In this document: positions 1 through 64,000 of the stretch, piece after piece
Layout: the number at the start of each line of letters is the position of its first letter
Position numbering within the stretch: the first letter of the stretch is position 1
Source: Burkholderia lata
Lineage (GTDB): Bacteria > Pseudomonadota > Gammaproteobacteria > Burkholderiales > Burkholderiaceae
Direction: 5' to 3'
Assembly (NCBI RefSeq): GCF_000012945.1
Contig: NC_007509.1
Location: 248,001-312,000, forward strand
DNA length: 64,000 nt
Position numbers and translations under genes: made by a program
The notes under the pieces: generated by a model
Told to the model about the DNA's origin: nothing
The model's database searches: none
What the model saw: the letters and a program-made list of their open reading frames with translations, nothing else

Positions 1-783
1 AAAGGCCTGCACCACGCCGAAACTGAGCAGGAAGAAGCCGGCCGCGAAAATCGCATGCGCCAGCCACCACATGTGATTCCACGGCCGCCCGAGGATGAAG
101 GCGAGCGACGAGAGCGCGAACGACGTGACCGAGATGCCGTAGATCGTCATCAGCGGCGAGCGGATGCGGCGCACGACCAGCGCGACGACGTTCACGACCG
201 AGAGCAGCAGTGCGCCGCCCTCCATCGACAGGCGTACCCACAGGTTGCCGGCCATGGGGGAGAAAGCGATCACGGCGACCGCAACGTCGACGAGCCCGAA
301 CAGCGCGAGCCAGGGTAACCAGATGCGGGGATCGGCGCGGGTTGCCGCGCTGTCGGCCTTGCGGCTATAGGTGAGCTGCCCGACGAAGATCAGGATCGAC
401 ATGGTCAGGCGCGACGCCGGCCCGTACAGCAGGAACAGCCAGATATTGTGATGCGCCATGCCGGTGAACGCGCCATGCAACGCATAGACGAGCGAAAAGC
501 CCAGAAAGCCCAGCGTAAGCCAGCGCAGCAACGGCTCGCCCGACAGGCGATAGCAGCGCCAGCAGACATACGTGACGAACGCGCCTTCGAGCGTGGCGGC
601 CGCAATCGCCAGTTCGTGAAAGGCGTGATTCTCGAATTTCAGCGACGGGTCCTGGAAGAAGTACAGGTAGGCGATCAGATACGCAGGCACCAGCGCGAAG
701 CCGACCAGCAGGAGCCTCGCGTACACCCGGGTGACGACTTGGGCAGTGCGGGTCGACGCTTGGGTGGCGGCATTGACGGTCAT
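1..783 (-). CDS. multi-pass membrane protein, N-terminal part (cut by left edge)
   Basis: An ATG at 781-783 opens a frame that stays open for 261 codons to the left edge, so the C-terminus is missing. The visible part is almost entirely membrane: I count about eight hydrophobic segments, near residues 22-40, 58-75, 85-100, 108-135, 157-175, 185-205, 212-228 and 238-258, with short charged loops between them. This layout resembles the membrane sensor modules that precede kinase, GGDEF or cyclase domains in proteobacteria. No effector domain is in the window, so that role is only a guess. The next gene, the chitinase, is divergent and about 800 bases away. Confidence 0.6.
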   Translation of the reverse strand, partial: MTVNAATQASTRTAQVVTRVYARLLLVGFALVPAYLIAYLYFFQDPSLKFENHAFHELAIAAATLEGAFVTYVCWRCYRLSGEPLLRWLTLGFLGFSLVYALHGAFTGMAHHNIWLFLLYGPASRLTMSILIFVGQLTYSRKADSAATRADPRIWLPWLALFGLVDVAVAVIAFSPMAGNLWVRLSMEGGALLLSVVNVVALVVRRIRSPLMTIYGISVTSFALSSLAFILGRPWNHMWWLAHAIFAAGFFLLSFGVVQAF

Positions 784-1588
784 GTTCGGCCTCCGGGTTC
801 GGTGGATGCATCAAGGGCGGGAACGGCAACGTCACGTGATGACGGGTCGACCGTCAAAACAATGAGGCAAAAGCATGTCGTCTTAATTTCTCCGATTTGA
901 ACAATCGGCCAAATGGCTGCGAGATATCTGTTTGAATTATCGAATGGCGACAATTTCAATTTGGAAATGCGATCGCGTGAATATTTCGGATTTCGATATT
1001 GGTGGAAATAATCGATTCCAGGGTTGCTGCCTGATGATTATGTAGTATAACAAAGCGAAGCGACGGCGCCGGAGTGAAGCTTTACTACATTGGCTACCTC
1101 ACGGGCGGGCGTGACAACCTCACGAAACCGCTTGCATCGCGTTGTTAAGGACATCCGGTCCCGAACGAAAGTGGGGGATGACATGTTTCATCAGTATTGG
1201 CCGAAGTCTTAGCGTTTTCCGTCGTTGATATAAAAAGCAGGATCAGTATAGAAATTTTTCATCGAATGGCAATTTGTAAGGTTGATTTCTTCTGAATTCG
1301 ACCTGGGCGGAGCTTTGTCAATCGAAAGGGGGCGCCACGAACCAGATGCGGCGCCGCGGGCAGTTACACGGCGCTGAAAGGCCAGGACCTGGTCACCGGG
1401 GGACGCCAGGGTTGATTTGATGGCGATATTTGATCGGTAGTGCGTATCAATAATACTGGCGCTCGCCGTCATGGCGCGTGGCGGGTTTCCGTTACGCCCG
1501 TGTGGGCGGAGCGCATCTTCCTGAAATATTCTCCGGCACGGTTTGCGTGAAAGACCGGTGCCGGTCATGCGTCAAACACGATGAGGGC
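784..1588. other. long AT-rich intergenic region between divergent genes
   Basis: About 800 bases without a convincing gene. It is clearly richer in A+T than its surroundings, especially 900-1030 and 1200-1300. It must hold the promoters of the membrane protein (leftward) and the chitinase (rightward). I could not assign a reliable -35/-10 pair. Open frames here lack coding character. Confidence 0.4.
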
Positions 1589-2692
1589 ATGAAAATGAAG
1601 AGCAACCAAACCGGATTCATGAAGCGATCGACCTTGAGGGGCGCGCTGGCGCTTCTGCTGGCAGGGTCATTTTTCGGCACCGGCAGCGGCGCTGCCGCGG
1701 CGGGCGGGACGAGTACCGGCACGGCGCCGGCCTTCGTCTATAGCCCGTACAAGGACGCGACGATTTCGATGAACTGGAACACGAACGTCATCTCGACGAA
1801 CGTCACGGGTCAGTTGAGCCCGGTGCTGTCGGTGCTGCCAACCGGTGTGCGTACGATGACGCTCGCATTCGCGACCGGTGAATGCGGCAGCGAGAACTGG
1901 GCGGGCGTCGACGGTGGCGCGATGGCGGCCGCCAATGTGCCGCTTTTCACCGCGGCCAACGTGAATTACGTGATTTCCACCGGTGGCGCGGCCGGCATGT
2001 TCACGTGCGGGACGGATGCGGGCATGACGGCCTTCATCAATCGCTATGCGTCGAGCAACCTGATCGGGATCGATTTCGATATCGAGGGTGGGCAGACGCA
2101 ACAGGTGATCAACGATCTCGTCCAGCGTGTGGCAGTCGCCCAGCAGAATTATCCCGGCCTGCGCTTCAGCTTTACGCTGGCCACACTCGCCCCTTCCCAG
2201 CAAGGCGCGACCACGGCCAGTTCCTGGGGCCCCAGCGCACCCGACAGCTTCAACGTGTATGGCGACTGGGTCATGCAGGCGATCCAGGCGTACGGCCTGA
2301 AGAACTACACCATCGACCTGATGACGATGGACTACGGGTCGGCGAGTGCGGGGAACTGCGTGGTGGCGAGCGGCACCTGCCAGATGGGACAGTCTGCGAT
2401 CCAGGCGGCAATGAACCTGCACGACCACTGGGGTGTGCCGTACAGCCAGATCGAGCTGACGCCGATGATCGGCGGCAACGATGTGGCCGGCGAAACCTTC
2501 ACGCCGGCGGACGTGGATACCGTTGCGCAGTTCGTGAAACAGAATGGTCTCGTGGGTGTCCACTTCTGGTCGTTCGACCGTGACGTCGATTGCCCGCCCG
2601 GCGCCGCATCGTCGACGTGCAATTCGATCGGCGGTGTCGGTACGCTCGGTTACACGAACCGGTTTGCCAACGACCTCGCGCCCGGCCAATGA
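1589..2692 (+). CDS. secreted glycoside hydrolase family 18 (chitinase-like)
   Basis: A 367-residue secreted enzyme predicted to hydrolyse chitin or related N-acetylglucosamine polymers. A basic N-terminus and a hydrophobic run rich in Leu/Ala, then an Ala-rich stretch, form a signal peptide over about the first 35-40 residues. The GH18 catalytic signature DxDxE is present as D162-F-D-I-E166; E166 would be the acid/base. A later M-D-Y-G segment fits the conserved Tyr strand of the family. The first Asp of the longer DxxDxDxE motif is absent, as in several chitinase-D-like enzymes. Start 1589 follows a GAGGG ribosome site; ATGs at 1595 and 1619 are alternatives. No separate chitin-binding domain is visible. 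It is monocistronic and converges on the desaturase. Confidence 0.85.
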   Translation: MKMKSNQTGFMKRSTLRGALALLLAGSFFGTGSGAAAAGGTSTGTAPAFVYSPYKDATISMNWNTNVISTNVTGQLSPVLSVLPTGVRTMTLAFATGECGSENWAGVDGGAMAAANVPLFTAANVNYVISTGGAAGMFTCGTDAGMTAFINRYASSNLIGIDFDIEGGQTQQVINDLVQRVAVAQQNYPGLRFSFTLATLAPSQQGATTASSWGPSAPDSFNVYGDWVMQAIQAYGLKNYTIDLMTMDYGSASAGNCVVASGTCQMGQSAIQAAMNLHDHWGVPYSQIELTPMIGGNDVAGETFTPADVDTVAQFVKQNGLVGVHFWSFDRDVDCPPGAASSTCNSIGGVGTLGYTNRFANDLAPGQ

Positions 2693-2867
2693 ACGAAGAT
2701 GGGCGAAGGAGGAGGCCACGTGGGCCGTCCGCATCATTGCGATGCGGTTTCCCGTGGTCTCCGGCTTCCGCGACCGGCAACCGGAGGAATGGCCGAGTGC
2801 CTCCGTTGAACGGCAACTACCGCTCAAATCGTCGAGGTCAACCGGTGAGCCCTCCTGACAAGGCGCG

Positions 2868-2898
2868 CGAGTGTCGACGGCCGGGCCGCCGACACTCG
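2868..2898. terminator. hairpin between convergent genes
   Basis: Arms 2868-2881 and 2885-2898 pair over 14 positions with one mismatch and a 3-base loop. It lies between the stops of the chitinase (+) and the desaturase (-), so it could end transcription from either side. There is no clear T-run. Confidence 0.45.
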
Positions 2899-2924
2899 CC
2901 GGACGGGATCGTCGGGGCGGAGGG

Positions 2925-3926
2925 TCAGCGCCCGCCCCCGGACGACGCGCCACGCTTGTCGAAGAAATGCCCCATCAATTCGAGCAGCGGCCGGCGCCGC
3001 TTGGTCACGGCGAAGGCCCACTCGTGGGTCTGGCGCGGCACCTCGGCGGCCGAGACCGCGTCGAGGTGCCGTTGCGCGCGAGGCAGGTCGTACCACGGCA
3101 ACCATGGATACGCATGATGGGCGACGTGAAGATTGAAATTCAGGATCACCCAGCGTGACCAGACGGGCACGTTGGCGCAGCTGTGCGAGACCACGTCCTG
3201 CTCCCAGAGCGGCGGGCGTGCCGCGTCGTCGGCCAGCAGCGGGATCTCGGCGTGATGCGGAAGGTTGAGCAGTTCGACGGCCATCAGCAACACGATCCAC
3301 AGGATCGTCGAGAACGCGATGAGGCTGCCGAGCACACCCGCGCGATACGCCAGCGCGCCGACCGCCGCATAACCGGCCACGTAGACCGCGCTGAATGCAA
3401 TCTCGGTGTTCGATTTCGCGCGGTTCGCCGGCGTATCGCGTTGCAGGAACGGCGTAATCCAGTGGCTCAGGAAATGATTGAACGCCATCATCGGGATCCA
3501 GTGCCGCCAGATGAATTCGAGCGTACGTGCGCCGCGTTCCGTCATCACGGAGAACTTCTGGATCATCTTGCGATTCTCCGGATCCCGTGACGGATGCGCG
3601 GTCCACGCGTGATGGCCCAGATGCGTCCTGCGCCGCGGCAGGTACGGCAAGCCGATGATCCATCCGCAGAGATGCCCGATGGCCTCGTTGCAACCGTGCG
3701 AACGCGATGCGGCGTTATGCAGTGCCTCGTGCATGATCAGATAGAGGTGAATCAGCGCGAGCATCGCGAGGACGAGTGCCGCGGGACGTCCGAGCCCGCC
3801 GGCAAGCCAAAGCATCCACGCAGCGGCAAGCAATGCGATATCGGCGAGCCACAGCGCGAGCGTGACGTTTCCCGTGGGCCCGTTCGGCAATGTCGCCTTG
3901 ACCGCGCGCCATTCGTCTTTGGTCAT
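2925..3926 (-). CDS. membrane fatty acid desaturase family protein
   Basis: A 333-residue integral membrane di-iron oxygenase of the fatty-acid desaturase/hydroxylase superfamily. The three histidine boxes are visible: H66-EAL-H70, H102-LG-HH106 and H267-VA-HH271. Hydrophobic segments occupy about residues 22-60, 85-95 and 175-220. It would insert a double bond or hydroxyl into a lipid or a hydrophobic acyl intermediate; the substrate is unknown. The acetyltransferase gene lies 36 bases upstream on the same strand, so the two are probably co-transcribed. That pairing suggests tailoring of one acylated product rather than general membrane-lipid desaturation, but this is inference. Confidence 0.85.
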   Translation of the reverse strand: MTKDEWRAVKATLPNGPTGNVTLALWLADIALLAAAWMLWLAGGLGRPAALVLAMLALIHLYLIMHEALHNAASRSHGCNEAIGHLCGWIIGLPYLPRRRTHLGHHAWTAHPSRDPENRKMIQKFSVMTERGARTLEFIWRHWIPMMAFNHFLSHWITPFLQRDTPANRAKSNTEIAFSAVYVAGYAAVGALAYRAGVLGSLIAFSTILWIVLLMAVELLNLPHHAEIPLLADDAARPPLWEQDVVSHSCANVPVWSRWVILNFNLHVAHHAYPWLPWYDLPRAQRHLDAVSAAEVPRQTHEWAFAVTKRRRPLLELMGHFFDKRGASSGGGR

Positions 3927-3962
3927 GTACTACCTCGATTGAGTGGATGGATTGGGGAGGTG

Positions 3963-5015
3963 TCAGGCGGACAGGATGCGTTGGCCGATTTCGCGGTAGG
4001 CGGCATCGAGCATGTCGATGTGTTCGTCAAGTCCGTTCTTGCTCGCGAAGCCGTCGTCCCGCCGGGCGAGTAGCAGGCAGTCATAGCGCGCGCCACGGCT
4101 CCAGTGCCATGCCGGCAGATAGGCCGTGATGCGGAATCCGGCGTCAAGCATTGCCTTGACCAGTGTCAGCTTGTCGGCGAGGACGATCGCGCCAACATAG
4201 GTCGCCGTGCTTCGCCGTTTCAGGAAACGAAGCAGATCGGCCGCGACATCGCGCTCGGTCATGAACGGGCCGCCGACATGCTGGCAGAGATAGATCGCAT
4301 CGGCCCGCTCGTCGGCGCGAAACGTGAAGCCATCCGAGCAGTCGTCCCCATGCCCCCAGAAGCAGGTATCGGGGTAGGGTTCCGGCGTACCCGCGAGACC
4401 GAGCGGTTCGAAGATCGCGCTGCGCAGAACCTCGGACTCGCGGAATATCGGGGAGCGCGGCAGGCCATGTCTGAAGCGCGGCGAGCGGAATTTTTCGATT
4501 GCGATGACGTGATGTTCACGCACGCCATGCGCGCTGTCGGGCGACCCGTCGTGTCCGACCACGACGCCATCGACATGACGCTGTAACGCGCGCAGCGCGA
4601 TATCGGTGCGGGCAATCGCGAATGCCAGGTCATGATCCGCGGCCGGCATCGTGTCGATCGCGGATTGCATCAACGCCGACAGTACGCCCAGGTGACGATG
4701 GTGCCGGGAAATCATTGCGCGACCGTATTCCCATGAGCGATTCTGCGCGTTGTAGCTGACGCTCATGCAACCGATCGCGGCTTGCGTCTCCTCTTCGGCC
4801 ACAAACCACAGCTCCGACTTGTTCGATACGGCGCTCCTCACGTAGCCCGCATCGAGACAGGGATGCGACGAGTCGCCATATTCCCGTTCGAACAGCGCGC
4901 AGATGCGTGATGTGTCCGACACCGTTCCGCGACGTATCCGCAATTGCCGGTGGCCGCTGTCGTTGGGCTTGACGCTATTCCTGCCTGCCATGTTGCTGCC
5001 AATTGAATTCATCGC
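3963..5015 (-). CDS. GNAT-family N-acyltransferase
   Basis: A protein of about 350 residues whose N-terminal half reads as a GNAT domain. It has a beta-alpha start after an RR-G-T-V segment, a 'WFVAEE...A-I-G-C' strand, and an R-H-x-x-L-G-x-L segment at the position of the acyl-CoA pyrophosphate loop. The C-terminal half is less clear and may be a second, degenerate GNAT fold. I chose the ATG at 5015. The earlier in-frame ATG (5096) falls inside a likely promoter (TTGACA at 5107-5112 on this strand), which would leave it untranslated. It is first gene of a probable two-gene unit with the desaturase. The substrate is not known. Confidence 0.7.
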   Translation of the reverse strand, partial: AMNSIGSNMAGRNSVKPNDSGHRQLRIRRGTVSDTSRICALFEREYGDSSHPCLDAGYVRSAVSNKSELWFVAEEETQAAIGCMSVSYNAQNRSWEYGRAMISRHHRHLGVLSALMQSAIDTMPAADHDLAFAIARTDIALRALQRHVDGVVVGHDGSPDSAHGVREHHVIAIEKFRSPRFRHGLPRSPIFRESEVLRSAIFEPLGLAGTPEPYPDTCFWGHGDDCSDGFTFRADERADAIYLCQHVGGPFMTERDVAADLLRFLKRRSTATYVGAIVLADKLTLVKAMLDAGFRITAYLPAWHWSRGARYDCLLLARRDDGFASKNGLDEHIDMLDAAYREIGQRILSA

Positions 5016-5082
5016 GTTGCTTGCCCTGGTGATGGTTGATGGCTGCGCGAGTCGAGCGGCGACCTGCGCATCGTCGGCGACG

Positions 5083-5112
5083 ACTTTAATTAGCATTACG
5101 TTTAATTGTCAA
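5083..5112 (-). promoter_or_regulatory. possible sigma-70 promoter for the GNAT/desaturase unit
   Basis: On the minus strand a perfect TTGACA (5112 to 5107) is followed after 18 bases by TAAAGT (5088 to 5083), 4 of 6 bases of the -10 consensus. The surrounding 60 bases are unusually A+T rich. It favours translation from 5015 over the upstream ATG. Confidence 0.35.
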
Positions 5113-5695
5113 ACAAATTTAATCGGCATAACCATTGTTAATTTCATTTGAACGATGAAGGTGATGGTTGTGGAAAATGAGAATGAAGTCGGAGGGCGAA
5201 TGGTTGAGAGCCGCTTATGTGGCTGGTCTAGAGGTCGGGTGTCTCAGGTCGCCTGAAAAAGCGATCAAGAAATAAAATTGGAGCGCGAAAATTGCTGCTC
5301 GTGATTGAATAATTCGGTCGAGTGATTGGATTGGTGTAAATAAATTTTTGTGTGACATCGGTTCCAGTTATGGTTTTGAGAAACGCGCTTGTTTTATTTT
5401 TACTTTTTATGCATTAGTGGCGTTCATATAAGACTTCCAATTTTTTTCGGCCGTGGCCGACACGCTTCGGCGGTTCCTGGTCGTCGCGAGGTTGACGGCC
5501 TGCCGCCGTCCGCAGTGCCGACAAAAATCGACAAATCGGAACAGATGGGCATGGTGTTCCCGCCTACCATCCGCACGTATCTCGCGCATTCCCGTACCAC
5601 TGCAGCATCGGCAGATGCCTCGCCCGCGTTGCGCTGCACGCGTCTTCCTCGCACCCTCGCATCCTGACAAGCCGCCAACAGGCAAAGGATTCGCC
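5113..5695. other. AT-rich intergenic region
   Basis: About 580 bases between the divergent GNAT gene and the GH114 lipoprotein. The first 350 bases are A+T rich with runs such as TAAATAAATTTTT near 5337-5350. It presumably contains both promoters. I see no small gene with a good ribosome site and coding character. Confidence 0.4.
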
Positions 5696-6577
5696 ATGTC
5701 CGCAAGATCGTTCGCTTCATTCGTGCTGATGCTGCTGCTTGCGGCGTGCGGAGGCGACTCGGATTCGTCCGTGCCCGGCAGCGCGTTCGCGGCCGCTTCG
5801 GCACGTGCAGCGCAGGCCGCCGCGTGGAAGCCGCTCGTGCCCGGCACGAGCTGGCAATGGCAGATCGACGGCAACCGGATCAACGAGACAGTGCTGGACG
5901 GCGTGAACAACCCGCGCAAGATGTTCGACGTCGACATGGAGCTGACCGATGCGGGCACGATCCGGCGCCTGAAGGCGAAGGGCATCTATGTCGTCTGCTA
6001 CATGGAGGTGGGCGGGCGGGAAGACACCCGAGGAGACGCCGGCAAGTTTCCGGACAGCGTGCTCGGCAACCCCGTCGAAGGATACGAGGATCATGAGCGC
6101 TGGCTGGACATTCGCCAGACCGCGATCCTGATGCCCCTGATGCTGGCGCGGCTCGACCAGGCGAAGCAAAAGGGCTGCGACGGCATCGAGCCGGACCTCG
6201 ACGACAGCTATCGCCAGGAAACCGGCTTTCCGCTGACGCGCGACGATCAGCTGCGATACAACACGGCGCTGATCGCCGCCGCCCACGATCGCGGGATGTC
6301 GATGGGCCTCAAGAACGGCTCGGGTATCGCTGCCGCGATGGCGAAAGTGGCCGACTGGGCGCTCAACGAGCAATGCAACCGATTCCACGAGTGCGGCGAC
6401 TATGCGAGCTTCATCGCACTGAACAAGGCCGTGTTCAATGTCGAGTACACGCGTCCGGACGGCATGAAACTCGCGGATTTCTGCCCGGCGGACAATCAGG
6501 CCAATTTCGACGGCATTCTGAAACTGTCGAGCGACACGCTCTCGGCGCTGCCGCGCGCGGCTTGCCGGTTCGAGTGA
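5696..6577 (+). CDS. GH114 endo-alpha-1,4-polygalactosaminidase-like lipoprotein
   Basis: A 293-residue secreted lipoprotein. The signal peptide ends in a lipobox L15-A-A-C18. The mature part matches the GH114 (TIM-barrel) pattern: W-Q-W-Q near residue 60, a 'V-V-C-Y-M-E-V-G' strand with a following E-D, 'W-L-D-I-R', and 'G-C-D-G-I-E-P-D-L-D-D', which carries the acidic residues expected in the active site. Known members cleave alpha-1,4-linked galactosamine polymers, and related domains occur with exopolysaccharide (Pel-type) systems. The ATG at 5696 is preceded by AAAGGA. It stands alone. Together with the chitinase it suggests turnover of amino-sugar polymers outside the cell. Confidence 0.85.
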   Translation: MSARSFASFVLMLLLAACGGDSDSSVPGSAFAAASARAAQAAAWKPLVPGTSWQWQIDGNRINETVLDGVNNPRKMFDVDMELTDAGTIRRLKAKGIYVVCYMEVGGREDTRGDAGKFPDSVLGNPVEGYEDHERWLDIRQTAILMPLMLARLDQAKQKGCDGIEPDLDDSYRQETGFPLTRDDQLRYNTALIAAAHDRGMSMGLKNGSGIAAAMAKVADWALNEQCNRFHECGDYASFIALNKAVFNVEYTRPDGMKLADFCPADNQANFDGILKLSSDTLSALPRAACRFE

Positions 6578-7150
6578 GCGGCGGGCGCGGATGACGGGCT
6601 TCTTCACGGCGAGGCGCGCGGGACTGCCGCGCGCGCGTCGGTCCTGACCGCTTCATCGCGGTCGAGTGTCGCGTGGTAGCCGCGGAACAGGCCGCACGCG
6701 ACGCCGATTTCTGTCGGGCGAAGCCGCGGCCATTTCGCGAGCTCGCACGCGCGCGATGTTTTGCGTCAACGTGGATGGTCTGGCATCCCTGTCGGAGGAT
6801 GTCTGCAGGATCGAGTCGTGTCTCGCCGAGCGCGATCGCTTCGACAGTGAAGTGATGACGACACTGGCATCGCGACGTGCTCGAACGGATCGCGCGGAGC
6901 CGGCTGATGCGCGAGTCGCCCGATCACGACGCCACGACGTCACGACGCACGGGTAGCGCGCATGACGCCGCGGGGCGATGTATGGTGAATCCCTTGCAAC
7001 GGGTTTCGGCTCCGTACGGCGCGGGCTCGTGCATGGAATTCGCTTGCGTTCGCATGGATCCATTGCTATCACAGTGACACGGGTTGCAACGCCGCTACGG
7101 GCGTGGCCTTTTCATCTGCGTGAACCTGTCCACGAAAGGAATCGATCACA
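6578..7150. other. intergenic region without a recognised gene
   Basis: About 570 bases. Open frames exist on both strands, but they are Arg/Ser-rich and lack a plausible start and recognisable protein character. I see no hairpin or RNA gene I can support. Confidence 0.35.
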
Positions 7151-7723
7151 GTGACTGCGCCCATTGCCAAAAAAATCATGATCATTCGTCACGCGGAAAA
7201 GCCGGACGACAACGGCAAGCCGTACGGCGTGAACGCGAACGGGGAGCAGGACAAGGAGAGCCTGATTCCGCTGGGCTGGCAACGCGCCGGCGCGCTGGTT
7301 GCGTTGTTCGATCCCGCGCGCGGCCCGCTGCAGAGCGCGGTGCTCGCGAAGCCGGGCGTGCTGTTCGCGGCGGGCGTTGCGCCGCATGCGAAGAGCCGGC
7401 GGCCGACCGAGACGGTCACGCCGCTGAGCCAGCGCATACCGCTCAAGCTCGACACGACCTATACGAAAGGGCAGGAGGCCGACGTCGCGACGGCGGCGCA
7501 GCGCAGCCAGGGCGTCGTGCTGATCTGCTGGCAGCACGAGGACATCCCCGCGATCGCCGCCCATCTGCCGTTGTCGAACGGACCGGTGCCGTCGAAGTGG
7601 CCGGGCGAGCGTTTCGACATCGTCTGGGTGTTCGACCTGCAGCCGGGTACCGGGCGCTACGCGTTCAGCCAGGTGCCGCAGCAACTGCTGGCGGGCGACT
7701 TGCCGTCGGTCATTGCGTCGTGA
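7151..7723 (+). CDS. histidine phosphatase family protein
   Basis: A 190-residue single-domain protein of the histidine phosphatase (phosphoglycerate-mutase-like) superfamily. The signature R13-H14-A-E-K17 gives the phospho-accepting H14. A later Q-H129-E-D supplies the second catalytic histidine, and a conserved Arg sits in the 'K-S-R-R' segment near residue 83. The protein has no signal peptide, so it is probably cytoplasmic. Translation starts at GTG 7151, which fits the conserved short lead into the RHG motif. It is a lone gene converging on the porin. The substrate cannot be told from sequence. Confidence 0.85.
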   Translation: MTAPIAKKIMIIRHAEKPDDNGKPYGVNANGEQDKESLIPLGWQRAGALVALFDPARGPLQSAVLAKPGVLFAAGVAPHAKSRRPTETVTPLSQRIPLKLDTTYTKGQEADVATAAQRSQGVVLICWQHEDIPAIAAHLPLSNGPVPSKWPGERFDIVWVFDLQPGTGRYAFSQVPQQLLAGDLPSVIAS

Positions 7724-7886
7724 CGTGCGTGTATTTGCCGTGACGAAGTCGGCGAGGAACCCGCGAGGGCAATGATCGCCAGGCAGGGCGATGCGAAGCG
7801 CGGACCCAAGGGGAAGCAAGGTCGCGCGTGAGGCCGCCGGGCGGCCCCGGCTGCACGCTGGCACCCGGGACCGTCCGGCGTCTCGA

Positions 7887-9071
7887 TCAGAACTTGTGAC
7901 GCAGGCCCAGCGCGACGATCTCCTGCGATTTCGTGCCGGCGTAGCCGTACGAACCGATCGACGCCTGCGCATCCTGCGTGACCAGCTGCCCGCTCGCGTT
8001 CACGACCTGCTGCTGGCCGCTCGCATGCTGGTACGCGCCGATCAGGTAGAGGTCGGTACGCTTCGACAGCGAATAGTCGGCACCCACCGATACCTGGTGA
8101 TACTTCGCGTCGACGTTGCCGCTCGCCTTCGTGTACGCATAGCCGATACCGAGCAGCAGCGGCGCCGATGCCTGGTACGTGACGAATGCGCGACCGGTGT
8201 TGTACTTCTGCGTGTTGGCGAAGCCGGCGAGCGAATCACCGTCGCGCCGGTACTGCGCGTTGCTGTAGCCGAGGCCCAGCGTGACCGGGCCGATCGCATA
8301 CTGCCCCGCGACCTGTGCGATGCCGATGCTCTTCGCGCTCAGGTAGCCGCTGTTGATCGGGCCGTCGAAGATCGCGTCGGACGAACCGCTCCAGCCCGTG
8401 GCGCGTGCGACGCCGTTCACGTTGTTGGTGTAGAAGTAGCCGCCGGCGATGCCCAGCGGGCCGTTGTTGTACGCGGCTGCGATCGCGTACGTGAGGCCCG
8501 AGCCCGTCGAGCCGGCGACGCCGCCGAAGCCGTACATCGCTTCGACCTGCAGGCCGGACAGCACCGGCGACGTGTACTTGACCGTATTGCTCACGCGCAG
8601 GCTGTTGTCGTTGTTGTCGACGTCGCCCGGCGTCGCGAAGATGCCGCCGAAATAGTTGTCGCCGGTGACACCCTGAACCAGGTCGACGATCGGATCGTAC
8701 TGGCGGCCCAGCGTGACGGTGCCGTACTGGCTGCTCTGCAGGCCGACGAACGCCTGGCGGCCGAACATGCGGCCGCCCTGGCCGAGGCGGCCCGTGCCCG
8801 AATTGAAGCCGCTTTCGAGCTGGAACACGGTCTTCAGCCCGCCGCCCAGATCCTCGCTGCCCTTCATGCCCCAGCGGCTGCCCGACAGGTTGCCGCTGCC
8901 CATTTGCCACAGATTGTTGCCGGTGCCGCTGTTGCCGTGAACGTACGTGATCGACGTGTCGATCACGCCGTACAGCGCGACGTTCGACTGTGCGTGCGCC
9001 ACGCCGGCGACACCCAGCAGCGACAGCGAGAGAGCGGACAGTGCGAACTTCTTCATCGTTGAATTTTTCAT
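7887..9071 (-). CDS. outer-membrane porin, Burkholderia OmpC-like (Porin_4)
   Basis: A 394-residue trimeric general porin. The signal peptide (first 28 residues, ending A-H-A-Q) is followed by the family opening 'S-N-V-A-L-Y-G-V-I-D'. Typical features follow: 'S-R-W-G-M-K-G-S-E-D-L-G-G-G' and 'G-R-Q-A-F-V-G-L', alternating beta-strands, and the C-terminal aromatic end L-R-H-K-F required for outer-membrane insertion. The length is usual for the family. An ATG at 9056 is an alternative start, but the signal peptide is complete from either. Upstream lies the long inverted repeat at 9233-9539, which may take part in its regulation. Confidence 0.93.
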   Translation of the reverse strand: MKNSTMKKFALSALSLSLLGVAGVAHAQSNVALYGVIDTSITYVHGNSGTGNNLWQMGSGNLSGSRWGMKGSEDLGGGLKTVFQLESGFNSGTGRLGQGGRMFGRQAFVGLQSSQYGTVTLGRQYDPIVDLVQGVTGDNYFGGIFATPGDVDNNDNSLRVSNTVKYTSPVLSGLQVEAMYGFGGVAGSTGSGLTYAIAAAYNNGPLGIAGGYFYTNNVNGVARATGWSGSSDAIFDGPINSGYLSAKSIGIAQVAGQYAIGPVTLGLGYSNAQYRRDGDSLAGFANTQKYNTGRAFVTYQASAPLLLGIGYAYTKASGNVDAKYHQVSVGADYSLSKRTDLYLIGAYQHASGQQQVVNASGQLVTQDAQASIGSYGYAGTKSQEIVALGLRHKF

Positions 9072-9232
9072 GCGAGAGCGGTGCTTGTTTAATTAAGGAC
9101 TGTGAATCAATTGAAAGGTCGATCCGAACGCTCGCGGCGATTCCGTCGACCCTCCGTTGTGTCCGTCGGCCGGATTCCCGATGACGCGATTTCCGGAGAC
9201 ACGGCAGTGTTGCGGCCCTTGGTGACATGCAC

Positions 9233-9539
9233 ATGAAAAACCACAAAAGAGCATTAATTGGCTGAAATTGCCACGTCGCGTTGCGGGCGACGGAGATCCG
9301 CTTCGGATGCGTGACAAGGCTGGGGGTGTGTTGCGTGGATTGCTGTTCCGATGGGCGAGCGCATCGTGTTCGAGCGATACAGTCACTGCTTTTCGACCGG
9401 TTATCCCTATGCCGACGGTGGAATCGATCAACGTGATTGGAGCGCGGGCGAATGCAGCGAGCCGACGGTTCGACGTAAACTTCCTCCGTGTCGTGAAATG
9501 GCAAAATATGCCAATTAATGCTTTTTTGTGGTTTTTCAT
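9233..9539. repeat. pair of ~45-bp inverted repeats between divergent genes
   Basis: The arm at 9233-9274 and the reverse complement of 9493-9539 share ATGAAAAACCACAAAA-R-AGCATTAATTGGC with one substitution, then a less similar stretch ending TTGCCA. Similarity also extends outward (TGACAT). The arms are about 220 bases apart in the porin/FAD-oxidoreductase intergenic region. Each arm carries a small TGGC...GCCA inverted repeat of its own. No transposase-like frame lies between them. Read from the ATG, both arms would encode the same ten residues, M-K-N-H-K-R/K-A-L-I-G. Confidence 0.8.
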
Positions 9540-9710
9540 TCGGATGTCATCTCGCGTCGCGATAGTGCGGAATCGGGCGCCAGTCCCGGGAGCGCACGGG
9601 TCCGTTCGCCTCGCACCCGGGAATACGTCCATGGGACGCGACCAGCAGCAACCGATGCGCTCGCCCCGAAGGGGCGGCGCGTGTCATCTCGACAGAAGGA
9701 AAGTGCAATC

Positions 9711-10844
9711 GTGAACGCTATCGCAGCGGCAGATTCTTATGACGTGGTCGTCGTCGGCGCCGGTATCGTCGGCCTCGCCCATGCCTATACGGCAGCACTC
9801 AAGGGGCTGCGCGTCTGTGTGATCGAACGCGACGCCGCCTGCGTGGGCGCGTCGATCCGCAATTTCGGCTTCGTTACCGTCACCGGGCAGCACGCCGAAC
9901 ACAGCTGGCGGCGTGCGCGAGCGAGCCGCGAGGTCTGGGCGGACGTCGCACCGCAAGCCGGCATCGACGTGCTGCACAAGGGCCTGCACCTGATTGCGCG
10001 TCGCCCCGAGGCGATGCACCTGATCGATGCCTTCATGCAGACCGGCATGGCCGACGGCTGCCGGGTCTTGACGCCCGGCGAAGCGGCGGCCGTGGCGCCG
10101 GAGTTGCGGCTGGACGGCGCGCAAGGCGTGCTGCACAGCCCGCATGAACTGCGCATCGAGCCGCGTACCGCGATCCCGCAGCTGGCCGCCTGGCTGGCGG
10201 AACGCTTCGACGTGCGGTTCCGCTACGGCGAGATGGTGCACGAGGTGCGCACGCCGACCGTGCGTACGTCGCGCGGCGTGGTGCACGCGGAGCGCGTGAT
10301 CGTCTGCGGCAATGCGGACAGCCGTCACCTGTATGGCGACTGGTTCGCGCGGCACAAGGTGCGGCTGTGCCAGTTGCAGATGCTGCGCGTGCGGCCGCGC
10401 CGCCCGCTGGCGCTGCACGCCGCGGTGATGAGCGACCTGAGCCTGCTGCGTTACTCGGGTTTCGCGGCGCTGCCGGCCGCCGACGCATTGCGCACGCGCC
10501 TGAAGGCGGAAGAGCCCGTGTGCCTCGGATACGGCATCCACCTGATCGCGGTGCAGAGCGCCGACGGCAGTCTCGTGGTGGGCGATTCGCATGAATACGG
10601 CGCTGCACCGCTGCCGTTTGCGACGCAGGAGATCGATGCGCAGATCGTGCGCCTGCTGCACGAGACGCTCGAGATGCCGGAACTGGACATCGTCGAACGC
10701 TGGACCGGCAGCTATCCGTCGGCGGCCGATGCCGATTGCGTGATCGAGGTACCGGACGACGCTACACGTGTCGTCGTCGTGACGAGCGGGGCGGGGATGA
10801 GCACGGGTTTCGGGATCGCGCAGGATGTGTTTGCCGCTTGGTGA
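9711..10844 (+). CDS. FAD-dependent oxidoreductase (DAO fold, TIGR03364-like)
   Basis: A 377-residue flavoprotein with the D-amino-acid-oxidase fold. The N-terminal dinucleotide motif is G16-A-G-I-V-G21, followed by 'V-I-E-R-D' at the end of the second strand and 'S-I-R-N-F-G-F-V'. The C-terminal 'G-A-G-M-S-T-G-F-G' closes the FAD site. The overall pattern matches TIGR03364, a family of amine or N-methyl oxidoreductases often found near aminophosphonate genes; no such partner is visible here. The GTG start at 9711 has a good site (AGAAGGAAAG) upstream, which an earlier in-frame ATG lacks. It lies alone next to the fossil region. Confidence 0.75.
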   Translation: MNAIAAADSYDVVVVGAGIVGLAHAYTAALKGLRVCVIERDAACVGASIRNFGFVTVTGQHAEHSWRRARASREVWADVAPQAGIDVLHKGLHLIARRPEAMHLIDAFMQTGMADGCRVLTPGEAAAVAPELRLDGAQGVLHSPHELRIEPRTAIPQLAAWLAERFDVRFRYGEMVHEVRTPTVRTSRGVVHAERVIVCGNADSRHLYGDWFARHKVRLCQLQMLRVRPRRPLALHAAVMSDLSLLRYSGFAALPAADALRTRLKAEEPVCLGYGIHLIAVQSADGSLVVGDSHEYGAAPLPFATQEIDAQIVRLLHETLEMPELDIVERWTGSYPSAADADCVIEVPDDATRVVVVTSGAGMSTGFGIAQDVFAAW

Positions 10845-10973
10845 GCCGGGCCTGGAATGAGCTCGGCGCATCAAAAGGACTCGGGAGGACAATGGGCGGC
10901 AACGAGATCTGATCGCCGTGATGCGAAGGACAGCAGGTCTCCGTCCATCGAATGCGCCTGGCACTCTGACGAT

Positions 10974-11225
10974 TCATGGTCGGAAGACGGCACGCTCCGC
11001 AAGATCACTGTTACGCGCTGCCAATGCACGGCCTGCGCGCGAACCGTATGGACGACCCATCGACCGGCAGATGAACTCCCCGGTCTCGACCGCCGCAGTC
11101 AGATCGACACCGGTTTCGATGCCGAGCCCCTGGAGCAGGTACAGCAGATCCTCGGTGGCGACGTTGCCCGTTGCACCTTTCGCATACGGGCATCCGCCGA
11201 GACCGGCGACGGACGAATGAAAGAT
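10974..11225 (-). pseudogene. C-terminal fragment of hydroxymethylglutaryl-CoA lyase
   Basis: On the minus strand about 80 codons read 'S-S-V-A-G-L-G-G-C-P-Y-A-K-G-A', 'G-N-V-A-T-E-D-L-L-Y-L-L' and 'G-R-P-Y-G-S-R'. These are the highly conserved end of HMG-CoA lyase, including the catalytic Cys loop. The preceding 220 residues are gone: upstream of about 11225 the frame runs into sequence belonging to a chemotaxis receptor on the other strand. It is a deletion remnant. A leucine/HMG-CoA-type acyl-CoA locus probably once lay here. Confidence 0.75.
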
Positions 11226-11243
11226 CGTCAGCCCGGCCTGCAA

Positions 11244-11651
11244 TTCATCGCATGGATTGCGTTGCGACGCGGAGTCGATCGGCCGCTCGGCCTCGCTCAC
11301 GAAGCCGCGGGGCGGCTGGCCGCCGGCGACCTGACCCGGCAGCTCGCCGTGCAGCGCAGCGACGTGATCGGCGCGACGCTCGATTCGCTGAACGGCATCA
11401 ATTCGGGGCTGACGAAGCTGTTTGCGGGCGTTCACGTCGCGACGGGGACGATTCATCTTGCCGCCGGCGAAGTCGCGGCGGGCGACCTGGACCTGTCGCG
11501 GCGCACGGAAGAGCAGGCCGCGTCGCTTCAGCAGACGGCGGCCAGCATGACGGAGCTCGCGCAAACGGTCAGGCAGAACGCCGAGCGCGCGCGTTAGGCT
11601 AACGCCGTTGCCGCGCGTGCCACCGATTCGGCACGTGCCGGCGATCAGTCG
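11244..11651 (+). pseudogene. fragment of a methyl-accepting chemotaxis protein
   Basis: About 117 codons read as the end of a TM helix, a HAMP segment ('D-R-P-L...A-A-G-D-L-T') and the start of the signalling domain ('L-S-R-R-T-E-E-Q-A-A-S-L-Q-Q-T-A-A-S-M-T-E'). They then hit TAG at 11595-11597. After the stop the same frame continues with receptor-like sequence ('A-N-A-V-A-A-R-A-T-D'), and the expected residue at the stop is Gln, so a CAG-to-TAG change is likely. The sensor domain and the rest of the signalling domain are missing. Confidence 0.75.
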
Positions 11652-11960
11652 GCGCAACCTCAGCGCGAAGCTCGGCGCGAACAATCGCACGCAGGCAATC
11701 GCAATTGCGCGTCGCACGGGCCTGATCGGGTAACCGGTCGATCACCGGCGCGTGCCCGCCGCACGGGAGGCATGGCAATTTCCGCCAGCCGATCGCATAG
11801 ATTGGCATCTTTCGCTCTCCAGATTTTCCATCGGGTGCCACACAATGGACCAGCCAGGGCCTGCTTACGGCTGTTGCACGCAGCGACGGCGAGATAGGGC
11901 CGGACGCGCGGCGGGAGACCCGCGCCTTCCGACAAACCTCATTTCCAGCAGTTCACCCCG
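11652..11960. other. degraded sequence between fossils
   Basis: About 310 bases with no recognisable gene. It lies between two gene remnants and is probably decayed coding DNA. Confidence 0.3.
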
Positions 11961-12190
11961 ATGACCGAAGCACTAATCTACGACCACGTCCGGACGCCAC
12001 GTGGCAGGGGGCGCGCCGACTGCGCGCGACTCGAAATCACCGCGTTGCAGCTCGCCACGCAGGTGTGGGCGGCCGCGCGTGATTGCACGATGCTCGACAT
12101 CGCGCTGGTCGACGACGTCGTGATTGGCATCGTGTCGCCGGTCGGCGAGCAGGGCGCCGTACTGCACAGATGCGCCGGCGCGGCCCGGTG
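11961..12190 (+). pseudogene. N-terminal fragment of an acetyl-CoA acyltransferase (thiolase)
   Basis: The first 70 or so codons from the ATG at 11961 match the start of thiolases: 'A-L-I-Y-D-H-V-R-T-P-R-G', 'A-L-Q-L-A-T-Q-V', then 'D-D-V-V-I-G-I-V-S-P-V-G-E-Q-G-A-V'. The frame then becomes Arg/Pro-rich and loses all thiolase character; the Cys, His and second Cys active-site regions are absent. It sits directly before the acyl-CoA operon and may once have been part of it. Confidence 0.7.
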
Positions 12191-12367
12191 CGGCCGCCGT
12201 CGACCGGATGGTCGACTCGTTCGGCCGAGCCGGCCGCGTGATGCGCCGGTGCCGGGCGCATACACCGCCGCTCCTGTCCGCGTCGCGTGTGTCGTCGTGC
12301 GAGGCGGGCATCCTGCCACGCGGGGAAGCCGGTGTGGCGAGCCCCGCATCACCCGAGAGAGCGAACC

Positions 12368-13156
12368 ATGCAACAGGCATCCTCCGAGCCGCTGCGCTAT
12401 CGCGTCGAACAGCAGGTCGCGCGCATTCACTTCAACCGTCCCGACGCGCTGAACGCGCTCGACGTGCCTACCGCGCGCGGCTTCGCGCAGGCCTGCCGCG
12501 CGGCGGCCGGCGACCCGACGGTACGCGCGGTCGTCATCAGCGGTGAGGGGCGTGCGTTTTCCGTGGGCGGTGACCTCGCCTGCATGCGTGAGGACCCCGT
12601 CGACGGCGCGGCGTTGCTGATCGATCCGATGCACGAAGGCATCGGCTTGCTGGCCGAAATGGATGCGCCCGTCGTCGCGAGCCTGGCCGGCCTCGTCGCG
12701 GGCGGCGGGCTGGGGGGCGCGCTCGCGGCCGATCTGGCGATCGCCGGCGCGGGCGCCCGCTTCAGCTTCGCCTATACGCAGGTGGGCGTCAGCCCAGACT
12801 GCTCGACGTCATGGCAACTGCCGCGTGTCGTCGGCCTGCGCCACGCGATGGAGATCGCATTGCTGGGCGATCGGCTCGACGCGGAAGCCGCGTTGCGGCT
12901 CGGGCTCGTCAACCGCGTGGTGCCTGATGACGCGCTCGAACAGGAAGTCGACGCGCTTGCGCAGCGGCTCGCGGCCGGCCCGACCCGCGCGTATGGGGAG
13001 ACCAGGCGCCTGCTACGCGCGTCGTTCGATCGCCCGCTCGACGTACAGCTGGACGCCGAACGCAAAGCCTTTCTGCGCTGCGCGCGGACCGAGGATTTCA
13101 CGGAAGGAATGAGCGCGTTTTTCGCGAAGCGCGCGCCGTGGTATTGCGGGCGATAG
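12368..13156 (+). CDS. enoyl-CoA hydratase/isomerase family protein (PaaG-like)
   Basis: A 262-residue crotonase. It acts on acyl-CoA thioesters, adding water to or isomerising a double bond. The substrate loop 'D-A-L-N-A-L-D' and the oxyanion loop 'G-R-A-F-S-V-G-G-D-L' are present, as is the second oxyanion glycine run 'A-G-G-G-L-G-G-A'. The catalytic region reads 'V-G-V-S-P-D-C', which has an Asp at the position used by PaaG-type isomerases, so isomerase activity is as likely as hydration. The start at 12368 gives the usual family length. It is separated from the ligase gene by about 100 bases and probably leads the acyl-CoA operon. Confidence 0.85.
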   Translation: MQQASSEPLRYRVEQQVARIHFNRPDALNALDVPTARGFAQACRAAAGDPTVRAVVISGEGRAFSVGGDLACMREDPVDGAALLIDPMHEGIGLLAEMDAPVVASLAGLVAGGGLGGALAADLAIAGAGARFSFAYTQVGVSPDCSTSWQLPRVVGLRHAMEIALLGDRLDAEAALRLGLVNRVVPDDALEQEVDALAQRLAAGPTRAYGETRRLLRASFDRPLDVQLDAERKAFLRCARTEDFTEGMSAFFAKRAPWYCGR

Positions 13157-13262
13157 TGCGTAGCCGCGTGACGATCCACGCGCGCGAAAATCGTCGGAAG
13201 CGACGAAGAATGCGAATCAGGCCAGCCATAGACTGGAGTCAAACAAGTCAGGAGACGCGCAG

Positions 13263-14861
13263 ATGATTGTCCGATCAGAGGCACCGTGCAAGACCGTCCC
13301 TGCGTCGCCATTCGACGCAGGCGCTTGCGTGCCGAATTCCCTTGAACACTGGGCGGCTGACCGCCCCGACGATATCGCGATCGTCGACGGCGACACGACC
13401 CTGACCTTCCGGGCGTGGAACGATGCCGCAGACCGCGCAGCCCGCGGCTTGCTCGATCTCGGCGCGCAACCGGGCGACATCATCGCGATCCGGTCGCAGA
13501 TCCGCCACGAGTGGCAGATCGTGCACGCCGCCGCGGCCAAGCTCGGCTGTTCGGTGCTGCCGTTCAACTGGCGCCTCACGACGGTCGAGACCCGCTTCGT
13601 GCTGGAAGACAGTCGGGCCACCTTCCTGGTGTTCGACGACGACGATCCGGCCGTGTGCCTCGCCGCCAGCGAAGGTTTGCCGCTCAAGGCCCGGATCTCG
13701 CTCGGCGCCGGGCAGGCGCCCGATGTCGTTCGATTCGCAAACCTGATCGATACCCCGGCGCCGACGCACCTGTTTTCGACAGGTCGTCCGCCGCTGATCA
13801 TCTACACGTCCGGCACGACCGGGCGGCCGAAAGGCGTTGCGATGATCCGTGCGGAAGTCACGCCCGAGATGCTCGAGTATGTGCAGAGCATCGAGGCGGT
13901 CGACCCGCAACGCGCGGGCGCCGTCACGCTGCTGACGCTGCCGATGCATCACGGCGCGGGCCCGAATCTCTGCTGGAACGCGCTACGCGCCGGCAACCCG
14001 ATCGTGATGATGCGCCGCTTCGAGCCCGAGGCGGCCCTCGCCGTGATCGAGCGCTGGCGGGTCAACCACTGGACCGTCGTGCCGACGATGCTCAAGCGCG
14101 TCGCGTCGCTGGCGCCCGACGTGCTCGCCCGCTACGACATCTCGTCGATCCGCTCGATCCGGGTCGGCGCCGCACCCGTGCCGAGCACCGTGCGCGAATG
14201 GACCATCGGCCATTTCGGCCACGTACTGCACGAAGGCTACGGCGCAACCGAGGTCGGCATGATCGCGCACCTGCGTCCGGAAGACATGCAGCGCAAGCCC
14301 GGTTCGAGCGGCCTTCCGCATCGTCACGTGCACATCCGCATCAAGGACGAGTCAGGTCATGCGCTGCCGGCCGGCCAGGTCGGCGCGGTCTGGGTGAAAT
14401 CACCGGTCGTGATCGACCGCTACCTGAACGGCCCGATGCTCGGCCGCGACGTGCTCGACAGCGACAGCTACTTCGCGGTGGGCGATGCCGGGTGGCTCGA
14501 CGAAGACGGGTTCATCTACCTGAGCGACCGCATCAAGGACATGATCATTTCGGGCGGCGTGAACATCTATCCGGCCGAGATCGAGGCCGCGATGATCACG
14601 CATCCCGCTGTCCAGGACGTCGCAGTCATCGGGATTCCTGACGACGAGTTCGGCGAAGCGGTGAAGGCGTTCGTCGAGCTCAGGCCCGGCATGTCGCTCG
14701 ATGCGGACACGCTGCAGGCGTTCATCCAGCCGTTACTGGCCTCGTACAAACGGCCGCGCACCATCGAATTCGTCGCGGAGCTGCCGCGCAGCACGATGGG
14801 CAAGGTGCTCAAGCGCGAACTGCGCAACCCCTTCTGGAAAAATCAGGAACGAAGCGTATGA
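13263..14861 (+). CDS. AMP-forming acyl-CoA synthetase (ligase)
   Basis: A 532-residue adenylate-forming enzyme that activates a carboxylic acid with ATP and CoA. It shows the P-loop 'Y-T-S-G-T-T-G-R-P-K-G' near residues 180-190, 'Y-G-A-T-E-V-G' near 326, the 'G-D-x-G-W-L-D-E-D-G' core, the hinge 'D-R-I-K-D-M-I-I-S-G-G' near 420, and the C-terminal catalytic Lys in 'S-T-M-G-K-V-L-K'. The length is normal. The stop overlaps the SDR start by ATGA, showing translational coupling. As the only CoA ligase in the operon it should perform the entry step. The acid cannot be named from sequence. Confidence 0.92.
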   Translation: MIVRSEAPCKTVPASPFDAGACVPNSLEHWAADRPDDIAIVDGDTTLTFRAWNDAADRAARGLLDLGAQPGDIIAIRSQIRHEWQIVHAAAAKLGCSVLPFNWRLTTVETRFVLEDSRATFLVFDDDDPAVCLAASEGLPLKARISLGAGQAPDVVRFANLIDTPAPTHLFSTGRPPLIIYTSGTTGRPKGVAMIRAEVTPEMLEYVQSIEAVDPQRAGAVTLLTLPMHHGAGPNLCWNALRAGNPIVMMRRFEPEAALAVIERWRVNHWTVVPTMLKRVASLAPDVLARYDISSIRSIRVGAAPVPSTVREWTIGHFGHVLHEGYGATEVGMIAHLRPEDMQRKPGSSGLPHRHVHIRIKDESGHALPAGQVGAVWVKSPVVIDRYLNGPMLGRDVLDSDSYFAVGDAGWLDEDGFIYLSDRIKDMIISGGVNIYPAEIEAAMITHPAVQDVAVIGIPDDEFGEAVKAFVELRPGMSLDADTLQAFIQPLLASYKRPRTIEFVAELPRSTMGKVLKRELRNPFWKNQERSV

Positions 14862-15658
14862 ATCAGGAACAGACGTTGTTTGATCTCGAGGGCCGTGTCG
14901 CACTGGTGACGGGTGCAGGACAGGGCGTCGGCAAGGGCATCGCGCAGATGCTCGCGGCGTTCGGCGCGTCGGTCGTGGTCAACGACTACTTCGTCGAGCG
15001 CGCGCAGGACGTGGCGGGCGAGATCGAGGCCGCCGGCGGCAAGGCAATCGCGGTGCAGGCCGACGTGACCGATTACGCCGGCGTCGAGCGCCTGTTCGAT
15101 ACGGCGAATCGGCACCTCGGCGGCGTCGACATTCTCGTCAACAATGCCGGCAATTCGGGTGCGCAGCCCGACCGGCGCGACAGCCGCAAGCCGTTCTGGG
15201 ATACCGAGCCCGCGGACTGGCAGCGCTTCCTCGGCGTGAACCTCGACGGCGTGATGAACTGCTGCCGGCACGCGCTGCCCGGCATGGTGGAGCGCCAGCG
15301 CGGGCGGCTGATCACGATCATTTCCGACGCGGGCCGCTGCGGCGAAGGGCACGGGCTCGAGGCGTATTCGGCGGCGAAGGCCGGTGCGGCCGGGCTGACG
15401 CGCGGCATCGCGCGCAGTGCGGGGCGCTATGGCATCACGGCGAACAACATTGCGATTTCGGCGACTGAAACGCCTGCGATAACGGCGGCGCTCGACAACG
15501 CGGAATTCATGAAGAAGGTGCTTGCGTCGTACGTGATCCGCCGGGTCGGCCAGCCGACCGACATCGCGGCGATGGCGCTGTTCCTCGCGTCCGACGCGAG
15601 CAGCTGGATCACCGGGCAGACCTACCCGGTCAATGGCGGTTTCTCGTTCTCGATGTAA
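14858..15658 (+). CDS. short-chain dehydrogenase/reductase
   Basis: A 266-residue NAD(P)-dependent SDR. The cofactor motif T-G-A-G-Q-G-V-G lies near residues 18-25, 'N-N-A-G-N' near 90, and the catalytic Y-S-A-A-K pair near 168-172. The last residues 'G-Q-T-Y-P-V-N-G-G' are typical. The catalytic Ser strand reads 'I-I-S-D-A-G'. In this operon the expected role is oxidation of a 3-hydroxyacyl-CoA, or of a ring or side-chain hydroxyl, after hydration. It overlaps the ligase stop and is 9 bases from the next crotonase. Confidence 0.9.
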   Translation: MNQEQTLFDLEGRVALVTGAGQGVGKGIAQMLAAFGASVVVNDYFVERAQDVAGEIEAAGGKAIAVQADVTDYAGVERLFDTANRHLGGVDILVNNAGNSGAQPDRRDSRKPFWDTEPADWQRFLGVNLDGVMNCCRHALPGMVERQRGRLITIISDAGRCGEGHGLEAYSAAKAGAAGLTRGIARSAGRYGITANNIAISATETPAITAALDNAEFMKKVLASYVIRRVGQPTDIAAMALFLASDASSWITGQTYPVNGGFSFSM

Positions 15659-15667
15659 GGCGCGACG

Positions 15668-16435
15668 ATGAACGAACCTCTCGTATTGACCGAACGCCGC
15701 GGCCCGATCCTGATCGTGACGATCAACCGGCCGCAAGCGAAGAACGCGTGCGATGCGGCCACCGCGCGCGCGATGAACGACGCGGCCGACCTGCTCGATG
15801 CCGACGACTCGCTGTTCGTCGGCATCGTGACCGGCGCGGGCGGCACTTTTTCCGCCGGCGCCGACCTGCGTGCGGTCGCACGCGGCGAAGCGGCGTCGAC
15901 GCCGGAGCGAGGCGGCTTCGGCATCTTCCGGCGGCCGCCGTCGAAACCGGTGATCGCAGCCGTCGAGGGCGTCGCGGTGGGCGGCGGCATGGAGCTGTGC
16001 ATGGCGTGCGACCTCGTCGTCGCGGCGAGCGATGCGCGCTTCGGCCTGCCGGAAGTGCGGCACAACGTGCTTGCGATCGGCGGCGGGCTGTTCCGTACCG
16101 TGCGGCGGATCCCGTACAACATCGCGATGGAATTCCTGCTGACCGGCGAAATGCAAGCCGCCGACACGATGCAGCGCTGGGGCTTCGTCAACCGCATCAC
16201 CGAGCCGGGCGCGGCGCTCGCGGGCGCGATCGAGCTGGCGGAACGGATGCTCGTCAACGGGCCCACCGCGCTCGCGGCGACCAAGCAGGCGGTGCGCGCG
16301 TCGATCGACTGGCGGGAGGACGACGCCTGGACGCTGCAGATGCCGATCGCGAACCGGGCGCTCGAATCGGAAGACCGCAAGGAGGGCGTGCAGGCCTTCC
16401 TCGAGAAACGCAAGCCGGTGTGGAAGGGGCGTTGA
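15668..16435 (+). CDS. enoyl-CoA hydratase (crotonase) family protein
   Basis: A 255-residue crotonase, the second in the operon. It shows 'N-R-P-Q-A-K-N-A' at the N-terminus, the oxyanion loop 'G-T-F-S-A-G-A-D-L' and 'V-G-G-G-M-E-L-C-M-A-C-D'. 'F-G-L-P-E-V' supplies the Glu used by classical hydratases, unlike the Asp-bearing first crotonase of this operon. The C-terminus 'E-K-R-K-P-V-W-K-G-R' is standard. This one is the better candidate for hydration of the alpha,beta-enoyl-CoA. It is tightly packed between the SDR (9 bases) and the next gene (2 bases). Confidence 0.9.
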   Translation: MNEPLVLTERRGPILIVTINRPQAKNACDAATARAMNDAADLLDADDSLFVGIVTGAGGTFSAGADLRAVARGEAASTPERGGFGIFRRPPSKPVIAAVEGVAVGGGMELCMACDLVVAASDARFGLPEVRHNVLAIGGGLFRTVRRIPYNIAMEFLLTGEMQAADTMQRWGFVNRITEPGAALAGAIELAERMLVNGPTALAATKQAVRASIDWREDDAWTLQMPIANRALESEDRKEGVQAFLEKRKPVWKGR

Positions 16436-16437
16436 CG

Positions 16438-17418
16438 ATGCGCGGCCTGCCTTCCCGGATCACGCAGCGCCTGCGACTGCCGCTCATCGCCGCGCCGATG
16501 CTGCGCGTGTCGGGCCCCGACCTCGTGATCACCGCGTGCCTGAACGGCGTGGTAGGCGCATTCCCGACCGCAAACGCGCGCAATCTCGACGAACTCGATG
16601 CGTGGCTGACGCGGATCGTCGCGACGCTCGCGCAGATGCCCGGCCGCGCCGCACCGTGGTGTCCGAACCTGATCATGCATCGCGACGCCGGCCGGCTGCG
16701 CGACGAAGTCGCGCTGATCGTCAGGCATTGCGTGGAGATGGCGATCACGAGCGTCGGTTCGCCGGCGCCGGTCATTCCGGCACTGCACGCAGCCGGCTGC
16801 CTCGTGTTCGCCGACGTCGCGTCGATTCGGCACGCGCGGCGTGCAATCGAAGCCGGTGCCGACGGCCTGGTCTTGCTGACCGCGGGGGCCGGCGGCCAGA
16901 CCGGTTGGCTCAACGGCTTCGCGTTCGTGCGTGCGGTGCGTGCATTCTACGATGGACCGATCGTGCTTGCCGGCGGCGTGAGCGATGGCGCGGCGCTGTT
17001 CGCGGCGCGTGCGCTCGGATGCGATCTGGCGTACATGGGCACCCGCTTCATCGCGACCGACGAAAGCCTCGCGTCGGACGCCTACAAGACGATGCTCGTC
17101 GGGTCGGATGCCGACGACGTGATGCTGACGCGAGCGGTCACCGGGCTGCCGGCCAGCATGCTGCGGCCGTCGCTCGTCGCGGCCGGGCTTGATCCGGATG
17201 CCCTTGACGAATCGATCACGCCCGAGCGTGCGCGGGTGCTGTTCGGTCAGGCAAAGGACACCGAACGGCCGGCCCGCTGGAAAGACATCTGGAGTGCGGG
17301 ACACGCGGTCGGTGGCGTATCGGGCGTGCAATCGGTCGAACACCTCGTCGCGACGACCGAGCGCGAGTACGACGCGGCGCGGGAACGGATGGCGGCCATT
17401 ACAGGGGGGGCGCGATGA
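16438..17418 (+). CDS. nitronate monooxygenase / enoyl-reductase-like FMN TIM barrel
   Basis: A 326-residue FMN protein of the nitronate monooxygenase / 2-nitropropane dioxygenase family. It opens with 'L-P-L-I-A-A-P-M-L', the FMN-binding first strand, and has 'S-V-G-S-P-A-P', 'A-G-A-G-G-Q-T-G' and 'A-G-G-V-S-D-G' for phosphate binding. The usual catalytic His of the G-G-H-T-G loop is Gln here, so true nitronate oxidation is doubtful. Family members inside acyl-CoA operons often act as, or descend from, enoyl reductases. The start at 16438 lies 2 bases after the crotonase stop; its end overlaps the dehydrogenase start (ATGA). Confidence 0.8.
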   Translation: MRGLPSRITQRLRLPLIAAPMLRVSGPDLVITACLNGVVGAFPTANARNLDELDAWLTRIVATLAQMPGRAAPWCPNLIMHRDAGRLRDEVALIVRHCVEMAITSVGSPAPVIPALHAAGCLVFADVASIRHARRAIEAGADGLVLLTAGAGGQTGWLNGFAFVRAVRAFYDGPIVLAGGVSDGAALFAARALGCDLAYMGTRFIATDESLASDAYKTMLVGSDADDVMLTRAVTGLPASMLRPSLVAAGLDPDALDESITPERARVLFGQAKDTERPARWKDIWSAGHAVGGVSGVQSVEHLVATTEREYDAARERMAAITGGAR

Positions 17419-18563
17419 CGATCGATTTCGGGCCCTCCTGGATGGACGAGGATCTCGAGCTGTACCGCACGTCGGTGCGCCGCTTCGTCGAAAGCGAGAT
17501 GCTGCCGGGCGACGAAGCGGCCAGGAAGCGCGGCCACGTCTGCCATGAGATCTGGCAGCGCGCGGGCGAGCCGGGTTTTCTTTGCACCGACATTCCGGAC
17601 CGCGATGGGGGCGGCGACGGCGATTTTCGGCACGAGACCGTGCTGTACGAGGAAATGGCGCGCCGCAGCCTGACCGGCATGTGCCCGTCGATCCACTCGA
17701 TCGTCGCGCATTACTTCCTGAATCACGGCACGGAAACGCAGAAGCATGTATACCACGCCGCGCATGGCGCGCGGCGAGATCGTCGGCGCGCTGGCGATGA
17801 CCGAGCCGGGCGCCGGCTCCGACCTGCAGGCATTGCGAACGCGCGCCGAACGGGTCGGCGATCACTACGTGCTCAACGGCACGAAGACCTTCATCACGAA
17901 TGGCCTCCTGGCGGGCGTCCTGCTCGTGGTCGCGAAGACCGATCCGGCGAAACGCGCGGGCGGCACGTCGATCCTGATCGTCGAGACCGAGGATTGCCCC
18001 GGTTTCCGCGTCGGGCGTCTGCTCGACAAGATCGGGCTGAAGGTGCAGGACACCTGCGAGCTGTTTTTCGACGACGTACGCGTGCCGACGGATCGCGTGC
18101 TCGGCGGTGTCGACGGGCAGGGCTTCTACCAGATCATGTTGGACCTGCCGTACGAGCGGCTGATCATCGGCGTGATGGCGGCCGCTGCGATGGAGGGCGC
18201 GTACGACGCGACGCTCGACTACGTGCGCAATCGCGAAGCGTTCGGGCGGCCGGTGGCTGAATTGCAGAACACGCGCTTCAAGCTCGCGGAGATCGCCACG
18301 ACGATCAAGGCGACCCGCTGCTTCATCGACCGTTGCGTCGGGGATCTGGTCGCGGGGCGGCTGGACATCGCGACCGCGTCGATGGCGAAGCTGTGGGGTT
18401 CGGAGCAGCAGAATCGCGTCGTCGACGAATACCTGCAGCTGTTCGGCGGCTACGGCTTCATGAACGAATACTGATCGGCCGCATGTACGGCGACGCGAGC
18501 ATCCAGCGCATCTACGGCGGCACGAGCGAAATCATGAAGGAAGTCATCGCGCGCGCGATGTGA
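17415..18563 (+). pseudogene. acyl-CoA dehydrogenase, broken by two frameshifts
   Basis: Three frame segments together make a full 382-codon acyl-CoA dehydrogenase. Residues 1-111 read in frame 1 to about 17750. The middle, with 'M-T-E-P-G-A-G-S-D' (FAD/substrate loop), 'T-F-I-T-N-G' and 'Y-G-F-M-N-E-Y', is in frame 2. The end 'L-I-G-R-M-Y' plus 'Q-R-I-Y-G-G-T-S-E-I-M-K', with the catalytic-end motif, returns to frame 1. An extra base near 17753 and a missing C near 18473 explain both shifts. Without correction the product ends early. Because the shifts compensate and every motif is intact, either sequencing error or very recent inactivation is possible. Confidence 0.85.
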
Positions 18564-18596
18564 CGCCGCGCTTCATCACGATCGGAGATATGGACC

Positions 18597-19016
18597 ATGT
18601 TGCCTTTGCTTGATCCCGCGCTCTATGCGGAAACGGGAACCGACGTGCTTCCCGGCGCGCCTGCGCTGCGGGCCGTGCGCGCACCCGGCGGGCAGATCAG
18701 CTTTCCGCCGCAGCGCTACGGCTGCCGGGTATCCGGCGCGAGCGGCGCCGAGCTCGAGGACGTGCTGCTGACCGGGCGCGGCCGCCTGCGCGCGTTCGCG
18801 ACCGTGCACATCCATCCGAAACCCGTGCCGGCCGTGCCGTTCACGATCGTCGAAGTGGCGCTGGAAGACGGGCCGGTGGTGCGCGGCCTGCTGTCCGCCA
18901 CGCAAGCGCTGCCGATCGAGCATGGCGCCGTGCTCGTGACGCGGCTCGAGGAGACCGTCGACGAAGCCGGGCAGGCCGTGCGCGCGCTGCGCTTCGTCGC
19001 CGCCGATCCCGCCTGA
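18597..19016 (+). CDS. DUF35 OB-fold protein without its zinc cysteines
   Basis: A 139-residue protein whose C-terminal part matches the DUF35 OB-fold ('G-R-G-R-L-R-A-F-A-T-V', 'P-F-T-I-V-E-V-A-L', 'G-P-V-V-R-G-L-L'). DUF35 proteins bind a thiolase-like partner and present CoA substrates to it. The N-terminal rubredoxin-like ribbon normally has two Cys pairs; here the first pair reads G-C-R-V-S and the others are absent, so zinc binding appears lost. It is placed directly before the thiolase-like gene (24 bases), as in steroid side-chain aldolase pairs and lipid-transfer thiolases. Its product is probably functional only as a complex with that neighbour. Confidence 0.75.
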   Translation: MLPLLDPALYAETGTDVLPGAPALRAVRAPGGQISFPPQRYGCRVSGASGAELEDVLLTGRGRLRAFATVHIHPKPVPAVPFTIVEVALEDGPVVRGLLSATQALPIEHGAVLVTRLEETVDEAGQAVRALRFVAADPA

Positions 19017-19040
19017 CCTGACGCATTCCACTTTTCCATC

Positions 19041-20192
19041 ATGGTCAAGACACTCTCGGAACTTCGGCCTGTCTACGTCGTCGGCGTAGGCTGGCATCGT
19101 TATCAGGAACCGACCGGCACGCCGTACGTCCAGCTCGGTCTCACCGCGGTCCGGCAGGCGCTTCAGGACGCGCGCGCGCAATGGGCGGCCGTCGACACCA
19201 GTTACGTCGGCACCGGCCGGCTCGGAATCGCGAGCGGCCGTCCGATGCTCAGCCACCTCGGCAGCAACGAAGGGTCGATCGTGCACATCGAGAATGCATC
19301 CGCGTCGGGTTCGGCGGCGTTCCGGCACGCATGCATCGAAGTCGCGGCCGGGCTCGCCGACATCGGCCTCGCGGTCGGTGTCGACAAGATCGACGGACCG
19401 ACGCAGATCGCGCTGACGAAGACCGGTATAAGCGATCTCGCGCGCGACGCGATCGCGCCGTTTACGCACTACGCGCTGCTGACCGACGCGTACATGGCCC
19501 GGTACGGCGTCGGCATCGATGAGATCGCACGGGTCGCGGTGAAGAATCATCGCAACGGCGCATCGAATTCGAATGCACATCGCCAGAAGGTGCGCTCGCT
19601 GGACGACGTGCTGAATGCGCGCGCGGTGTCCGGCCAGTTGACGACGCTGCAGTGCTGCCCGGTCGGCGAAGGCGCGGCGGCAGTAGTCGTCGCGTCGGAA
19701 GAAGGCATCCGCCGGCACGGGCTCGATGCGGCGCGCGCGATTCGCGTCGCTTCGTCGGCGGCGATCAGCGAGACCGTCTACCCGGCCGGCGTCGATTTCG
19801 ACGCGGAACTGACGCGCCGCGTCGGTAGCTGCGCGATGCAGCAGGCGCAGGTGCATCCGGTCGACCTCGACGTGCTGGAACTGCACGACGCGTTCGCGAT
19901 CGAGGAACTGCAATACATCGAGGCGCTCGGCCTGTGCAACCCCGGCGACGCGGCACGCAAGCTGAAGGCGGGCGCCTACGACATCGGCGGCGAAATGGCG
20001 GTGAGCCCGTCCGGCGGGCTGATCGCGATGGGGCACCCGCTCGGGCCGACCGGGATCGGCCAGATCGGCGAAATCACGATGCAGTTGCGCGGCGAAGCCG
20101 GCGCGCGCCAGCATCGCGGCGCGAAAACGGGTCTCGCGCATATGGTTGGCCTCGGGGCCGTCGCCTATGCGCATGTACTGCGGCGTGACTGA
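19041..20192 (+). CDS. thiolase-like (SCP2-type) protein lacking the nucleophilic Cys
   Basis: A 383-residue member of the lipid-transfer/SCP2 thiolase branch. The N-terminal active-site strand reads 'E-N-A-S87-A-S-G-S', where true thiolases have Cys instead of Ser87. The C-terminal 'M-G-H-P-L-G-P-T-G' with its active-site His is intact. Loss of the Cys together with an adjacent DUF35 gene is the pattern of the Ltp2/DUF35 aldolases, which cleave a 3-hydroxyacyl-CoA by retro-aldol reaction instead of thiolysis. I therefore suspect aldol cleavage, releasing a ketone or aldehyde that the downstream (now broken) ALDH would have oxidised. A degenerate thiolase is the alternative. Confidence 0.75.
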   Translation: MVKTLSELRPVYVVGVGWHRYQEPTGTPYVQLGLTAVRQALQDARAQWAAVDTSYVGTGRLGIASGRPMLSHLGSNEGSIVHIENASASGSAAFRHACIEVAAGLADIGLAVGVDKIDGPTQIALTKTGISDLARDAIAPFTHYALLTDAYMARYGVGIDEIARVAVKNHRNGASNSNAHRQKVRSLDDVLNARAVSGQLTTLQCCPVGEGAAAVVVASEEGIRRHGLDAARAIRVASSAAISETVYPAGVDFDAELTRRVGSCAMQQAQVHPVDLDVLELHDAFAIEELQYIEALGLCNPGDAARKLKAGAYDIGGEMAVSPSGGLIAMGHPLGPTGIGQIGEITMQLRGEAGARQHRGAKTGLAHMVGLGAVAYAHVLRRD

Positions 20193-20196
20193 GCGC

Positions 20197-20811
20197 ATGC
20201 AGATATCGACAGATCCTCCCGGCGCGACGAGTCCGTCGCCAGCGTCGCGCCGTCCCGCTGATGCACGGCTGGTTTACCCGTTCTCGCGCGGCCGCGCGCC
20301 AGGCGCCATGCGTGAACTCGCGTTCGGCGTGCGCTGGATCAGGCTGCCGGTGTTGCTACACATCGGCGTGTGGGTGATCGCCGATGGCAACGGCTGGGCG
20401 ATCGTCGATTGCGGGATGTTTACGGCCGAGACGGTCGCCGCGTGGGAATCGCTGCTCGACACGCTTTCGCGCCGCGTGCCCGACAGCGCGCTGGTGCTGC
20501 CCGCACACGGGCTGCCGTTTCGCGGACTGCACCTGCGGCTCGCACAGCTCGCGGCCGGGCACGCGAACGGGCTTCAGCGGCTGCGCGGCGCGTTGGCCGA
20601 GCCCGTGCGTGTTGTCGATCTGCTCGGCGCGCTGTTCCGGTGCACGCTCGACGGCTCGGCGTGGCAGTTGAGGCTGGCCTCCGGCGAATGCATTGCGCAC
20701 CTGAATCGGCTGATCGCGCAGGGTGAAGTCGAGGCGGCGCGAGATGCGGGCGGGGTGGACTGGTACCGGCTGACAGATCGGTCCATGCGGGCGGGCACGA
20801 GAGCTGGCTGA
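20197..20811 (+). pseudogene. metallo-beta-lactamase-fold hydrolase with internal deletion
   Basis: The 204-codon frame joins two ends of an MBL-fold hydrolase. Residues 1-90 carry the first strands ('G-V-R-W-I-R-L-P', 'G-W-A-I-V-D-C-G-M'), and the rest is the C-terminal part ('A-L-V-L-P-A-H-G-L-P-F-R-G-L-H', then 'I-A-H-L-N-R-L'). The central H-x-H-x-D-H metal site and about 100 residues around it are missing, so the product cannot bind its zinc ions in the normal way. The frame is otherwise open. It follows the thiolase-like stop by 4 bases, so it is part of the operon and was lost by an in-frame deletion. Confidence 0.65.
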
Positions 20812-20890
20812 TCGGCGGCGTGTGGCTTGTGCCCGCCGCGCATCGGGTGGGCGCTGCCGGCATATTGGAGCGAACCAGGAGATGACATCC

Positions 20891-22045
20891 ATGCAGGTGC
20901 GTAGCGATTTCTATATCGACGGCTGCTGGCAGCCGCCGGCGGGGCAACGCAAGCTCGACGTGATCAGTCCGCATTCGGAGGCGAGGATCGGACAGGCGCC
21001 CGAAGGCACACCGGCCGACATCGACGCAGCGGTTGCCGCCGCGCGTCGCGCATTCGATCACGGCCCGTGGCCGCGGCTCGCCTCATCGGCGCGCGCAGCG
21101 CACCTGCGTCGTTTCGCACAGGGCATCCGCGCGCGCAGCGCCGAGTTCGCGGTCGCGGTGTCGCGCGAGGGCGGTTTTCCGATCGCGACGTCGGAGCACG
21201 TCCATGTGTTGCGCGCCGCGGATTTCGTCGACTACTACGCGGACCTGATCGAGCGGTAGCCGTTCGAGGCCGCGCGCGAAGCGATGCAGTTCGATGCACG
21301 CGTCAGGCACCTGCCGGTTGGCGTGGTCGGCGCGATCGTCCCGTGGAACATTCCGATCCTCGGCGCGCTGTCGAAGCTCGGGCCCGCCCTGGCCGCCGGG
21401 TGCACGACGGTGCTCAAGCCGTCGCCCGACACGCCGCTCAGCAGCTTCCTGCTCGCAGAGGTCGCGCGGGCGGCCGACCTGCGGCCGGGCGTGTTCAATC
21501 TCGTGTCCGCCGGCACGGCCGGCAGCGTGCGGCTCGTCGAACATCCGGGCGTCGACAAGATCGCGTTCACCGGGAGCACGGCCGTCGGCAAGCAGATCGC
21601 GCGCGGTTGCGCGGATACGCTCAAGCGCTGCTCGCTCGAACTGGGTGGCAACGCGGCCGCCATCGTGCTGGACGACGCACCGCTCGAGCTGGTCGCGCAA
21701 GGGCTGCTGCTGACCGGCCTGATCAACAACAACGGCGAGGCGTGTATCGCGCAGCGCCGGATCTTCGTGCCGGAGGCGCTGCAATCTCGTTTCGTCGATG
21801 CGCTGCATGCGTCGGCCCAGGCCGTGCAGGTCGGCGACCCGGAGGATCCGAAGACGCAGCTCGGTCCGCTCGTCACGAAGGCGCACGCAGAACGCGTGCG
21901 CGGCTATATCGAGATCGGCAAGGATGAAGGCGCGTCAATGATTTCCGGCGGCGGCACGGTGCCGGGGCTCGGGCGCGAGCTGGGGCCGGAAGGGCTGGCG
22001 GAATATCTCGAAACCCAGGTCGTCCTGCGCCCGCTGGCGCACTGA
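20891..22045 (+). pseudogene. aldehyde dehydrogenase with nonsense codon and internal deletion
   Basis: An NAD(P) aldehyde dehydrogenase broken twice. The frame starts at ATG 20891 after AGGAG and reads well until TAG at 21257-21259. It then continues in the same frame with 'P-F-E', 'G-A-I-V-P-W-N-I-P', 'F-T-G-S-T', 'L-E-L-G-G-N' and the catalytic-Cys segment 'G-E-A-C-I-A-Q-R-R'. Near 21955-21975 it jumps from the 'S-G-G-G' loop to the final 'G-P-E-G-L-A-E-Y-L-E-T', skipping roughly 100 residues that include the E-E-x-F-G-P motif. The stop alone could be one TAC-to-TAG change; the deletion is irreversible. Confidence 0.85.
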
Positions 22046-22063
22046 GCCGAACAGGAGCACACC

Positions 22064-22960
22064 ATGAAAATCACCGCAGCAGTCGTCGAACGAAAGAGCG
22101 GGTCATTCGTCCTGCAGGCGCTGGAACTCGAAGCGCCGCGCAACGGCGAAATCCTTGTCCGCATGGTCGCGGCGGGCATTCGAACCATTGCGGATCGCAG
22201 GGCGTGCTCAATCTGTCCGGCGCGCGGCCCGACGGCACGACCAGTCTGTCGCGCAACGGTCAAGCCGTTGCAGGGCAGTTTTTCCGGCAGTCGAGCTTCG
22301 CGACCCATTCGCTTGCGCACTGGAACAATGCGACGTAGATTCCGGCCGATCTCGACCTGAAGCTCGCCCCCGCGTCCGCGTGCGGCGTGATGACCGGGGC
22401 CGGCGCGGTGCTCAACGGGCTGAAACCCGACGCCGGCACGAGCATCGCGGTGTTCGGCTGTGGTCCGGTCGGGCTCGCCGCGATCCTCGCCGCGCGTACG
22501 GCCGGATGCGCGACGATCGTCGCGATCGATCGATCGATCGCACCGCGTTCGCGGCCCGAGATGGCCCGCGAACGCGGTGCGACGCACGTGATCGATGCCG
22601 GCGCGGGCAGTGCGGTCGCGACGATCTATTCGATCGTGCCGGGCGGCATGCATACCAGCATCGACGCGACCGGCGTCGCGGCGGCCAGTGCGGTTTGCTC
22701 GGCGTCTCGGCGTCTCGGCGAAGGGCGCGGAGGTGACGCTGAGCCAGCCGCACGTCGCGCTGGCGGGCGTCGGCATCCGCGGGTTCCCGAGTGGCCTGGC
22801 TGAACCGGACGTGTTGATTCCGCGCCTTATCGACCTGTATCTGCAAGACCGCGTCCCGATCGACCGGATCGCTTCGCACTTCCCGTTCTCGGAAATCGAG
22901 GTGGCGATGCAGGAGGCAGAGAGCGGGCGCGCAATCAAGCCGATCCTGCGGTTCGAGTGA
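22064..22960 (+). pseudogene. zinc-type alcohol dehydrogenase (aryl/alkyl), multiply broken
   Basis: The start 'M-K-I-T-A-A-V-V-E' and 'F-V-L-Q-A-L-E-L' match MDR aryl-alcohol dehydrogenases. The catalytic zinc segment after residue 40 is deleted. A second frame gives 'G-V-L-N-L-S-G-A-R-P-D-G-T' to an in-frame TAG near 22335, then the cofactor motif 'F-G-C-G-P-V-G-L-A-A'. A third frame gives the C-terminus 'I-K-P-I-L-R-F-E'. A tandem duplication of GTCTCGGC (22704-22719) accounts for the last frameshift, and (GATC)x4 at 22524-22539 marks another slippage point. With the ALDH it would have oxidised an alcohol to an acid. Confidence 0.8.
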
Positions 22961-22974
22961 TATCGGGCGACGCA

Positions 22975-23018
22975 CCGTGCCGCCGCGATGTGGCCTGATG
23001 GCGAGCCGGCGGCCACGG
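22975..23018. terminator. imperfect hairpin between convergent genes
   Basis: CCGTGCCGCCG (from 22975) pairs with CGGCGGCCACGG (to 23018) apart from one bulged base. It sits between the dead alcohol dehydrogenase (+) and the regulator (-), where a terminator is expected. No T-run. Confidence 0.3.
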
Positions 23019-23036
23019 TTGCGGCTGTCGGCGACG

Positions 23037-25811
23037 TCAGTCGACCAGCCCGAGCCGCCGCCCGGCCGCGACGGCGCTCGTCCGGTTCGGTACGTTCAGC
23101 TTTGCGTTGATGTTGCGCAAGTGCGTGCGGACCGTGCTGTCCGACACGAACAGTTTCTCGGCCAGCGCACCGTTCGAATAGCCTTGCGCGAGCAGTTGCA
23201 GCACGCGAAGCTCTTTGCGCGTCAGCGATTCGGCAGGCAGAGCCGTGCCGTCTTCCGGCACGCTTGCCGGGGGCGCTTCGCGCTCGACGTCGAAGGGCGC
23301 GATGCATGCGTGCAGATACTCTTCCAGTAGCGGATCGCGTGCGCGCGTCGCGCCGTCCGCCTGGCAGCGCAGCGCCAGTTGCGCCGCGAGCGGACCCTCG
23401 TCGACGAGCATGCGGACGAAACCTTCGGCGCACAGCGTGCCGATCAGCGGGGCGGCGGCCGCGAGCGCGTCGCGCTCGTGTCGGGCGCGCAGCGACGCGA
23501 GGCATTCGAGCACCCGTAATTTCATTTCGCGCCAGCGCCGCCCGTCGGCGGCGGCCGCGCCGCGCGCCTGCGCGAGCGCGCGGGCCGCCGCGTCCGGATC
23601 GCCGAAGTGCAGTTGCCAGCGCAGCTTCGCGATCGTCAGCGTTTCCACTTCGTGCGCCGGAAAGCGCAATGCCTCGATGCGTGCCCAGGGCTCGGCAGCT
23701 GCCTCGGCGAGGTCGAGCTGCGAGCGCGACGCCTCGGCATTGCCCTGCAGCAGCAGCAATCTCGCACGCTCCAGGTGAGCGCTCGCCACGACGCGCGGCA
23801 GGCGGCGATCGTGGCCGAGCCGTTCGAGTTGCGCGAGCAGCAGGAAGGCCGGGTCGATATCGCCGCGCTGAAAGGCGAGGCGGGCCAGCATCGCGTAGCC
23901 AGCGATTGCGTGATCGGGCAGGCCGATGTCGCGCGCGAGCGGGACATAGACGTTGAGCAGCGGCTCCGCTTCGCTCACGCGGTCGGCTTCGTAGAGTGCA
24001 CGCGCATACAGCAGGCCCGCCCACGCGTTGCCGTCGGTGAAGCCGGTCGCTTCATGACCGCCCGCGATGGTCGCGGCCAGGTGAAAGCGCGCGGTCGCCA
24101 GCCGGAGATGTCCTTCCTGAAGATCGAGCAGGCCTTCCGTCGCTTCGCTGTACATCCGGTTGAGCACGCTTTGCGGGTCGCCGAGTGATTTCGCCGCGCC
24201 CAGCAGACGGCGCGCTTCGTCGCGATGTCCCATTGTCGTTGCGACGTTGGCGACCAAGTTGACGAGCGAGCTGTGTGCGAACGGGTGTGCGTTCGGCAGC
24301 GCGGCGAGGCAGCACCGGCCTTCGTCGTACGCATCCTCGACGCGGTCGAGCGTGGCGAGCAAAGCGACGTGACATGCGCTTGCGTGCGCGCGCACCGTAT
24401 CGGATGAGGCCGAGAGCCAGCCCGACGCGCCCAGCAGCGCCATCGCCTCACCCGGGCCGCGGGTCAGGCATACCGTCCATGCGTGAACGATGCCGACTTC
24501 AGCGTGGTCGGCCACGCAACCGGCCGGTAGCCGAGCGAACCAGCGAGCCAGCAGGCGCAACCTGCCCTGCGCGAGAAAGTCGATCGCATGGCGCTGCAAC
24601 AGTGTCGAGGCGCAAACGAAAGCTTCCGCATCGAGCGCGTGATCGATCGCCGGCACTGGGTAGCCGTTCCGTTCGTACCAGTGCGAGGCGGCGAGATGCA
24701 GGCCAGGCACGCGGTCCGGATGCCGGCGCACGAGCTGCGCGCGCAGGAATTCCGCGAACAGGCTGTGAAACCGGTAGGCCGGTTCGTGCGCGTCAACACG
24801 TACGACGAACAGGCCGGCCTTCTCGAGCGTCTGCAGCATGTGCTCGCCGTCGACGCCGGGATTGAGCGCACTGCAGACCGGAACACTGAACTGGCGAAGC
24901 ACGCTGCAGCGAAGCAGAAAGGCCTGCACCGGCTCGGACAGACTTCCGAGCACGTCCTCGATCAGGTATTCGGCGATCGCCTCGTGGGAGCCCGAGAAGC
25001 GATCGATGAGTGCACGCGTCGCGTCGCGATTCTCGAGTGCGAGCGACGCGAGCCTGAGCGCTGCCGGCCACCCCTCCGTCTTGCGCTGCAGGTGATCGAG
25101 ATCCTCTACGCTGAGCGCCATGCCGGTCTGGCCGTTCAGCATTCGGTCGGTTTCCGCGAGCGAGAAGCGTAGCTGCTCCGCATCCAGTTCGAGGAGTTTC
25201 CCCTGGGTGCGCAGGCGTCCGAGCGGCAGGTGCGGTTGGCTGCGCGAGCCGATCACGATGCGTCCGTGCCGTGGCAGCCGATCGACGATTTCCTGAAACA
25301 GCGCGATGACGCCCTGATCGTGAATGGCTTCGAATTCGTCGACGAATAGCACGAATGGCGTGGCGTGTGCTGCGATCCGGTCGAATACCGCGAGCGTGAC
25401 GTCCTCGATTGACGGCATGTTGCCCGATGTCGGGCGTTCGCCGCCCATGCGCAGCAGGCACAGATTCAGGACGTGCAGCACACGGGACGGATCGTTGTCG
25501 CCCTGATCGAGCGTGAGCCATCCGGTATCGAAGCCCAGCCGGCCGAAGCGCGCGAAGCATTGCGTCATGACGGTCGTCTTGCCGAAACCGGCCGGGGCGC
25601 GCACGAGCGTGAGCGTGGCCGACTGCGCCGAGCAGACAAGATCGCGCGGTGCGACGCGTGAGATATCGGTTGCGCCGGCGGTCGGTGGCGACAGTTTCGC
25701 GGCGATCCGGGCATCGAGGTGCGCGCCGGTATCCGCGTGCGATGCAAACGGCGCGGGCGCCGCAACCGACATGTCGAGCGGAGCCGCGAAAGGTCGGGAC
25801 AGTGATTTCAT
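23037..25811 (-). CDS. MalT-like LuxR-family ATP-dependent transcriptional regulator
   Basis: A protein of about 924 residues of the STAND/LAL class. An N-terminal ATPase contains the P-loop 'A-P-A-G-F-G-K-T-T' near residue 75 and 'L-F-V-D-E-F-E' (Walker B). A long helical repeat region (TPR-like) spans about 330-850. The last 60 residues form a LuxR helix-turn-helix ('L-T-R-K-E-L-R-V-L-Q-L-L-A-Q-G-Y-S-N', 'S-T-V-R-T-H-L'). Such proteins activate catabolic operons on binding an inducer. It converges on the acyl-CoA operon, which it may once have controlled. An in-frame ATG at 25835 would add eight residues; neither start has a strong ribosome site. Confidence 0.88.
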   Translation of the reverse strand: MKSLSRPFAAPLDMSVAAPAPFASHADTGAHLDARIAAKLSPPTAGATDISRVAPRDLVCSAQSATLTLVRAPAGFGKTTVMTQCFARFGRLGFDTGWLTLDQGDNDPSRVLHVLNLCLLRMGGERPTSGNMPSIEDVTLAVFDRIAAHATPFVLFVDEFEAIHDQGVIALFQEIVDRLPRHGRIVIGSRSQPHLPLGRLRTQGKLLELDAEQLRFSLAETDRMLNGQTGMALSVEDLDHLQRKTEGWPAALRLASLALENRDATRALIDRFSGSHEAIAEYLIEDVLGSLSEPVQAFLLRCSVLRQFSVPVCSALNPGVDGEHMLQTLEKAGLFVVRVDAHEPAYRFHSLFAEFLRAQLVRRHPDRVPGLHLAASHWYERNGYPVPAIDHALDAEAFVCASTLLQRHAIDFLAQGRLRLLARWFARLPAGCVADHAEVGIVHAWTVCLTRGPGEAMALLGASGWLSASSDTVRAHASACHVALLATLDRVEDAYDEGRCCLAALPNAHPFAHSSLVNLVANVATTMGHRDEARRLLGAAKSLGDPQSVLNRMYSEATEGLLDLQEGHLRLATARFHLAATIAGGHEATGFTDGNAWAGLLYARALYEADRVSEAEPLLNVYVPLARDIGLPDHAIAGYAMLARLAFQRGDIDPAFLLLAQLERLGHDRRLPRVVASAHLERARLLLLQGNAEASRSQLDLAEAAAEPWARIEALRFPAHEVETLTIAKLRWQLHFGDPDAAARALAQARGAAAADGRRWREMKLRVLECLASLRARHERDALAAAAPLIGTLCAEGFVRMLVDEGPLAAQLALRCQADGATRARDPLLEEYLHACIAPFDVEREAPPASVPEDGTALPAESLTRKELRVLQLLAQGYSNGALAEKLFVSDSTVRTHLRNINAKLNVPNRTSAVAAGRRLGLVD

Positions 25812-25835
25812 GTTGGCGTCTCGGCGGCTCGCCAT

Positions 25836-26565
25836 GCATGACGCTGGGCGTGTGCGGCAAGCTCATTCAAATCAACGGCGCAGACGGGTGACGATATGCG
25901 TCGTCGAGGAATCCGGTCGCAGGCGTGTTCACGCCGCGTTACGTTCCTCATCATCCCGGTTCCTGCGGGTGACATCGATCGTACCGGTGTGGAGCTGGCG
26001 GCGGTATGCCTAAAACCGCCATGAGCATTGGCGCGATGGGTCATTGCGGACCGCGCGCTGACCTCTTGAATAATCGGAGGGGCTGTAATCGGTTCGTTGG
26101 CTGAAACGGCTTCGCTGTTGCGGTCACGCTTGCGCGGCAGATCGCCTCTGCCGTGCTTTCCGTTCGACGAGCGCGGCGGACGAGGCGCGATCGGGCTGCA
26201 GCGCAATCGATGCTGATGGGCGTTGCGCGAGGTACGCCGGATCGATGCGTTCGCACGCATGTCGCGTGGTACCACGCCAAATGACGACGACGTCTGGCGA
26301 TCGACTTCGCGGTCCGGCACCGGCCCGTCAAGTGGGTGCCGGACAGACAGGTTTGTCCGCACCCGCCGTTCGGCCGGGTCTTTTCCACGATGGCCGGAAC
26401 CGGTCATCCGCGTGCCGACGCCAGGTCACCGATCAATCCGGATCTGAAGCTGGTCTGCCTCGCCGGAGCACCGGCACGCACATTCGCCGGCGGGCGACGC
26501 GCTGGCGAGGCGGGTGTTTCTCCGGTACAGTCGCCGCAGATATCGGGTGGTGGGGAGGCAGGAAC
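25836..26565. other. divergent regulator-regulator intergenic region
   Basis: About 730 bases between the leftward MalT-like gene and the rightward AraC gene. Frames on both strands are long because of high G+C but read as Arg-rich noise. It must carry the promoters of both regulators. I cannot place a site with confidence. Confidence 0.35.
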
Positions 26566-27588
26566 ATGATGGCCGACGTGAGCAAGGTCGATGGCTCGAT
26601 CGCGATGCATTTCGTACGCGAGGCGATCAGGGTCGCGCGGGCACGGGGCATCGATGTGGAGCGCATCCTGCTGGCATCGGACATCGAATCGGCGTTTGTC
26701 GATCTCGATTTCGCGCGCGTGACGCCGCAACACTACGGTCGTATGTGGCTGCTGCTCGCGGAGCAAATGGACGACGAATTCTTCGGCATGGACAGTCATG
26801 CGGTGAGAGCGGGCAGCTTCGCGCTCGCGTGCCGCTGCGCGCTTGGCGCGACCAGTCTCGAGCATGCGCTGCATCGCTTCACGCACTTCTATCGGGTGGC
26901 AATGGACGATCTGTGGCCGAGCGTCGAACGTCGCGACGGCCGCGCGTGTCTCGTGTTGACGAGTCGTGCGGGAACGCCGCGCCCCTTTGCGCTTTGCATG
27001 ATGTTCGTGATTCTGATCGGCGTATCAAGCTGGCTGGCCGGTCGTCGGATTCCAATCACGGATGTCGAGTTCGGTGTCGCGGTGACCGACCACGTTGACG
27101 AATACCGGATGCTGTTCGGCGCGGCGACGCGCTTCGACGGTACGCGCACGTTCGTTGCATTCGACGAAACTTTCCTCGATCTGCCGGTGATCCGCGACGC
27201 CGCGTCGCTTGCCGTGTTTCTGCACGGCGCACCGTCGAACATCCTGCGACGCTACCGCGATCGCGGTAGCGTCAGCGCGCGGATCCGGCAGCATTTGCGC
27301 GGCATCGATGTGGCTGAGTGGCCGGATTTTACGGGCGTCGCGAACGCGATGCATGTCGCCGAGCGCACCCTGTTCCGCCGCCTCAGTGCAGAAGGGCGTT
27401 CATACCAGCACATCAAGGACGAGTTGCGGCGCGACATGGCGGTGCACCTGCTCGGCAACTCGACGCTCGGCATCGGCGACATCGCCGCGCAGCTCGGTTT
27501 CTCAGAGCCGAGCGCGTTTCACCGGGCATTCCGCAAGTGGACGGGTGAGGGGCCGGGTGCGTATCGCGCCACGGTGACGAAGGGATAG
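26566..27588 (+). CDS. AraC-family regulator, arabinose-binding-like N-terminus (OruR type)
   Basis: A 340-residue regulator. Residues 20-205 form the AraC N-terminal ligand domain typical of OruR/ArgR-like proteins ('I-D-V-E-R-I-L-L-A-S', 'R-C-A-L-G-A-T-S-L-E-H-A-L', 'H-R-F-T-H-F-Y'). Residues 235-340 hold the two-helix DNA-binding domain ('M-H-V-A-E-R-T-L-F-R-R-L-S', 'I-G-D-I-A-A-Q-L-G-F-S-E-P-S-A-F-H-R-A-F-R-K-W'). The start is the ATG at 26566 (a second ATG follows immediately), preceded by GGGAGGCAGG. No target operon is contiguous; the minus-strand ALDH/SDR pair downstream is a candidate. Confidence 0.9.
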   Translation: MMADVSKVDGSIAMHFVREAIRVARARGIDVERILLASDIESAFVDLDFARVTPQHYGRMWLLLAEQMDDEFFGMDSHAVRAGSFALACRCALGATSLEHALHRFTHFYRVAMDDLWPSVERRDGRACLVLTSRAGTPRPFALCMMFVILIGVSSWLAGRRIPITDVEFGVAVTDHVDEYRMLFGAATRFDGTRTFVAFDETFLDLPVIRDAASLAVFLHGAPSNILRRYRDRGSVSARIRQHLRGIDVAEWPDFTGVANAMHVAERTLFRRLSAEGRSYQHIKDELRRDMAVHLLGNSTLGIGDIAAQLGFSEPSAFHRAFRKWTGEGPGAYRATVTKG

Positions 27589-28181
27589 CGGCGCCATCGA
27601 TCATGCGCGAAAGCGCAGTGTCAGTGCGTGAGCAGCGGCCCACGACGCGAGCGAGACTGGCGAGCGTGCAGGGCATCTGGTACGGGCTCTTCGCCCGCAC
27701 GCCGTCGCTTCGCGTCTGCATCACGATGAAGACGGTCGCCATCGCCATCCTGGGCAAGCCGGGATCGAAGCGCATCGAAATCCGCAATGCCGGGTAGACA
27801 GCCGAGCGAGGCTTGACGAGCTGGACGGCGGACATGGTGTCCGCGCGCCGCGGTGCAATCGCCGCGGCATGGATCGCGCGCAGCCGTTGAGAAGAGTCGG
27901 GCGAGCGTTCATGTACGGAGTGCCGAAAATCGATGATGCCCCTCTCTTTGAGTAGGCGCTCAGCACTTCGACATTCGAGACTGATGCGGTACGGGCAGGC
28001 AGGTCGCCGACCCTCGCTTGTGACAACAGGCGAGCGTCGCCGGCCGCGACCGGCATAGGCCGATGCAGCGATTGCCGGAACGTCCGGCGTGGCGTGCTGG
28101 CGAACCAAAGATCACTCATACGGAAGGCTGCGACAACCCCGGCCGCTCGGCGGCCGGGCATACCTTCATCGCACGACCCGC
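27589..28181. other. intergenic region without a recognised gene
   Basis: About 590 bases between the AraC gene and the convergent aldehyde dehydrogenase. A 64-codon frame at 27603-27797 (+) and longer minus-strand frames are present, but none resembles a known protein or has a good ribosome site. No terminator hairpin stands out. Confidence 0.35.
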
Positions 28182-29693
28182 TCAATCCTCGTACAGATTC
28201 GGAAACTGCCCCGTCGTACTGATCACGGTGGTCCGCGTTTCCAGATACGGATCGAGCGCGTCGATGCCGTTCTCACGCCCCCAGCCGCTGGCCTTGAACC
28301 CGCCGTAAGGCGTCGACCAGCGCAGGAACGAGTAGGTGTTGACCCAGACCATGCCGGCGTCGATGCGGTTCGATACGCGATGCGCCCGTCCGACGTCGCG
28401 CGTCCAGAGGCCCGCGGTCAGCCCGTACGGCGTGTCGTTCGCGATCGCGATGGCCTCGTCCTCGCCGTCGAACGGAATCAGCGAGGCGATCGGCCCGAAG
28501 ATTTCCTCGCGTGCGATCCGCATCTGGTTGGTCACGCCCGCGAACACCGTCGGCTCGACGAAATAGCCCGCGGCAAGCTCCGGCGTCGTGATCCGCCGGC
28601 CGCCGGTAACCAGCTCGGCGCCGTCCTGCTTGCCGGCGTCGACGTAAGACAGCGTCTTGGCCAGCTGCGTTTCATGCGACTGCGGACCCATGTGGTTCGA
28701 GTCGATCGACGGCAGGCCGACGCGTACCGCTTTCGCGCGGGTTCGGAACGCTTCGACGACGCGATCGTAGATCGGCCGCTCGACCAGCACGCGCGAGCCG
28801 AGCGCGCAGCTCTGGCCGGTGAGCCGCCAGGCCGATGCGGTGGCGGCGTTGATCGCGTTGTCGAGATCGGCATCCGCGAAGAGGATATGCGGCGCCTTGC
28901 CGCCGAGTTCGAACGTGAAGCGCTTCAGGTTGTCGGCCCCGTCGCGCACCATATGCTTCGCCGTCTGGCTGGCGCCCGTGAACGAGATCTTGTTGACGTC
29001 GGGATGCTTGACCAGATGCGCGCCGGCGGTACGCCCATAGCCGGGTACCACGTTGAACACGCCCGGCGGAAAGCCTGCTTCGTGAACCAGCCGTGCGAGC
29101 TCGAGTGCCGACACGGGGGTCTGCTCGGCGGGCTTCACGACGACGGTGCAACCGGCCGCGAGCGCCGCACCGACTTTGAGGCAGGTGGCGAGAAGCGGCG
29201 CGTTCCACGGAATGATCGCGCCCACGACGCCGATCGGGACGCGCGTCGTAAACGCATGGACACTGTCGTCGATCGGGATGGTCGCGCCTTGCGCCTTGTC
29301 CGCGAGCGATGCGAACCACTGGTACCACTGCACTTGCGCGGTGAGGCTCGCGCGATGTTCGCGGACGAGATTGCCGTTGTCGCGTGATTCGATGATCGCC
29401 AGCTCGGGGATTGCCGCGCTGAACAGATCCGCCAGGCGGCGCAGCAGTGCCGCGCGGACATGCCCCGGCGTGCTGCGCCAGGTGCCGTGGAACGCAGTGC
29501 GTGCCGCTTCGACCGCTCGATCGATGTCCTGCGGCCCGCCCATCGGCGCGATTGCCCAGGGCTGGCCGGTCGCCGGATCGATGCTCTCGGCCAGTTCGCC
29601 GTCGATCGGCTTGACCCACGCACCGTCGATGTACAGATGTTCGTAGCGCCTGAGCGGCGCATGATCTGTCGTGGCGAGCGATTCATTCAACAT
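28182..29693 (-). CDS. NAD(P)-dependent aldehyde dehydrogenase
   Basis: A 503-residue ALDH-superfamily enzyme. It shows 'I-I-P-W-N-A-P-L' (cofactor strand), 'S-F-T-G-A-S-Q-T', the general base in 'F-E-L-G-G-K-A-P', the nucleophile in 'G-Q-S-C-A-L-G-S', 'E-E-I-F-G-P' and the C-terminal 'P-Y-G-G-F-K-A-S-G-W-G'. All essential residues are present and the length is normal, unlike the broken ALDH at 20.9-22.0 kb. It is probably co-transcribed with the SDR that lies 173 bases upstream, and diverges from the MmgE/Rieske group. It would oxidise an aldehyde made by that group or by the SDR. Confidence 0.92.
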   Translation of the reverse strand: MLNESLATTDHAPLRRYEHLYIDGAWVKPIDGELAESIDPATGQPWAIAPMGGPQDIDRAVEAARTAFHGTWRSTPGHVRAALLRRLADLFSAAIPELAIIESRDNGNLVREHRASLTAQVQWYQWFASLADKAQGATIPIDDSVHAFTTRVPIGVVGAIIPWNAPLLATCLKVGAALAAGCTVVVKPAEQTPVSALELARLVHEAGFPPGVFNVVPGYGRTAGAHLVKHPDVNKISFTGASQTAKHMVRDGADNLKRFTFELGGKAPHILFADADLDNAINAATASAWRLTGQSCALGSRVLVERPIYDRVVEAFRTRAKAVRVGLPSIDSNHMGPQSHETQLAKTLSYVDAGKQDGAELVTGGRRITTPELAAGYFVEPTVFAGVTNQMRIAREEIFGPIASLIPFDGEDEAIAIANDTPYGLTAGLWTRDVGRAHRVSNRIDAGMVWVNTYSFLRWSTPYGGFKASGWGRENGIDALDPYLETRTTVISTTGQFPNLYED

Positions 29694-29866
29694 TCGATAC
29701 TCCGGATAAGTCGTACGTCGTTCGGGAACATCTGCTGCGTGGCATCGGCTCGAACGAAGACATCTGGTTCAGCTGCTGTCGCAGCGTCGATACGTTGCAC
29801 CGCGGCTCGGCTCGATGCAGGTCCGCGTGTCGCGACCGGTGCCGGGCCCGCGAGGCAGTTGCGTGC

Positions 29867-30661
29867 TCAGATGGGCGTGTCGGCCACGCCGCCGTCCGCG
29901 CGCAAGGCCGCGCCCGTGGTGGCCGACGCGAGCGGAGAGCAGGTGTAGAGCACGAGGTTGGCCACTTCGTCGACCGACTGGAAGCGACGCGTGATCGAGG
30001 ACGGGCGCAGCGCATTGACCAGCTCCGCGCCCTGTTCCTCGATGGTCTTGCCGGTGCGACGGATCTCCGCTTCGAGGAAGGTCTGGACGCCTTCGCTCAA
30101 CGTCGGCCCCGGCAGCACCGCGTTCACCGTGACGCCCGTGCCGGCCATGCGCTTCGCGAGGCCGCGCGAGATGCCGAGCAGCGCGGTCTTGGTCATCGTG
30201 TAATGCAGCATGTCGGGCGGCGTGCTGATCCCGCACTCGGAACTGATGAACACGACGCGGCCCCAGTCGCGTTTGCCCATCGCCGGCAGGTAGGCGCGCG
30301 ACAGACGGATGCCGGACATCAGGTTGACGTCGAAATACCGTTGCCAGGCGGCGTCCGGAATGTCGAAGAAATCGGCGGTTTCGAAAATGGCCGCGTTGTT
30401 GACGAGGATGTCGCAGTCGGGCACTTGCGTGACGAGCCGGTCGCAGCCGGCAGCGGTTGAAAGATCGGCCGCCGCGCCGCGCACCTTCGCACCGGGAATC
30501 TCGGCCTTGATGGCCGCGACGGCCGCCGCGATCCGCTGCTCGTCGATGTCGTTCACGACGACGTCGGCACCGGATTCCGCGAGCTGCTTCGCAATGGCGC
30601 GGCCGATGCCCTGGGCTGCGCCGGTCACGACGGCAACCTTGCCGTTCAACGTTATCTGCAT
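29867..30661 (-). CDS. short-chain dehydrogenase/reductase
   Basis: A 264-residue SDR. The cofactor motif T-G-A-A-Q-G-I-G lies near residues 13-20, 'N-D-I-D' sets NAD preference, 'L-V-N-N-A-A' lies near 88, and the catalytic S-S-E...Y-T-M-T-K set is present. 'L-R-A-D-G-G-V' ends the fold. The ATG at 30661 has a clear AGGAG site (CCCAGGAGACATC). It is the first gene of the minus-strand ALDH pair. An alcohol-to-carbonyl step followed by ALDH is the natural reading. Confidence 0.9.
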   Translation of the reverse strand: MQITLNGKVAVVTGAAQGIGRAIAKQLAESGADVVVNDIDEQRIAAAVAAIKAEIPGAKVRGAAADLSTAAGCDRLVTQVPDCDILVNNAAIFETADFFDIPDAAWQRYFDVNLMSGIRLSRAYLPAMGKRDWGRVVFISSECGISTPPDMLHYTMTKTALLGISRGLAKRMAGTGVTVNAVLPGPTLSEGVQTFLEAEIRRTGKTIEEQGAELVNALRPSSITRRFQSVDEVANLVLYTCSPLASATTGAALRADGGVADTPI

Positions 30662-31229
30662 GATGTCTCCTGGGTTTTTTATTGCGTTGGCGCTGACGCG
30701 AAGCAATCGACGAACGCGATGAATTCGCCCGGTTCCGGCGATCGCTTGTTCCGAATGTCGTGTCTGAATGCGTCGAACGCGGATCCCGGTCCGATCTCGA
30801 TCGGGAACCCGTCGACCGGATTCCGGGGCGGCTGTCGCTTCGCCGGACAAATGCGCCGCATGGCATCGTAAGTGACGGGTGCCGAACGGGGCATGCGGCT
30901 GCGTCCGCTTTTATTGCTAGATCGTACAAATCGGCATCGCGTGCGGTTTGCCGATGAATGCCGGTGCCCGGATCGTGCACGTCGTGTGACCGGATCGACG
31001 CGGCCATGTTTCCAAAGTACGGAATGCTCGCGCCGCTCGAATTGACTTTGCCGCGACGCACGAATCATCCTGACAACGCGCAGTTCGCTGCATATCCGGC
31101 GCGGATTTCACATCGCCGGCCACAATACATTTGCGTGGCGCGCCACCCGCATTCATTCGCGCATCGGGCAACGCACTCGACGCCGCAGCGTGAAGCGATC
31201 GACCGGCACGTCACGGCAGGAGACAGGCA
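30662..31229. promoter_or_regulatory. divergent promoter region with a possible operator
   Basis: About 570 bases between the divergent SDR (-) and MmgE/PrpD (+) genes. It contains an inverted repeat ATCGGCA (30930-30936) ... TGCCGAT (30949-30955), 7 bp perfect with a 12-base spacer, flanked by an A+T-rich stretch (TTTTATTGCTAGATC near 30909). That arrangement suits a dimeric regulator acting on both promoters; the AraC protein encoded at 33304 is a possible user. Confidence 0.35.
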
Positions 31230-32678
31230 ATGAAGTTCGAGCGCGGCGCCGTTGCGTCGGCCCCCGTATCAACCGACGTCACCGCAACGATCGCCGCCCA
31301 TGTCGCGCAGGTTGCGAACGGGCACCTGAGCGCCGCCGACACGGAAGCGTTGCGCCGGCTATTCCTCGACAACTTCATCGTGTCGCAATGGGGTGTGACC
31401 CGGCCGTGGACCGGCCAGATCGCGGAGTGGACGCGCCGCTTCGCGAACACCGGCGCGAGTCCCGTGCCGGGTTGCGAATGGACAGCAGAGGCGTCCGTTG
31501 CTGCATTGGTTCATGGCACGGCATCGCACAGCTACGAACTCGACGATACGCATAACGCGACGCTGAGCCATCCGGGCGCGGCCGTCATTCCCGCAGCACT
31601 CGCCGTGGCGGCGGACATCGACGCGTCGCAGGCACAGTTGTTCCGTGCTGTGGCAGCGGGCTACGAGGCGATGGCGCTGGTCGGCATCGCGGCGGGCGGC
31701 CTCGAGACCGTGCATCGCGGTTTCCACCCGACGGCGATCTTCGGGACATTCGGCGCCGCCACGGCGTGCGCGGCGCTGTACGCCTTTCAACGCGGCGAGC
31801 CGGTGACCGATGCGTTGCTGATTCGCGCATGGGGCCACGCGCTGTCGCAGGCGAGCGGATCGATGCAGTTTTCCGCGGAAGCATCCGGCGGCGAGGTGAA
31901 GCGGGTTCATGCGGGCTTCGCGGCGCGTAACGGCGTACTGGCCGCGGCGTTCGCGCAGATGGATGCGGTCACGGCACCGCGGCTCGCGGTCGAAGGCGTC
32001 TACGGGTTGGCTGCGTTGTTCGGTGGCCCGCTGCAAGCGGTCGTGCCGTCGGCGCGGTTGCAGATCCACGAGATCAGCTTCAAGCCGTACGCGTGTTGCC
32101 GCCTGTTCCATTCGACCATCGACGCGCTTGGGGAGCTGACCGACAACTTCAGCGTGCCGACCGCCGGCCTGCGCGAGATCGTCATCAGCGGTCCGCAACT
32201 GATCGCCGATCAGCACATGCTCGCGCGGCCGACGTCGACGATGGCCGCGCAATACAGTTGTCCGTATATCGTGGGCGCGACGCTCGCTTATGGCCCGTAT
32301 CGCTACGACGTCTACGACGATGCGTTTCTCGACGATCCGCAGATCCGGCGAATCGCGGGGCTCGTGCGCTTCGAACTCAGCGAAGCGCTGACGCAGTACT
32401 ACCCGACGCGGTTTGCCACCGGCGCGGCGATTCGTTTCGAGGACGGCGCGGCACGCTCGGCGATCGTGATCGACAGCGTCGGCACACCTGCACGGCCGCT
32501 GACCGTCGACCAGATCCTCGCGAAGGGCGACGGCCTTGCATCGCGGGCCCCGGCATCGGCGGCCACCGGCACGCAACTGGCCGCGCTGCTGTGGGACGAC
32601 GCCCAGGGCAGTCGCGCCCTGGCGCAGGCATTCGCCCGGGCGTCGCACGAGGCGGGCCGGCAATGGAGGCAATCATGA
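31230..32678 (+). CDS. MmgE/PrpD family protein
   Basis: A 482-residue member of the MmgE/PrpD family, which includes 2-methylcitrate dehydratase, cis-aconitate decarboxylase and aconitate-type isomerases. It carries the family stretch 'G-T-A-S-H-S-Y-E-L-D-D' followed by 'H-P-G-A-A-V-I-P-A-A-L-A', and the later 'K-P-Y-A-C-C-R' region. The family acts on small di- or tricarboxylates by dehydration, isomerisation or decarboxylation; the substrate here is open. The start has a good site (CAGGAGACAGGCA). Its stop overlaps the DUF2889 start by ATGA, so the two are translated together. It diverges from the SDR/ALDH pair. Confidence 0.88.
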   Translation: MKFERGAVASAPVSTDVTATIAAHVAQVANGHLSAADTEALRRLFLDNFIVSQWGVTRPWTGQIAEWTRRFANTGASPVPGCEWTAEASVAALVHGTASHSYELDDTHNATLSHPGAAVIPAALAVAADIDASQAQLFRAVAAGYEAMALVGIAAGGLETVHRGFHPTAIFGTFGAATACAALYAFQRGEPVTDALLIRAWGHALSQASGSMQFSAEASGGEVKRVHAGFAARNGVLAAAFAQMDAVTAPRLAVEGVYGLAALFGGPLQAVVPSARLQIHEISFKPYACCRLFHSTIDALGELTDNFSVPTAGLREIVISGPQLIADQHMLARPTSTMAAQYSCPYIVGATLAYGPYRYDVYDDAFLDDPQIRRIAGLVRFELSEALTQYYPTRFATGAAIRFEDGAARSAIVIDSVGTPARPLTVDQILAKGDGLASRAPASAATGTQLAALLWDDAQGSRALAQAFARASHEAGRQWRQS

Positions 32679-33253
32679 GCATCGAGTCGACCACGCCATC
32701 GACGCCGGACGTGACCCGCAAGCCACTCCATGCGAGGCACATCGCGTTCGAGGCGTTCCGGCGCAGCGACGGCCTGTTCGAAGTCGAAGGGCAGGTCACG
32801 GATCGCAAGCCGCAAGACTTCACTCCGCCGAGCGGCCTGCGCGTGGTGCCGGCGAACGAGCCGATCCACGATATCGGCGTGCGGATCGTATTCGATCTCG
32901 ACATGATCGTGCGAGCGGTCAGCACGTTCATTCGCGCGTACCCGTACCGCGAGTGTCCGGGTGGCGGCGAATCGCTGCAGGCGCTCGTCGGGCTGCGCAT
33001 CGGCGCGGGCTGGAACGGCGAAGTACGCAAGCGCCTGCCGCCCGGCGACACCTGCACGCATCTGCGGGAAATCCTGATGCCGCTCGCGACGGCGGCCATT
33101 CAGGCCGTCAATCCGTTGCGCTCGCAAGCGTTGCTGGATGCGACCGATGCCGGCGGCAAGCCGCTCAAGATCGACAGTTGCTATGCGTACGGCGCGTCGC
33201 GGGAACTCGTGATGCAACGCTGGCCTGCGTTTCACCGGCCGGTGCGGGATTGA
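32675..33253 (+). CDS. DUF2889 family protein
   Basis: A 192-residue soluble protein of the DUF2889 family. It shows 'H-A-R-H-I-A-F-E-A-F-R-R-S-D-G-L-F-E-V-E-G', 'T-D-R-K' and 'I-H-D-I-G-V-R', then 'F-D-L-D-M-I-V', 'P-Y-R-E-C-P' and 'C-T-H-L-R-E'. The function of the family is not established. It occurs beside dioxygenases and ring-cleavage or CoA-ligase genes in catabolic clusters. Translational coupling to MmgE/PrpD (ATGA overlap) suggests the two proteins act in one step or complex. Conserved Cys/His residues near the C-terminal half could bind metal, but that is speculation. Confidence 0.75.
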   Translation: MSIESTTPSTPDVTRKPLHARHIAFEAFRRSDGLFEVEGQVTDRKPQDFTPPSGLRVVPANEPIHDIGVRIVFDLDMIVRAVSTFIRAYPYRECPGGGESLQALVGLRIGAGWNGEVRKRLPPGDTCTHLREILMPLATAAIQAVNPLRSQALLDATDAGGKPLKIDSCYAYGASRELVMQRWPAFHRPVRD

Positions 33254-33303
33254 AACCGTCGTGCGATGGATGGGCTGACTCGATGCAGCGGACAGCATTC
33301 CCC

Positions 33304-34215
33304 ATGGACCCGCTATCGGACATTCTTTCGCTGCTGAAACCCGGTAGCCAGTTCCACGCCGGGCTCGACGCCGCCGGCGCGTGGTCGTTCGCGTTTCCCG
33401 AATACGAGGGCATCAAGTTCGCCGCCGTGCTGCAAGGCGGCTGCTGGGCGATCATCGACGGCGTGGAGGCGCCCATCCGCTTCGAGAAAGGGGATTGCTT
33501 CCTGCTGAACCGCGGGCGCCGGATCGTGTTGTCCACCGACCTCGCACTCGAACCGCAAGACTCGACGGCCGTGATGGACGCGGTTGCGCGCGAGGGCATC
33601 GCCGTTCATAACGGCGGCGGCGAAGTCCTGCTGATCAGCGGGTTCTTCGGGTTTTCCGACCGGTATGCCGCGATGCCGTTCGACGCGCTGCCGCCGCTCA
33701 TCAGTACGCCCCGGATGTCCAGCCAGGCAGAGGTGCTGCGCTGGTCGCTCGACCAGTTGACCTCCGAGCTGCGCGATCCGCAGCCTGGCGGCGCACTGGT
33801 GTCGAATCACCTGATGCACCTGATGCTCGTGCAGGTGTTGCGGCTTCACCTGATGACGTCGCCTGACGGCGCGGCGGACGGATGGTTCATGGCGCTGTCC
33901 GACCGGCGTATCGGTGCGGCCATCGGCGCGATTCACTCGAATCCGGCACACCACTGGACGCTGGAGGAACTGGCGCGCGTCGCCGGGCTGTCGCGGACGA
34001 TTTTCGCGCAACGCTTCAAGGACCTGGTGGGCGCCACGACGATCCATTACCTGACGCGCTGGCGCATGCTGACGGCGGCGAACCGGCTGCGCAGCGGCGA
34101 CGACACCATTGCGTCGATTGCGTTCTCCCTCGGCTACGAATCGGAGAGCGCCTTTTGCACGGCATTCAAGCGAACGATGTGTTGTTCGCCGACGCAATAT
34201 CGCCGGCAGCCGTAG
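33304..34215 (+). CDS. AraC-family regulator with cupin N-terminus
   Basis: A regulator of about 303 residues. The N-terminal half is an AraC cupin domain ('F-A-A-V-L-Q-G-G-C-W-A', 'F-E-K-G-D-C-F-L-L'), and the C-terminal 100 residues have both helix-turn-helices ('W-T-L-E-E-L-A-R-V-A-G-L-S-R-T', 'I-A-S-I-A-F-S-L-G-Y-E-S-E-S-A-F'). The start could also be the ATG at 33283; neither has a strong site. I prefer 33304 because the family begins 'D-P-L-S-D-I-L'. It lies between DUF2889 and the Rieske genes in the same direction, and is the obvious candidate regulator of this region. Confidence 0.88.
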   Translation: MDPLSDILSLLKPGSQFHAGLDAAGAWSFAFPEYEGIKFAAVLQGGCWAIIDGVEAPIRFEKGDCFLLNRGRRIVLSTDLALEPQDSTAVMDAVAREGIAVHNGGGEVLLISGFFGFSDRYAAMPFDALPPLISTPRMSSQAEVLRWSLDQLTSELRDPQPGGALVSNHLMHLMLVQVLRLHLMTSPDGAADGWFMALSDRRIGAAIGAIHSNPAHHWTLEELARVAGLSRTIFAQRFKDLVGATTIHYLTRWRMLTAANRLRSGDDTIASIAFSLGYESESAFCTAFKRTMCCSPTQYRRQP

Positions 34216-34514
34216 GGCGCCGGTGCGGCGATGCATGGCCGTCGAAGTCGCAATGGCACTCGTCGCGCCGGATTCTGCCTGCGCCATTCACCCTTCGATC
34301 TGTCAGGCGGCGCGCAACGCGCAGGCCGCGGGCAAGTCGCGACTGTCTCCGGGCAACCTGGGGGCGCCTCCTGATGCGGACAGGGCGGAAATTCGTACGA
34401 TCGGAAAATAGAAGCGGACTATTGAGCAATGCCCGCTCGCCCGGCAAAAAATAACATCATGGTGTGTTCGATCAGGCAAGCCGGCGGAAGTCGGGCATCG
34501 GACGCCGGCTGACC

Positions 34515-34538
34515 GGCTTCGGCATGGATGCCGAAGCC
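34515..34538. promoter_or_regulatory. 11-bp perfect inverted repeat upstream of the NTF2-like gene
   Basis: GGCTTCGGCAT (34515-34525) and ATGCCGAAGCC (34528-34538) are perfectly complementary with a 2-base spacer. The element ends 38 bases before the ATG at 34577, within the 360-base gap after the AraC gene; the rest of that gap shows no gene. It could be an operator, or a transcript hairpin in the 5' leader. Confidence 0.45.
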
Positions 34539-34576
34539 TGAGCGACACACAAAAGTACAGATCAGGAGACAGCGGA

Positions 34577-35032
34577 ATGGCAAGCAAGGATATGAGCCTC
34601 GAGGCGAAGATCGGTCGACTCGTCGACGGCCACGAGATCACGACGTTGATGTCGAAGTACTGCCACGGCATCGACAAGAAGGACGAAGCCATCTTCATGA
34701 GCATCTGGGCCGACGACGGCGTGTACGAACTGCCGCGCGGACAGACCAGCGGCATCGACGGGATTCGGCAACTCGTTCACAAGGTGTGGCGGGAAGTGCC
34801 GAAGTGCCACCACCACATCACCAATCCGCTGATCGATATCGACGGCGACCGCGCGACGGCGAAAACCGACGTGATCTATTACCGGCAAACCGACGACGGC
34901 GTGCTGCAACTGCTCTCGGGAACATACGCATTCCGGTTCGCGAGAATCGCCGGCGAGTGGAAGACGACCTATCTGAAGTTCGCGAGCTTCGACACGGTCA
35001 GCCCGGTCTTCAAGGAGAACATCGGCGGGTGA
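34577..35032 (+). CDS. NTF2-like / SnoaL-like protein
   Basis: A 151-residue protein with the NTF2-like fold: 'I-T-T-L-M-S-K-Y-C-H-G-I-D-K-K-D', 'W-A-D-D-G-V-Y-E', 'H-H-H-I-T-N-P-L-I-D-I-D-G-D-R-A', and a final 'G-E-W-K-T-T-Y-L-K'. This fold serves as small dehydratase or isomerase enzymes and as the beta subunit of ring-hydroxylating dioxygenases. Here it precedes a Rieske alpha-type subunit but is shorter and more SnoaL-like than true beta subunits. I think it is a separate small enzyme, though a subunit role cannot be excluded. Start at 34577 with site CAGGAGACAG. Confidence 0.8.
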   Translation: MASKDMSLEAKIGRLVDGHEITTLMSKYCHGIDKKDEAIFMSIWADDGVYELPRGQTSGIDGIRQLVHKVWREVPKCHHHITNPLIDIDGDRATAKTDVIYYRQTDDGVLQLLSGTYAFRFARIAGEWKTTYLKFASFDTVSPVFKENIGG

Positions 35033-35049
35033 TGCGCTGATTCGACGGT

Positions 35050-35105
35050 AACGCCGGCATCGGTCGGCGTTGCCGGGGGCGGGTCATGAATCTATTAAAT
35101 ATTTA
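35050..35105. promoter_or_regulatory. hairpin followed by AT-rich palindrome
   Basis: AACGCCG (35050-35056) pairs with CGGCGTT (35065-35071), then TAAATATTTA (35096-35105) is a perfect palindrome in an A+T-rich patch. It lies between the NTF2-like gene and the 120-residue gene. The hairpin may end the upstream transcript and the AT patch may be a promoter for the Rieske genes. Confidence 0.3.
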
Positions 35106-35193
35106 GGAATCCGTGGCGAAGTGCCGGCGTCGATCATCGATGCCGGGCAGCAATCATTCTTGAATCAGCGAAGACAGAACAAGGAGGAGTGTG

Positions 35194-35556
35194 ATGAATC
35201 ACGATGCAACACCCGATTCGGGCCAATTGCCGAAAGGTTTCGAGGATCTCGAGCCGTTCCTGGCCGCATGGAGCACGCCGACGTCGCACGAACGATGGAT
35301 ACGCCGTGCGGCGATGCCATACGACGAGATCGTCAGGTTCTACGACGCGATGTTCGCACGGGCGGAGGAGGCGACCGCCTACCTGGAGCAGTTCCCGCTG
35401 GACGACATGCCGGAGCCGGCCGGGAACCTGTTTCGCCTGCTGCTTTCACTGTGCCACGCATCCGTTGCGGTCGAGATGCACCAGGCGCCCGGTATCAAGC
35501 ACGCGCCGCCGCAACATGCACTGCAGATCGTGACGGGCTTCCAGCCTCACGGATGA
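35194..35556 (+). CDS. small protein of unknown function, Rieske-linked
   Basis: I do not recognise this 120-residue protein. It starts at ATG 35194 behind an excellent site (AAGGAGGAG); a GTG one codon earlier is less likely. It is acidic and mostly helical, with no signal peptide or membrane segment. The middle reads 'P-Y-D-E-I-V-R-F-Y-D-A-M-F-A-R-A-E-E-A', followed by 'L-F-R-L-L-L-S-L-C-H-A-S'. A His/Pro-rich tail ends in 'Q-P-H-G'. Good coding character and the strong ribosome site show it is real. It lies 53 bases before the Rieske gene in the same direction, so an accessory role for that oxygenase is plausible. Confidence 0.75.
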   Translation: MNHDATPDSGQLPKGFEDLEPFLAAWSTPTSHERWIRRAAMPYDEIVRFYDAMFARAEEATAYLEQFPLDDMPEPAGNLFRLLLSLCHASVAVEMHQAPGIKHAPPQHALQIVTGFQPHG

Positions 35557-35609
35557 TTCCAGGCCGTCATCGACGGGAATGGCTTTGCACAAAAAATGAA
35601 GGAATGCAA

Positions 35610-36854
35610 ATGAATAATCCGATGGATTTCAACGGAAGCTTCACCGAATCGGTTGGCCTGGAAACCGGCGCCGTGCCGACGTCGATTTATACCGACGCCG
35701 CACAGTACGAAGTCGAGCGCGAGCGGATCTTTCGTCGCGCGTGGCTGATGGTCGGGCGCGTCGAGCGCATCCCGAAGCCGGGCGATTTCTTTGTGAAGCA
35801 GCTTGCGGTGCTGAACGCATCGGTTATCGTCGCGCGCTCGGAAGACGGCACGATTCGCGCATTTCACAACGTCTGCGCACACCGTGCGAACATCGTCGAG
35901 CACCGCGCGTCCGGCAATGCGAAGCGCTTCGTGTGCCGATACCACAGCTGGGGATACGACAATGCCGGGCAACTGGCGCATGTGCCCGACGAATCCGGGT
36001 TCTTCGGCCTCGACAAGAAGAAATGCGGGCTGACACCGGTTGCCCTCGAGATCTGGGAAGGCTGGATCTTCATCAACCTCGCGACGGAACCGGAACTCAG
36101 CCTCGCGGAATTCCTCGGGCCGATTGCCGACGCGCTCACCGGCATCGAGTACCAGAACCCGGATCACCCGATCGTGCTGCGCGGAGAATTCAACGCGAAC
36201 TGGAAGGCTGTCGCCGAGAATTTCAGCGAGGCCTATCACGTGGCATCGATTCACCCGAAGACGCTGGCGCCGTTCTACATCGGGCAACAGAACCCGTTCG
36301 GCAGGCCGATCAGCGTCCGGCTTCACGGCCCGCATCGCTCGATGTCGTGGTGGCTCAACCCGATCGCGCAGCCGTTCGCGAAATCGAAGGTCGCGCAATG
36401 GCTGTTCTCGGCCGACCATTCGGTGACGGGCACCCGCAAGGCGGGGCAGGTCAACTCGGTCGTCGAGCACAAGGGCGTGAACCCGACGAAGCACGAGCAC
36501 TGGGCGAGCGACGTCAACTGGTTCTTCCCGAACTGGCACCTGCAGATCTCGGCCAATCAGTTCTGGACGCACGAGTTCTGGCCGACGTCGGCGTCGACGA
36601 CCGTCTGGGAGGCGCGCTTCTACTACAAGAAGGCGACGACGGTCCGCGAGCGCCTGCAGCTCGAGCATTTCACGTCCCACATCACCGATTCGATGCTCGA
36701 GGACCTGGGCAACATCGAGAGCATGCAGGTCGGCATGGCGTCCGGCGCGAAGCCGGTCATCTACTTCAACGAGAGCGAGGTCCTGTGCCGTCACGGGATC
36801 GAGCAGGTCGTCAAATGGTCGGCGGCGCCGACGGCGAAAGGCGCGCTCGACTGA
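35610..36854 (+). CDS. Rieske non-heme iron oxygenase, large subunit
   Basis: A 414-residue oxygenase. The Rieske [2Fe-2S] ligands are C89-x-H91 and C109-x2-H112. The mononuclear iron site is in 'N-W-K-A-V-A-E-N-F-S-E-A-Y-H210-V-A-S-I-H215', with a later Asp in 'I-T-D-S-M-L-E-D'. The acidic bridge residue before H210 is Glu207, not the Asp of naphthalene-type enzymes; Glu is known in the carnitine monooxygenase CntA and related N-demethylating or C-N cleaving oxygenases. Electrons should come from the VanB/CntB-like reductase encoded 230 bases downstream. The ATG at 35610 follows GAAGGAA. The substrate is unknown. Confidence 0.92.
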   Translation: MNNPMDFNGSFTESVGLETGAVPTSIYTDAAQYEVERERIFRRAWLMVGRVERIPKPGDFFVKQLAVLNASVIVARSEDGTIRAFHNVCAHRANIVEHRASGNAKRFVCRYHSWGYDNAGQLAHVPDESGFFGLDKKKCGLTPVALEIWEGWIFINLATEPELSLAEFLGPIADALTGIEYQNPDHPIVLRGEFNANWKAVAENFSEAYHVASIHPKTLAPFYIGQQNPFGRPISVRLHGPHRSMSWWLNPIAQPFAKSKVAQWLFSADHSVTGTRKAGQVNSVVEHKGVNPTKHEHWASDVNWFFPNWHLQISANQFWTHEFWPTSASTTVWEARFYYKKATTVRERLQLEHFTSHITDSMLEDLGNIESMQVGMASGAKPVIYFNESEVLCRHGIEQVVKWSAAPTAKGALD

Positions 36855-37084
36855 CCGGGAAGGCGCCGATCTCGTCGGTCTCGCCAACGGCAACGGATCG
36901 GGCGAGGGGCGAGGCGGCCGGCGAGCGCATGGCGTCGCATCGTCGGCCGACCGGTTACCGGATCGCATCGTCAATCGGGCAAGAAAAATCAGGGTGAAGT
37001 GGCGGGCCGGCTCGGTCCCGAAGGTGGCGGTCACTGGCCGCGCCGGAAGGGCGCGTGTTCGCGCTCGCCGTTCCAGGAGGAGGC

Positions 37085-38056
37085 ATGACGAGTGGGGTGG
37101 GCGGGCTGACAGTCCGCGTGGCGGCGAAACGTGAGGAAGCCGTCGGCATTTGCAGTTTCGAGCTGGTCAGCACGGACGGCCAGCCGATGCCGGCGTTTTC
37201 GGCCGGCTCGCATATCGACGTGGCGGTACCGGGCGGGCCGACGCGACAGTATTCGCTGTGCAACGCACCCGAAGAAGGACATCGCTATCAGATCTCGATA
37301 CTGCGCGACCCGAACTCGCGCGGCGGATCGGCGGGCATGCACGATCGGGTGCAGGTGGGCGACGCGCTCGCGATCAGTGTTCCGAAAAACAACTTCCCGC
37401 TTGCGCACGATGCGACCCGCAGCCTGTTGATGGCAGGCGGCATCGGCGTGACGCCGATTCTCTGCATGGCGGAGCGGCTGGCGGCGATCGGTGCGCCGTT
37501 CGAGATGCACTACTGCTCGCGATCGCGTGCACGCACCGCATTTCTCGATCGCATTTCCCGCGCAACGTATGCGCGTCACGTGCAGTTCCATTTCGACGAT
37601 CAACCGGATACCCCGGCATTCGATATCGCCGCGCGGCTCGCGCGGCCCGAGAGCGGAACGCACCTGTACGTGTGCGGGCCGACCGGGTTCATGGACGCGG
37701 TGCTGGGCGCGGCCCGCGCGGCCGGCTGGCCGGAAGCGCAGCTGCACTACGAGTTCTTTGCGGCCGGCGAACGCGTGGCGGCCGACAGCGACCGTTTCGA
37801 GGTCGAGGTGGCGAGTTCGGGGCAGGTGGTGACGGTCGAAGAGGACGAGTCGATCGTCCAGGCGCTCGCGAGGGTGGGGATCGAGATCGAGACGTCATGC
37901 GAGCAGGGCGTATGCCGTACGTGCGAGACGCGCGTACTGGCCGGCGAGCCGGATCATCGCGACGTGTGCCTCACGCCCGCGGAGCGGGCGGACAACGATC
38001 GATTGATGCCGTGCTGCTCGCGTTCGAAATCGGCACGGCTGGTGCTCGATCTGTAG
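37085..38056 (+). CDS. ferredoxin reductase of phthalate dioxygenase reductase type (VanB/CntB-like)
   Basis: A 323-residue electron-transfer protein with three domains: FMN binding ('R-Q-Y-S-L-C-N'), NAD binding ('G-G-I-G-V-T-P-I', 'Y-V-C-G-P-T-G-F-M') and a C-terminal plant-type [2Fe-2S] domain ('C-E-Q-G-V-C-R-T-C' and a final Cys in 'M-P-C-C-S-R'). This order is that of phthalate dioxygenase reductase, VanB and CntB. It passes electrons from NADH to the Rieske centre of the oxygenase encoded upstream. The start at 37085 follows AGGAGGAGGC. The 230-base gap to the oxygenase is long but shows no other gene. Confidence 0.93.
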   Translation: MTSGVGGLTVRVAAKREEAVGICSFELVSTDGQPMPAFSAGSHIDVAVPGGPTRQYSLCNAPEEGHRYQISILRDPNSRGGSAGMHDRVQVGDALAISVPKNNFPLAHDATRSLLMAGGIGVTPILCMAERLAAIGAPFEMHYCSRSRARTAFLDRISRATYARHVQFHFDDQPDTPAFDIAARLARPESGTHLYVCGPTGFMDAVLGAARAAGWPEAQLHYEFFAAGERVAADSDRFEVEVASSGQVVTVEEDESIVQALARVGIEIETSCEQGVCRTCETRVLAGEPDHRDVCLTPAERADNDRLMPCCSRSKSARLVLDL

Positions 38057-38058
38057 GC

Positions 38059-38081
38059 CCGGGCGATCGCCGATCGCCCGG
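38059..38081. terminator. 10-bp perfect hairpin after the reductase gene
   Basis: CCGGGCGATC (38059-38068) pairs with GATCGCCCGG (38072-38081) around a 3-base loop, starting 2 bases after the reductase stop. No T-run follows, so it may slow or process the transcript rather than end it; the next gene begins 27 bases later. Confidence 0.4.
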
Positions 38082-38107
38082 CAGGTTGATCCAACGAGGA
38101 GACACGT

Positions 38108-38938
38108 ATGGGAATCAGGATGGTATGGCAGGCGGAAAACCGTTCGAACGACGCGGACTTCGGCGGCGTGCGCGAGACCTATGGCGCGATGCTGAAGTTC
38201 GCGCAGCAGATTGCGCGGCCGGACACCGAGATCACGCTGCGCTACATGGAGGACGCGCCGCGGGCGTTTGCGAACAACCTGCTTTATCCGCGCGCCGTCA
38301 CGAAGGTTCAGGTGGTGAACAAGGTCGTCGATGCGGAGAAGGAGGGCTTCGATGCCGCGCTGGCCGGCGTCTGCATCATCGATGCGTATTCGCAGGAATG
38401 CCGGCAGGCGGTCAGGATGCCGGTGCTGGGCGGTGCGGAGTCGACGATGCTGATGGCGCAGCTGGTCGGCAAGAAGTTTGCGTGGGTGACGATCGCGCCC
38501 GCCTTCATCGAGCCGTTCGAAGCGCACATCCGGCTGCATGGCTGGGAGCACCGGGCCATCCGGAACCAGCCGGTGCGGGCGCTCGATCCGTCGTGCTGGC
38601 CCGCGATCGTCGATGCCGCGAACGGCAAGCCGGATCGATGGATCGAGATGTTCGACGAAGCCGCGCAGGCATGCGTGCGGGACGGTGCCGATACCGTGCT
38701 GTGCGGTTGCAATCCCGGCGGCGCGCTGCTTGCGCTCGCCGGCTATACCGAGGTGCGAGGGACGGGCGTGCCCGTGATCGTCGGCCCCGCGGCCATGGTG
38801 AAGCTGGCGGAGTCGATGGTCGACCTGAGGCGGAGCATCGGCCTGACCAAGTCGGAAGCGGTCGCTGGCGCCTATCGCACGACGCCGCCGCACATTCTCG
38901 AGGAACTTCAGGCGATGGGGAAGAAGCTGCTGGCATGA
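38108..38938 (+). CDS. Asp/Glu/hydantoin racemase superfamily protein
   Basis: A 276-residue protein of the Asp/Glu/hydantoin racemase fold, which also includes maleate isomerase and arylmalonate decarboxylase. The two active-site cysteine positions are visible as 'A-L-A-G-V-C-I-I-D-A-Y' near residue 88 and 'V-L-C-G-C-N-P-G-G' near 202. 'L-G-G-A-E-S-T-M' forms the middle loop. With both Cys retained, racemase or isomerase activity is more likely than decarboxylation. It starts at 38108 with a strong AGGAG site, 51 bases after the reductase stop. In this cluster it may isomerise a ring-cleavage or side-chain product before MmgE/PrpD, which is inference. Confidence 0.8.
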   Translation: MGIRMVWQAENRSNDADFGGVRETYGAMLKFAQQIARPDTEITLRYMEDAPRAFANNLLYPRAVTKVQVVNKVVDAEKEGFDAALAGVCIIDAYSQECRQAVRMPVLGGAESTMLMAQLVGKKFAWVTIAPAFIEPFEAHIRLHGWEHRAIRNQPVRALDPSCWPAIVDAANGKPDRWIEMFDEAAQACVRDGADTVLCGCNPGGALLALAGYTEVRGTGVPVIVGPAAMVKLAESMVDLRRSIGLTKSEAVAGAYRTTPPHILEELQAMGKKLLA

Positions 38939-39151
38939 CGCAGGGCGGCACTGGCCGAAGTCGCGGAGACGACGTCGCGGATGATTGCCGCGCCAGGCCA
39001 TGTGCCACCGCTTGAGCGCAGAGAGCGGGGCGGGCCATCGCGGCCGGCCCCGTGAACGCCGGCCATCGGCCGTGCGACGGAAATCGGGCCGCCGATGCGT
39101 GGCCCGTGCCTGACCGGCAGGGCGACGGCAGGCGGCAGGAAGCAGGACGAG

Positions 39152-39208
39152 ATGTACATCGATTCGGCTTCACCTCACATAACCGATTTATTTCGGATAT
39201 CAAAATGA
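39152..39208 (+). CDS. possible 18-residue leader peptide coupled to the porin
   Basis: An ATG at 39152 follows a good ribosome site (AGCAGGACGAG) and runs 18 codons to TGA at 39206-39208. That stop overlaps the porin ATG (39205-39207) as ATGA. The porin start itself has no purine-rich site, so its translation may depend on ribosomes finishing this short frame. The peptide (M-Y-I-D-S-A-S-P-H-I-T-D-L-F-R-I-S-K) has no recognised similarity. Confidence 0.4.
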   Translation: MYIDSASPHITDLFRISK

Positions 39209-40317
39209 TTACATGGTTCGGAGATCGTCACCTTTCGTCGACGCAAAAGCTGTTCGCGTTCGGCATCGCGATGCTGCCTGCTTGCGCATGCGCACAGAGC
39301 AGCGTCACTCTTTACGGAACGCTGGATGTCGGTCTTCTGTTCACGAACAAGACGCTGGGTTCGACGGCCCAGGGCAACGCGGGCAAGCAGTTCAGTCTCA
39401 TCAACGCGGGGCTCGAGCCGTCCGCGTTCGGTTTGCAGGGGAAGGAGGACCTGGGCGGCGGGATGAAGATGACGTTCAAGCTGGAGAGCGGCGTCAGCCT
39501 CGTCAATGGCGGTTTCGACAACAGCAACGGCAATTTCTTCGGTCGCCAGGCGTGGCTCGCGCTCGATGGCGCATTCGGCCAGTTGAAGGCCGGCGTGCAG
39601 TATTCGCCTTTCGTGCTCGCGATTTACGAGTCGGATCCGCGCAATGCCGGACAGTTTGGCACCGCGTTTTCGGTGTACGCCGACCAGACGTTTTCCGGCA
39701 CGTTCAATCCGAACGCCGTCACCTATACGAGCTCGCAGTTCGCCGGCTTCTCCACCAGCATCATGTATGCGCCCGGCGGGATGCCCGGGGATTTCCGCGC
39801 GGGGCAGCAGTATTCGGTCGCCGTTCGATACCAGTACAGCGGGCTGGTCGTGAATGCGGCGATGTACGACTCCAGTGAAGGAAAGAACAACGCCGGATTG
39901 ACGACGTTCCAGCAGCCGTTCTCCGGTCGCATGATCGGCGTGCTCTACAACTTCGGCGCGTTCACGGCGAAGGGCTCGTTCACCAGCTACAAGGTCCCGA
40001 CAACCGTCGCCAACGGTGTCGCGAGCGGGGGCGGCAACAACGTCTGGAACGTGGGGTTCGACTGTTACGTGCTCCCGCAGCTGAATATCAACTCTGGCTT
40101 GTGGTATGTCCGGGATCCGCACGATTCGGCCAATCATGGCCTCGTCGGGGCGCTGACCGCGCGATACTTCCTGTCGAAATCGACGTCGCTGTATGCGGAG
40201 ATCGGGGCGGCCAACAATCACGGCCATGAGCGCCTCGGCCTGTCGATCGACAATGCGCTGTACGGCGTACCGGGTACGACAGTCGGTGCGGTTCTGGGAA
40301 TCAACAAGCGGTTCTGA
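39205..40317 (+). CDS. outer-membrane porin, Gram-negative Porin_4 family
   Basis: A 370-residue porin. The signal peptide ends 'A-C-A-C-A-Q', followed by the family opening 'S-S-V-T-L-Y-G-T-L-D-V-G'. Typical porin stretches are 'L-Q-G-K-E-D-L-G-G-G' and 'F-G-R-Q-A-W-L-A-L', and the C-terminal strand is 'L-G-I-N-K-R-F'. It differs clearly from the porin at 7.9-9.1 kb and sits at the end of the Rieske/racemase group, so substrate-specific uptake for that pathway is likely. Its start lacks a ribosome site and overlaps the stop of a short leader frame. Confidence 0.92.
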   Translation: MITWFGDRHLSSTQKLFAFGIAMLPACACAQSSVTLYGTLDVGLLFTNKTLGSTAQGNAGKQFSLINAGLEPSAFGLQGKEDLGGGMKMTFKLESGVSLVNGGFDNSNGNFFGRQAWLALDGAFGQLKAGVQYSPFVLAIYESDPRNAGQFGTAFSVYADQTFSGTFNPNAVTYTSSQFAGFSTSIMYAPGGMPGDFRAGQQYSVAVRYQYSGLVVNAAMYDSSEGKNNAGLTTFQQPFSGRMIGVLYNFGAFTAKGSFTSYKVPTTVANGVASGGGNNVWNVGFDCYVLPQLNINSGLWYVRDPHDSANHGLVGALTARYFLSKSTSLYAEIGAANNHGHERLGLSIDNALYGVPGTTVGAVLGINKRF

Positions 40318-40425
40318 TTGCGAGCATGGCGGGGGCGCGGTGAGCGGCAACGAGGGGTGCAGTGTCCGCATGCCTGGCTGCGACATGTCGCCACCCGACG
40401 CCCTTGCCGCATCGCTGTCATAATC

Positions 40426-40462
40426 CGCGCATCCGGCGGCAACCAGTGCCGCCGGATGCGCG
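40426..40462. terminator. 16-bp perfect hairpin between porin and rarA
   Basis: The arm 40426-40441 is perfectly complementary to 40447-40462 with a 5-base loop (ACCAG). It lies 108 bases after the porin stop and 15 bases before the rarA ATG, with no T-run. It may terminate the porin transcript; its closeness to rarA also allows an effect on rarA translation. Confidence 0.5.
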
Positions 40463-40477
40463 TGCCCACCCATACCC

Positions 40478-41782
40478 ATGTCCGACCTGTTTTCCGCTGA
40501 ACCGCACCGTCCGCTGGCGGATGCGCTGCGCCCCACGTCGCTCGACGACGTGATCGGGCAGGCGCATCTGCTCGGCGCGGGCATGCCGCTGCGCCGGGCG
40601 TTCGAATCGGGCAAGCCGCATTCGATGATTTTCTGGGGGCCGCCCGGCGTCGGCAAGACGACGCTCGCGCGGCTGACCGCGCAGGCGTTCGACTGCGAGT
40701 TCGCCGCGCTGTCCGCGGTGCTCGGCGGCGTCAAGGACATTCGCGCCGTCACGGCGCGTGCGCAGCAGCTGTTCGACGAAGCCGGGCGCCGTACGATCGT
40801 GTTCGTCGACGAAATCCACCGCTTCAACGAAACGCAGCAGGGCGCGCTGCTGCCGTCCGTCACGTCCGGCGCCGTCGTGTTCATCGGCGCGACGACCGAA
40901 AACCCGAGTTTCGAAGTCAATCGCGCATTGCTTTCACGCGCACGGGTGTACGTGCTGAAACCGCTGGGCGACGACGCGTTGCGCGCGCTGTTTGTGCGTG
41001 CGCACGAGACCGCACTCGGCACGCTTTCGTTCGACGACGATGCGCTCGGCAAGCTGATCGACCAGGCGGACGGCGATGCGCGACGCTTCCTGAACCTGCT
41101 CGAACAGGTGCGGACAGCGTCAGCCTCGGCGGGGGTGACGACGATCGACGGCCGTTTCGTCGAGCACGCCACGACGAGCGGTGCGCGTCGCTTCGACAAG
41201 GGCGGCGAGCATTTCTACGATCAGATTTCGGCGCTGCACAAGTCGGTGCGCGGCTCGAACCCGGACGCCGCGCTGTATTGGCTGTGCCGGATGCTGGACG
41301 GCGGCACCGACCGCCGCTACCTCGCACGCCGGATCGTTGCGATCGCGTACGACGACATCGGGCTGGCCGACCCGACCGGGTTGCGGATCGCCGACGATGC
41401 GGCCAAGACCAGCGATCGGCTCGGCGCGCCCGAAGGCGATCTCGCGCTCGCGCAGGCCGTGCTGTATCTCGCGTGCGCGGCGAAAAGCAATGCCGGCGGG
41501 ATGGCGCTGATGCAGGCGCGGGCCTTCGTGCGGCAGGACCAGCCTCGCGACGTGCCGGCGCATCTGCGTGACGTGCGTGCCGAATTGACGCAAGCGCTCG
41601 GGCATGCGTACCGGAATCCGCACGACGAGCGTGACGGCTACGCGGCAGGCGAAAGCTACCTGCCGGACGGCATGCGGGAACCGTATTGGTACGAGCCGGC
41701 ACCGCGTGGTGTCGAGGCGAGGATCGCGGAGCGGCTGGACGGGTTGCGCCGGCTCGACCGGGAGGCGGGCAAGCGGCGCTGA
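40478..41782 (+). CDS. rarA: replication-associated recombination protein RarA (MgsA)
   Basis: A 434-residue AAA+ ATPase of the RarA/WRNIP1 family that acts at stalled replication forks. Visible features are the N-terminal 'P-L-A-D-A-L-R-P-T-S-L-D-D-V-I-G-Q', Walker A 'G-P-P-G-V-G-K-T-T' near residue 54, Walker B 'F-V-D-E-I-H-R-F' near 110, sensor 1 'G-A-T-T-E-N-P-S-F', and the C-terminal tetramerisation region ('H-K-S-V-R-G-S-N-P-D-A-A-L-Y-W'). The length is usual. The ATG at 40478 lacks a clear ribosome site and follows a long hairpin. It is a housekeeping gene amid accessory DNA. Confidence 0.95.
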   Translation: MSDLFSAEPHRPLADALRPTSLDDVIGQAHLLGAGMPLRRAFESGKPHSMIFWGPPGVGKTTLARLTAQAFDCEFAALSAVLGGVKDIRAVTARAQQLFDEAGRRTIVFVDEIHRFNETQQGALLPSVTSGAVVFIGATTENPSFEVNRALLSRARVYVLKPLGDDALRALFVRAHETALGTLSFDDDALGKLIDQADGDARRFLNLLEQVRTASASAGVTTIDGRFVEHATTSGARRFDKGGEHFYDQISALHKSVRGSNPDAALYWLCRMLDGGTDRRYLARRIVAIAYDDIGLADPTGLRIADDAAKTSDRLGAPEGDLALAQAVLYLACAAKSNAGGMALMQARAFVRQDQPRDVPAHLRDVRAELTQALGHAYRNPHDERDGYAAGESYLPDGMREPYWYEPAPRGVEARIAERLDGLRRLDREAGKRR

Positions 41783-42015
41783 CGGGTGGTGGAAGTCGAG
41801 GCCGTGCGGGGGAGCGAGCCGGCGCTCAATGATCGGTGCAGATCTCCGCCCCGGACAGCACACCGCATTTCACGGCCGAGGTGGTACGAGAACCCGTCGC
41901 GGAGACCGGGAACGACTACTTCAGATACCGGTACGTGCCTGTTGTCTGCCCGAAGCCCGCGGCTCGCGGCGATACTGGACCACGAGCCGCGCTTTGAAGC
42001 GCGATCATACAGCCG

Positions 42016-43215
42016 TCAAGCGTGACGGCGCGCACCGCATTCGCCGCAGAACAGGTCGTCGGCGGCCATCGGTTTGTGGCACTGCGCGCACGCCGTGGCT
42101 GCGTCCGCGGCAGGCGATTCCGTATCCGACATTGGCAGCGATGCCGTCCCCGCTGCGCTCGCCGTGCCGGCGGCGTGCGAGTCGCGTGCTTTCGCGAGGT
42201 GATCGGCGGCGCGCTCGCGTGCCTGTTCGGCGTGGCGTTTCGCGTCCGCGACGTGCTGGCTCAGTTTCTCTTCCGTTGCGGAGAAATCGACGCCGCTGAC
42301 CGTCTGCAGATAGATGAGGCACGTGCCGTTGACGAACGTCAGGAACGGAATCACGAGACCGATCGCAAACAGCAGGCCGTTGCCGAAGCCGTACGCGCCC
42401 AGATAGGCCATGCTGCGGTAGTCGAATCCGCCGCCTGCCGCATCTGCGCCAAGGCCGTAGGCGCTGGCGTGCCGGCCGAGGCCGCCCAAGCCGCCGAGCG
42501 TGCCCATCAGGCCGCCCAACGGGCTGGTGCCGGTTGCCGCCGAGATCGACGACGCGATCGCGGCGCCCGTGCCGAGAATGCCGAACACGATTGCGGACAG
42601 GACGCCGACGAGCAGCAGCAGCCCGAACATCCGGACGATCACGCCAAGCAACTGGCGGCGGCCGATCTGCAGCAGGCGGGCGGCGGTCTGCAGCGTCGAG
42701 TTGCCTTGCCAGATGGCGGGCGCAGCGAGCGGATAGCCGACGTACCCCATGCCGGCGAAGATCGCGCCCGCGACGATCGCCGCGACCGGATACGCGATCG
42801 CGTACAGCAGCGGGCCGACGCCCGGAATCTTGCAAACAAGGAACACGATCAGCAGCGCGAGCAGCAGCAGTATCCAGCCGGCCACGAGCAGCACGCCGAT
42901 GCCGAGGAGGCGGTGGACGCTGAACGTCGCCTGCAGCAGCGCATCGACGAATCCGACCGACTCGGCCTGCGCATCGCGCATCAGCACGATGCCGACCGCG
43001 GAATAGCCGATCAGCGAGACAGCGAAGGTCGCGATGATGAACAGCAGGCCGAGCACGGGGCTGTGACCGAGTACCTGGATCGTGAGCATGCCCATCAGCA
43101 TGCTGGCGACGAGCGCGAAAGCGGACATCGCGAGTGCGCGCCAGTTCGTGACGGCCTCGGCGGCGCGCAGCAGACCGAACTTCCCCGACACGGGGGCTTG
43201 ATCGAGTGTTGACAT
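42016..43215 (-). CDS. multi-pass membrane protein with C-terminal zinc ribbon
   Basis: A 399-residue inner-membrane protein. About six hydrophobic segments span residues 30-55, 60-80, 100-130, 130-160, 190-225 and 275-305, with a Gly-rich linker ('G-T-L-G-G-L-G-G-L-G') between the last two. A Lys/Ala-rich cytoplasmic helix follows, and the protein ends in a zinc ribbon C-A-Q-C...C-G-E-C near residues 379-395. The start at 43215 has the site AAGGAGA. It is the last gene of a three-gene operon; the first gene also encodes zinc ribbons, which argues for a shared complex. I know no characterised homologue. Confidence 0.75.
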   Translation of the reverse strand: MSTLDQAPVSGKFGLLRAAEAVTNWRALAMSAFALVASMLMGMLTIQVLGHSPVLGLLFIIATFAVSLIGYSAVGIVLMRDAQAESVGFVDALLQATFSVHRLLGIGVLLVAGWILLLLALLIVFLVCKIPGVGPLLYAIAYPVAAIVAGAIFAGMGYVGYPLAAPAIWQGNSTLQTAARLLQIGRRQLLGVIVRMFGLLLLVGVLSAIVFGILGTGAAIASSISAATGTSPLGGLMGTLGGLGGLGRHASAYGLGADAAGGGFDYRSMAYLGAYGFGNGLLFAIGLVIPFLTFVNGTCLIYLQTVSGVDFSATEEKLSQHVADAKRHAEQARERAADHLAKARDSHAAGTASAAGTASLPMSDTESPAADAATACAQCHKPMAADDLFCGECGARRHA

Positions 43216-43244
43216 CGTTGAATCTCCTTGCAGGTGCGGGCCGG

Positions 43245-43928
43245 TCAGTGTGCGGCGGGGGCATCGAGCAGCGCGACGACGGTGACGCCGTCGACCTGCG
43301 CGAGCTGGATGCTGGATTGCCGGGTCGAGCCCGGCTTGCCGTTCAGGTAGACCTGGCTTTTCAGCGTGTACGTGCCTTGCGGTGCTCCGGACGGCAGCTT
43401 CAGCGTGAAGCTGTTGTCGAATTCGCCGCTGCCCGGCGTCGCGTTGACGACCTTCTCGCCGCGCTTGAACTGCTCGCCCGACGGCGCGTAGACGGTCACG
43501 ACTTCCTTGACTTCCTGAACGGGCTCGTTCGTGCCGGATACCGCGCGAATTTGCGAGGCCAGCTTGATCGGCTCGCCGGTCTTGACGGCGGAGCGCGGCG
43601 TCACGACCGTCGTGTAGGCATCGATCTTCGCGTAGGGCGGCAGGTTGTTGCGGTTGCTCGCGCGGTAATCGCGATCGACTTCGGCTGCCGTCTTCGTCTG
43701 CCGCGTCGCGACTTCGATCACGGCGCACGCGGCGAGCCCGGCGACCGCGCCGCCGATCGCACCCTTGGTGCCGCCGATCAGCGCGCCGACCAGCGCGCCG
43801 CCGGCGCCGAGCGCGGTACAGCGCAGCACGGATTCGGACGAGATCCCGCCGGTGCCGTTCTGGGTGGCGCAGCCGCTGGCGAGCAAGGTAACCGCGCAGG
43901 CCGCGGCGAGGGTTTTCTGGATTGTCAT
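43245..43928 (-). CDS. lipoprotein with glycine-zipper segment
   Basis: A 227-residue secreted lipoprotein. The signal peptide ends in a lipobox (L-L-A-S-G-C19). Residues 40-70 are a Gly/Ala-rich zipper ('G-A-G-G-A-L-V-G-A-L-I-G-G', 'G-A-I-G-G-A-V-A-G') that may insert into or cross a membrane. The C-terminal half looks like a beta-sandwich ('E-P-I-K-L-A-S-Q-I-R-A-V', 'G-E-F-D-N-S-F-T-L-K-L-P-S-G', 'G-T-Y-T-L-K-S-Q-V-Y-L') similar to periplasmic Ig-like domains. It sits between two zinc-ribbon membrane proteins, spaced 29 and 19 bases, so it is the envelope member of the operon. Confidence 0.75.
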   Translation of the reverse strand: MTIQKTLAAACAVTLLASGCATQNGTGGISSESVLRCTALGAGGALVGALIGGTKGAIGGAVAGLAACAVIEVATRQTKTAAEVDRDYRASNRNNLPPYAKIDAYTTVVTPRSAVKTGEPIKLASQIRAVSGTNEPVQEVKEVVTVYAPSGEQFKRGEKVVNATPGSGEFDNSFTLKLPSGAPQGTYTLKSQVYLNGKPGSTRQSSIQLAQVDGVTVVALLDAPAAH

Positions 43929-43947
43929 GTCGGTCTTCTCCGGCGCT

Positions 43948-45321
43948 TCATTCAAGTGTGCTGTTGTTGCGCAGTGCATCCATCTGCCGCGCCTTTGCCT
44001 TGTCGATGAGCGTCTTTGCCGGACGGTTGCCGGGCTCGATCGCAAGGACACTCTCCGCGGTCGCGATGGCCTTGTCGTACTGGCCGCGCGACAGATCTCC
44101 CTGCGCGCGTTTCAGCAGGCCGTCGACGGCGGGTGCGGCAGGGTTGGCCGCCGTGGACGGGCGGACAGGCGGTGTCGGATGCGGTTTGCTGCGCGGTACC
44201 TCCGCCACGGCGGTGGGTGCGGTCGGCGAGGGCGTGTCGTCCTGCAGTTTCGCGAAGGGCGACGGCTGCTGCGCGTTCGCGGATGCTGGCGGCGCGTTCG
44301 ACGCCGGTGGCGTCGCGGGCACCGGAGCCGTCGCGATGTTCGTGACGACGGCCGGCCCCGAGGCAGGCGAGGTCATGGCTGCGGCGGCAGTGGCCGTATC
44401 GATCGGCGCGGACGCCGGTGCGTCGGTCGGCATCGTCGCAACGACCGCGCCGGCGGTGACGGAACCCGATCCTGTGACGCCCGATGCGGCGTCGGCCGTG
44501 AAGGCAGGAATCGTGGATGCGGCGACCGGTTCGGGCGTTGCAGGTGCGCTCGCCTGGCGGCCGTGCCACCAGAATGCGCCGCCCGCGCAGGCGATGGCGA
44601 CTGCGACGCCGGCTGCGATGATCTTGAGTTTTGCCGACGTATCGTCGATTGTCGTCGCGGTCTGCGAAATCGGCCGGGGCACCACGCCGGATGCCGGGCG
44701 CATGGGTTCGGCCGACGCCGACGTTACATCGGCATCTGAAGCGTCGTGAGGTTTGAGAACCGCTTCGACGCCGTTTGTTTCGTCATCGACGAGTGCTGCT
44801 TCGATGTTCGCCGATGCACCGGCTGCCGCGGGCTGGGCATCCGTGATGACAGGCGAGACATGCGACGCAGCGACCGCGTCGCCGCGATGGTCTGCCGCTG
44901 TCATGTGCGCGGCGGTTGCCGCAGCGTCGTGCGATTGCAACGGGGCGTTTGCACGATCCGATACCGTGTCTGCGGTGTTCACCACCAGCGATTCGACACT
45001 GATGTCCGTTTGCGTATCCTGAGCGTCGACGGCGCCGTGTGCCGGCTCGTGAGCGGATTCCACAGCCCCGTATGCGGGTTGCCATGCCGGCTCGACCGGC
45101 GGCGCGGGCACCTCGACCTCGATCGCCCCGGCGTCATCGGCCGATGCGACGGGCGTCCCGCATTTGTTGCAGAAACGCTGGTTCGGCGTCAGAACGGCGT
45201 GGCAGCTCCGGCACGGTGCGCCGGCCGCTTCGGTCCGGATGGCCGCAACCGGTGTTCCGCATTGCTTGCAGAACTTGAGCCCGCCGGGCAGATCGGTTCC
45301 ACAGTGGGTACACGCAGTCAT
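43948..45321 (-). CDS. double zinc-ribbon membrane protein with TPR-like C-terminus
   Basis: A 457-residue protein, first in the operon. Two zinc ribbons occupy the N-terminus (C4-x2-C7...C18-x2-C21 and C37-x2-C40...C51-x2-C54). A long acidic, Ala-rich, low-complexity region runs to about residue 210. One membrane helix ('I-I-A-A-G-V-A-V-A-I-A-C-A-G-G-A-F-W-W') follows near 230, then a periplasmic Ala/Pro-rich linker. The last 60 residues form a TPR-like repeat ('G-Q-Y-D-K-A-I-A-T-A-E-S-V-L-A-I-E-P'). The start at 45321 follows AAGAGGAT. An upstream in-frame ATG (45378) has no site. Function unknown; the build suggests a cytoplasm-to-periplasm scaffold. Confidence 0.75.
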   Translation of the reverse strand: MTACTHCGTDLPGGLKFCKQCGTPVAAIRTEAAGAPCRSCHAVLTPNQRFCNKCGTPVASADDAGAIEVEVPAPPVEPAWQPAYGAVESAHEPAHGAVDAQDTQTDISVESLVVNTADTVSDRANAPLQSHDAAATAAHMTAADHRGDAVAASHVSPVITDAQPAAAGASANIEAALVDDETNGVEAVLKPHDASDADVTSASAEPMRPASGVVPRPISQTATTIDDTSAKLKIIAAGVAVAIACAGGAFWWHGRQASAPATPEPVAASTIPAFTADAASGVTGSGSVTAGAVVATMPTDAPASAPIDTATAAAAMTSPASGPAVVTNIATAPVPATPPASNAPPASANAQQPSPFAKLQDDTPSPTAPTAVAEVPRSKPHPTPPVRPSTAANPAAPAVDGLLKRAQGDLSRGQYDKAIATAESVLAIEPGNRPAKTLIDKAKARQMDALRNNSTLE

Positions 45322-46167
45322 AATAAGTAATCCTCTTCTTTTGATCGATCGACGTGACGTCGCCGTGCGGGCATGCACACGTTTGTCCGAATCGCGGGAT
45401 GGCGGCGTATCGACGCGTGCTATGAAGGCGAGCGACGCGGCGCGGGCCGTTCAGCGCGGGATATCAGTCGGAATGGGCTCGGCCGCGCGGGAAGTGTCGG
45501 CGTAGAGAAGAAGAGATCCGGCCGACGTGAATTGGCACGTGCGGCCCAACGGATCCGGATGCCCCGGTATTGAATGGCGAGTTCAAGCTTTCCCCGTTTC
45601 AGTCGCCAGATTGAGTCCGGCTGACTGTTTTCATTATTTCGATTGATAATACAAATGGTCTTCTGCCGCGGATATTACACTGAAATTACGGGGCTTTGCC
45701 ATCCGCAAGGGGCGTGACAGAGCGCGTTTTCGCGTGCAAACCCGATCGAACGCGCCGTGCGCACCGTCATCGGCCTGGGGCGTATTCATCGCCGCGACCC
45801 CTGCTTGCCGTGGCGCTCAAGGTCTCGCCGGCACACTCTGGCACCCGATCGTGGCCGGTGTCGTGCCACACGCTGCCATCTCTTGAACCGTTGGTTCGGC
45901 GCTCGCACGGCAACTGAGGCGTCCATTCCATGCGCTGACTTACCCGGTTCATCGGACCGTGGCCCTGGTCGGGCAAATGTCTACCTGCCTTTTAAAGCAG
46001 GCAGCGTGTCCTTCACGCAGTACGCCGCCGAGCAAATCTGTCGAGTTCTCGTTGCCAGCGCAGGCCCCGAGCGCTCCCCTTGCCTGGCGGTCACCACCTT
46101 GCGTGGCTATCTCCCACGCGTCACCGACAGCCCGTGCAACTACTGAGTTGCCGCGAAAAATGGTTTA
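45322..46167. other. intergenic region without a recognised gene
   Basis: About 850 bases between the leftward zinc-ribbon operon and the rightward ALDH operon. 45590-45690 is A+T rich and probably contains the leftward promoter. 45740-46145 has lower G+C than neighbouring genes and frames on both strands without coding character. It might be a decayed mobile element, but I find no terminal repeats or transposase motif. Confidence 0.35.
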
Positions 46168-46181
46168 TGGTCAAATGACCA
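46168..46181. promoter_or_regulatory. operator site 1, perfect palindrome TGGTCA-AA-TGACCA
   Basis: A perfect 6+2+6 palindrome about 250 bases before the ALDH start. It is followed by TGTCAAGTGATCTA, which closely resembles the sequence after site 3 (AGTCGGATGATCTA). The same palindrome core recurs upstream of the second BVMO. This is the form expected of a dimeric helix-turn-helix regulator (GntR, TetR or MarR type). Confidence 0.6.
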
Positions 46182-46431
46182 TGTCAAGTGATCTACATGC
46201 CTGTTTCATCCCCAATTGGACGTCATCGCTCGAGCGTGGACGTTCCCAAGGTGGGCAAGATTGTGTGAACGCTTCAGGGGCGGCGCGGAATTCGGCGCAC
46301 ACCGGCCACCGGAAGTCCGGCGAAATCTTGGGGGGAGGGAGCAGGCGCCCGCGTATCGACACCTGAGCCGTTTTCGCCTGTCGGCTGAAAGTGCCTCGGT
46401 TGAAAAACAAGAATTTCTGGAGACAGTGCTC

Positions 46432-47934
46432 GTGGATGAACTGCACAGCAGGAAGAACGAAGTGATTGACCCCTCGGCGCTACGCGCCCGGCTGCGAGAC
46501 GGCGCCCTGCTGGAGACGCGCGCCTGGCTGGCATCGGGATGGCAGGAAGGCACGGATGGTCGCTCGTTTCCCGTCACGAATCCGGCCACGGGTGACATCC
46601 TGGCTCGCGTTGCCAGCCTCGGCGCTGCGGAGGTTGAGCAAGCCATCGAATCGTCGGCGCTTGCACAGCAAGGCTGGCAGAAACGGACCAGCCACGAACG
46701 CGCAAAGCTGTTGCGCGCGTGGTTCGACTTGATCCTGGCGAATGCCGACGATCTCGCCTTGATCATGACGTCGGAGCAGGGCAAGCCGCTGGCAGAGGCC
46801 CGCGGCGAAATCACGTATGCCGCTTCTTTTGTGGAGTGGTTCGCCGAAGAAGCGAAGCGTGTCTACGGCGACGTCATGCCTCACCCGCAAGGTGACAAGC
46901 GCATCCTCGTCATCCGTCAGCCGATCGGCGTGTGTGCCGCGATCACGCCGTGGAATTTCCCGGCCGCGATGATCACGCGCAAGGTCGCGCCGGCACTGGC
47001 CGCGGGCTGTTCCATCATCGTGCGCCCGGCCGACCTGACGCCGCTGACGGCGCTTGCGCTTGCCGTCCTCGCCGAGCGAGCGGGCATTCCGGCGGGTGTC
47101 CTTCAAGTGGTGTGTGGCCCGTCGCGCGAGATCGGCGCGGTGCTGACGGCGAGCCCGGTGGTGCGCAAGCTTTCGTTCACCGGTTCGACCGAAGTGGGCC
47201 GCGTGCTCATGAGCCAATCGTCCGGAACGATCAAGCGGCTCTCTCTCGAGCTCGGCGGCAACGCACCTTTCATCGTGTTCGACGACGCGGATCTCGACGC
47301 AGCGATTGAAGGGGCGATGGCGTCGAAATACCGGAATAGCGGTCAGACCTGTGTTTGCGCCAATCGCTTTCTTGTCCAGGCAGGCATTCACGACCGTTTC
47401 GTCGAGGCGCTCACCCGGCGAGTCCAGGCGCTCAAGGTAGGGAACGGCATCGAGCCGGGCGTGCAGCAGGGGCCGCTGATCCAGAAGTCCGCCTGCGACC
47501 ACCTGAATCAGCTGATCGACGATGCGGTAAGCAAGGGCGCACGCATCGTCACCGGCGGGAAAGGCCATCCGCTCGGGGGCACGTTTTTCGAGCCGACCGT
47601 CATTGCCGATGCGACGCCGGCCATGCGTCTCGCGCGCGAGGAGCTCTTCGGGCCCGTCGGCCCGGTGTTCCGCTTCGACGATGAAGCAGAAGCGATCGCG
47701 ATGGCCAACGACACCGAGTACGGGCTCGCCGCCTATCTCTATACGCGTGACAACAGCCGCATCTGGCGTGTGGGCGAGGCACTCGAGTACGGCATGGTCG
47801 GCCTGAATACCGGCGTGATTTCCAACGAGGTCGCGCCGTTCGGCGGAGTCAAGCAATCGGGCCTGGGCCGGGAGGGTTCCCGTTATGGAATCGAGGAATA
47901 CCTGGAAATCAAGTACATGTGCTCCCAGGTCTAA
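46432..47934 (+). CDS. NAD(P)-dependent (semi)aldehyde dehydrogenase, GabD-like
   Basis: A 500-residue ALDH most like succinate-semialdehyde dehydrogenases. It shows 'I-T-P-W-N-F-P-A-A-M-I-T-R-K', 'F-T-G-S-T-E-V-G', general base E273 in 'L-E-L-G-G-N-A-P', nucleophile C307 in 'G-Q-T-C-V-C-A-N-R', 'E-E-L-F-G-P-V' and 'P-F-G-G-V-K-Q-S-G-L-G-R-E-G'. It starts at GTG 46432, with GGAG nine bases upstream. In this operon it should oxidise an omega-oxo acid or aldehyde made by the neighbouring ADH from the alcohol released by BVMO and esterase. The operon continues with the Fe-ADH 29 bases on. Confidence 0.92.
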   Translation: MDELHSRKNEVIDPSALRARLRDGALLETRAWLASGWQEGTDGRSFPVTNPATGDILARVASLGAAEVEQAIESSALAQQGWQKRTSHERAKLLRAWFDLILANADDLALIMTSEQGKPLAEARGEITYAASFVEWFAEEAKRVYGDVMPHPQGDKRILVIRQPIGVCAAITPWNFPAAMITRKVAPALAAGCSIIVRPADLTPLTALALAVLAERAGIPAGVLQVVCGPSREIGAVLTASPVVRKLSFTGSTEVGRVLMSQSSGTIKRLSLELGGNAPFIVFDDADLDAAIEGAMASKYRNSGQTCVCANRFLVQAGIHDRFVEALTRRVQALKVGNGIEPGVQQGPLIQKSACDHLNQLIDDAVSKGARIVTGGKGHPLGGTFFEPTVIADATPAMRLAREELFGPVGPVFRFDDEAEAIAMANDTEYGLAAYLYTRDNSRIWRVGEALEYGMVGLNTGVISNEVAPFGGVKQSGLGREGSRYGIEEYLEIKYMCSQV

Positions 47935-47963
47935 CTGCCAAAGTCTGCATCAAGGAAACGTCA

Positions 47964-49130
47964 ATGGAAATGTCCCCGCAATCGATGCTCTTCGAAACTG
48001 TTCCGTCCATTCTCCAGGAATGGGGGTGTGTACGCCGCTTGGGTCAGGTGATGGCGGCCTGGACGGAGCGCCGTCATGTCCTGATCGTGACCGACGCGGG
48101 GCTGCACAACGCCGGTGTGCTGGAACCGGCGAAAGCGTCGTTGGCAGCCGAGGGATTCCGTGTGGCGGTTTTTGATGAGGTCGTGGCCGACCCGCCGGAG
48201 AGCGTGGTCTCGCGCTGCGTCGAGTTCGCGCGCGGTGCGGAGGCGGATATCGTCATCGGCCTGGGCGGCGGCTCGTCGATGGACATTGCAAAACTGGCCG
48301 CCGTGCTCACCGTCTCGCGGCAATCGCTCGCGGAAATGTACGGAATCGGCAACGTGAAGGGCGCACGGCTGCCATTGGTGCAGATCCCTACGACGGCCGG
48401 TACCGGATCGGAAGTCACCAACATTTCCATCGTTTCGGTTAACGAAACAACCAAGATGGGCATCGTCTCACGTCAGCTGTATGCCGACAAAGTGATCCTG
48501 GACGCCGAATTGACGGTCGGTCTGCCGCGCAGCCATACCGCCGCGACGGGCATCGACGCGATGGTCCACGCCATCGAGGCCTATACCAGCAAGCACAAGA
48601 AGAATGCCCTCTCCGACGCGCTTGCGCGTGAGGCTCTGCGATTGCTGGTGAGCAACCTGATCCCGGCTTGCGAAAACGGTCACGACCGGCATGCACGCGA
48701 GGCAATGCTGCTGGGCGCCACGCTGGCGGGGCAGGCCTTCGCCAATGCCCCGGTGGCCGCGGTCCATGCGCTCGCGTATCCGTTGGGGGGCCATTTCCAT
48801 ATCCCGCATGGCTTGTCCAACGCATTGATGCTTGGCCCCGTGCTGCGATTCAACGCCGAAGCGGCCGCTTCGCATTATTCGGAACTGGCAGACGTCGTAA
48901 GCGTGGGTGGAACGGGCGACGCCACGGCGCGCACGGCGGCGTTCATCGCATTCCTGGAAGACCTGATGGACCGATCCGGCGCGCCGCGACGTCTGCGCGA
49001 CGTGGGTGTCACGCAGGCGAGCCTGCCGACCCTGGCGGCCGATGCGATGAAGCAGCAGCGCCTGCTGTTGAACAATCCGGTCGTTGTCACGGAGTCGGAC
49101 GCATTGCGCCTGTATGAACAGGCCTATTGA
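47964..49130 (+). CDS. iron-containing alcohol dehydrogenase
   Basis: A 388-residue group III (Fe) alcohol dehydrogenase. The NAD site is 'G-L-G-G-G-S-S-M-D-I-A-K', the middle has 'P-T-T-A-G-T-G-S-E-V-T', and the metal ligands come from 'T-G-I-D-A-M-V-H-A-I-E' and 'A-V-H-A-L-A-Y-P-L-G-G-H-F-H-I-P-H-G'. It interconverts an alcohol with an aldehyde or ketone. Coupled to the preceding ALDH, the expected flow is alcohol to aldehyde to acid. The ATG at 47964 follows CAAGGAAA. The BVMO gene begins 52 bases after its stop. Confidence 0.92.
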   Translation: MEMSPQSMLFETVPSILQEWGCVRRLGQVMAAWTERRHVLIVTDAGLHNAGVLEPAKASLAAEGFRVAVFDEVVADPPESVVSRCVEFARGAEADIVIGLGGGSSMDIAKLAAVLTVSRQSLAEMYGIGNVKGARLPLVQIPTTAGTGSEVTNISIVSVNETTKMGIVSRQLYADKVILDAELTVGLPRSHTAATGIDAMVHAIEAYTSKHKKNALSDALAREALRLLVSNLIPACENGHDRHAREAMLLGATLAGQAFANAPVAAVHALAYPLGGHFHIPHGLSNALMLGPVLRFNAEAAASHYSELADVVSVGGTGDATARTAAFIAFLEDLMDRSGAPRRLRDVGVTQASLPTLAADAMKQQRLLLNNPVVVTESDALRLYEQAY

Positions 49131-49182
49131 ACCGACGCCGGAAAATCCGCAGTCGCCGTAATGTAAATAGAGAGAGTGCACC

Positions 49183-50646
49183 GTGAACAATGTAGAAAGG
49201 ATTGAGCACCACGAGATCGTTATCCTGGGTGCAGGCTTCGGAGGCCTCGGCATGGCCGCTCGCATGAAGATCGCGGGCATCGACGACTTCGTCGTGCTGG
49301 AGAAGCGTCCCGATCTCGGCGGCGTCTGGCTGGACAATTCGTATCCCGGCGCGGCATGCGATACCGAATCGCACCTGTACTGCTACAGCTTCCATCCGCA
49401 TTTGCGCGTGAGCGCCATGTATGCCGGCCGGAATGAGCTGCTGCACTATTTGAAATCGCTTGCCACGCGGTTCGACCTCGCAGAACACCTGCGATTCGAC
49501 ACCGAGATTCGCAGTGCCGAATGGGATGCAAGTGCAAGCGTCTGGCGGTTCGAGCTGAACGACGGTTCCCGGATGACCTCGCGATTCTTCGTGCCGGCCT
49601 GGGGGCAACTGAATCGCCCGATGATCCCGGCGGTGCGCGGCCTGGCGGATTTCAACGGCGAGTATTTCCACTCCGCCGAGTGGCGGCACGACGTGGACTT
49701 GACCGGCAAGCGCGTGGCAAGCATCGGCAACGCCGCCAGCGCCGTGCAGTATGTGCCGCTCATCGCGCCGAAGGTCGATCACCTGACGGTATTCCAGCGC
49801 AGCGCGAACTGGATCATGCCGCGCAACCAGATCGTCTTCTCGACGGAGCAGCTCGATACCTACGAGCGCGAGCCCCATCTTTTCGAAGAAAGCAGGAAAT
49901 CGCTGCACGCGTTCCGCGAGTCCGGGTTCGAGCGGACACGGATGGGTTCGAACGCGCAGCTGGAAGGCAAGAGTCTCGCGTTGGCCCACCTTCATCGCCA
50001 GGTGCCCGACCCGGTCCTGCGCGAGCAGCTGACGCCGGACTATGAATACGCGTGCAAGCGGATTCTGCGATCGGACGACTACTATCCGGCGCTCATGCGC
50101 GACAACGTTGCGCTGGAAACGGCGGGGGTGGAGTCGTTCGTCGACGAAGGCATCGTGACCCGGGACGGCCGTCTGCTCCCGTTCGACGTGGTCGTGTTCG
50201 GAACCGGGTTCGAGAGCCAGGCGTTCCAGGGCAGCCTGCAGGTTCGCGGGACGGACCGCACGTTGGCCCAGGCTTGGGCAGACGGCCCGGAAGCCTATCT
50301 GGGCATGACCGTGCCGGGCTTCCCGAACATGTTCATGTTGTACGGGCCGAACACCAACCTGAACCACAACTCCATCGTGTCGATGCTCGAGATCCAGCAG
50401 AACTACATCATCGACGCGATCGGCGGCATGGCGTCGGCCGGCGTGAAGGCAGTCAGCGTCGACAGCGGCGTGTTCGACGCATACAACGACAAGCTGCAAT
50501 CGGCGATGGCCGGCTCGGCGTTTTCGGCGGGCTGCTCGAGCTGGTACAAGAACGCACAAGGCAAGGTGATCAACAACTGGCCGGGCACGGTGGACGAGTA
50601 CCGCGCGGCGACGCAATGGGATCAAAGCGTGTTCGCGGCGATCTGA
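49183..50646 (+). CDS. flavin-containing Baeyer-Villiger monooxygenase (BVMO 1)
   Basis: A 487-residue FAD/NADPH monooxygenase. The FAD motif is G16-A-G-F-G-G21; the BVMO fingerprint F-x-G-x3-H-x3-W is complete at F157-N-G-E-Y-F-H-S-A-E-W167; the NADPH motif 'G-N-A-A-S-A-V-Q' follows. Such enzymes insert oxygen next to a carbonyl, turning a ketone into an ester or lactone. The length is that of type I BVMOs without an N-terminal extension. It is followed after 12 bases by an esterase, the standard pairing for ester or lactone opening. Only 37% or so of the sequence can be judged from motifs, so the ketone is unknown. Confidence 0.9.
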   Translation: MNNVERIEHHEIVILGAGFGGLGMAARMKIAGIDDFVVLEKRPDLGGVWLDNSYPGAACDTESHLYCYSFHPHLRVSAMYAGRNELLHYLKSLATRFDLAEHLRFDTEIRSAEWDASASVWRFELNDGSRMTSRFFVPAWGQLNRPMIPAVRGLADFNGEYFHSAEWRHDVDLTGKRVASIGNAASAVQYVPLIAPKVDHLTVFQRSANWIMPRNQIVFSTEQLDTYEREPHLFEESRKSLHAFRESGFERTRMGSNAQLEGKSLALAHLHRQVPDPVLREQLTPDYEYACKRILRSDDYYPALMRDNVALETAGVESFVDEGIVTRDGRLLPFDVVVFGTGFESQAFQGSLQVRGTDRTLAQAWADGPEAYLGMTVPGFPNMFMLYGPNTNLNHNSIVSMLEIQQNYIIDAIGGMASAGVKAVSVDSGVFDAYNDKLQSAMAGSAFSAGCSSWYKNAQGKVINNWPGTVDEYRAATQWDQSVFAAI

Positions 50647-50658
50647 GCGGAGAGGCAC

Positions 50659-51642
50659 ATGACATCAGTGCACTGGTTGCCGCTGACGGAGGTGGCTGAC
50701 GATGCCCGGGACGCCGTTCGGGCGTTCCGCGAACTGGGCGGACGACACTACGGCAGCTTTTCCGTCGACCAGTCGCGCGTGAACTTCGTGCGTGCGTGCG
50801 AATTGAACGGCCTCACGGGCGACGAGGCGGTTGTCCACGAAGACATCGATGTTCCCGTCGCAGGCGGCAGCATTCGGGTACGGCTCTATCGCCCGCCCGC
50901 CGGGGCGAGTGCCGACGGCAACCCGCTTGTCGTCTTCATTCACGGCGGCGGGTGGGTGATCGGCAGCGTGGACACGCATGATGGCATCTGCCGGCATCTC
51001 GCACGGCATGGCGGGTGTGCCGTCGCTTCGGTGGAGTACCGGCTATCGCCGGAGCACCGGTGGCCGGTCCCGCTCGAAGACTGCGAGCAGGCATTGGACT
51101 ATCTGACGGCCAACGCTGCTGCGCTCTCCATCAATGCGTCCCGGGTGATCCTGGCGGGCGACAGCGCCGGCGGCAATATGGCGACCCTCATCGCCAATGC
51201 GGCATCGGTGGCGGGGCCCGCGATCATCGGGCAGGTCCTGTTTTATCCCGTGACCGACCTGACGGCGTCACTTCCGTCATACCGGCGCATTCAAGGCGGA
51301 TTTCCGCTTGTCGCCGAGTCGATGCTCTGGTTCCGGGAGCACTACGTGCCGGACGGCACGCCATTTGATCTTCCACGCCTGTCCCCGCTGCTGCATGCGG
51401 AAGGCCGGCGGCAGCCGCCGATGTTCATGGCAACGGTGGGGCTGGATCCGTTATGTGACGAAGGCATCGCCTACGCGTCATGCGCGGCCCGCGCCGGGAG
51501 CCAGGTCGAGCATCACCATCTGCCCGGGCACCATCACGGCATCGTCACCGCGGCCCGTGCTATCCCGGCAGCGAGATACCTGCTGGATCGCGCTGCTTCC
51601 TTCGTTCGGCGGCTCGCCGAAAAAGACGGTTGCGATGCTTGA
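50659..51642 (+). CDS. alpha/beta hydrolase, HSL family esterase 1
   Basis: A 327-residue esterase of the hormone-sensitive-lipase type. The oxyanion motif H95-G-G-G is followed by 'V-E-Y-R-L-S-P-E-H'. The nucleophile is S169 in 'G-D-S169-A-G-G', and the catalytic His lies in the C-terminal 'G-H-H-H-G-I'. There is no signal peptide, so it is cytoplasmic. It lies 12 bases after BVMO 1 and would cleave the ester or lactone that BVMO makes. It ends the first operon; the next 340 bases carry two operator-like palindromes and no gene. Confidence 0.9.
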   Translation: MTSVHWLPLTEVADDARDAVRAFRELGGRHYGSFSVDQSRVNFVRACELNGLTGDEAVVHEDIDVPVAGGSIRVRLYRPPAGASADGNPLVVFIHGGGWVIGSVDTHDGICRHLARHGGCAVASVEYRLSPEHRWPVPLEDCEQALDYLTANAAALSINASRVILAGDSAGGNMATLIANAASVAGPAIIGQVLFYPVTDLTASLPSYRRIQGGFPLVAESMLWFREHYVPDGTPFDLPRLSPLLHAEGRRQPPMFMATVGLDPLCDEGIAYASCAARAGSQVEHHHLPGHHHGIVTAARAIPAARYLLDRAASFVRRLAEKDGCDA

Positions 51643-51753
51643 CGCTTCGATCGTCGCACAGGCATGGAGCATGCAACCTTCGCGACGGATCGTGTAATGG
51701 AAACTCCTGATTCAAATTATCCCTCGACTGCATAGACTGGGAACCGTTGGACT

Positions 51754-51767
51754 TGGTCAATTGATCA
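51754..51767. promoter_or_regulatory. operator site 2, TGGTCA-AT-TGATCA
   Basis: Same 6+2+6 layout as the site at 46168 with one mismatch (TGATCA for TGACCA). It lies in the otherwise empty 51643-51982 interval before BVMO 2, 152 bases upstream of site 3 (centre to centre). Confidence 0.5.
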
Positions 51768-51905
51768 TGTTCAGAGTGGCGGGTCAAATCGGGATGCGCA
51801 CATCAATGACTCGCGTGCGTGTCCGGTCGGGTGCGTAGGTGGCTGCCTCGTGCTGGTTTGAAGCGGTGTCGCTGGCATACACGTGTGGGCGTATTTTTCC
51901 TCTGT

Positions 51906-51919
51906 AGTCACATGACCAA
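51906..51919. promoter_or_regulatory. operator site 3, TAGTCA-CA-TGACCA
   Basis: Same layout with one mismatch (TAGTCA for TGGTCA). It is followed by AGTCGGATGATCTA, similar to the sequence after site 1, so about 33 bases are shared between the two promoters. It lies about 64 bases before the BVMO 2 ATG, a position that fits repression or activation at its promoter. Confidence 0.55.
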
Positions 51920-51982
51920 GTCGGATGATCTAGTCGTGCGGCGTTACGGATATTTTCAATAACTGGTCATCGGAGGGATCTC

Positions 51983-53473
51983 ATGACTAAGAATCAAGCA
52001 GATTCGTGTTCGCCTGAGCACGTAGAGGTACTAATCATCGGGGCGGGGATCTCGGGGATCGATGCCGCTTGCCATCTCCGCATGAACCTGCCGGACCGCT
52101 CGTTCGCCATCCTGGAAGCGATGGATGGATTCGGCGGTACGTGGTGGACCCATCGCTACCCCGGCGCGCGTTCCGACAGCGACCTGTACACGTATGCGTT
52201 CGGCTTTCGCCCGTGGCAGGGCCGCTCGATCGCGACGGCAGACGAGATCCACAGCTATCTGGGCGATGTCATCAAGGAGTATGACCTCGGCTCGAAGATC
52301 CGCTACGGGCATCGTGTTCAAACGGTGAGCTGGTCAAGCGAACAGAAGCGCTGGACGGTCGAGGTATCGCGCAACGATACGGGCGAACACTTCTCGATCA
52401 CCACCGACTTCCTGTGGCTGGGGGCCGGGTACTACGACCATCGCCAGGGCTTTACGCCGAAGTGGAACGGGTTCGATCGCTACAAGGGAACGGTCATTCA
52501 CCCGCAGCACTGGCCGGAAGACCTCGACTATGCCGGCAAGCGCGTGGTCGTGATCGGCTCGGGCGCGACGGCCGCGACGCTGATTCCGGCGATGGCCGGC
52601 ACCGCGGCGCACGTGACGATGCTGCAACGGTCGCCGACGTTCTTCACGGCGGTTCCCTGGACCCACCAGCTGGACGCGACGCTTCGCGAACTGAGCCTGC
52701 CCGAAGAATGGCGCTCCGAGATTCTGCGGCGTGCGCACCTGAAGCAGACGTTCGACCTGATCAACCTGGCCGCAGCGAACCCGGACGCCGTTCGCGACTG
52801 GCTGATCAACGAGACCCGGCAACAGCTGCCGGAAGGGTTCGACGTCGACAAGCACTTCAACCCCGGCTATCGCCCGTGGCAGCAGCGCGTGGCGGCGGTG
52901 CCCGAGGGCGACCTCTTCACGGCCATCCGGGACGGGAAAGCGTCCGTCGTGACGGACACCATCGAATCGTTCGACGAAAACGGCATCACGTTGGCGTCGG
53001 GCGAGCACCTGCAGGCGGACATCGTCGTGACGGCGACCGGCTTCGATATGAGCGCTTTCGGCCAGATCGCGTTTCACGTCGACGGCGATCCGGTCGACAT
53101 GACCAAGCGGGTCTCGTATCGCGGAATGATGATCGAGGGTATCCCGAACATGGCGTTCATCTACGGCTACTACCGGTCGAGCTGGACGCTGCGCGCCGAT
53201 CTCGTCTGCGAATTCACCTGCCGCGTCCTGGCGCATATGGACAAGGTGGGGGCGAAGACGGTGGAACCGCGCCTGCGCGCCGAAGACGCCGACATGCAGC
53301 GGCTGCCGTGGACGGACCCGAACAACTTCAATGCCGGGTACGTGATGCGGTCGCAACACCAGATGCACTCGCGTGGCGATCGCATGCCGTGGCAGCACCA
53401 CTTCGAGTACGAGGAGGAGCGCCAGACCATTCCGGAATTGAGCCCGGATGCCGAAGTCCTCGTGTATCGCTGA
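51983..53473 (+). CDS. flavin-containing Baeyer-Villiger monooxygenase (BVMO 2)
   Basis: A 496-residue FAD/NADPH monooxygenase, only distantly similar to BVMO 1. The FAD motif is G20-A-G-I-S-G25. The BVMO fingerprint appears with Tyr in first position: Y167-K-G-T-V-I-H-P-Q-H-W177. The NADPH motif is 'G-S-G-A-T-A'. 'T-A-T-G-F-D-M' near residue 350 is also typical. This branch includes the EtaA-like enzymes, which accept aliphatic and cyclic ketones and sulfides. The ATG follows GGAGGGATCTC. It is paired with its own esterase, repeating the order of the first operon. Confidence 0.9.
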   Translation: MTKNQADSCSPEHVEVLIIGAGISGIDAACHLRMNLPDRSFAILEAMDGFGGTWWTHRYPGARSDSDLYTYAFGFRPWQGRSIATADEIHSYLGDVIKEYDLGSKIRYGHRVQTVSWSSEQKRWTVEVSRNDTGEHFSITTDFLWLGAGYYDHRQGFTPKWNGFDRYKGTVIHPQHWPEDLDYAGKRVVVIGSGATAATLIPAMAGTAAHVTMLQRSPTFFTAVPWTHQLDATLRELSLPEEWRSEILRRAHLKQTFDLINLAAANPDAVRDWLINETRQQLPEGFDVDKHFNPGYRPWQQRVAAVPEGDLFTAIRDGKASVVTDTIESFDENGITLASGEHLQADIVVTATGFDMSAFGQIAFHVDGDPVDMTKRVSYRGMMIEGIPNMAFIYGYYRSSWTLRADLVCEFTCRVLAHMDKVGAKTVEPRLRAEDADMQRLPWTDPNNFNAGYVMRSQHQMHSRGDRMPWQHHFEYEEERQTIPELSPDAEVLVYR

Positions 53474-53505
53474 TCTCCGAGCAACGTTCGATTAAAGGTG
53501 AAGTT

Positions 53506-54456
53506 ATGGCACTCGATTTGCACCTCGCTGGTTTTCTCGAATCCCTTGCCGGGTCCGGCGCGAAACCGCTGCCGCAGTCCAGCCCGGAAGAGGCTCGTGG
53601 ATTGATGCAGCATCTGGCGCGCGCCGTTCGCGCACCGGAGGCCGTGGTCGACGTTCACGGCGTGGAAGACCTGACCGTTCCCGGCGCGACCGGATCGCTG
53701 CGGGCGCGGCTGTACCGTCCGACCCAGGAGCGCAATCTGCCGACGGTCGTCTATCTCCATGGCGGCGGATTCGTCATCGGCGATCTGGATACGCACGACA
53801 ACATTTGCCGGGAGCTGGCGCGCGGCGCCAACGCGGTCGTCGTCTCGGTGGATTACCGGCTGGCGCCGGAGCATCCGTATCCGGCCGCGGCGGACGATGC
53901 GATTGCCGCCACCAAATGGGTCATCGCGAACGCGGGTGAGCTGGGCGGCAGCGACGTGGTGGCGGTGGCCGGAGACAGCGCCGGCGGCAATCTGGCCGCG
54001 GTCGTGACCCAGCAACTGCACGCCGACGGCATTTCGCTGTCCGCGCAGTTCCTGATCTACCCCGCGGTCGCGCAGGATCGCGCCGGCTTTCCTTCCTTCA
54101 AGGAAAACGGCGAAGGCTACTTTCTCGACCTCGAGACGATCGCCTGGTTCGAGCGACATTACGTGCTCGACGGTACCGACCGGGAGGATCCGCGACTGGC
54201 GCCGATCCGTGCGAAGGACCTTGCCGGGTTGCCGCCTGCCGTCATCCTGACCGCCGAATTCGATCCGCTGCGTGACGAGGGCGAGGCCTATGGCCGCTTG
54301 CTCCACGCGAGCGGCGTCAAGGTCGACACGATCCGGTGCGACGGCATGATTCACGGCTTCTTCGACATGGGGGCAATTTCCCCGGGCGCCCAGGCGTGGA
54401 TCGAGAAGGGCATCGCGAGCTTTCGAAAGGTACTCGGCGGCGCGCAGCACCATTGA
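53506..54456 (+). CDS. alpha/beta hydrolase, HSL family esterase 2
   Basis: A 316-residue HSL-type esterase: oxyanion loop H85-G-G-G, 'V-D-Y-R-L-A-P-E-H-P-Y-P', nucleophile S158 in 'G-D-S-A-G-G-N', acid in 'A-E-F-D-P-L-R-D-E', and His in 'I-H-G-F-F'. No signal peptide. It begins 32 bases after BVMO 2 behind AAAGGTGAAG. It is not a close copy of esterase 1, so the two BVMO/esterase pairs look like parallel functions, perhaps for two ketone intermediates or substrate sizes, and not a fresh tandem duplication. Confidence 0.9.
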   Translation: MALDLHLAGFLESLAGSGAKPLPQSSPEEARGLMQHLARAVRAPEAVVDVHGVEDLTVPGATGSLRARLYRPTQERNLPTVVYLHGGGFVIGDLDTHDNICRELARGANAVVVSVDYRLAPEHPYPAAADDAIAATKWVIANAGELGGSDVVAVAGDSAGGNLAAVVTQQLHADGISLSAQFLIYPAVAQDRAGFPSFKENGEGYFLDLETIAWFERHYVLDGTDREDPRLAPIRAKDLAGLPPAVILTAEFDPLRDEGEAYGRLLHASGVKVDTIRCDGMIHGFFDMGAISPGAQAWIEKGIASFRKVLGGAQHH

Positions 54457-54678
54457 TACGTTGGCGGGAGCGACTTGATTTCGCTTTTCGCCATTTCGTG
54501 GCCGCACGCGGTTCGATGGATGACCTCCAACGCTGCCGGTGCGGCCACGCAGTGCTGATGCATGACGGAATGAAGCCGATTGCGCAACGGCTCGGTGAGG
54601 CCGCGACGCGAGTGGCGGAATCGATGCATCAGGTAGTTGCTTGTGCAGCGTTCAGGCATCTATCCAGGACACAGACCC

Positions 54679-56298
54679 GTGAAGAACTCATTCGATTATC
54701 TTGTTGTAGGCGGCGGCTCGGCAGGCAGTGTGCTGGCTTCGCGTTTGACCGAAGACCCCGATGTGACGCTCTGCCTCTTCGAAGCCGGCGGCACCGGCGA
54801 TGGATGGCCCATCAACGTGCCGGCCGCGCTGGTGCTGATGGTCCCGTCCCGGCTGAACAACTGGGCGTTCGAGACGGTGCCCCAAAAGGGGCTGCAGGGG
54901 CGACGCGGCTACCAGCCGCGCGGCAAGGCGTTGGGCGGATCGTCGGCGATCAATGCGATGGTGTACACGCGCGGCCATCATGCCGACTACGACGATTGGG
55001 CCGCGCTTGGCAACGAAGGCTGGGCCTGGAACGACGTCTTCCCCTATTTCAAGCGAAGCGAACACAACGAGCGCCTCGGCAATGAATGGCACGGGCGCGG
55101 CGGCCCGCTGTGGGTCAGCGACCTCAGGACGGGCAATCCGTTTCAGGGCCGTTGGCTGGAGGCCGCGCGTCAGTGCGGCTTGCCCATCACGGACGATTTC
55201 AACGGTGCGGAGCAGGAAGGCGTCGGCATCTACCAGGTGACCCAGAAGAATGGCGAGCGCTGGAGTGCGGCACGTGCCTATCTCTTTCCGCACATGAAGG
55301 CCCGCGGCAACCTGACGGTGGAGACGGGCGCGCAGGTCAGGCGCATCGTGTTCGACGGCAAACGGGCCGTTGGTGTCGAGGTCACGCGTGGGGGGAATGT
55401 CGAGACGGTCTGGGCGAAGAAGGAGGTGATCCTTTCCGCGGGCGCGTTTCAATCGCCTCAGTTGCTGATGTTGTCCGGCGTCGGGCCGAAGGACGAACTC
55501 GAGCGTCACGGGATCAAGGTCGTCGCCGATCTCCCGGGCGTGGGGGAGAACCTGCAGGATCACCCGGACTTCGTTGTCAGCTACAAGACGAACAGCCTGG
55601 ACGCGCTGGGGGTATCGGTACGCGGCGGGATCAAGACGTTGCGCGACATCCGGCAATACCGGGCGTCGCGGGACGGCACGATGACGACCAACTTCGCGGA
55701 AGGCGGCGCCTTCCTGAAGACGCGTCCCGATCTGGAGCGACCGGACGTTCAGATGCACTTCGTCGTGGGGCCCGTCAGCGATCATGGAAGGAAGGTGCAG
55801 CTCGGACATGGTATTTCGTGTCACGTGTGCCTGCTGAGGCCGAAAAGCCGTGGATCGGTCAAGCTGCGAAGCGCCGATCCGCTGGACGCGCCGTTGATCG
55901 ACCCGGCATTCCTCGAGCACGCGGATGATATCGAAGTCCTGCTCGAGGGCTACAAGCTGACCCGGCGGTTGATGGCGGCGCCCGCCATGTCCCAGTTCGT
56001 GACGGAAGACCTGTTCGCGTCCCGGTCGCGATCGGACGACGACATTCGTGCGTTGCTGCGCGAACGGACCGACACGGTGTACCACCCGGTAGGAACGTGT
56101 CGCATGGGGAACGATGCGCTCGCCGTCGTCGACGCTGAGTTGCGCGTACGGGGAACGGAAGGCTTGCGTGTGGTCGATGCCTCCATCATGCCGACGCTGG
56201 TGGGTGCGAACACGAATGCGCCGACTATCATGATTGGGGAGAAAGCCTCGGATCTGATCCGGAGGATCTCGCGATTCCCGGTTGCGATGTCGGCGTGA
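54679..56298 (+). CDS. GMC-family FAD oxidoreductase (choline dehydrogenase-like)
   Basis: A 539-residue alcohol dehydrogenase/oxidase of the glucose-methanol-choline family. The FAD motif is G11-G-G-S-A-G16; the GMC signature 'R-G-K-A-L-G-G-S-S-A-I-N-A-M' lies near 80; the catalytic His is H469 in 'Y-H-P-V-G-T-C-R-M-G', and the second active-site position falls in 'G-A-N-T-N-A-P-T'. GTG 54679 is preferred because AGGA lies nine bases upstream and the family starts 'F-D-Y-L-V-V-G-G-G'; an upstream ATG (54637) has no site. It is the last gene of the BVMO cluster and could make the ketone substrate from an alcohol. Confidence 0.92.
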   Translation: MKNSFDYLVVGGGSAGSVLASRLTEDPDVTLCLFEAGGTGDGWPINVPAALVLMVPSRLNNWAFETVPQKGLQGRRGYQPRGKALGGSSAINAMVYTRGHHADYDDWAALGNEGWAWNDVFPYFKRSEHNERLGNEWHGRGGPLWVSDLRTGNPFQGRWLEAARQCGLPITDDFNGAEQEGVGIYQVTQKNGERWSAARAYLFPHMKARGNLTVETGAQVRRIVFDGKRAVGVEVTRGGNVETVWAKKEVILSAGAFQSPQLLMLSGVGPKDELERHGIKVVADLPGVGENLQDHPDFVVSYKTNSLDALGVSVRGGIKTLRDIRQYRASRDGTMTTNFAEGGAFLKTRPDLERPDVQMHFVVGPVSDHGRKVQLGHGISCHVCLLRPKSRGSVKLRSADPLDAPLIDPAFLEHADDIEVLLEGYKLTRRLMAAPAMSQFVTEDLFASRSRSDDDIRALLRERTDTVYHPVGTCRMGNDALAVVDAELRVRGTEGLRVVDASIMPTLVGANTNAPTIMIGEKASDLIRRISRFPVAMSA

Positions 56299-56910
56299 AA
56301 TCCGGCATCGCGGTTTGACTGGCCCTCTCTCGTGCCGACCTGCGCCGGCACGAAGGCATCAAGCGGACACGGACGTTGCGAGCAAGGTGTATGCAGCGAC
56401 GTCCGCTGCCTGAATGCAAGGGCCAACTGGCCGGTTGACGCGAGGCTGGACGCTGCTGGGGCATCTCGAGCCTCCTGGCGTCGAACGCTTGAGCCGCGAG
56501 GTCGGGCGACGCAGCCAACCGCCGATCATGAAAGCATCCTTGTTCCTGGAAGAACAAGGCGAGCACGAGGAACGCGATGTCGCCACCCGAAGCCCGGATG
56601 CCGGGTGGCGACCTGTGTGTGCCAACCACCGGAGAAAGACCGGTGCTTGCTTCGCGGCGATGCGTCGCCGCAACCAACGAACCAACGAACCAACGAACCC
56701 ATCAGCCGATCGACCTTGCTCGGCGTCCGGCCTGTCCGGGTGCAGGAAATAGTCTTCCCCCGCCTCTATCCCGATGGCTTCGGCATGCGTCACGCCGAAC
56801 GCTGCTTTCAACTCGTCGAGTCGTGCCAGCGAACCTTGACCCCATCCGGCGTCGAATGCTGCCCGGAAGGTGTTCACGCGCGCGAAAGGCGACGACTCGG
56901 AAATTCAAAC
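56299..56910. other. intergenic region with tandem repeat and a possible minus-strand gene fragment
   Basis: About 610 bases between the GMC gene and the response regulator. On the minus strand about 55 codons from 56890 down to 56720 look coding ('N-T-F-R-A-A-F-D-A-G-W-G-Q', 'L-A-R-L-D-E-L-K-A-A-F-G-V'), but I do not recognise them. The frame degenerates where it meets the 8-bp repeats. It may be the remains of a lost gene. Confidence 0.35.
56673..56699. repeat. 8-bp tandem repeat (ACCAACGA)x3 plus partial
   Basis: Three exact ACCAACGA units (56673-56696) and a partial fourth. An 8-bp unit shifts the frame with each gain or loss. It is not inside a recognised gene. Confidence 0.8.
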
Positions 56911-57600
56911 ATGCACTCGCTCATACTCATCGCGGATGACGCACCGGAAATGGCGTCAACGCTCGATACCTGCCTGACTCGCAACGGGTTTCGAACCTTT
57001 CAGACCAACACCTCCCAGGCCGTGCTTGCCACGCAACTGAACCTGAAGCCGGATCTGGTCATTCTCGACGTCCGTGAACTGTGTGCGGATACCCTGGACA
57101 TGCTGGCCAGGCTTCGACGACAAAGCGATACCCCCATCGTCGTCATGTCGGCGTGTGATCTGGACGGGGAGCGGCTGCGTGCACTGCACGCCGGCGCTGA
57201 CGACTACATCGTCAGGCCGTTCAACCCGGATGTAGTCGTCGCGCGATTGCTCACGATGCTTCGCCGCTCTGGTGCGCTCGCGCCTGAACGCCGTCTCCGG
57301 GTTGGCGCGCTCGAAGTCGATACGGAAAGCTATAGGGTGGGCGTGCGGACGTCCTCCGGTGAAGCGCCGGTTTCCGTGACACTCGTCGAATTCCGCCTGC
57401 TGGCCCACATGGCCAGGCTGCCGAATCGGGCATTTACGCGCATCGAATTGCTCAATGCATGCATGACAGACGTAAGCACATCCACACGCACCGTCGACAG
57501 CCACATGACCCGGCTACGGAAAAAGCTGGTGGCCGCAGGGGCGTCGGGCATCCTGGAATGCGTGCACGGCGTCGGCTATCGCCTGCAAAAAGCCGGCTGA
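56911..57600 (+). CDS. OmpR/PhoB-type response regulator, orphan, with Lys-to-Arg change
   Basis: A 229-residue two-domain regulator. The receiver has the acidic pair D9-D10, phospho-acceptor D53 in 'V-I-L-D-V-R' and 'M-S-A' with the switch Ser. The normally invariant Lys before Pro-Phe is Arg102 ('Y-I-V-R-P-F'). A winged-helix domain fills residues 128-229 ('L-V-E-F-R-L-L', 'R-T-V-D-S-H-M-T-R-L-R-K-K-L', 'V-H-G-V-G-Y-R-L'). No histidine kinase gene adjoins it. The altered Lys and missing kinase suggest reduced or absent phosphorylation control. It stands between the BVMO cluster and the transport genes and might control either. Confidence 0.88.
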   Translation: MHSLILIADDAPEMASTLDTCLTRNGFRTFQTNTSQAVLATQLNLKPDLVILDVRELCADTLDMLARLRRQSDTPIVVMSACDLDGERLRALHAGADDYIVRPFNPDVVVARLLTMLRRSGALAPERRLRVGALEVDTESYRVGVRTSSGEAPVSVTLVEFRLLAHMARLPNRAFTRIELLNACMTDVSTSTRTVDSHMTRLRKKLVAAGASGILECVHGVGYRLQKAG

Positions 57601-57893
57601 CGGGGAAGCGCGTCGCTCGCTCGTTGTCCGAATCCGCTGTTCGTCGCGTGTGTATGCGGCGCTCAGGTGTATGCCGCAGAGGTGGGTGCGCTACCGGTAG
57701 ATCGTCGGCTCGGAGCCGTTGCGGCGGTTGCGCAGATCACCGATTTGATCTTTTGACCCTGCGCGTCATGAGGGATGCGGGCCGGCGGCGCGTCCGTATC
57801 CCGCTTATTCATCGCGTTACCGTTGCTCTCCAGAGTACGAGAACTCGATCGCCGTTTGACTCCACCACCCATCGCAGGTCAAGCAGGCATCGA

Positions 57894-57930
57894 CACAGCG
57901 AGCCGCGTTTCACGATCACGGCTCGCTGTG
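57894..57930. terminator. 12-bp perfect hairpin between convergent genes
   Basis: CACAGCGAGCCG (57894-57905) pairs perfectly with CGGCTCGCTGTG (57919-57930), with a 13-base loop. It lies between the ends of the response regulator (+, 57600) and the YCF48-like gene (-, 57950), 20 bases beyond the latter, so it most likely ends the transport operon transcript. The rest of 57601-57949 shows no gene. No T-run. Confidence 0.5.
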
Positions 57931-57949
57931 CGAATCAAACATCCGGCAG

Positions 57950-58924
57950 TTACTGCGCGACGACCCCGTCGCGAGAAAAAACCAGCCACTTGTCGCCAGG
58001 CGAGGGGAGTGCCGCGGTGTACGTCGTCCCGGTCTGGGTGTTCAGGCGCTGGAACGTCTTTCCATCATCGGTGCTTTGAGCCTGCAGCCCGTCGACGCCC
58101 ACTGCCAATACCGTGGAGCCTCGGGACGCGAGCGCGGTAATGGAATTTTTGGTGTCGAGCGTCGCGCGTGACCAGGTGTGGCCGTTGTCCTCGCTTCGCA
58201 TCAACGTGCCGCGCAGCCCGCCGACCAGCAGCACACCATTGGGCAGCGCCACACCGCACCAGAACGACCCCTTGTACCCGGTCTCCACGTTCTCCCAGGT
58301 GTTGCCCTTATCCTTGGAGATGAAGAGTTGCCCCTTCTCGGCCGTAGCAAAGATCTCGCCATTGCTGTTCGAAAAAAGACCGAACAGATTCAGGTCCGAC
58401 TTCTTGCCGTTCGGGAGAACGGCTTCCTTTTTTGTCCAGGTCTTGCCGCCGTCATCGGTGACGAGGATGAGCGACCAGAGTCCGACGGCCACGCCGTGGT
58501 CGGCATCGATGAAGTGAACGCCGAACAGCGGGCGATCCTCGGTCGTCGCGAGACGCTGAACCTCCCACGTCTCGCCGCCGTCGGTCGTCTTCAGGATCGC
58601 GCCCCAGTGGCCGACTGCCCACCCCGTCCGGGCGTCGATGAAACTGACGGACGTCAGTGTCGAGCTCACGGGCACCGCCTTGGCCTGGCGGTACGTCGCA
58701 CCGCGGTTGTCGGACAGCAGGATGATGCCGTTTGCGCCGACACTTACCACCCGCTGGCCTGCCCACGTCGCATCCAGCACCGGGGACTGCGTCGCGATGC
58801 TGGACTGGACGGCCGGAACGGGCTTGAGTTCCGATGCGGATACCGCGCTTTGCATGCCGCCCAGCAGCGCGCCGAAGACGACGATACTGGCCGACAGGGA
58901 GAGAACCTTGCGATTCATGGTCAT
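57950..58924 (-). CDS. YCF48/HCF136-like beta-propeller, periplasmic
   Basis: A 324-residue exported protein. A signal peptide ends near 'V-S-A-S' (residue 30). The rest consists of repeated blades with 'D-G-G-K-T-W', 'D-K-G-N-T-W', 'D-N-G-H-T-W' and 'W-A-V-G' or 'V-A-V-G' motifs, as in the photosystem-II assembly factor YCF48 and BNR-repeat proteins. In non-photosynthetic bacteria such proteins accompany RND/DUF1302/DUF1329 genes. It probably acts as a periplasmic assembly or adaptor part of that system. It starts 16 bases after the RND stop with site GAAGAGGA and is the last gene of the operon. Confidence 0.85.
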   Translation of the reverse strand: MTMNRKVLSLSASIVVFGALLGGMQSAVSASELKPVPAVQSSIATQSPVLDATWAGQRVVSVGANGIILLSDNRGATYRQAKAVPVSSTLTSVSFIDARTGWAVGHWGAILKTTDGGETWEVQRLATTEDRPLFGVHFIDADHGVAVGLWSLILVTDDGGKTWTKKEAVLPNGKKSDLNLFGLFSNSNGEIFATAEKGQLFISKDKGNTWENVETGYKGSFWCGVALPNGVLLVGGLRGTLMRSEDNGHTWSRATLDTKNSITALASRGSTVLAVGVDGLQAQSTDDGKTFQRLNTQTGTTYTAALPSPGDKWLVFSRDGVVAQ

Positions 58925-58940
58925 GGAATCCTCTTCTTCT

Positions 58941-61340
58941 TCAATGTGCGAGCAGGCCGGGTGCGCGCGCGGGCCGGCGGCGCGGGAAGATGCGCTCGAG
59001 CCAGACGGCGAAGGCGGGCAGGACCGTCATGGCCATGACCATGTTGACGATGAACATGAACGCCAGGAGCTTGCCCATGTCCGCCTGGAACTTGAGCTCG
59101 GAGAACGACCAGGTGGCGACGCCGATAGCGAGCGTGATGGCCGTAAAGATGGTGGCCGTCCCGATCTCGAGGATCGATTGTTCGAGCGCCTTGACGATGC
59201 CGACACCGTTGGCGAGATGCAGCTGCAGCCGGTTGTAGATATAGAACGCATAGTCGACGCCGATGCCCACCGCCAGCACCATCACGGGCAGCGTGGCGAC
59301 GGTCAGGCCGATCTGCAGCTCCTTCATGAACCAGTAGCCGATGAACGTGCCGATCGTCAGTGGCAGGCAGCATGCGAGGACCGCGCGCAGGTCACGGTAC
59401 GTGACGAGGACGAGCAGGACGATGGTCGTATAGACGTAAAGCATCATCGGCAATTCGCTGCGCTCGATTTCGTCGTTGACCGCGGCCAGCACGCCGGCGT
59501 TTCCGGAGGCGAGCCGGATCTTCACGCCCGGCAGCTTGTTCGTATCGCGGAAATGCTTCGCGGCGTTGATCACCTGGGTGATCGTGGTCGCCTTGTGGTC
59601 GGCCAGATAGATGTTCACCGCGGTCATGCTGCAGTCCTTGCGCATGACGCCGGGCGTGCGGGCCACCTCGCCGGCCAGCGATGAATAGTTGTCGGGGTCG
59701 ATGGGGATCGCCGACATCTTGGGATTGCCTTCGTTGTACCCCTCGTTGTATTGCCGCAGCAACGACGAGAACGAAACGACCGACAACACGCCGGGGACGG
59801 CACGCATCGACCAGACGAAGCGATCCTGATAGGCACCGACTTCCACGTTGTTGCAAGACTGGGGAGGCGCTTCGAAGACGATGGAAATCCAGTCGAGGCC
59901 GACGTCGTAGCTCGACGCAATGGACACCGAATCCTTGTTGAACCGGGCGTCGGCGCGAAGCTCGGGCGCGCCTGCCTGCAGCGTGCCGACGACGCGATCC
60001 CGGCTTTCCCAGGCCGCCACGCAGAACACCACGACGGCCGCCAGCAGGATGATCGCGGCATTGCGCGGAATGGCGACTTTTGCGAGAACCCGGAGCACGC
60101 GGCCACGACGAGCGGCATGCAGCTCCGCATTCTTTGCATAATTGCCGTCGACCTTGAGCATCGACGCTGCCAGCGGGAGCATCACCAGGTTCGTGACGAT
60201 CTTGTACGCCACGCCGAGCGACGCGGTGATCGCGAGCTCGCGAACCATCGGGATCGGAATCAGGATCAGCGTGACGAAGGAAACGAACGCGGTCACCAGG
60301 GCGAGCGTGCCGGGAATCAGCAGCCCGCTGAAGCTGGACCGAGCGGCTTGCTCGACCGACTTGCCATGGGAGATCTCGCGAACGATGAAATTGATCTGCT
60401 GGACGCCGTGCGACACGCCGATCGCGAACACGAGGAACGGAACCAGCACGCCCAACGGGTCGAGCCCGTAGCCGAGGAGATGCAGCGTGCCGAACTGCCA
60501 GACGAGCGAGACCAGCGAGCATGTCAGCGGCAGGATCGTCAGGCGAATGGAGCGGCAGTACCAGTAGACGGCCAACGCGGTCAGGAGCAGGGCGATCGCG
60601 CAGAACTTCAGGACGGACGATGCGCCGTTTGCGATATCGCCAATCTGTTTCGCGAAGCCGATGATCTGGATTTCATAGTTCGAATCCTCGAACTTCGATC
60701 GCAACTGCGCTTCGAGCGCCTGATCGAATGCCACATAGTCGACCCGCTCACCTTTGGCATCCAGCTCGTTGAGGTCGGCGGTGACCATTGCGCTGCTCTG
60801 GTCGCGCGACACGAGGCTGCCGACGAAGCCGCCCTGGGCCGTCGAGCGCGAAATGGCGCCGACCGTGTTGCTGTCGAGCTGATCGGGCGTCACGGTGCCG
60901 GGAATGAGCGGGTCGGCCCGGAATCCGTCTTCGGTAATCTCGTTGACGAACGAATTCGGAGTCCAGAGCGATTGAACGCTGCTGCGAGACACGTTCGGCA
61001 GGAACGTGACCGCCTGGGTGACTTCATACAGGCGCTTCAACGCATCCGGCGTCCAGATGCTGCCCTTGCGGGCCTTGACGACGACGATCAAACGGTTGGC
61101 GCCGAGCAGGTCGCCGCGATACTCGTTGAACGTCTGCGTGTATTCGTGGCCGAGCGGAAGCTGCTTCTCGAACCCGGCGTCCATGCGAAGCTTGACGGCG
61201 AAGCAGGCCATGACGACCGTGAAGAGAACCAGAAGCCCCAGAACGAGACGCCTGTGACCGAACAGCGTATTTTCCAGCGAATGAAGAATTCTTAGCAGCT
61301 TGCTGGGCCGGGCTGCGTCGGGAACAGGCGTTTGATTCAT
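58941..61340 (-). CDS. RND-superfamily (MMPL/HpnN-like) transporter
   Basis: A 799-residue inner-membrane transporter. A first helix ('L-V-L-G-L-L-V-L-F-T-V-V-M-A-C-F') is followed by a large periplasmic loop. A block of five helices (about 255-420) includes 'P-F-L-V-F-A-I-G-V-S-H-G-V-Q'. A second periplasmic loop and a second block (about 640-780), with 'V-G-I-G-V-D-Y-A-F-Y-I-Y', complete the twofold RND/MMPL plan. Such proteins move lipids or hydrophobic molecules with the proton gradient (compare the hopanoid transporter HpnN). I start it at 61340 (site GAGGTCAAT), 7 bases after the DUF1302 stop. The genes on both sides make it the engine of an envelope system. Confidence 0.88.
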   Translation of the reverse strand: MNQTPVPDAARPSKLLRILHSLENTLFGHRRLVLGLLVLFTVVMACFAVKLRMDAGFEKQLPLGHEYTQTFNEYRGDLLGANRLIVVVKARKGSIWTPDALKRLYEVTQAVTFLPNVSRSSVQSLWTPNSFVNEITEDGFRADPLIPGTVTPDQLDSNTVGAISRSTAQGGFVGSLVSRDQSSAMVTADLNELDAKGERVDYVAFDQALEAQLRSKFEDSNYEIQIIGFAKQIGDIANGASSVLKFCAIALLLTALAVYWYCRSIRLTILPLTCSLVSLVWQFGTLHLLGYGLDPLGVLVPFLVFAIGVSHGVQQINFIVREISHGKSVEQAARSSFSGLLIPGTLALVTAFVSFVTLILIPIPMVRELAITASLGVAYKIVTNLVMLPLAASMLKVDGNYAKNAELHAARRGRVLRVLAKVAIPRNAAIILLAAVVVFCVAAWESRDRVVGTLQAGAPELRADARFNKDSVSIASSYDVGLDWISIVFEAPPQSCNNVEVGAYQDRFVWSMRAVPGVLSVVSFSSLLRQYNEGYNEGNPKMSAIPIDPDNYSSLAGEVARTPGVMRKDCSMTAVNIYLADHKATTITQVINAAKHFRDTNKLPGVKIRLASGNAGVLAAVNDEIERSELPMMLYVYTTIVLLVLVTYRDLRAVLACCLPLTIGTFIGYWFMKELQIGLTVATLPVMVLAVGIGVDYAFYIYNRLQLHLANGVGIVKALEQSILEIGTATIFTAITLAIGVATWSFSELKFQADMGKLLAFMFIVNMVMAMTVLPAFAVWLERIFPRRRPARAPGLLAH

Positions 61341-61347
61341 ATTGACC

Positions 61348-63054
61348 TCAGAAATTTCGAGATGCGACGATTGCCACGAAGTCTCGATCACGTAGCGGGT
61401 TGGCCAGCGGGTTGGTCGGGCCCATGAAGCGCGTGTAGTTCAATGCGACCTGCCAGTTCGCCGGGTTCTGTATGAAATTCACATACAGGTTCATCGCCGT
61501 CACGCCGCGCATGAACTGGGCATTCACGTTCGGCGTATTGCCGAAGAGGCCGTAGCGGACGTAAATCCCCGGATTGACCTGCCACCCGGGAATGACCGTG
61601 CCGTCGTAAACCCAGTTGAAATCGACGTCGATCCCGCCGGAGTATTTCGTTCCCTGCGCACTACCCGGCGAGTTGAGTGCGCCGGTCGCGAACAGGTCAT
61701 TGAACTCATTCCCCCACAGAAGCGCACCCGGAGAAATCGGCGACCCGCCATAGCTCTTGTGAAGCCCGGGATACGCAATGATCACCGTCTCGGTCGTCAG
61801 GGTGGCGGTCTGGGCGCCGAGCAGCTTGAGGAATGCACCGGAATTGCCCGGCTGGAGCGAGTAGAGGGTCGTCAGGTGCCACTGGAATCGCTTCTCGTCG
61901 ACCCAGCAGTTCCCCCCTTGCGCGACGCATCCACTGGCCGGATTCAGCGGAACGGCGTCTCGCGGACGGTACGAGAGCTCGGTGCCGATCGCCCAGTCGC
62001 CAACCGGGAAGTTGGCGCTGACACCGATCATGTGACGGTCTTCCGGAAACCGGAAGATCGTCCCGCCCGTCGAACTCAGCGACACTTGCGGGAACTTGTC
62101 GTGGTACGCGATCGTGTAGAAACCGAGATTCAGGTCCGTTCCCGCGGGCTGGTAGCGAATGGAAAAACCATACTGCCCGCCGTTCTTCGGATGGACGGTC
62201 GAGACGCCATACGCGTTGTTGCCGGGCCCGACGATCTGATTCGACCAATAGCTGCCAACCGGGGGCAGGTAATTCTGGTTCCAGTTGCTCTGGATGTACC
62301 CTTCGACGTTCACGCCGTGACCCACGCCGGACGCGACGCTCAGGATCGGTGCAGGCAGGATGAATTCCTTGACCTGCGCGCCGGGTTGGGACGCGCGATT
62401 CACGTCGATCGCATTCGTCGCATTGACCCCGCCAACTTCCCAGATGCTTTCGCCCCAGCTGACGACCTGGTTACCCACGCGGATGCGCGCAATCTGGTCG
62501 CCGACGTTGAACTGCTTGCTGACCCACAGGTCGAGCAAGCGCGGCTTGAAGCGGATGTTCTTCTCGGCGTCGGACGAGAGCCCGCCGTTCAGGCTGGGTG
62601 GCGGGTTATAGAAAAGGTTCTGCCCGCTGGTGGCACCTGTGGTGTGGGTGCCGGAGTAGTCGTATTGCCAGGTGCCACGTGCCATGAACGTGAGCCCCTG
62701 CGACGGCATCTTCAGGAGCAGCTCGTGGCTGCCCTTGAGATAGCTCGTGAACGGATCGCCCTTGCCGTAGTTGATGTCGCCCTGGTCGGAAAGGCCGCTC
62801 AATTGACCGAGTCGGCCACCACCGGTCTGCGCACCGGTGGCCGCATTGTAGGTCGGCGAGACGAGATTGCTGCTCGGCGAGGCAGTGCGAATGCCGACGC
62901 CCGCCGATACCGTCGAATCGAAACTGCCTTCGACATTCCCGATCGTGAACGTGAAGGCGTGCGCGCTGCCGCACCCGAGGGCGACAAGCGCCGAGATCGC
63001 CGCGCGCACGAAGACCACGCTGGATCGGGGCTGTAATGAGGTGGTGGTAGCCAT
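61348..63054 (-). CDS. DUF1302 family outer-membrane beta-barrel protein
   Basis: A 568-residue exported protein of the DUF1302 family. The signal peptide (residues 1-33, ending A-H-A) is followed by the family opening 'F-T-F-T-I-G-N-V-E-G-S-F-D-S-T-V-S-A-G'. 'V-R-I-R-V-G-N-Q-V-V-S-W-G-E-S' type sequence near residue 200 and alternating beta-strands to the aromatic C-terminus 'V-A-S-R-N-F' point to an outer-membrane barrel. No member has a settled function to my knowledge. It is encoded between DUF1329 and the RND transporter with gaps of 16 and 7 bases, so the proteins are made together. Confidence 0.88.
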   Translation of the reverse strand: MATTTSLQPRSSVVFVRAAISALVALGCGSAHAFTFTIGNVEGSFDSTVSAGVGIRTASPSSNLVSPTYNAATGAQTGGGRLGQLSGLSDQGDINYGKGDPFTSYLKGSHELLLKMPSQGLTFMARGTWQYDYSGTHTTGATSGQNLFYNPPPSLNGGLSSDAEKNIRFKPRLLDLWVSKQFNVGDQIARIRVGNQVVSWGESIWEVGGVNATNAIDVNRASQPGAQVKEFILPAPILSVASGVGHGVNVEGYIQSNWNQNYLPPVGSYWSNQIVGPGNNAYGVSTVHPKNGGQYGFSIRYQPAGTDLNLGFYTIAYHDKFPQVSLSSTGGTIFRFPEDRHMIGVSANFPVGDWAIGTELSYRPRDAVPLNPASGCVAQGGNCWVDEKRFQWHLTTLYSLQPGNSGAFLKLLGAQTATLTTETVIIAYPGLHKSYGGSPISPGALLWGNEFNDLFATGALNSPGSAQGTKYSGGIDVDFNWVYDGTVIPGWQVNPGIYVRYGLFGNTPNVNAQFMRGVTAMNLYVNFIQNPANWQVALNYTRFMGPTNPLANPLRDRDFVAIVASRNF

Positions 63055-63070
63055 TTTGTTTCGGCCCCTG

Positions 63071-64000
63071 TCAACGCTCGCTCAACGCACGGAGATTGTC
63101 GGCGTTATAGAAGCTCGGCTTGTAGTGTTGATCCGCCGACGAATCGACCGACCACTTCGCGTCCCGTCCGGCCGCGAGCATCGAACCGTCCACGAGGTAC
63201 CGGCCATCGACGAGGTTGTATTGAGCGAATGCGAGCGTGTCGCAGCTCCCCGTCTCATACACCGGGATGACGTAACCCTCGCGCACCTTCGAGATGTTGC
63301 CCTGCGCGTCGTAGTCCACCGCGCCGAGGTAGTTCCAGCTGTCTTCGTCGACGTAGAAGAGGCGCTTGGGCGCGGTATGGCGCATCCCCTGCTTGACCGT
63401 CGCTTCCACGACCCACACGCGATGGAGTTCGTAGCGACGCTTCGCCGGATTCACGAAGTCGGGGCCGTAGGCATCTTCAAATTTGTCCGAGAAGTCGTAC
63501 ATGCCCAGGTCGTTGTACGTCACGATCATTTCCTTCTTGCCGAGCAGCTTCCAGGAGAAGCGGTCCGTCTGTCCGGAGAAGACCAGCGCTTCATCCATGT
63601 TGTACTGGTTGTCGAAGCCGATCTGCGGTGCATCGTATGCATACGACGGCATGCGACGGGTGCGGCGCTGGCCCGGGAAGTAGTAGAAGACTTCGGTCGG
63701 CTTGCCGGCGTAGGTCGTAAAGATCGCGGCTTGGCCGGCAATGGCCGCCGGGGACTTGTACGCGTAGTAGGCGTTGCCTTCGACCTGATTGACCTTCGCG
63801 AACGTCGTGCCGGCCTTGTCACCCCACGGCTGGTAGATCCACGCGTCGGACACGTTCTTGATCCAGTCGGACGCGCCCTTGCGCGGGGAGACGACGGTGA
63901 TGATGTCGCGCATCTCGACGCCGGCGCCGCGGTAGTGCAGCTTCGCGTTCCACATCACTTCCGCGCCGGTCTTGGGCGCAGGGAAGGGGTAGCCGGGAAG
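63071..64000 (-). CDS. DUF1329 family protein, C-terminal part (cut by right edge)
   Basis: The frame is open from the right edge to the stop at 63071, so about 309 C-terminal residues are visible and the signal peptide and N-terminus are missing. The edge reads 'P-G-Y-P-F-P-A-P-K-T-G-A-E-V-M-W-N', typical of the family's N-terminal third. 'F-Y-Y-F-P-G-Q-R-R-T-R-R-M-P', 'D-L-G-M-Y-D-F' and 'L-H-R-V-W-V-V-E-A' follow. DUF1329 proteins have a LolB-like lipoprotein-carrier fold and nearly always travel with DUF1302, which suggests a periplasmic lipid or hydrophobe carrier. An internal ATG at 63956-63958 is not the real start. Confidence 0.88.
   Translation of the reverse strand, partial: LPGYPFPAPKTGAEVMWNAKLHYRGAGVEMRDIITVVSPRKGASDWIKNVSDAWIYQPWGDKAGTTFAKVNQVEGNAYYAYKSPAAIAGQAAIFTTYAGKPTEVFYYFPGQRRTRRMPSYAYDAPQIGFDNQYNMDEALVFSGQTDRFSWKLLGKKEMIVTYNDLGMYDFSDKFEDAYGPDFVNPAKRRYELHRVWVVEATVKQGMRHTAPKRLFYVDEDSWNYLGAVDYDAQGNISKVREGYVIPVYETGSCDTLAFAQYNLVDGRYLVDGSMLAAGRDAKWSVDSSADQHYKPSFYNADNLRALSER

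Follow-up and report, generated by a model that had tools for sequence, protein, structure and literature searches.

In a 64,000-nucleotide stretch of Burkholderia lata DNA (the window), similar palindromes stand ahead of two operons that each encode a BVMO, which raises the question of whether one regulator controls both and, if so, which. The first putative operon, on the forward strand, comprises genes for an aldehyde dehydrogenase (ALDH1, 46432..47934; PF00171), an iron-type alcohol dehydrogenase (FeADH, 47964..49130; PF00465/PF25137), the flavin monooxygenase BVMO1 (49183..50646; Pfam scan), and an alpha/beta hydrolase (Est1, 50659..51642; PF07859). The second, on the same strand, would comprise the flavin monooxygenase BVMO2 (51983..53473; Pfam scan), a further alpha/beta hydrolase (Est2, 53506..54456; PF07859), and a GMC oxidoreductase (54685..56298; PF00732/PF05199; scanned as L011:14637-16298), the start codons of the last two being by choice.

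A sequence-only reading had placed three palindromes upstream of these operons, and all three were found. Operator 1 (TGGTCAAATGACCA, 46168..46181) lies ahead of ALDH1; operator 2, the distal site of BVMO2 (TGGTCAATTGATCA), occupies 51754..51767; and operator 3, the proximal site (TAGTCACATGACCA), occupies 51905..51918, 65 bp before the BVMO2 start (as palindromes, none is assigned a strand). The coordinates given earlier were correct for the first two sites and one base off for the third (51906-51919). With up to two mismatches, the palindrome occurs 5 times in the window against 1.26 expected, and none of 100 shuffles reached 5; two of these matches, at 33742 and at 52331 (inside BVMO2), are of the weak kind. 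Sites 1 and 3 share the motif TGATCTA at an equal distance, as had been noticed: it begins 21 bases after the start of each. We found that this motif is part of a second half of the operator. The palindrome itself stands, but the lone form in which it had been described does not, the operator being a tandem of two palindromes with a 13-bp pitch (consensus TGRTCAnnTGACCA, with a weaker copy 13 bp further along). On the forward strand, the second half of operator 1 is ATGTCAAGTGATCTA (46181..46195; register +13), which contains TGATCTA, and that of operator 3 is AAGTCGGATGATCTA (51918..51932). Several promoters have both a proximal and a distal site, and because the members of these pairs are 133 to 183 bp apart, at no fixed spacing, DNA looping between them is without support.

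The scan of the whole genome that the sequence-only reading had called for placed the palindrome above background at zero to one mismatch. Allowing up to one mismatch, TGGTCANNTGACCA occurs at 10 places in the 8.68-Mb genome, compared with 4 for a reversed-pattern control. Nine of these places lie within 36.7 kb that begin in the window and extend beyond its right edge (Poisson P about 1e-18, with all 10 counted as background). At up to two mismatches the genome-wide count (91 places against 79 for the control) is close to background, and weak matches outside the cluster are therefore meaningless; among the matches listed at this threshold are five TTGTCACGTGACAA hits, which we take to resemble parS sites. 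Nine promoters in this genome carry the operator at up to two mismatches and seven at up to one, so the set is larger than the two BVMO operons that had been proposed. Among the promoters checked, those of GMC, YCF48, IRED2, RR, P450R, TetR3, and TetR2 had no operator. Chance occurrence of these sites is very unlikely, and the three palindromes in the window are very probably real DNA switches and members of a larger matching set.

No gene for a regulator of the types proposed (GntR, TetR, or MarR) had been seen in the window, and there was none among the window genes scanned by Pfam. Searching near the other sites, as had been suggested, revealed two paralogous TetR genes to the right of the window, at 3.9 and 5.1 kb from its edge and within the 36.7-kb cluster: TetR1 (C1:315944-316543, reverse strand) and, adjacent to it, TetR2 (C1:317129-317758, reverse strand). 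Both proteins match the N-terminal TetR helix-turn-helix (PF00440; 42.5 and 41.2 bits, respectively, at a curated cut-off of 24), and the predicted structure is the all-helical TetR fold (pLDDT 88). Candidate operators stand near the TetR1 gene and the putative target genes, where a TetR-type regulator would bind. The recognition region is identical in the two proteins, whose ligand domains have diverged (52% identity overall), and we infer that they very probably bind the same tandem sequence. In genome G029, the recognition region of the TetR1 relative differs internally.

The exact palindrome is present in all 11 congeneric genomes that carry these TetRs and in 5 of 54 that do not (P 4.9e-9); 30 of the 31 exact sites in the TetR-bearing genomes lie in the island, and BVMO1 matches of at least 89% are confined to these 11 of the 65 genomes. 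The second suggested check, on conservation, showed that sites are kept ahead of the orthologous operons at most promoters, an observation that is not independent across Burkholderia, because the orthologous loci belong to close relatives. Operator 1 is exact in 9/9 aligned orthologous promoters, where the columns average 0.64 majority identity, and the distance from operator to start is likewise kept in 9/9 (one genome, G057, is cut in the joined stretch, and another, G006, has no ALDH1 orthologue). In G057 operator 1 is nevertheless exact, 247 bp ahead of ALDH1; the G006 sites are ahead of FeADH. The distance is also kept at BVMO2 (11/11 orthologous promoters for the distal site and 10/11 for the proximal site, always 65 bp), AT4, ALDH2, and TetR1 (11/11 each), the two IRED1 sites (11/11 and 10/11), AT3 (9/9, there being no AT3 in the stretches fetched from G029 and G059), and PhyH2 (9/11). 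Conservation exceeds that of the flanks at the ALDH1 site and the distal IRED1 site. Some sites are kept no better than their flanks: at AT4, half of all comparison windows are equally conserved, and for the proximal sites of BVMO2 and IRED1 and the distal site of AT3, 20-24% are. The proximal sites of PhyH2 (2/11) and AT3 (4/9) and the distal site of TetR1 (4/11) are patchy. A CoA-ligase gene, found in the stretches of 10 genomes (none in that of G048), has an operator in the 4/4 genomes where it is solo and in 0/6 where it is placed behind Est1 as part of the ALDH1 operon; the solo promoter resembles a copy of the ALDH1 promoter.

The same operator stands beside related TetRs in other bacteria. 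In 24/24 Pseudomonas-type loci, the 700 bp ahead of the TetR relative contain a site with up to two mismatches (23/24 at up to one mismatch), compared with 2/24 for the reversed-pattern control; these loci are not a random TetR sample, because the search that found them used the helix-turn-helix motif. Scanning 10 of the 28 non-Burkholderia loci for the exact extended pattern gave 12 places in 10/10 Pseudomonas-type genomes with no strays: each either belongs to the TetR locus or precedes ALDH1 or a DUF1329 operon of that contig. The clustering, the co-occurrence with the TetRs, the conservation, and the other genera all agree with the earlier judgement that the similarity exceeds that of chance palindromes. 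That such palindromes arose by chance and were kept through common descent would be compatible with the close relatedness of the orthologous loci, with the near-background count of weak matches, and with the several sites kept no better than their flanks, yet it is extremely improbable given the number of promoters with sites in one genome, their concentration in one island, the conservation of the ALDH1 and IRED1 distal sites above their flanks, and the recurrence of the site in other genera.

The sites might instead be bound by another regulator. An OmpR-type response regulator (RR, 56905-57600) with DNA-binding and receiver domains is encoded inside the window and in the island of 11/11 Burkholderia loci, and a 53% relative lies near a Paraburkholderia ALDH1 operon. 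However, tblastn (E 1e-15 or better) detected no relatives in the 24 operator-bearing Pseudomonas-type loci (up to 20 kb), the RR promoter itself lacks a site, and OmpR types usually bind direct repeats; RR is a most improbable candidate. A regulator of the GntR or MarR type, with its gene elsewhere in the genome, is just as improbable: the TGGTCA...TGACCA arrangement presumably resembles FadR-type GntR half sites, but the exact sites track the TetR genes across Burkholderia and accompany TetR relatives in other genera, and a distant gene is not expected to track an accessory island. Pfam scans of island proteins, which covered part of the island ORFs, showed no GntR or MarR gene. One dimeric regulator type linking both BVMO operons, as had been proposed, is supported, and of the three types named (GntR, TetR, and MarR), TetR fits best. 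A different division of labour, in which one TetR represses and the other competes or activates, is unlikely but deserves some weight: the paralogues share a recognition region and probably one operator, their ligand domains have diverged, and several promoters have paired sites. Against it, a single TetR relative was seen beside the same operator in each Pseudomonas-type locus (stretches up to 20 kb), and most studied TetRs are described as repressors (PMC3511530).

We therefore favour, at a probability of about 90%, the reading that the palindromes are operators for the TetR-family repressors TetR1 and TetR2, which control catabolic and export operons of an accessory 37-kb island. Putative repression would hold down ALDH1-FeADH-BVMO1-Est1, BVMO2-Est2-GMC, and AT4-DUF1329-DUF1302-RND-YCF48, and further putative targets are ALDH2, TetR1 itself, IRED1-PhyH1-MFS, AT3, PhyH2, and the solo acyl-CoA ligase. 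Release of the TetRs would be brought about by an inducer, which is probably a hydrophobic amine, ketone, or CoA ester; CoA-ester complexes of the TetR-type regulators KstR and bacillary FadR are among the structures listed. In Pseudomonas, the TetR repressors AtuR/RdmA, which control the degradation of acyclic terpenes and DSF, likewise combine duplicate inverted repeats with an adjacent catabolic regulon (PMC9973270). The AtuR operators given there (AGCAAGCGCTTGG and CCAAGCGCTTGCT, 40 bp apart) differ from TGRTCAnnTGACCA with its 13-bp tandem, and on this comparison of operators identity with AtuR was rejected.

The AT4 operon has its operator beyond the window, upstream of the aminotransferase gene AT4. 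Behind this gene on the reverse strand follow adjacent genes, all with Pfam matches, for a DUF1329 protein (AmeB-like, 63071..64000, continuing past the window end), a DUF1302 protein (AmeA-like, 61348..63054), an MMPL/RND transporter (AmeD-like, 58941..61340; PF03176), and, last, a YCF48/BNR-repeat protein (AmeC-like, 57950..58924). The same four kinds of gene are adjacent in the tetrapartite RND exporter AmeABCD of Castellaniella defragrans (PMC6394551). By this likeness in gene content the products form a putative exporter of a hydrophobic substrate; unlike AmeABCD, the set is placed behind an aminotransferase gene under a palindromic operator.

The gene content is best read as that of a TetR-repressed regulon whose products would break down and export a hydrophobic amine or ketone. 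A transaminase or imine reductase may yield a ketone, from which a BVMO would form an ester for the esterase, with alcohol and aldehyde dehydrogenases and a CoA ligase completing the pathway beside AmeABCD-like export. More specifically, and doubtfully, two TetRs with one DNA code and different ligand pockets may form a two-input gate over an island that degrades a chiral sec-alkyl amine, R-CH(NH2)-CH3 (of the sphinganine-analogue or fumonisin-backbone type), to acetate and an acid via transaminase/imine reductase, BVMO, esterase, and dehydrogenase. If true, this would give imine reductases a physiological setting. AT3 shares 228/399 aligned residues (57%) with FumI, the aminopentol aminotransferase of fumonisin catabolism (PDB 6hbs), and therefore falls below the 61-74% that active fumonisin transaminases are reported to share with reference ones (PMC9858248). 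In the one Pseudomonas locus of the 24 scanned by Pfam (L117), the class III transaminase has diaminobutyrate transaminases rather than FumI as its closest relatives, so that outside Burkholderia the fumonisin-backbone idea loses weight. IRED1 lacks a RedAm-like_C Pfam match, yet its PDB matches include imine reductases; the L117 IRED has no such Pfam match either. The best PDB match of PhyH2 is named DhiD, for which no describing paper was found in the open-licence PMC literature. Within that literature, the extent of our search, we also found no description of this operator or island.

An island once read as two BVMO operons thus becomes a candidate regulon whose operator can be put to the test and whose likely regulators are named. 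It would group several kinds of enzyme that matter for biocatalysis (BVMOs, an (R)-amine-transaminase-like enzyme, a FumI-like transaminase, imine-reductase-like enzymes, and PhyH oxygenases) in one probably co-induced pathway, and because TetR and operator are found together from Burkholderia through to Pseudomonas, the proposal is testable in harmless relatives.

The sequence-only reading had placed three copies of one palindrome ahead of two BVMO operons. All three are present in the window, at 46168–46181, 51754–51767 and 51905–51918 (the last lies one base further left than had been given), and downstream of sites 1 and 3 the motif TGATCTA does recur at equal spacing. With up to two mismatches to the palindrome pattern TGGTCANNTGACCA, the window holds 5 matches against 1.26 expected, and 0 of 100 shuffles reached 5. 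Occurrence at background frequency, the outcome that would have spoken against a regulon, was assessed across the genome (8.68 Mb, three contigs). Allowing one mismatch, TGGTCANNTGACCA is found at 10 places and its reversed control at 4, and 9 of the 10 fall within C1:294168–330884, on the contig whose positions 248001–312000 make up the window; the chance of at least nine places lying within 36.7 kb is ~1e-18, even if all 10 are counted as background. At two mismatches, the genome-wide count is near that of the control (91 versus 79). Because six of the nine clustered sites lie beyond the window's right edge, we treat the whole island (the gene stretch carrying the sites, which runs past that edge) as the unit.

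We put the probability that the sites and the island form a TetR regulon at about 0.9. Of 65 congeneric genomes, 11 carry orthologues of both TetR1 and TetR2, adjacent paralogues encoded just right of the window, and none has just one of them; in a family-wide sample of 398 genomes, the TetR was found in 11 (10 within the genus, 1 outside). The exact palindrome occurs in 16 of the 65: in all 11 TetR-positive genomes (31 sites, 30 inside the island) and, as a single site in each, in 5 of the 54 TetR-negative ones (Fisher P = 4.9e-9). Around those five sites, tblastn of 15–19 kb fetched for each revealed no relatives of the TetRs or of other island proteins. BVMO1 matches of at least 89% and BVMO2 matches of at least 92% identity are confined to the same 11 genomes; the remaining identities among the matches listed are 42–61%, and the TetR-negative genome G034 has a BVMO2 relative at 61% and no exact palindrome.

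In the B. lata genome, sites with up to two mismatches precede nine genes (ALDH1, BVMO2, the aminotransferases AT3 and AT4, ALDH2, TetR1, the imine-reductase-like IRED1, the oxygenase PhyH2, and a CoA ligase), and at seven of these promoters a site has at most one mismatch. Conservation ahead of orthologous BVMO operons, also proposed as a check, was observed: the site at ALDH1, which heads the BVMO1 operon, is kept in 9/9 orthologues (a tenth, in G057, was found separately), and the BVMO2 sites are kept in 11/11 (distal) and 10/11 (proximal, at a constant 65 bp from the start). Sites are likewise kept at AT4, ALDH2, and TetR1 (11/11 each), IRED1 (distal 11/11, proximal 10/11), AT3 (9/9), and PhyH2 (9/11), with patchy secondary sites at PhyH2 (proximal, 2/11), TetR1 (distal, 4/11), and AT3 (proximal, 4/9). 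In aligned orthologues the ALDH1 site is invariant (promoter average 0.64), the BVMO2 proximal, IRED1 proximal, and AT3 distal sites are modestly above their flanks (20–24% of windows are equally conserved), and the AT4 site is no more conserved than its flanks. The orthologous-promoter alignments contained no site ahead of TetR2, GMC, YCF48, IRED2, RR, P450R, or TetR3. P450R, a P450-reductase fusion at C1:333746–336937 (L013:7746–10937) with TetR3 adjoining, had no palindromic operator upstream in 6 aligned orthologues. RR, an OmpR-type response regulator gene (window 56905–57600), is kept in the island at 11/11 Burkholderia loci; no sensor kinase for it was found among the genes scanned.

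The placement of the acyl-CoA ligase gene (L013:5139–6803), whose orthologues take either of two positions, is a natural experiment on operator presence. Where it stands alone at the island's far end, it has its own candidate operator (4/4 genomes), and where it follows Est1 in the ALDH1 operon, it has none (6/6); G048, where the stretch fetched yielded no ligase, is omitted. The solo promoter resembles that of ALDH1 beyond the operator and looks like a copy of it. Control is probably exerted by repression rather than activation. The unusual part is an operator code likely shared by two TetR paralogues; otherwise, the system is of a known kind.

We compared 82 sites with up to one mismatch, taken from four Burkholderia genomes and a further 28 loci. 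Among them, a second copy at 13 bp spacing stands 11.8 standard deviations over background; because some of the sites belong to related species, this figure overstates independence. The tandem consensus is TGGTCAnnTGACCAAGTCanaTGAtCa; the TGATCTA common to sites 1 and 3 is the end of its second copy, and the Stutzerimonas locus L124 has three copies in a row. Elsewhere on C1, at 1388446–1389767, the matches listed include five TTGTCACGTGACAA palindromes in 1.3 kb, which we take to be parS-like; this cluster suggests a replicon origin, and C1 (1.395 Mb) may be a third replicon.

Scanning with the TetR1/2 alignment identified 35 loci: 7 from Burkholderia, 4 from Paraburkholderia (two genomes), and 24 of Pseudomonas type, including one labeled Stutzerimonas and one labeled Pantoea (sp. 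Cy-639, L116), which closely resembles the Pseudomonas loci and may be mislabeled. Within 700 bp upstream of TetR, a site with up to two mismatches occurs in 24/24 Pseudomonas-type loci (reversed control, 2/24) and one with up to one mismatch in 23/24. Genome-wide, the extended pattern TGRTCANNTGACCAWGTC occurs at 1–2 places per genome (12 in the 10 genomes tried): by coordinates, nine fall within the TetR loci, two lie ahead of ALDH1 in Paraburkholderia, and one (L126) is 142 bp upstream of a DUF1329 gene, with the TetR ~17 kb away on the same contig. DUF1329, an exporter-operon gene, falls within 23 of the 24 Pseudomonas-type loci; for the remaining one (L107), it is at the L126 place. PhyH and BVMO2 relatives flank TetR in 14 of the 24; in the other 10, matches are limited to exporter genes.

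AT3 shares 228/399 residues with the aminopentol aminotransferase FumI, AT4 is closest to amine transaminases, some (R)-selective, IRED2 is closest to imine reductases, and both BVMOs match BVMO-type flavin monooxygenases. The island exporter genes resemble AmeABCD, which, according to PMC6394551, protects Castellaniella against monoterpenes. Because of these likenesses we tentatively propose a pathway in which an amine would be converted to a ketone, an ester, and then an alcohol and an acid, followed by CoA activation; we rate it somewhat below even odds. L117, one of the 14 loci with PhyH and BVMO2 relatives, encodes (by Pfam) DAO, PhyH, BVMO, hydrolase, FeADH, permease, ALDH, class III transaminase, and an imine-reductase-like enzyme. 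Its transaminase is not FumI-like, and therefore the substrate may differ between genera.
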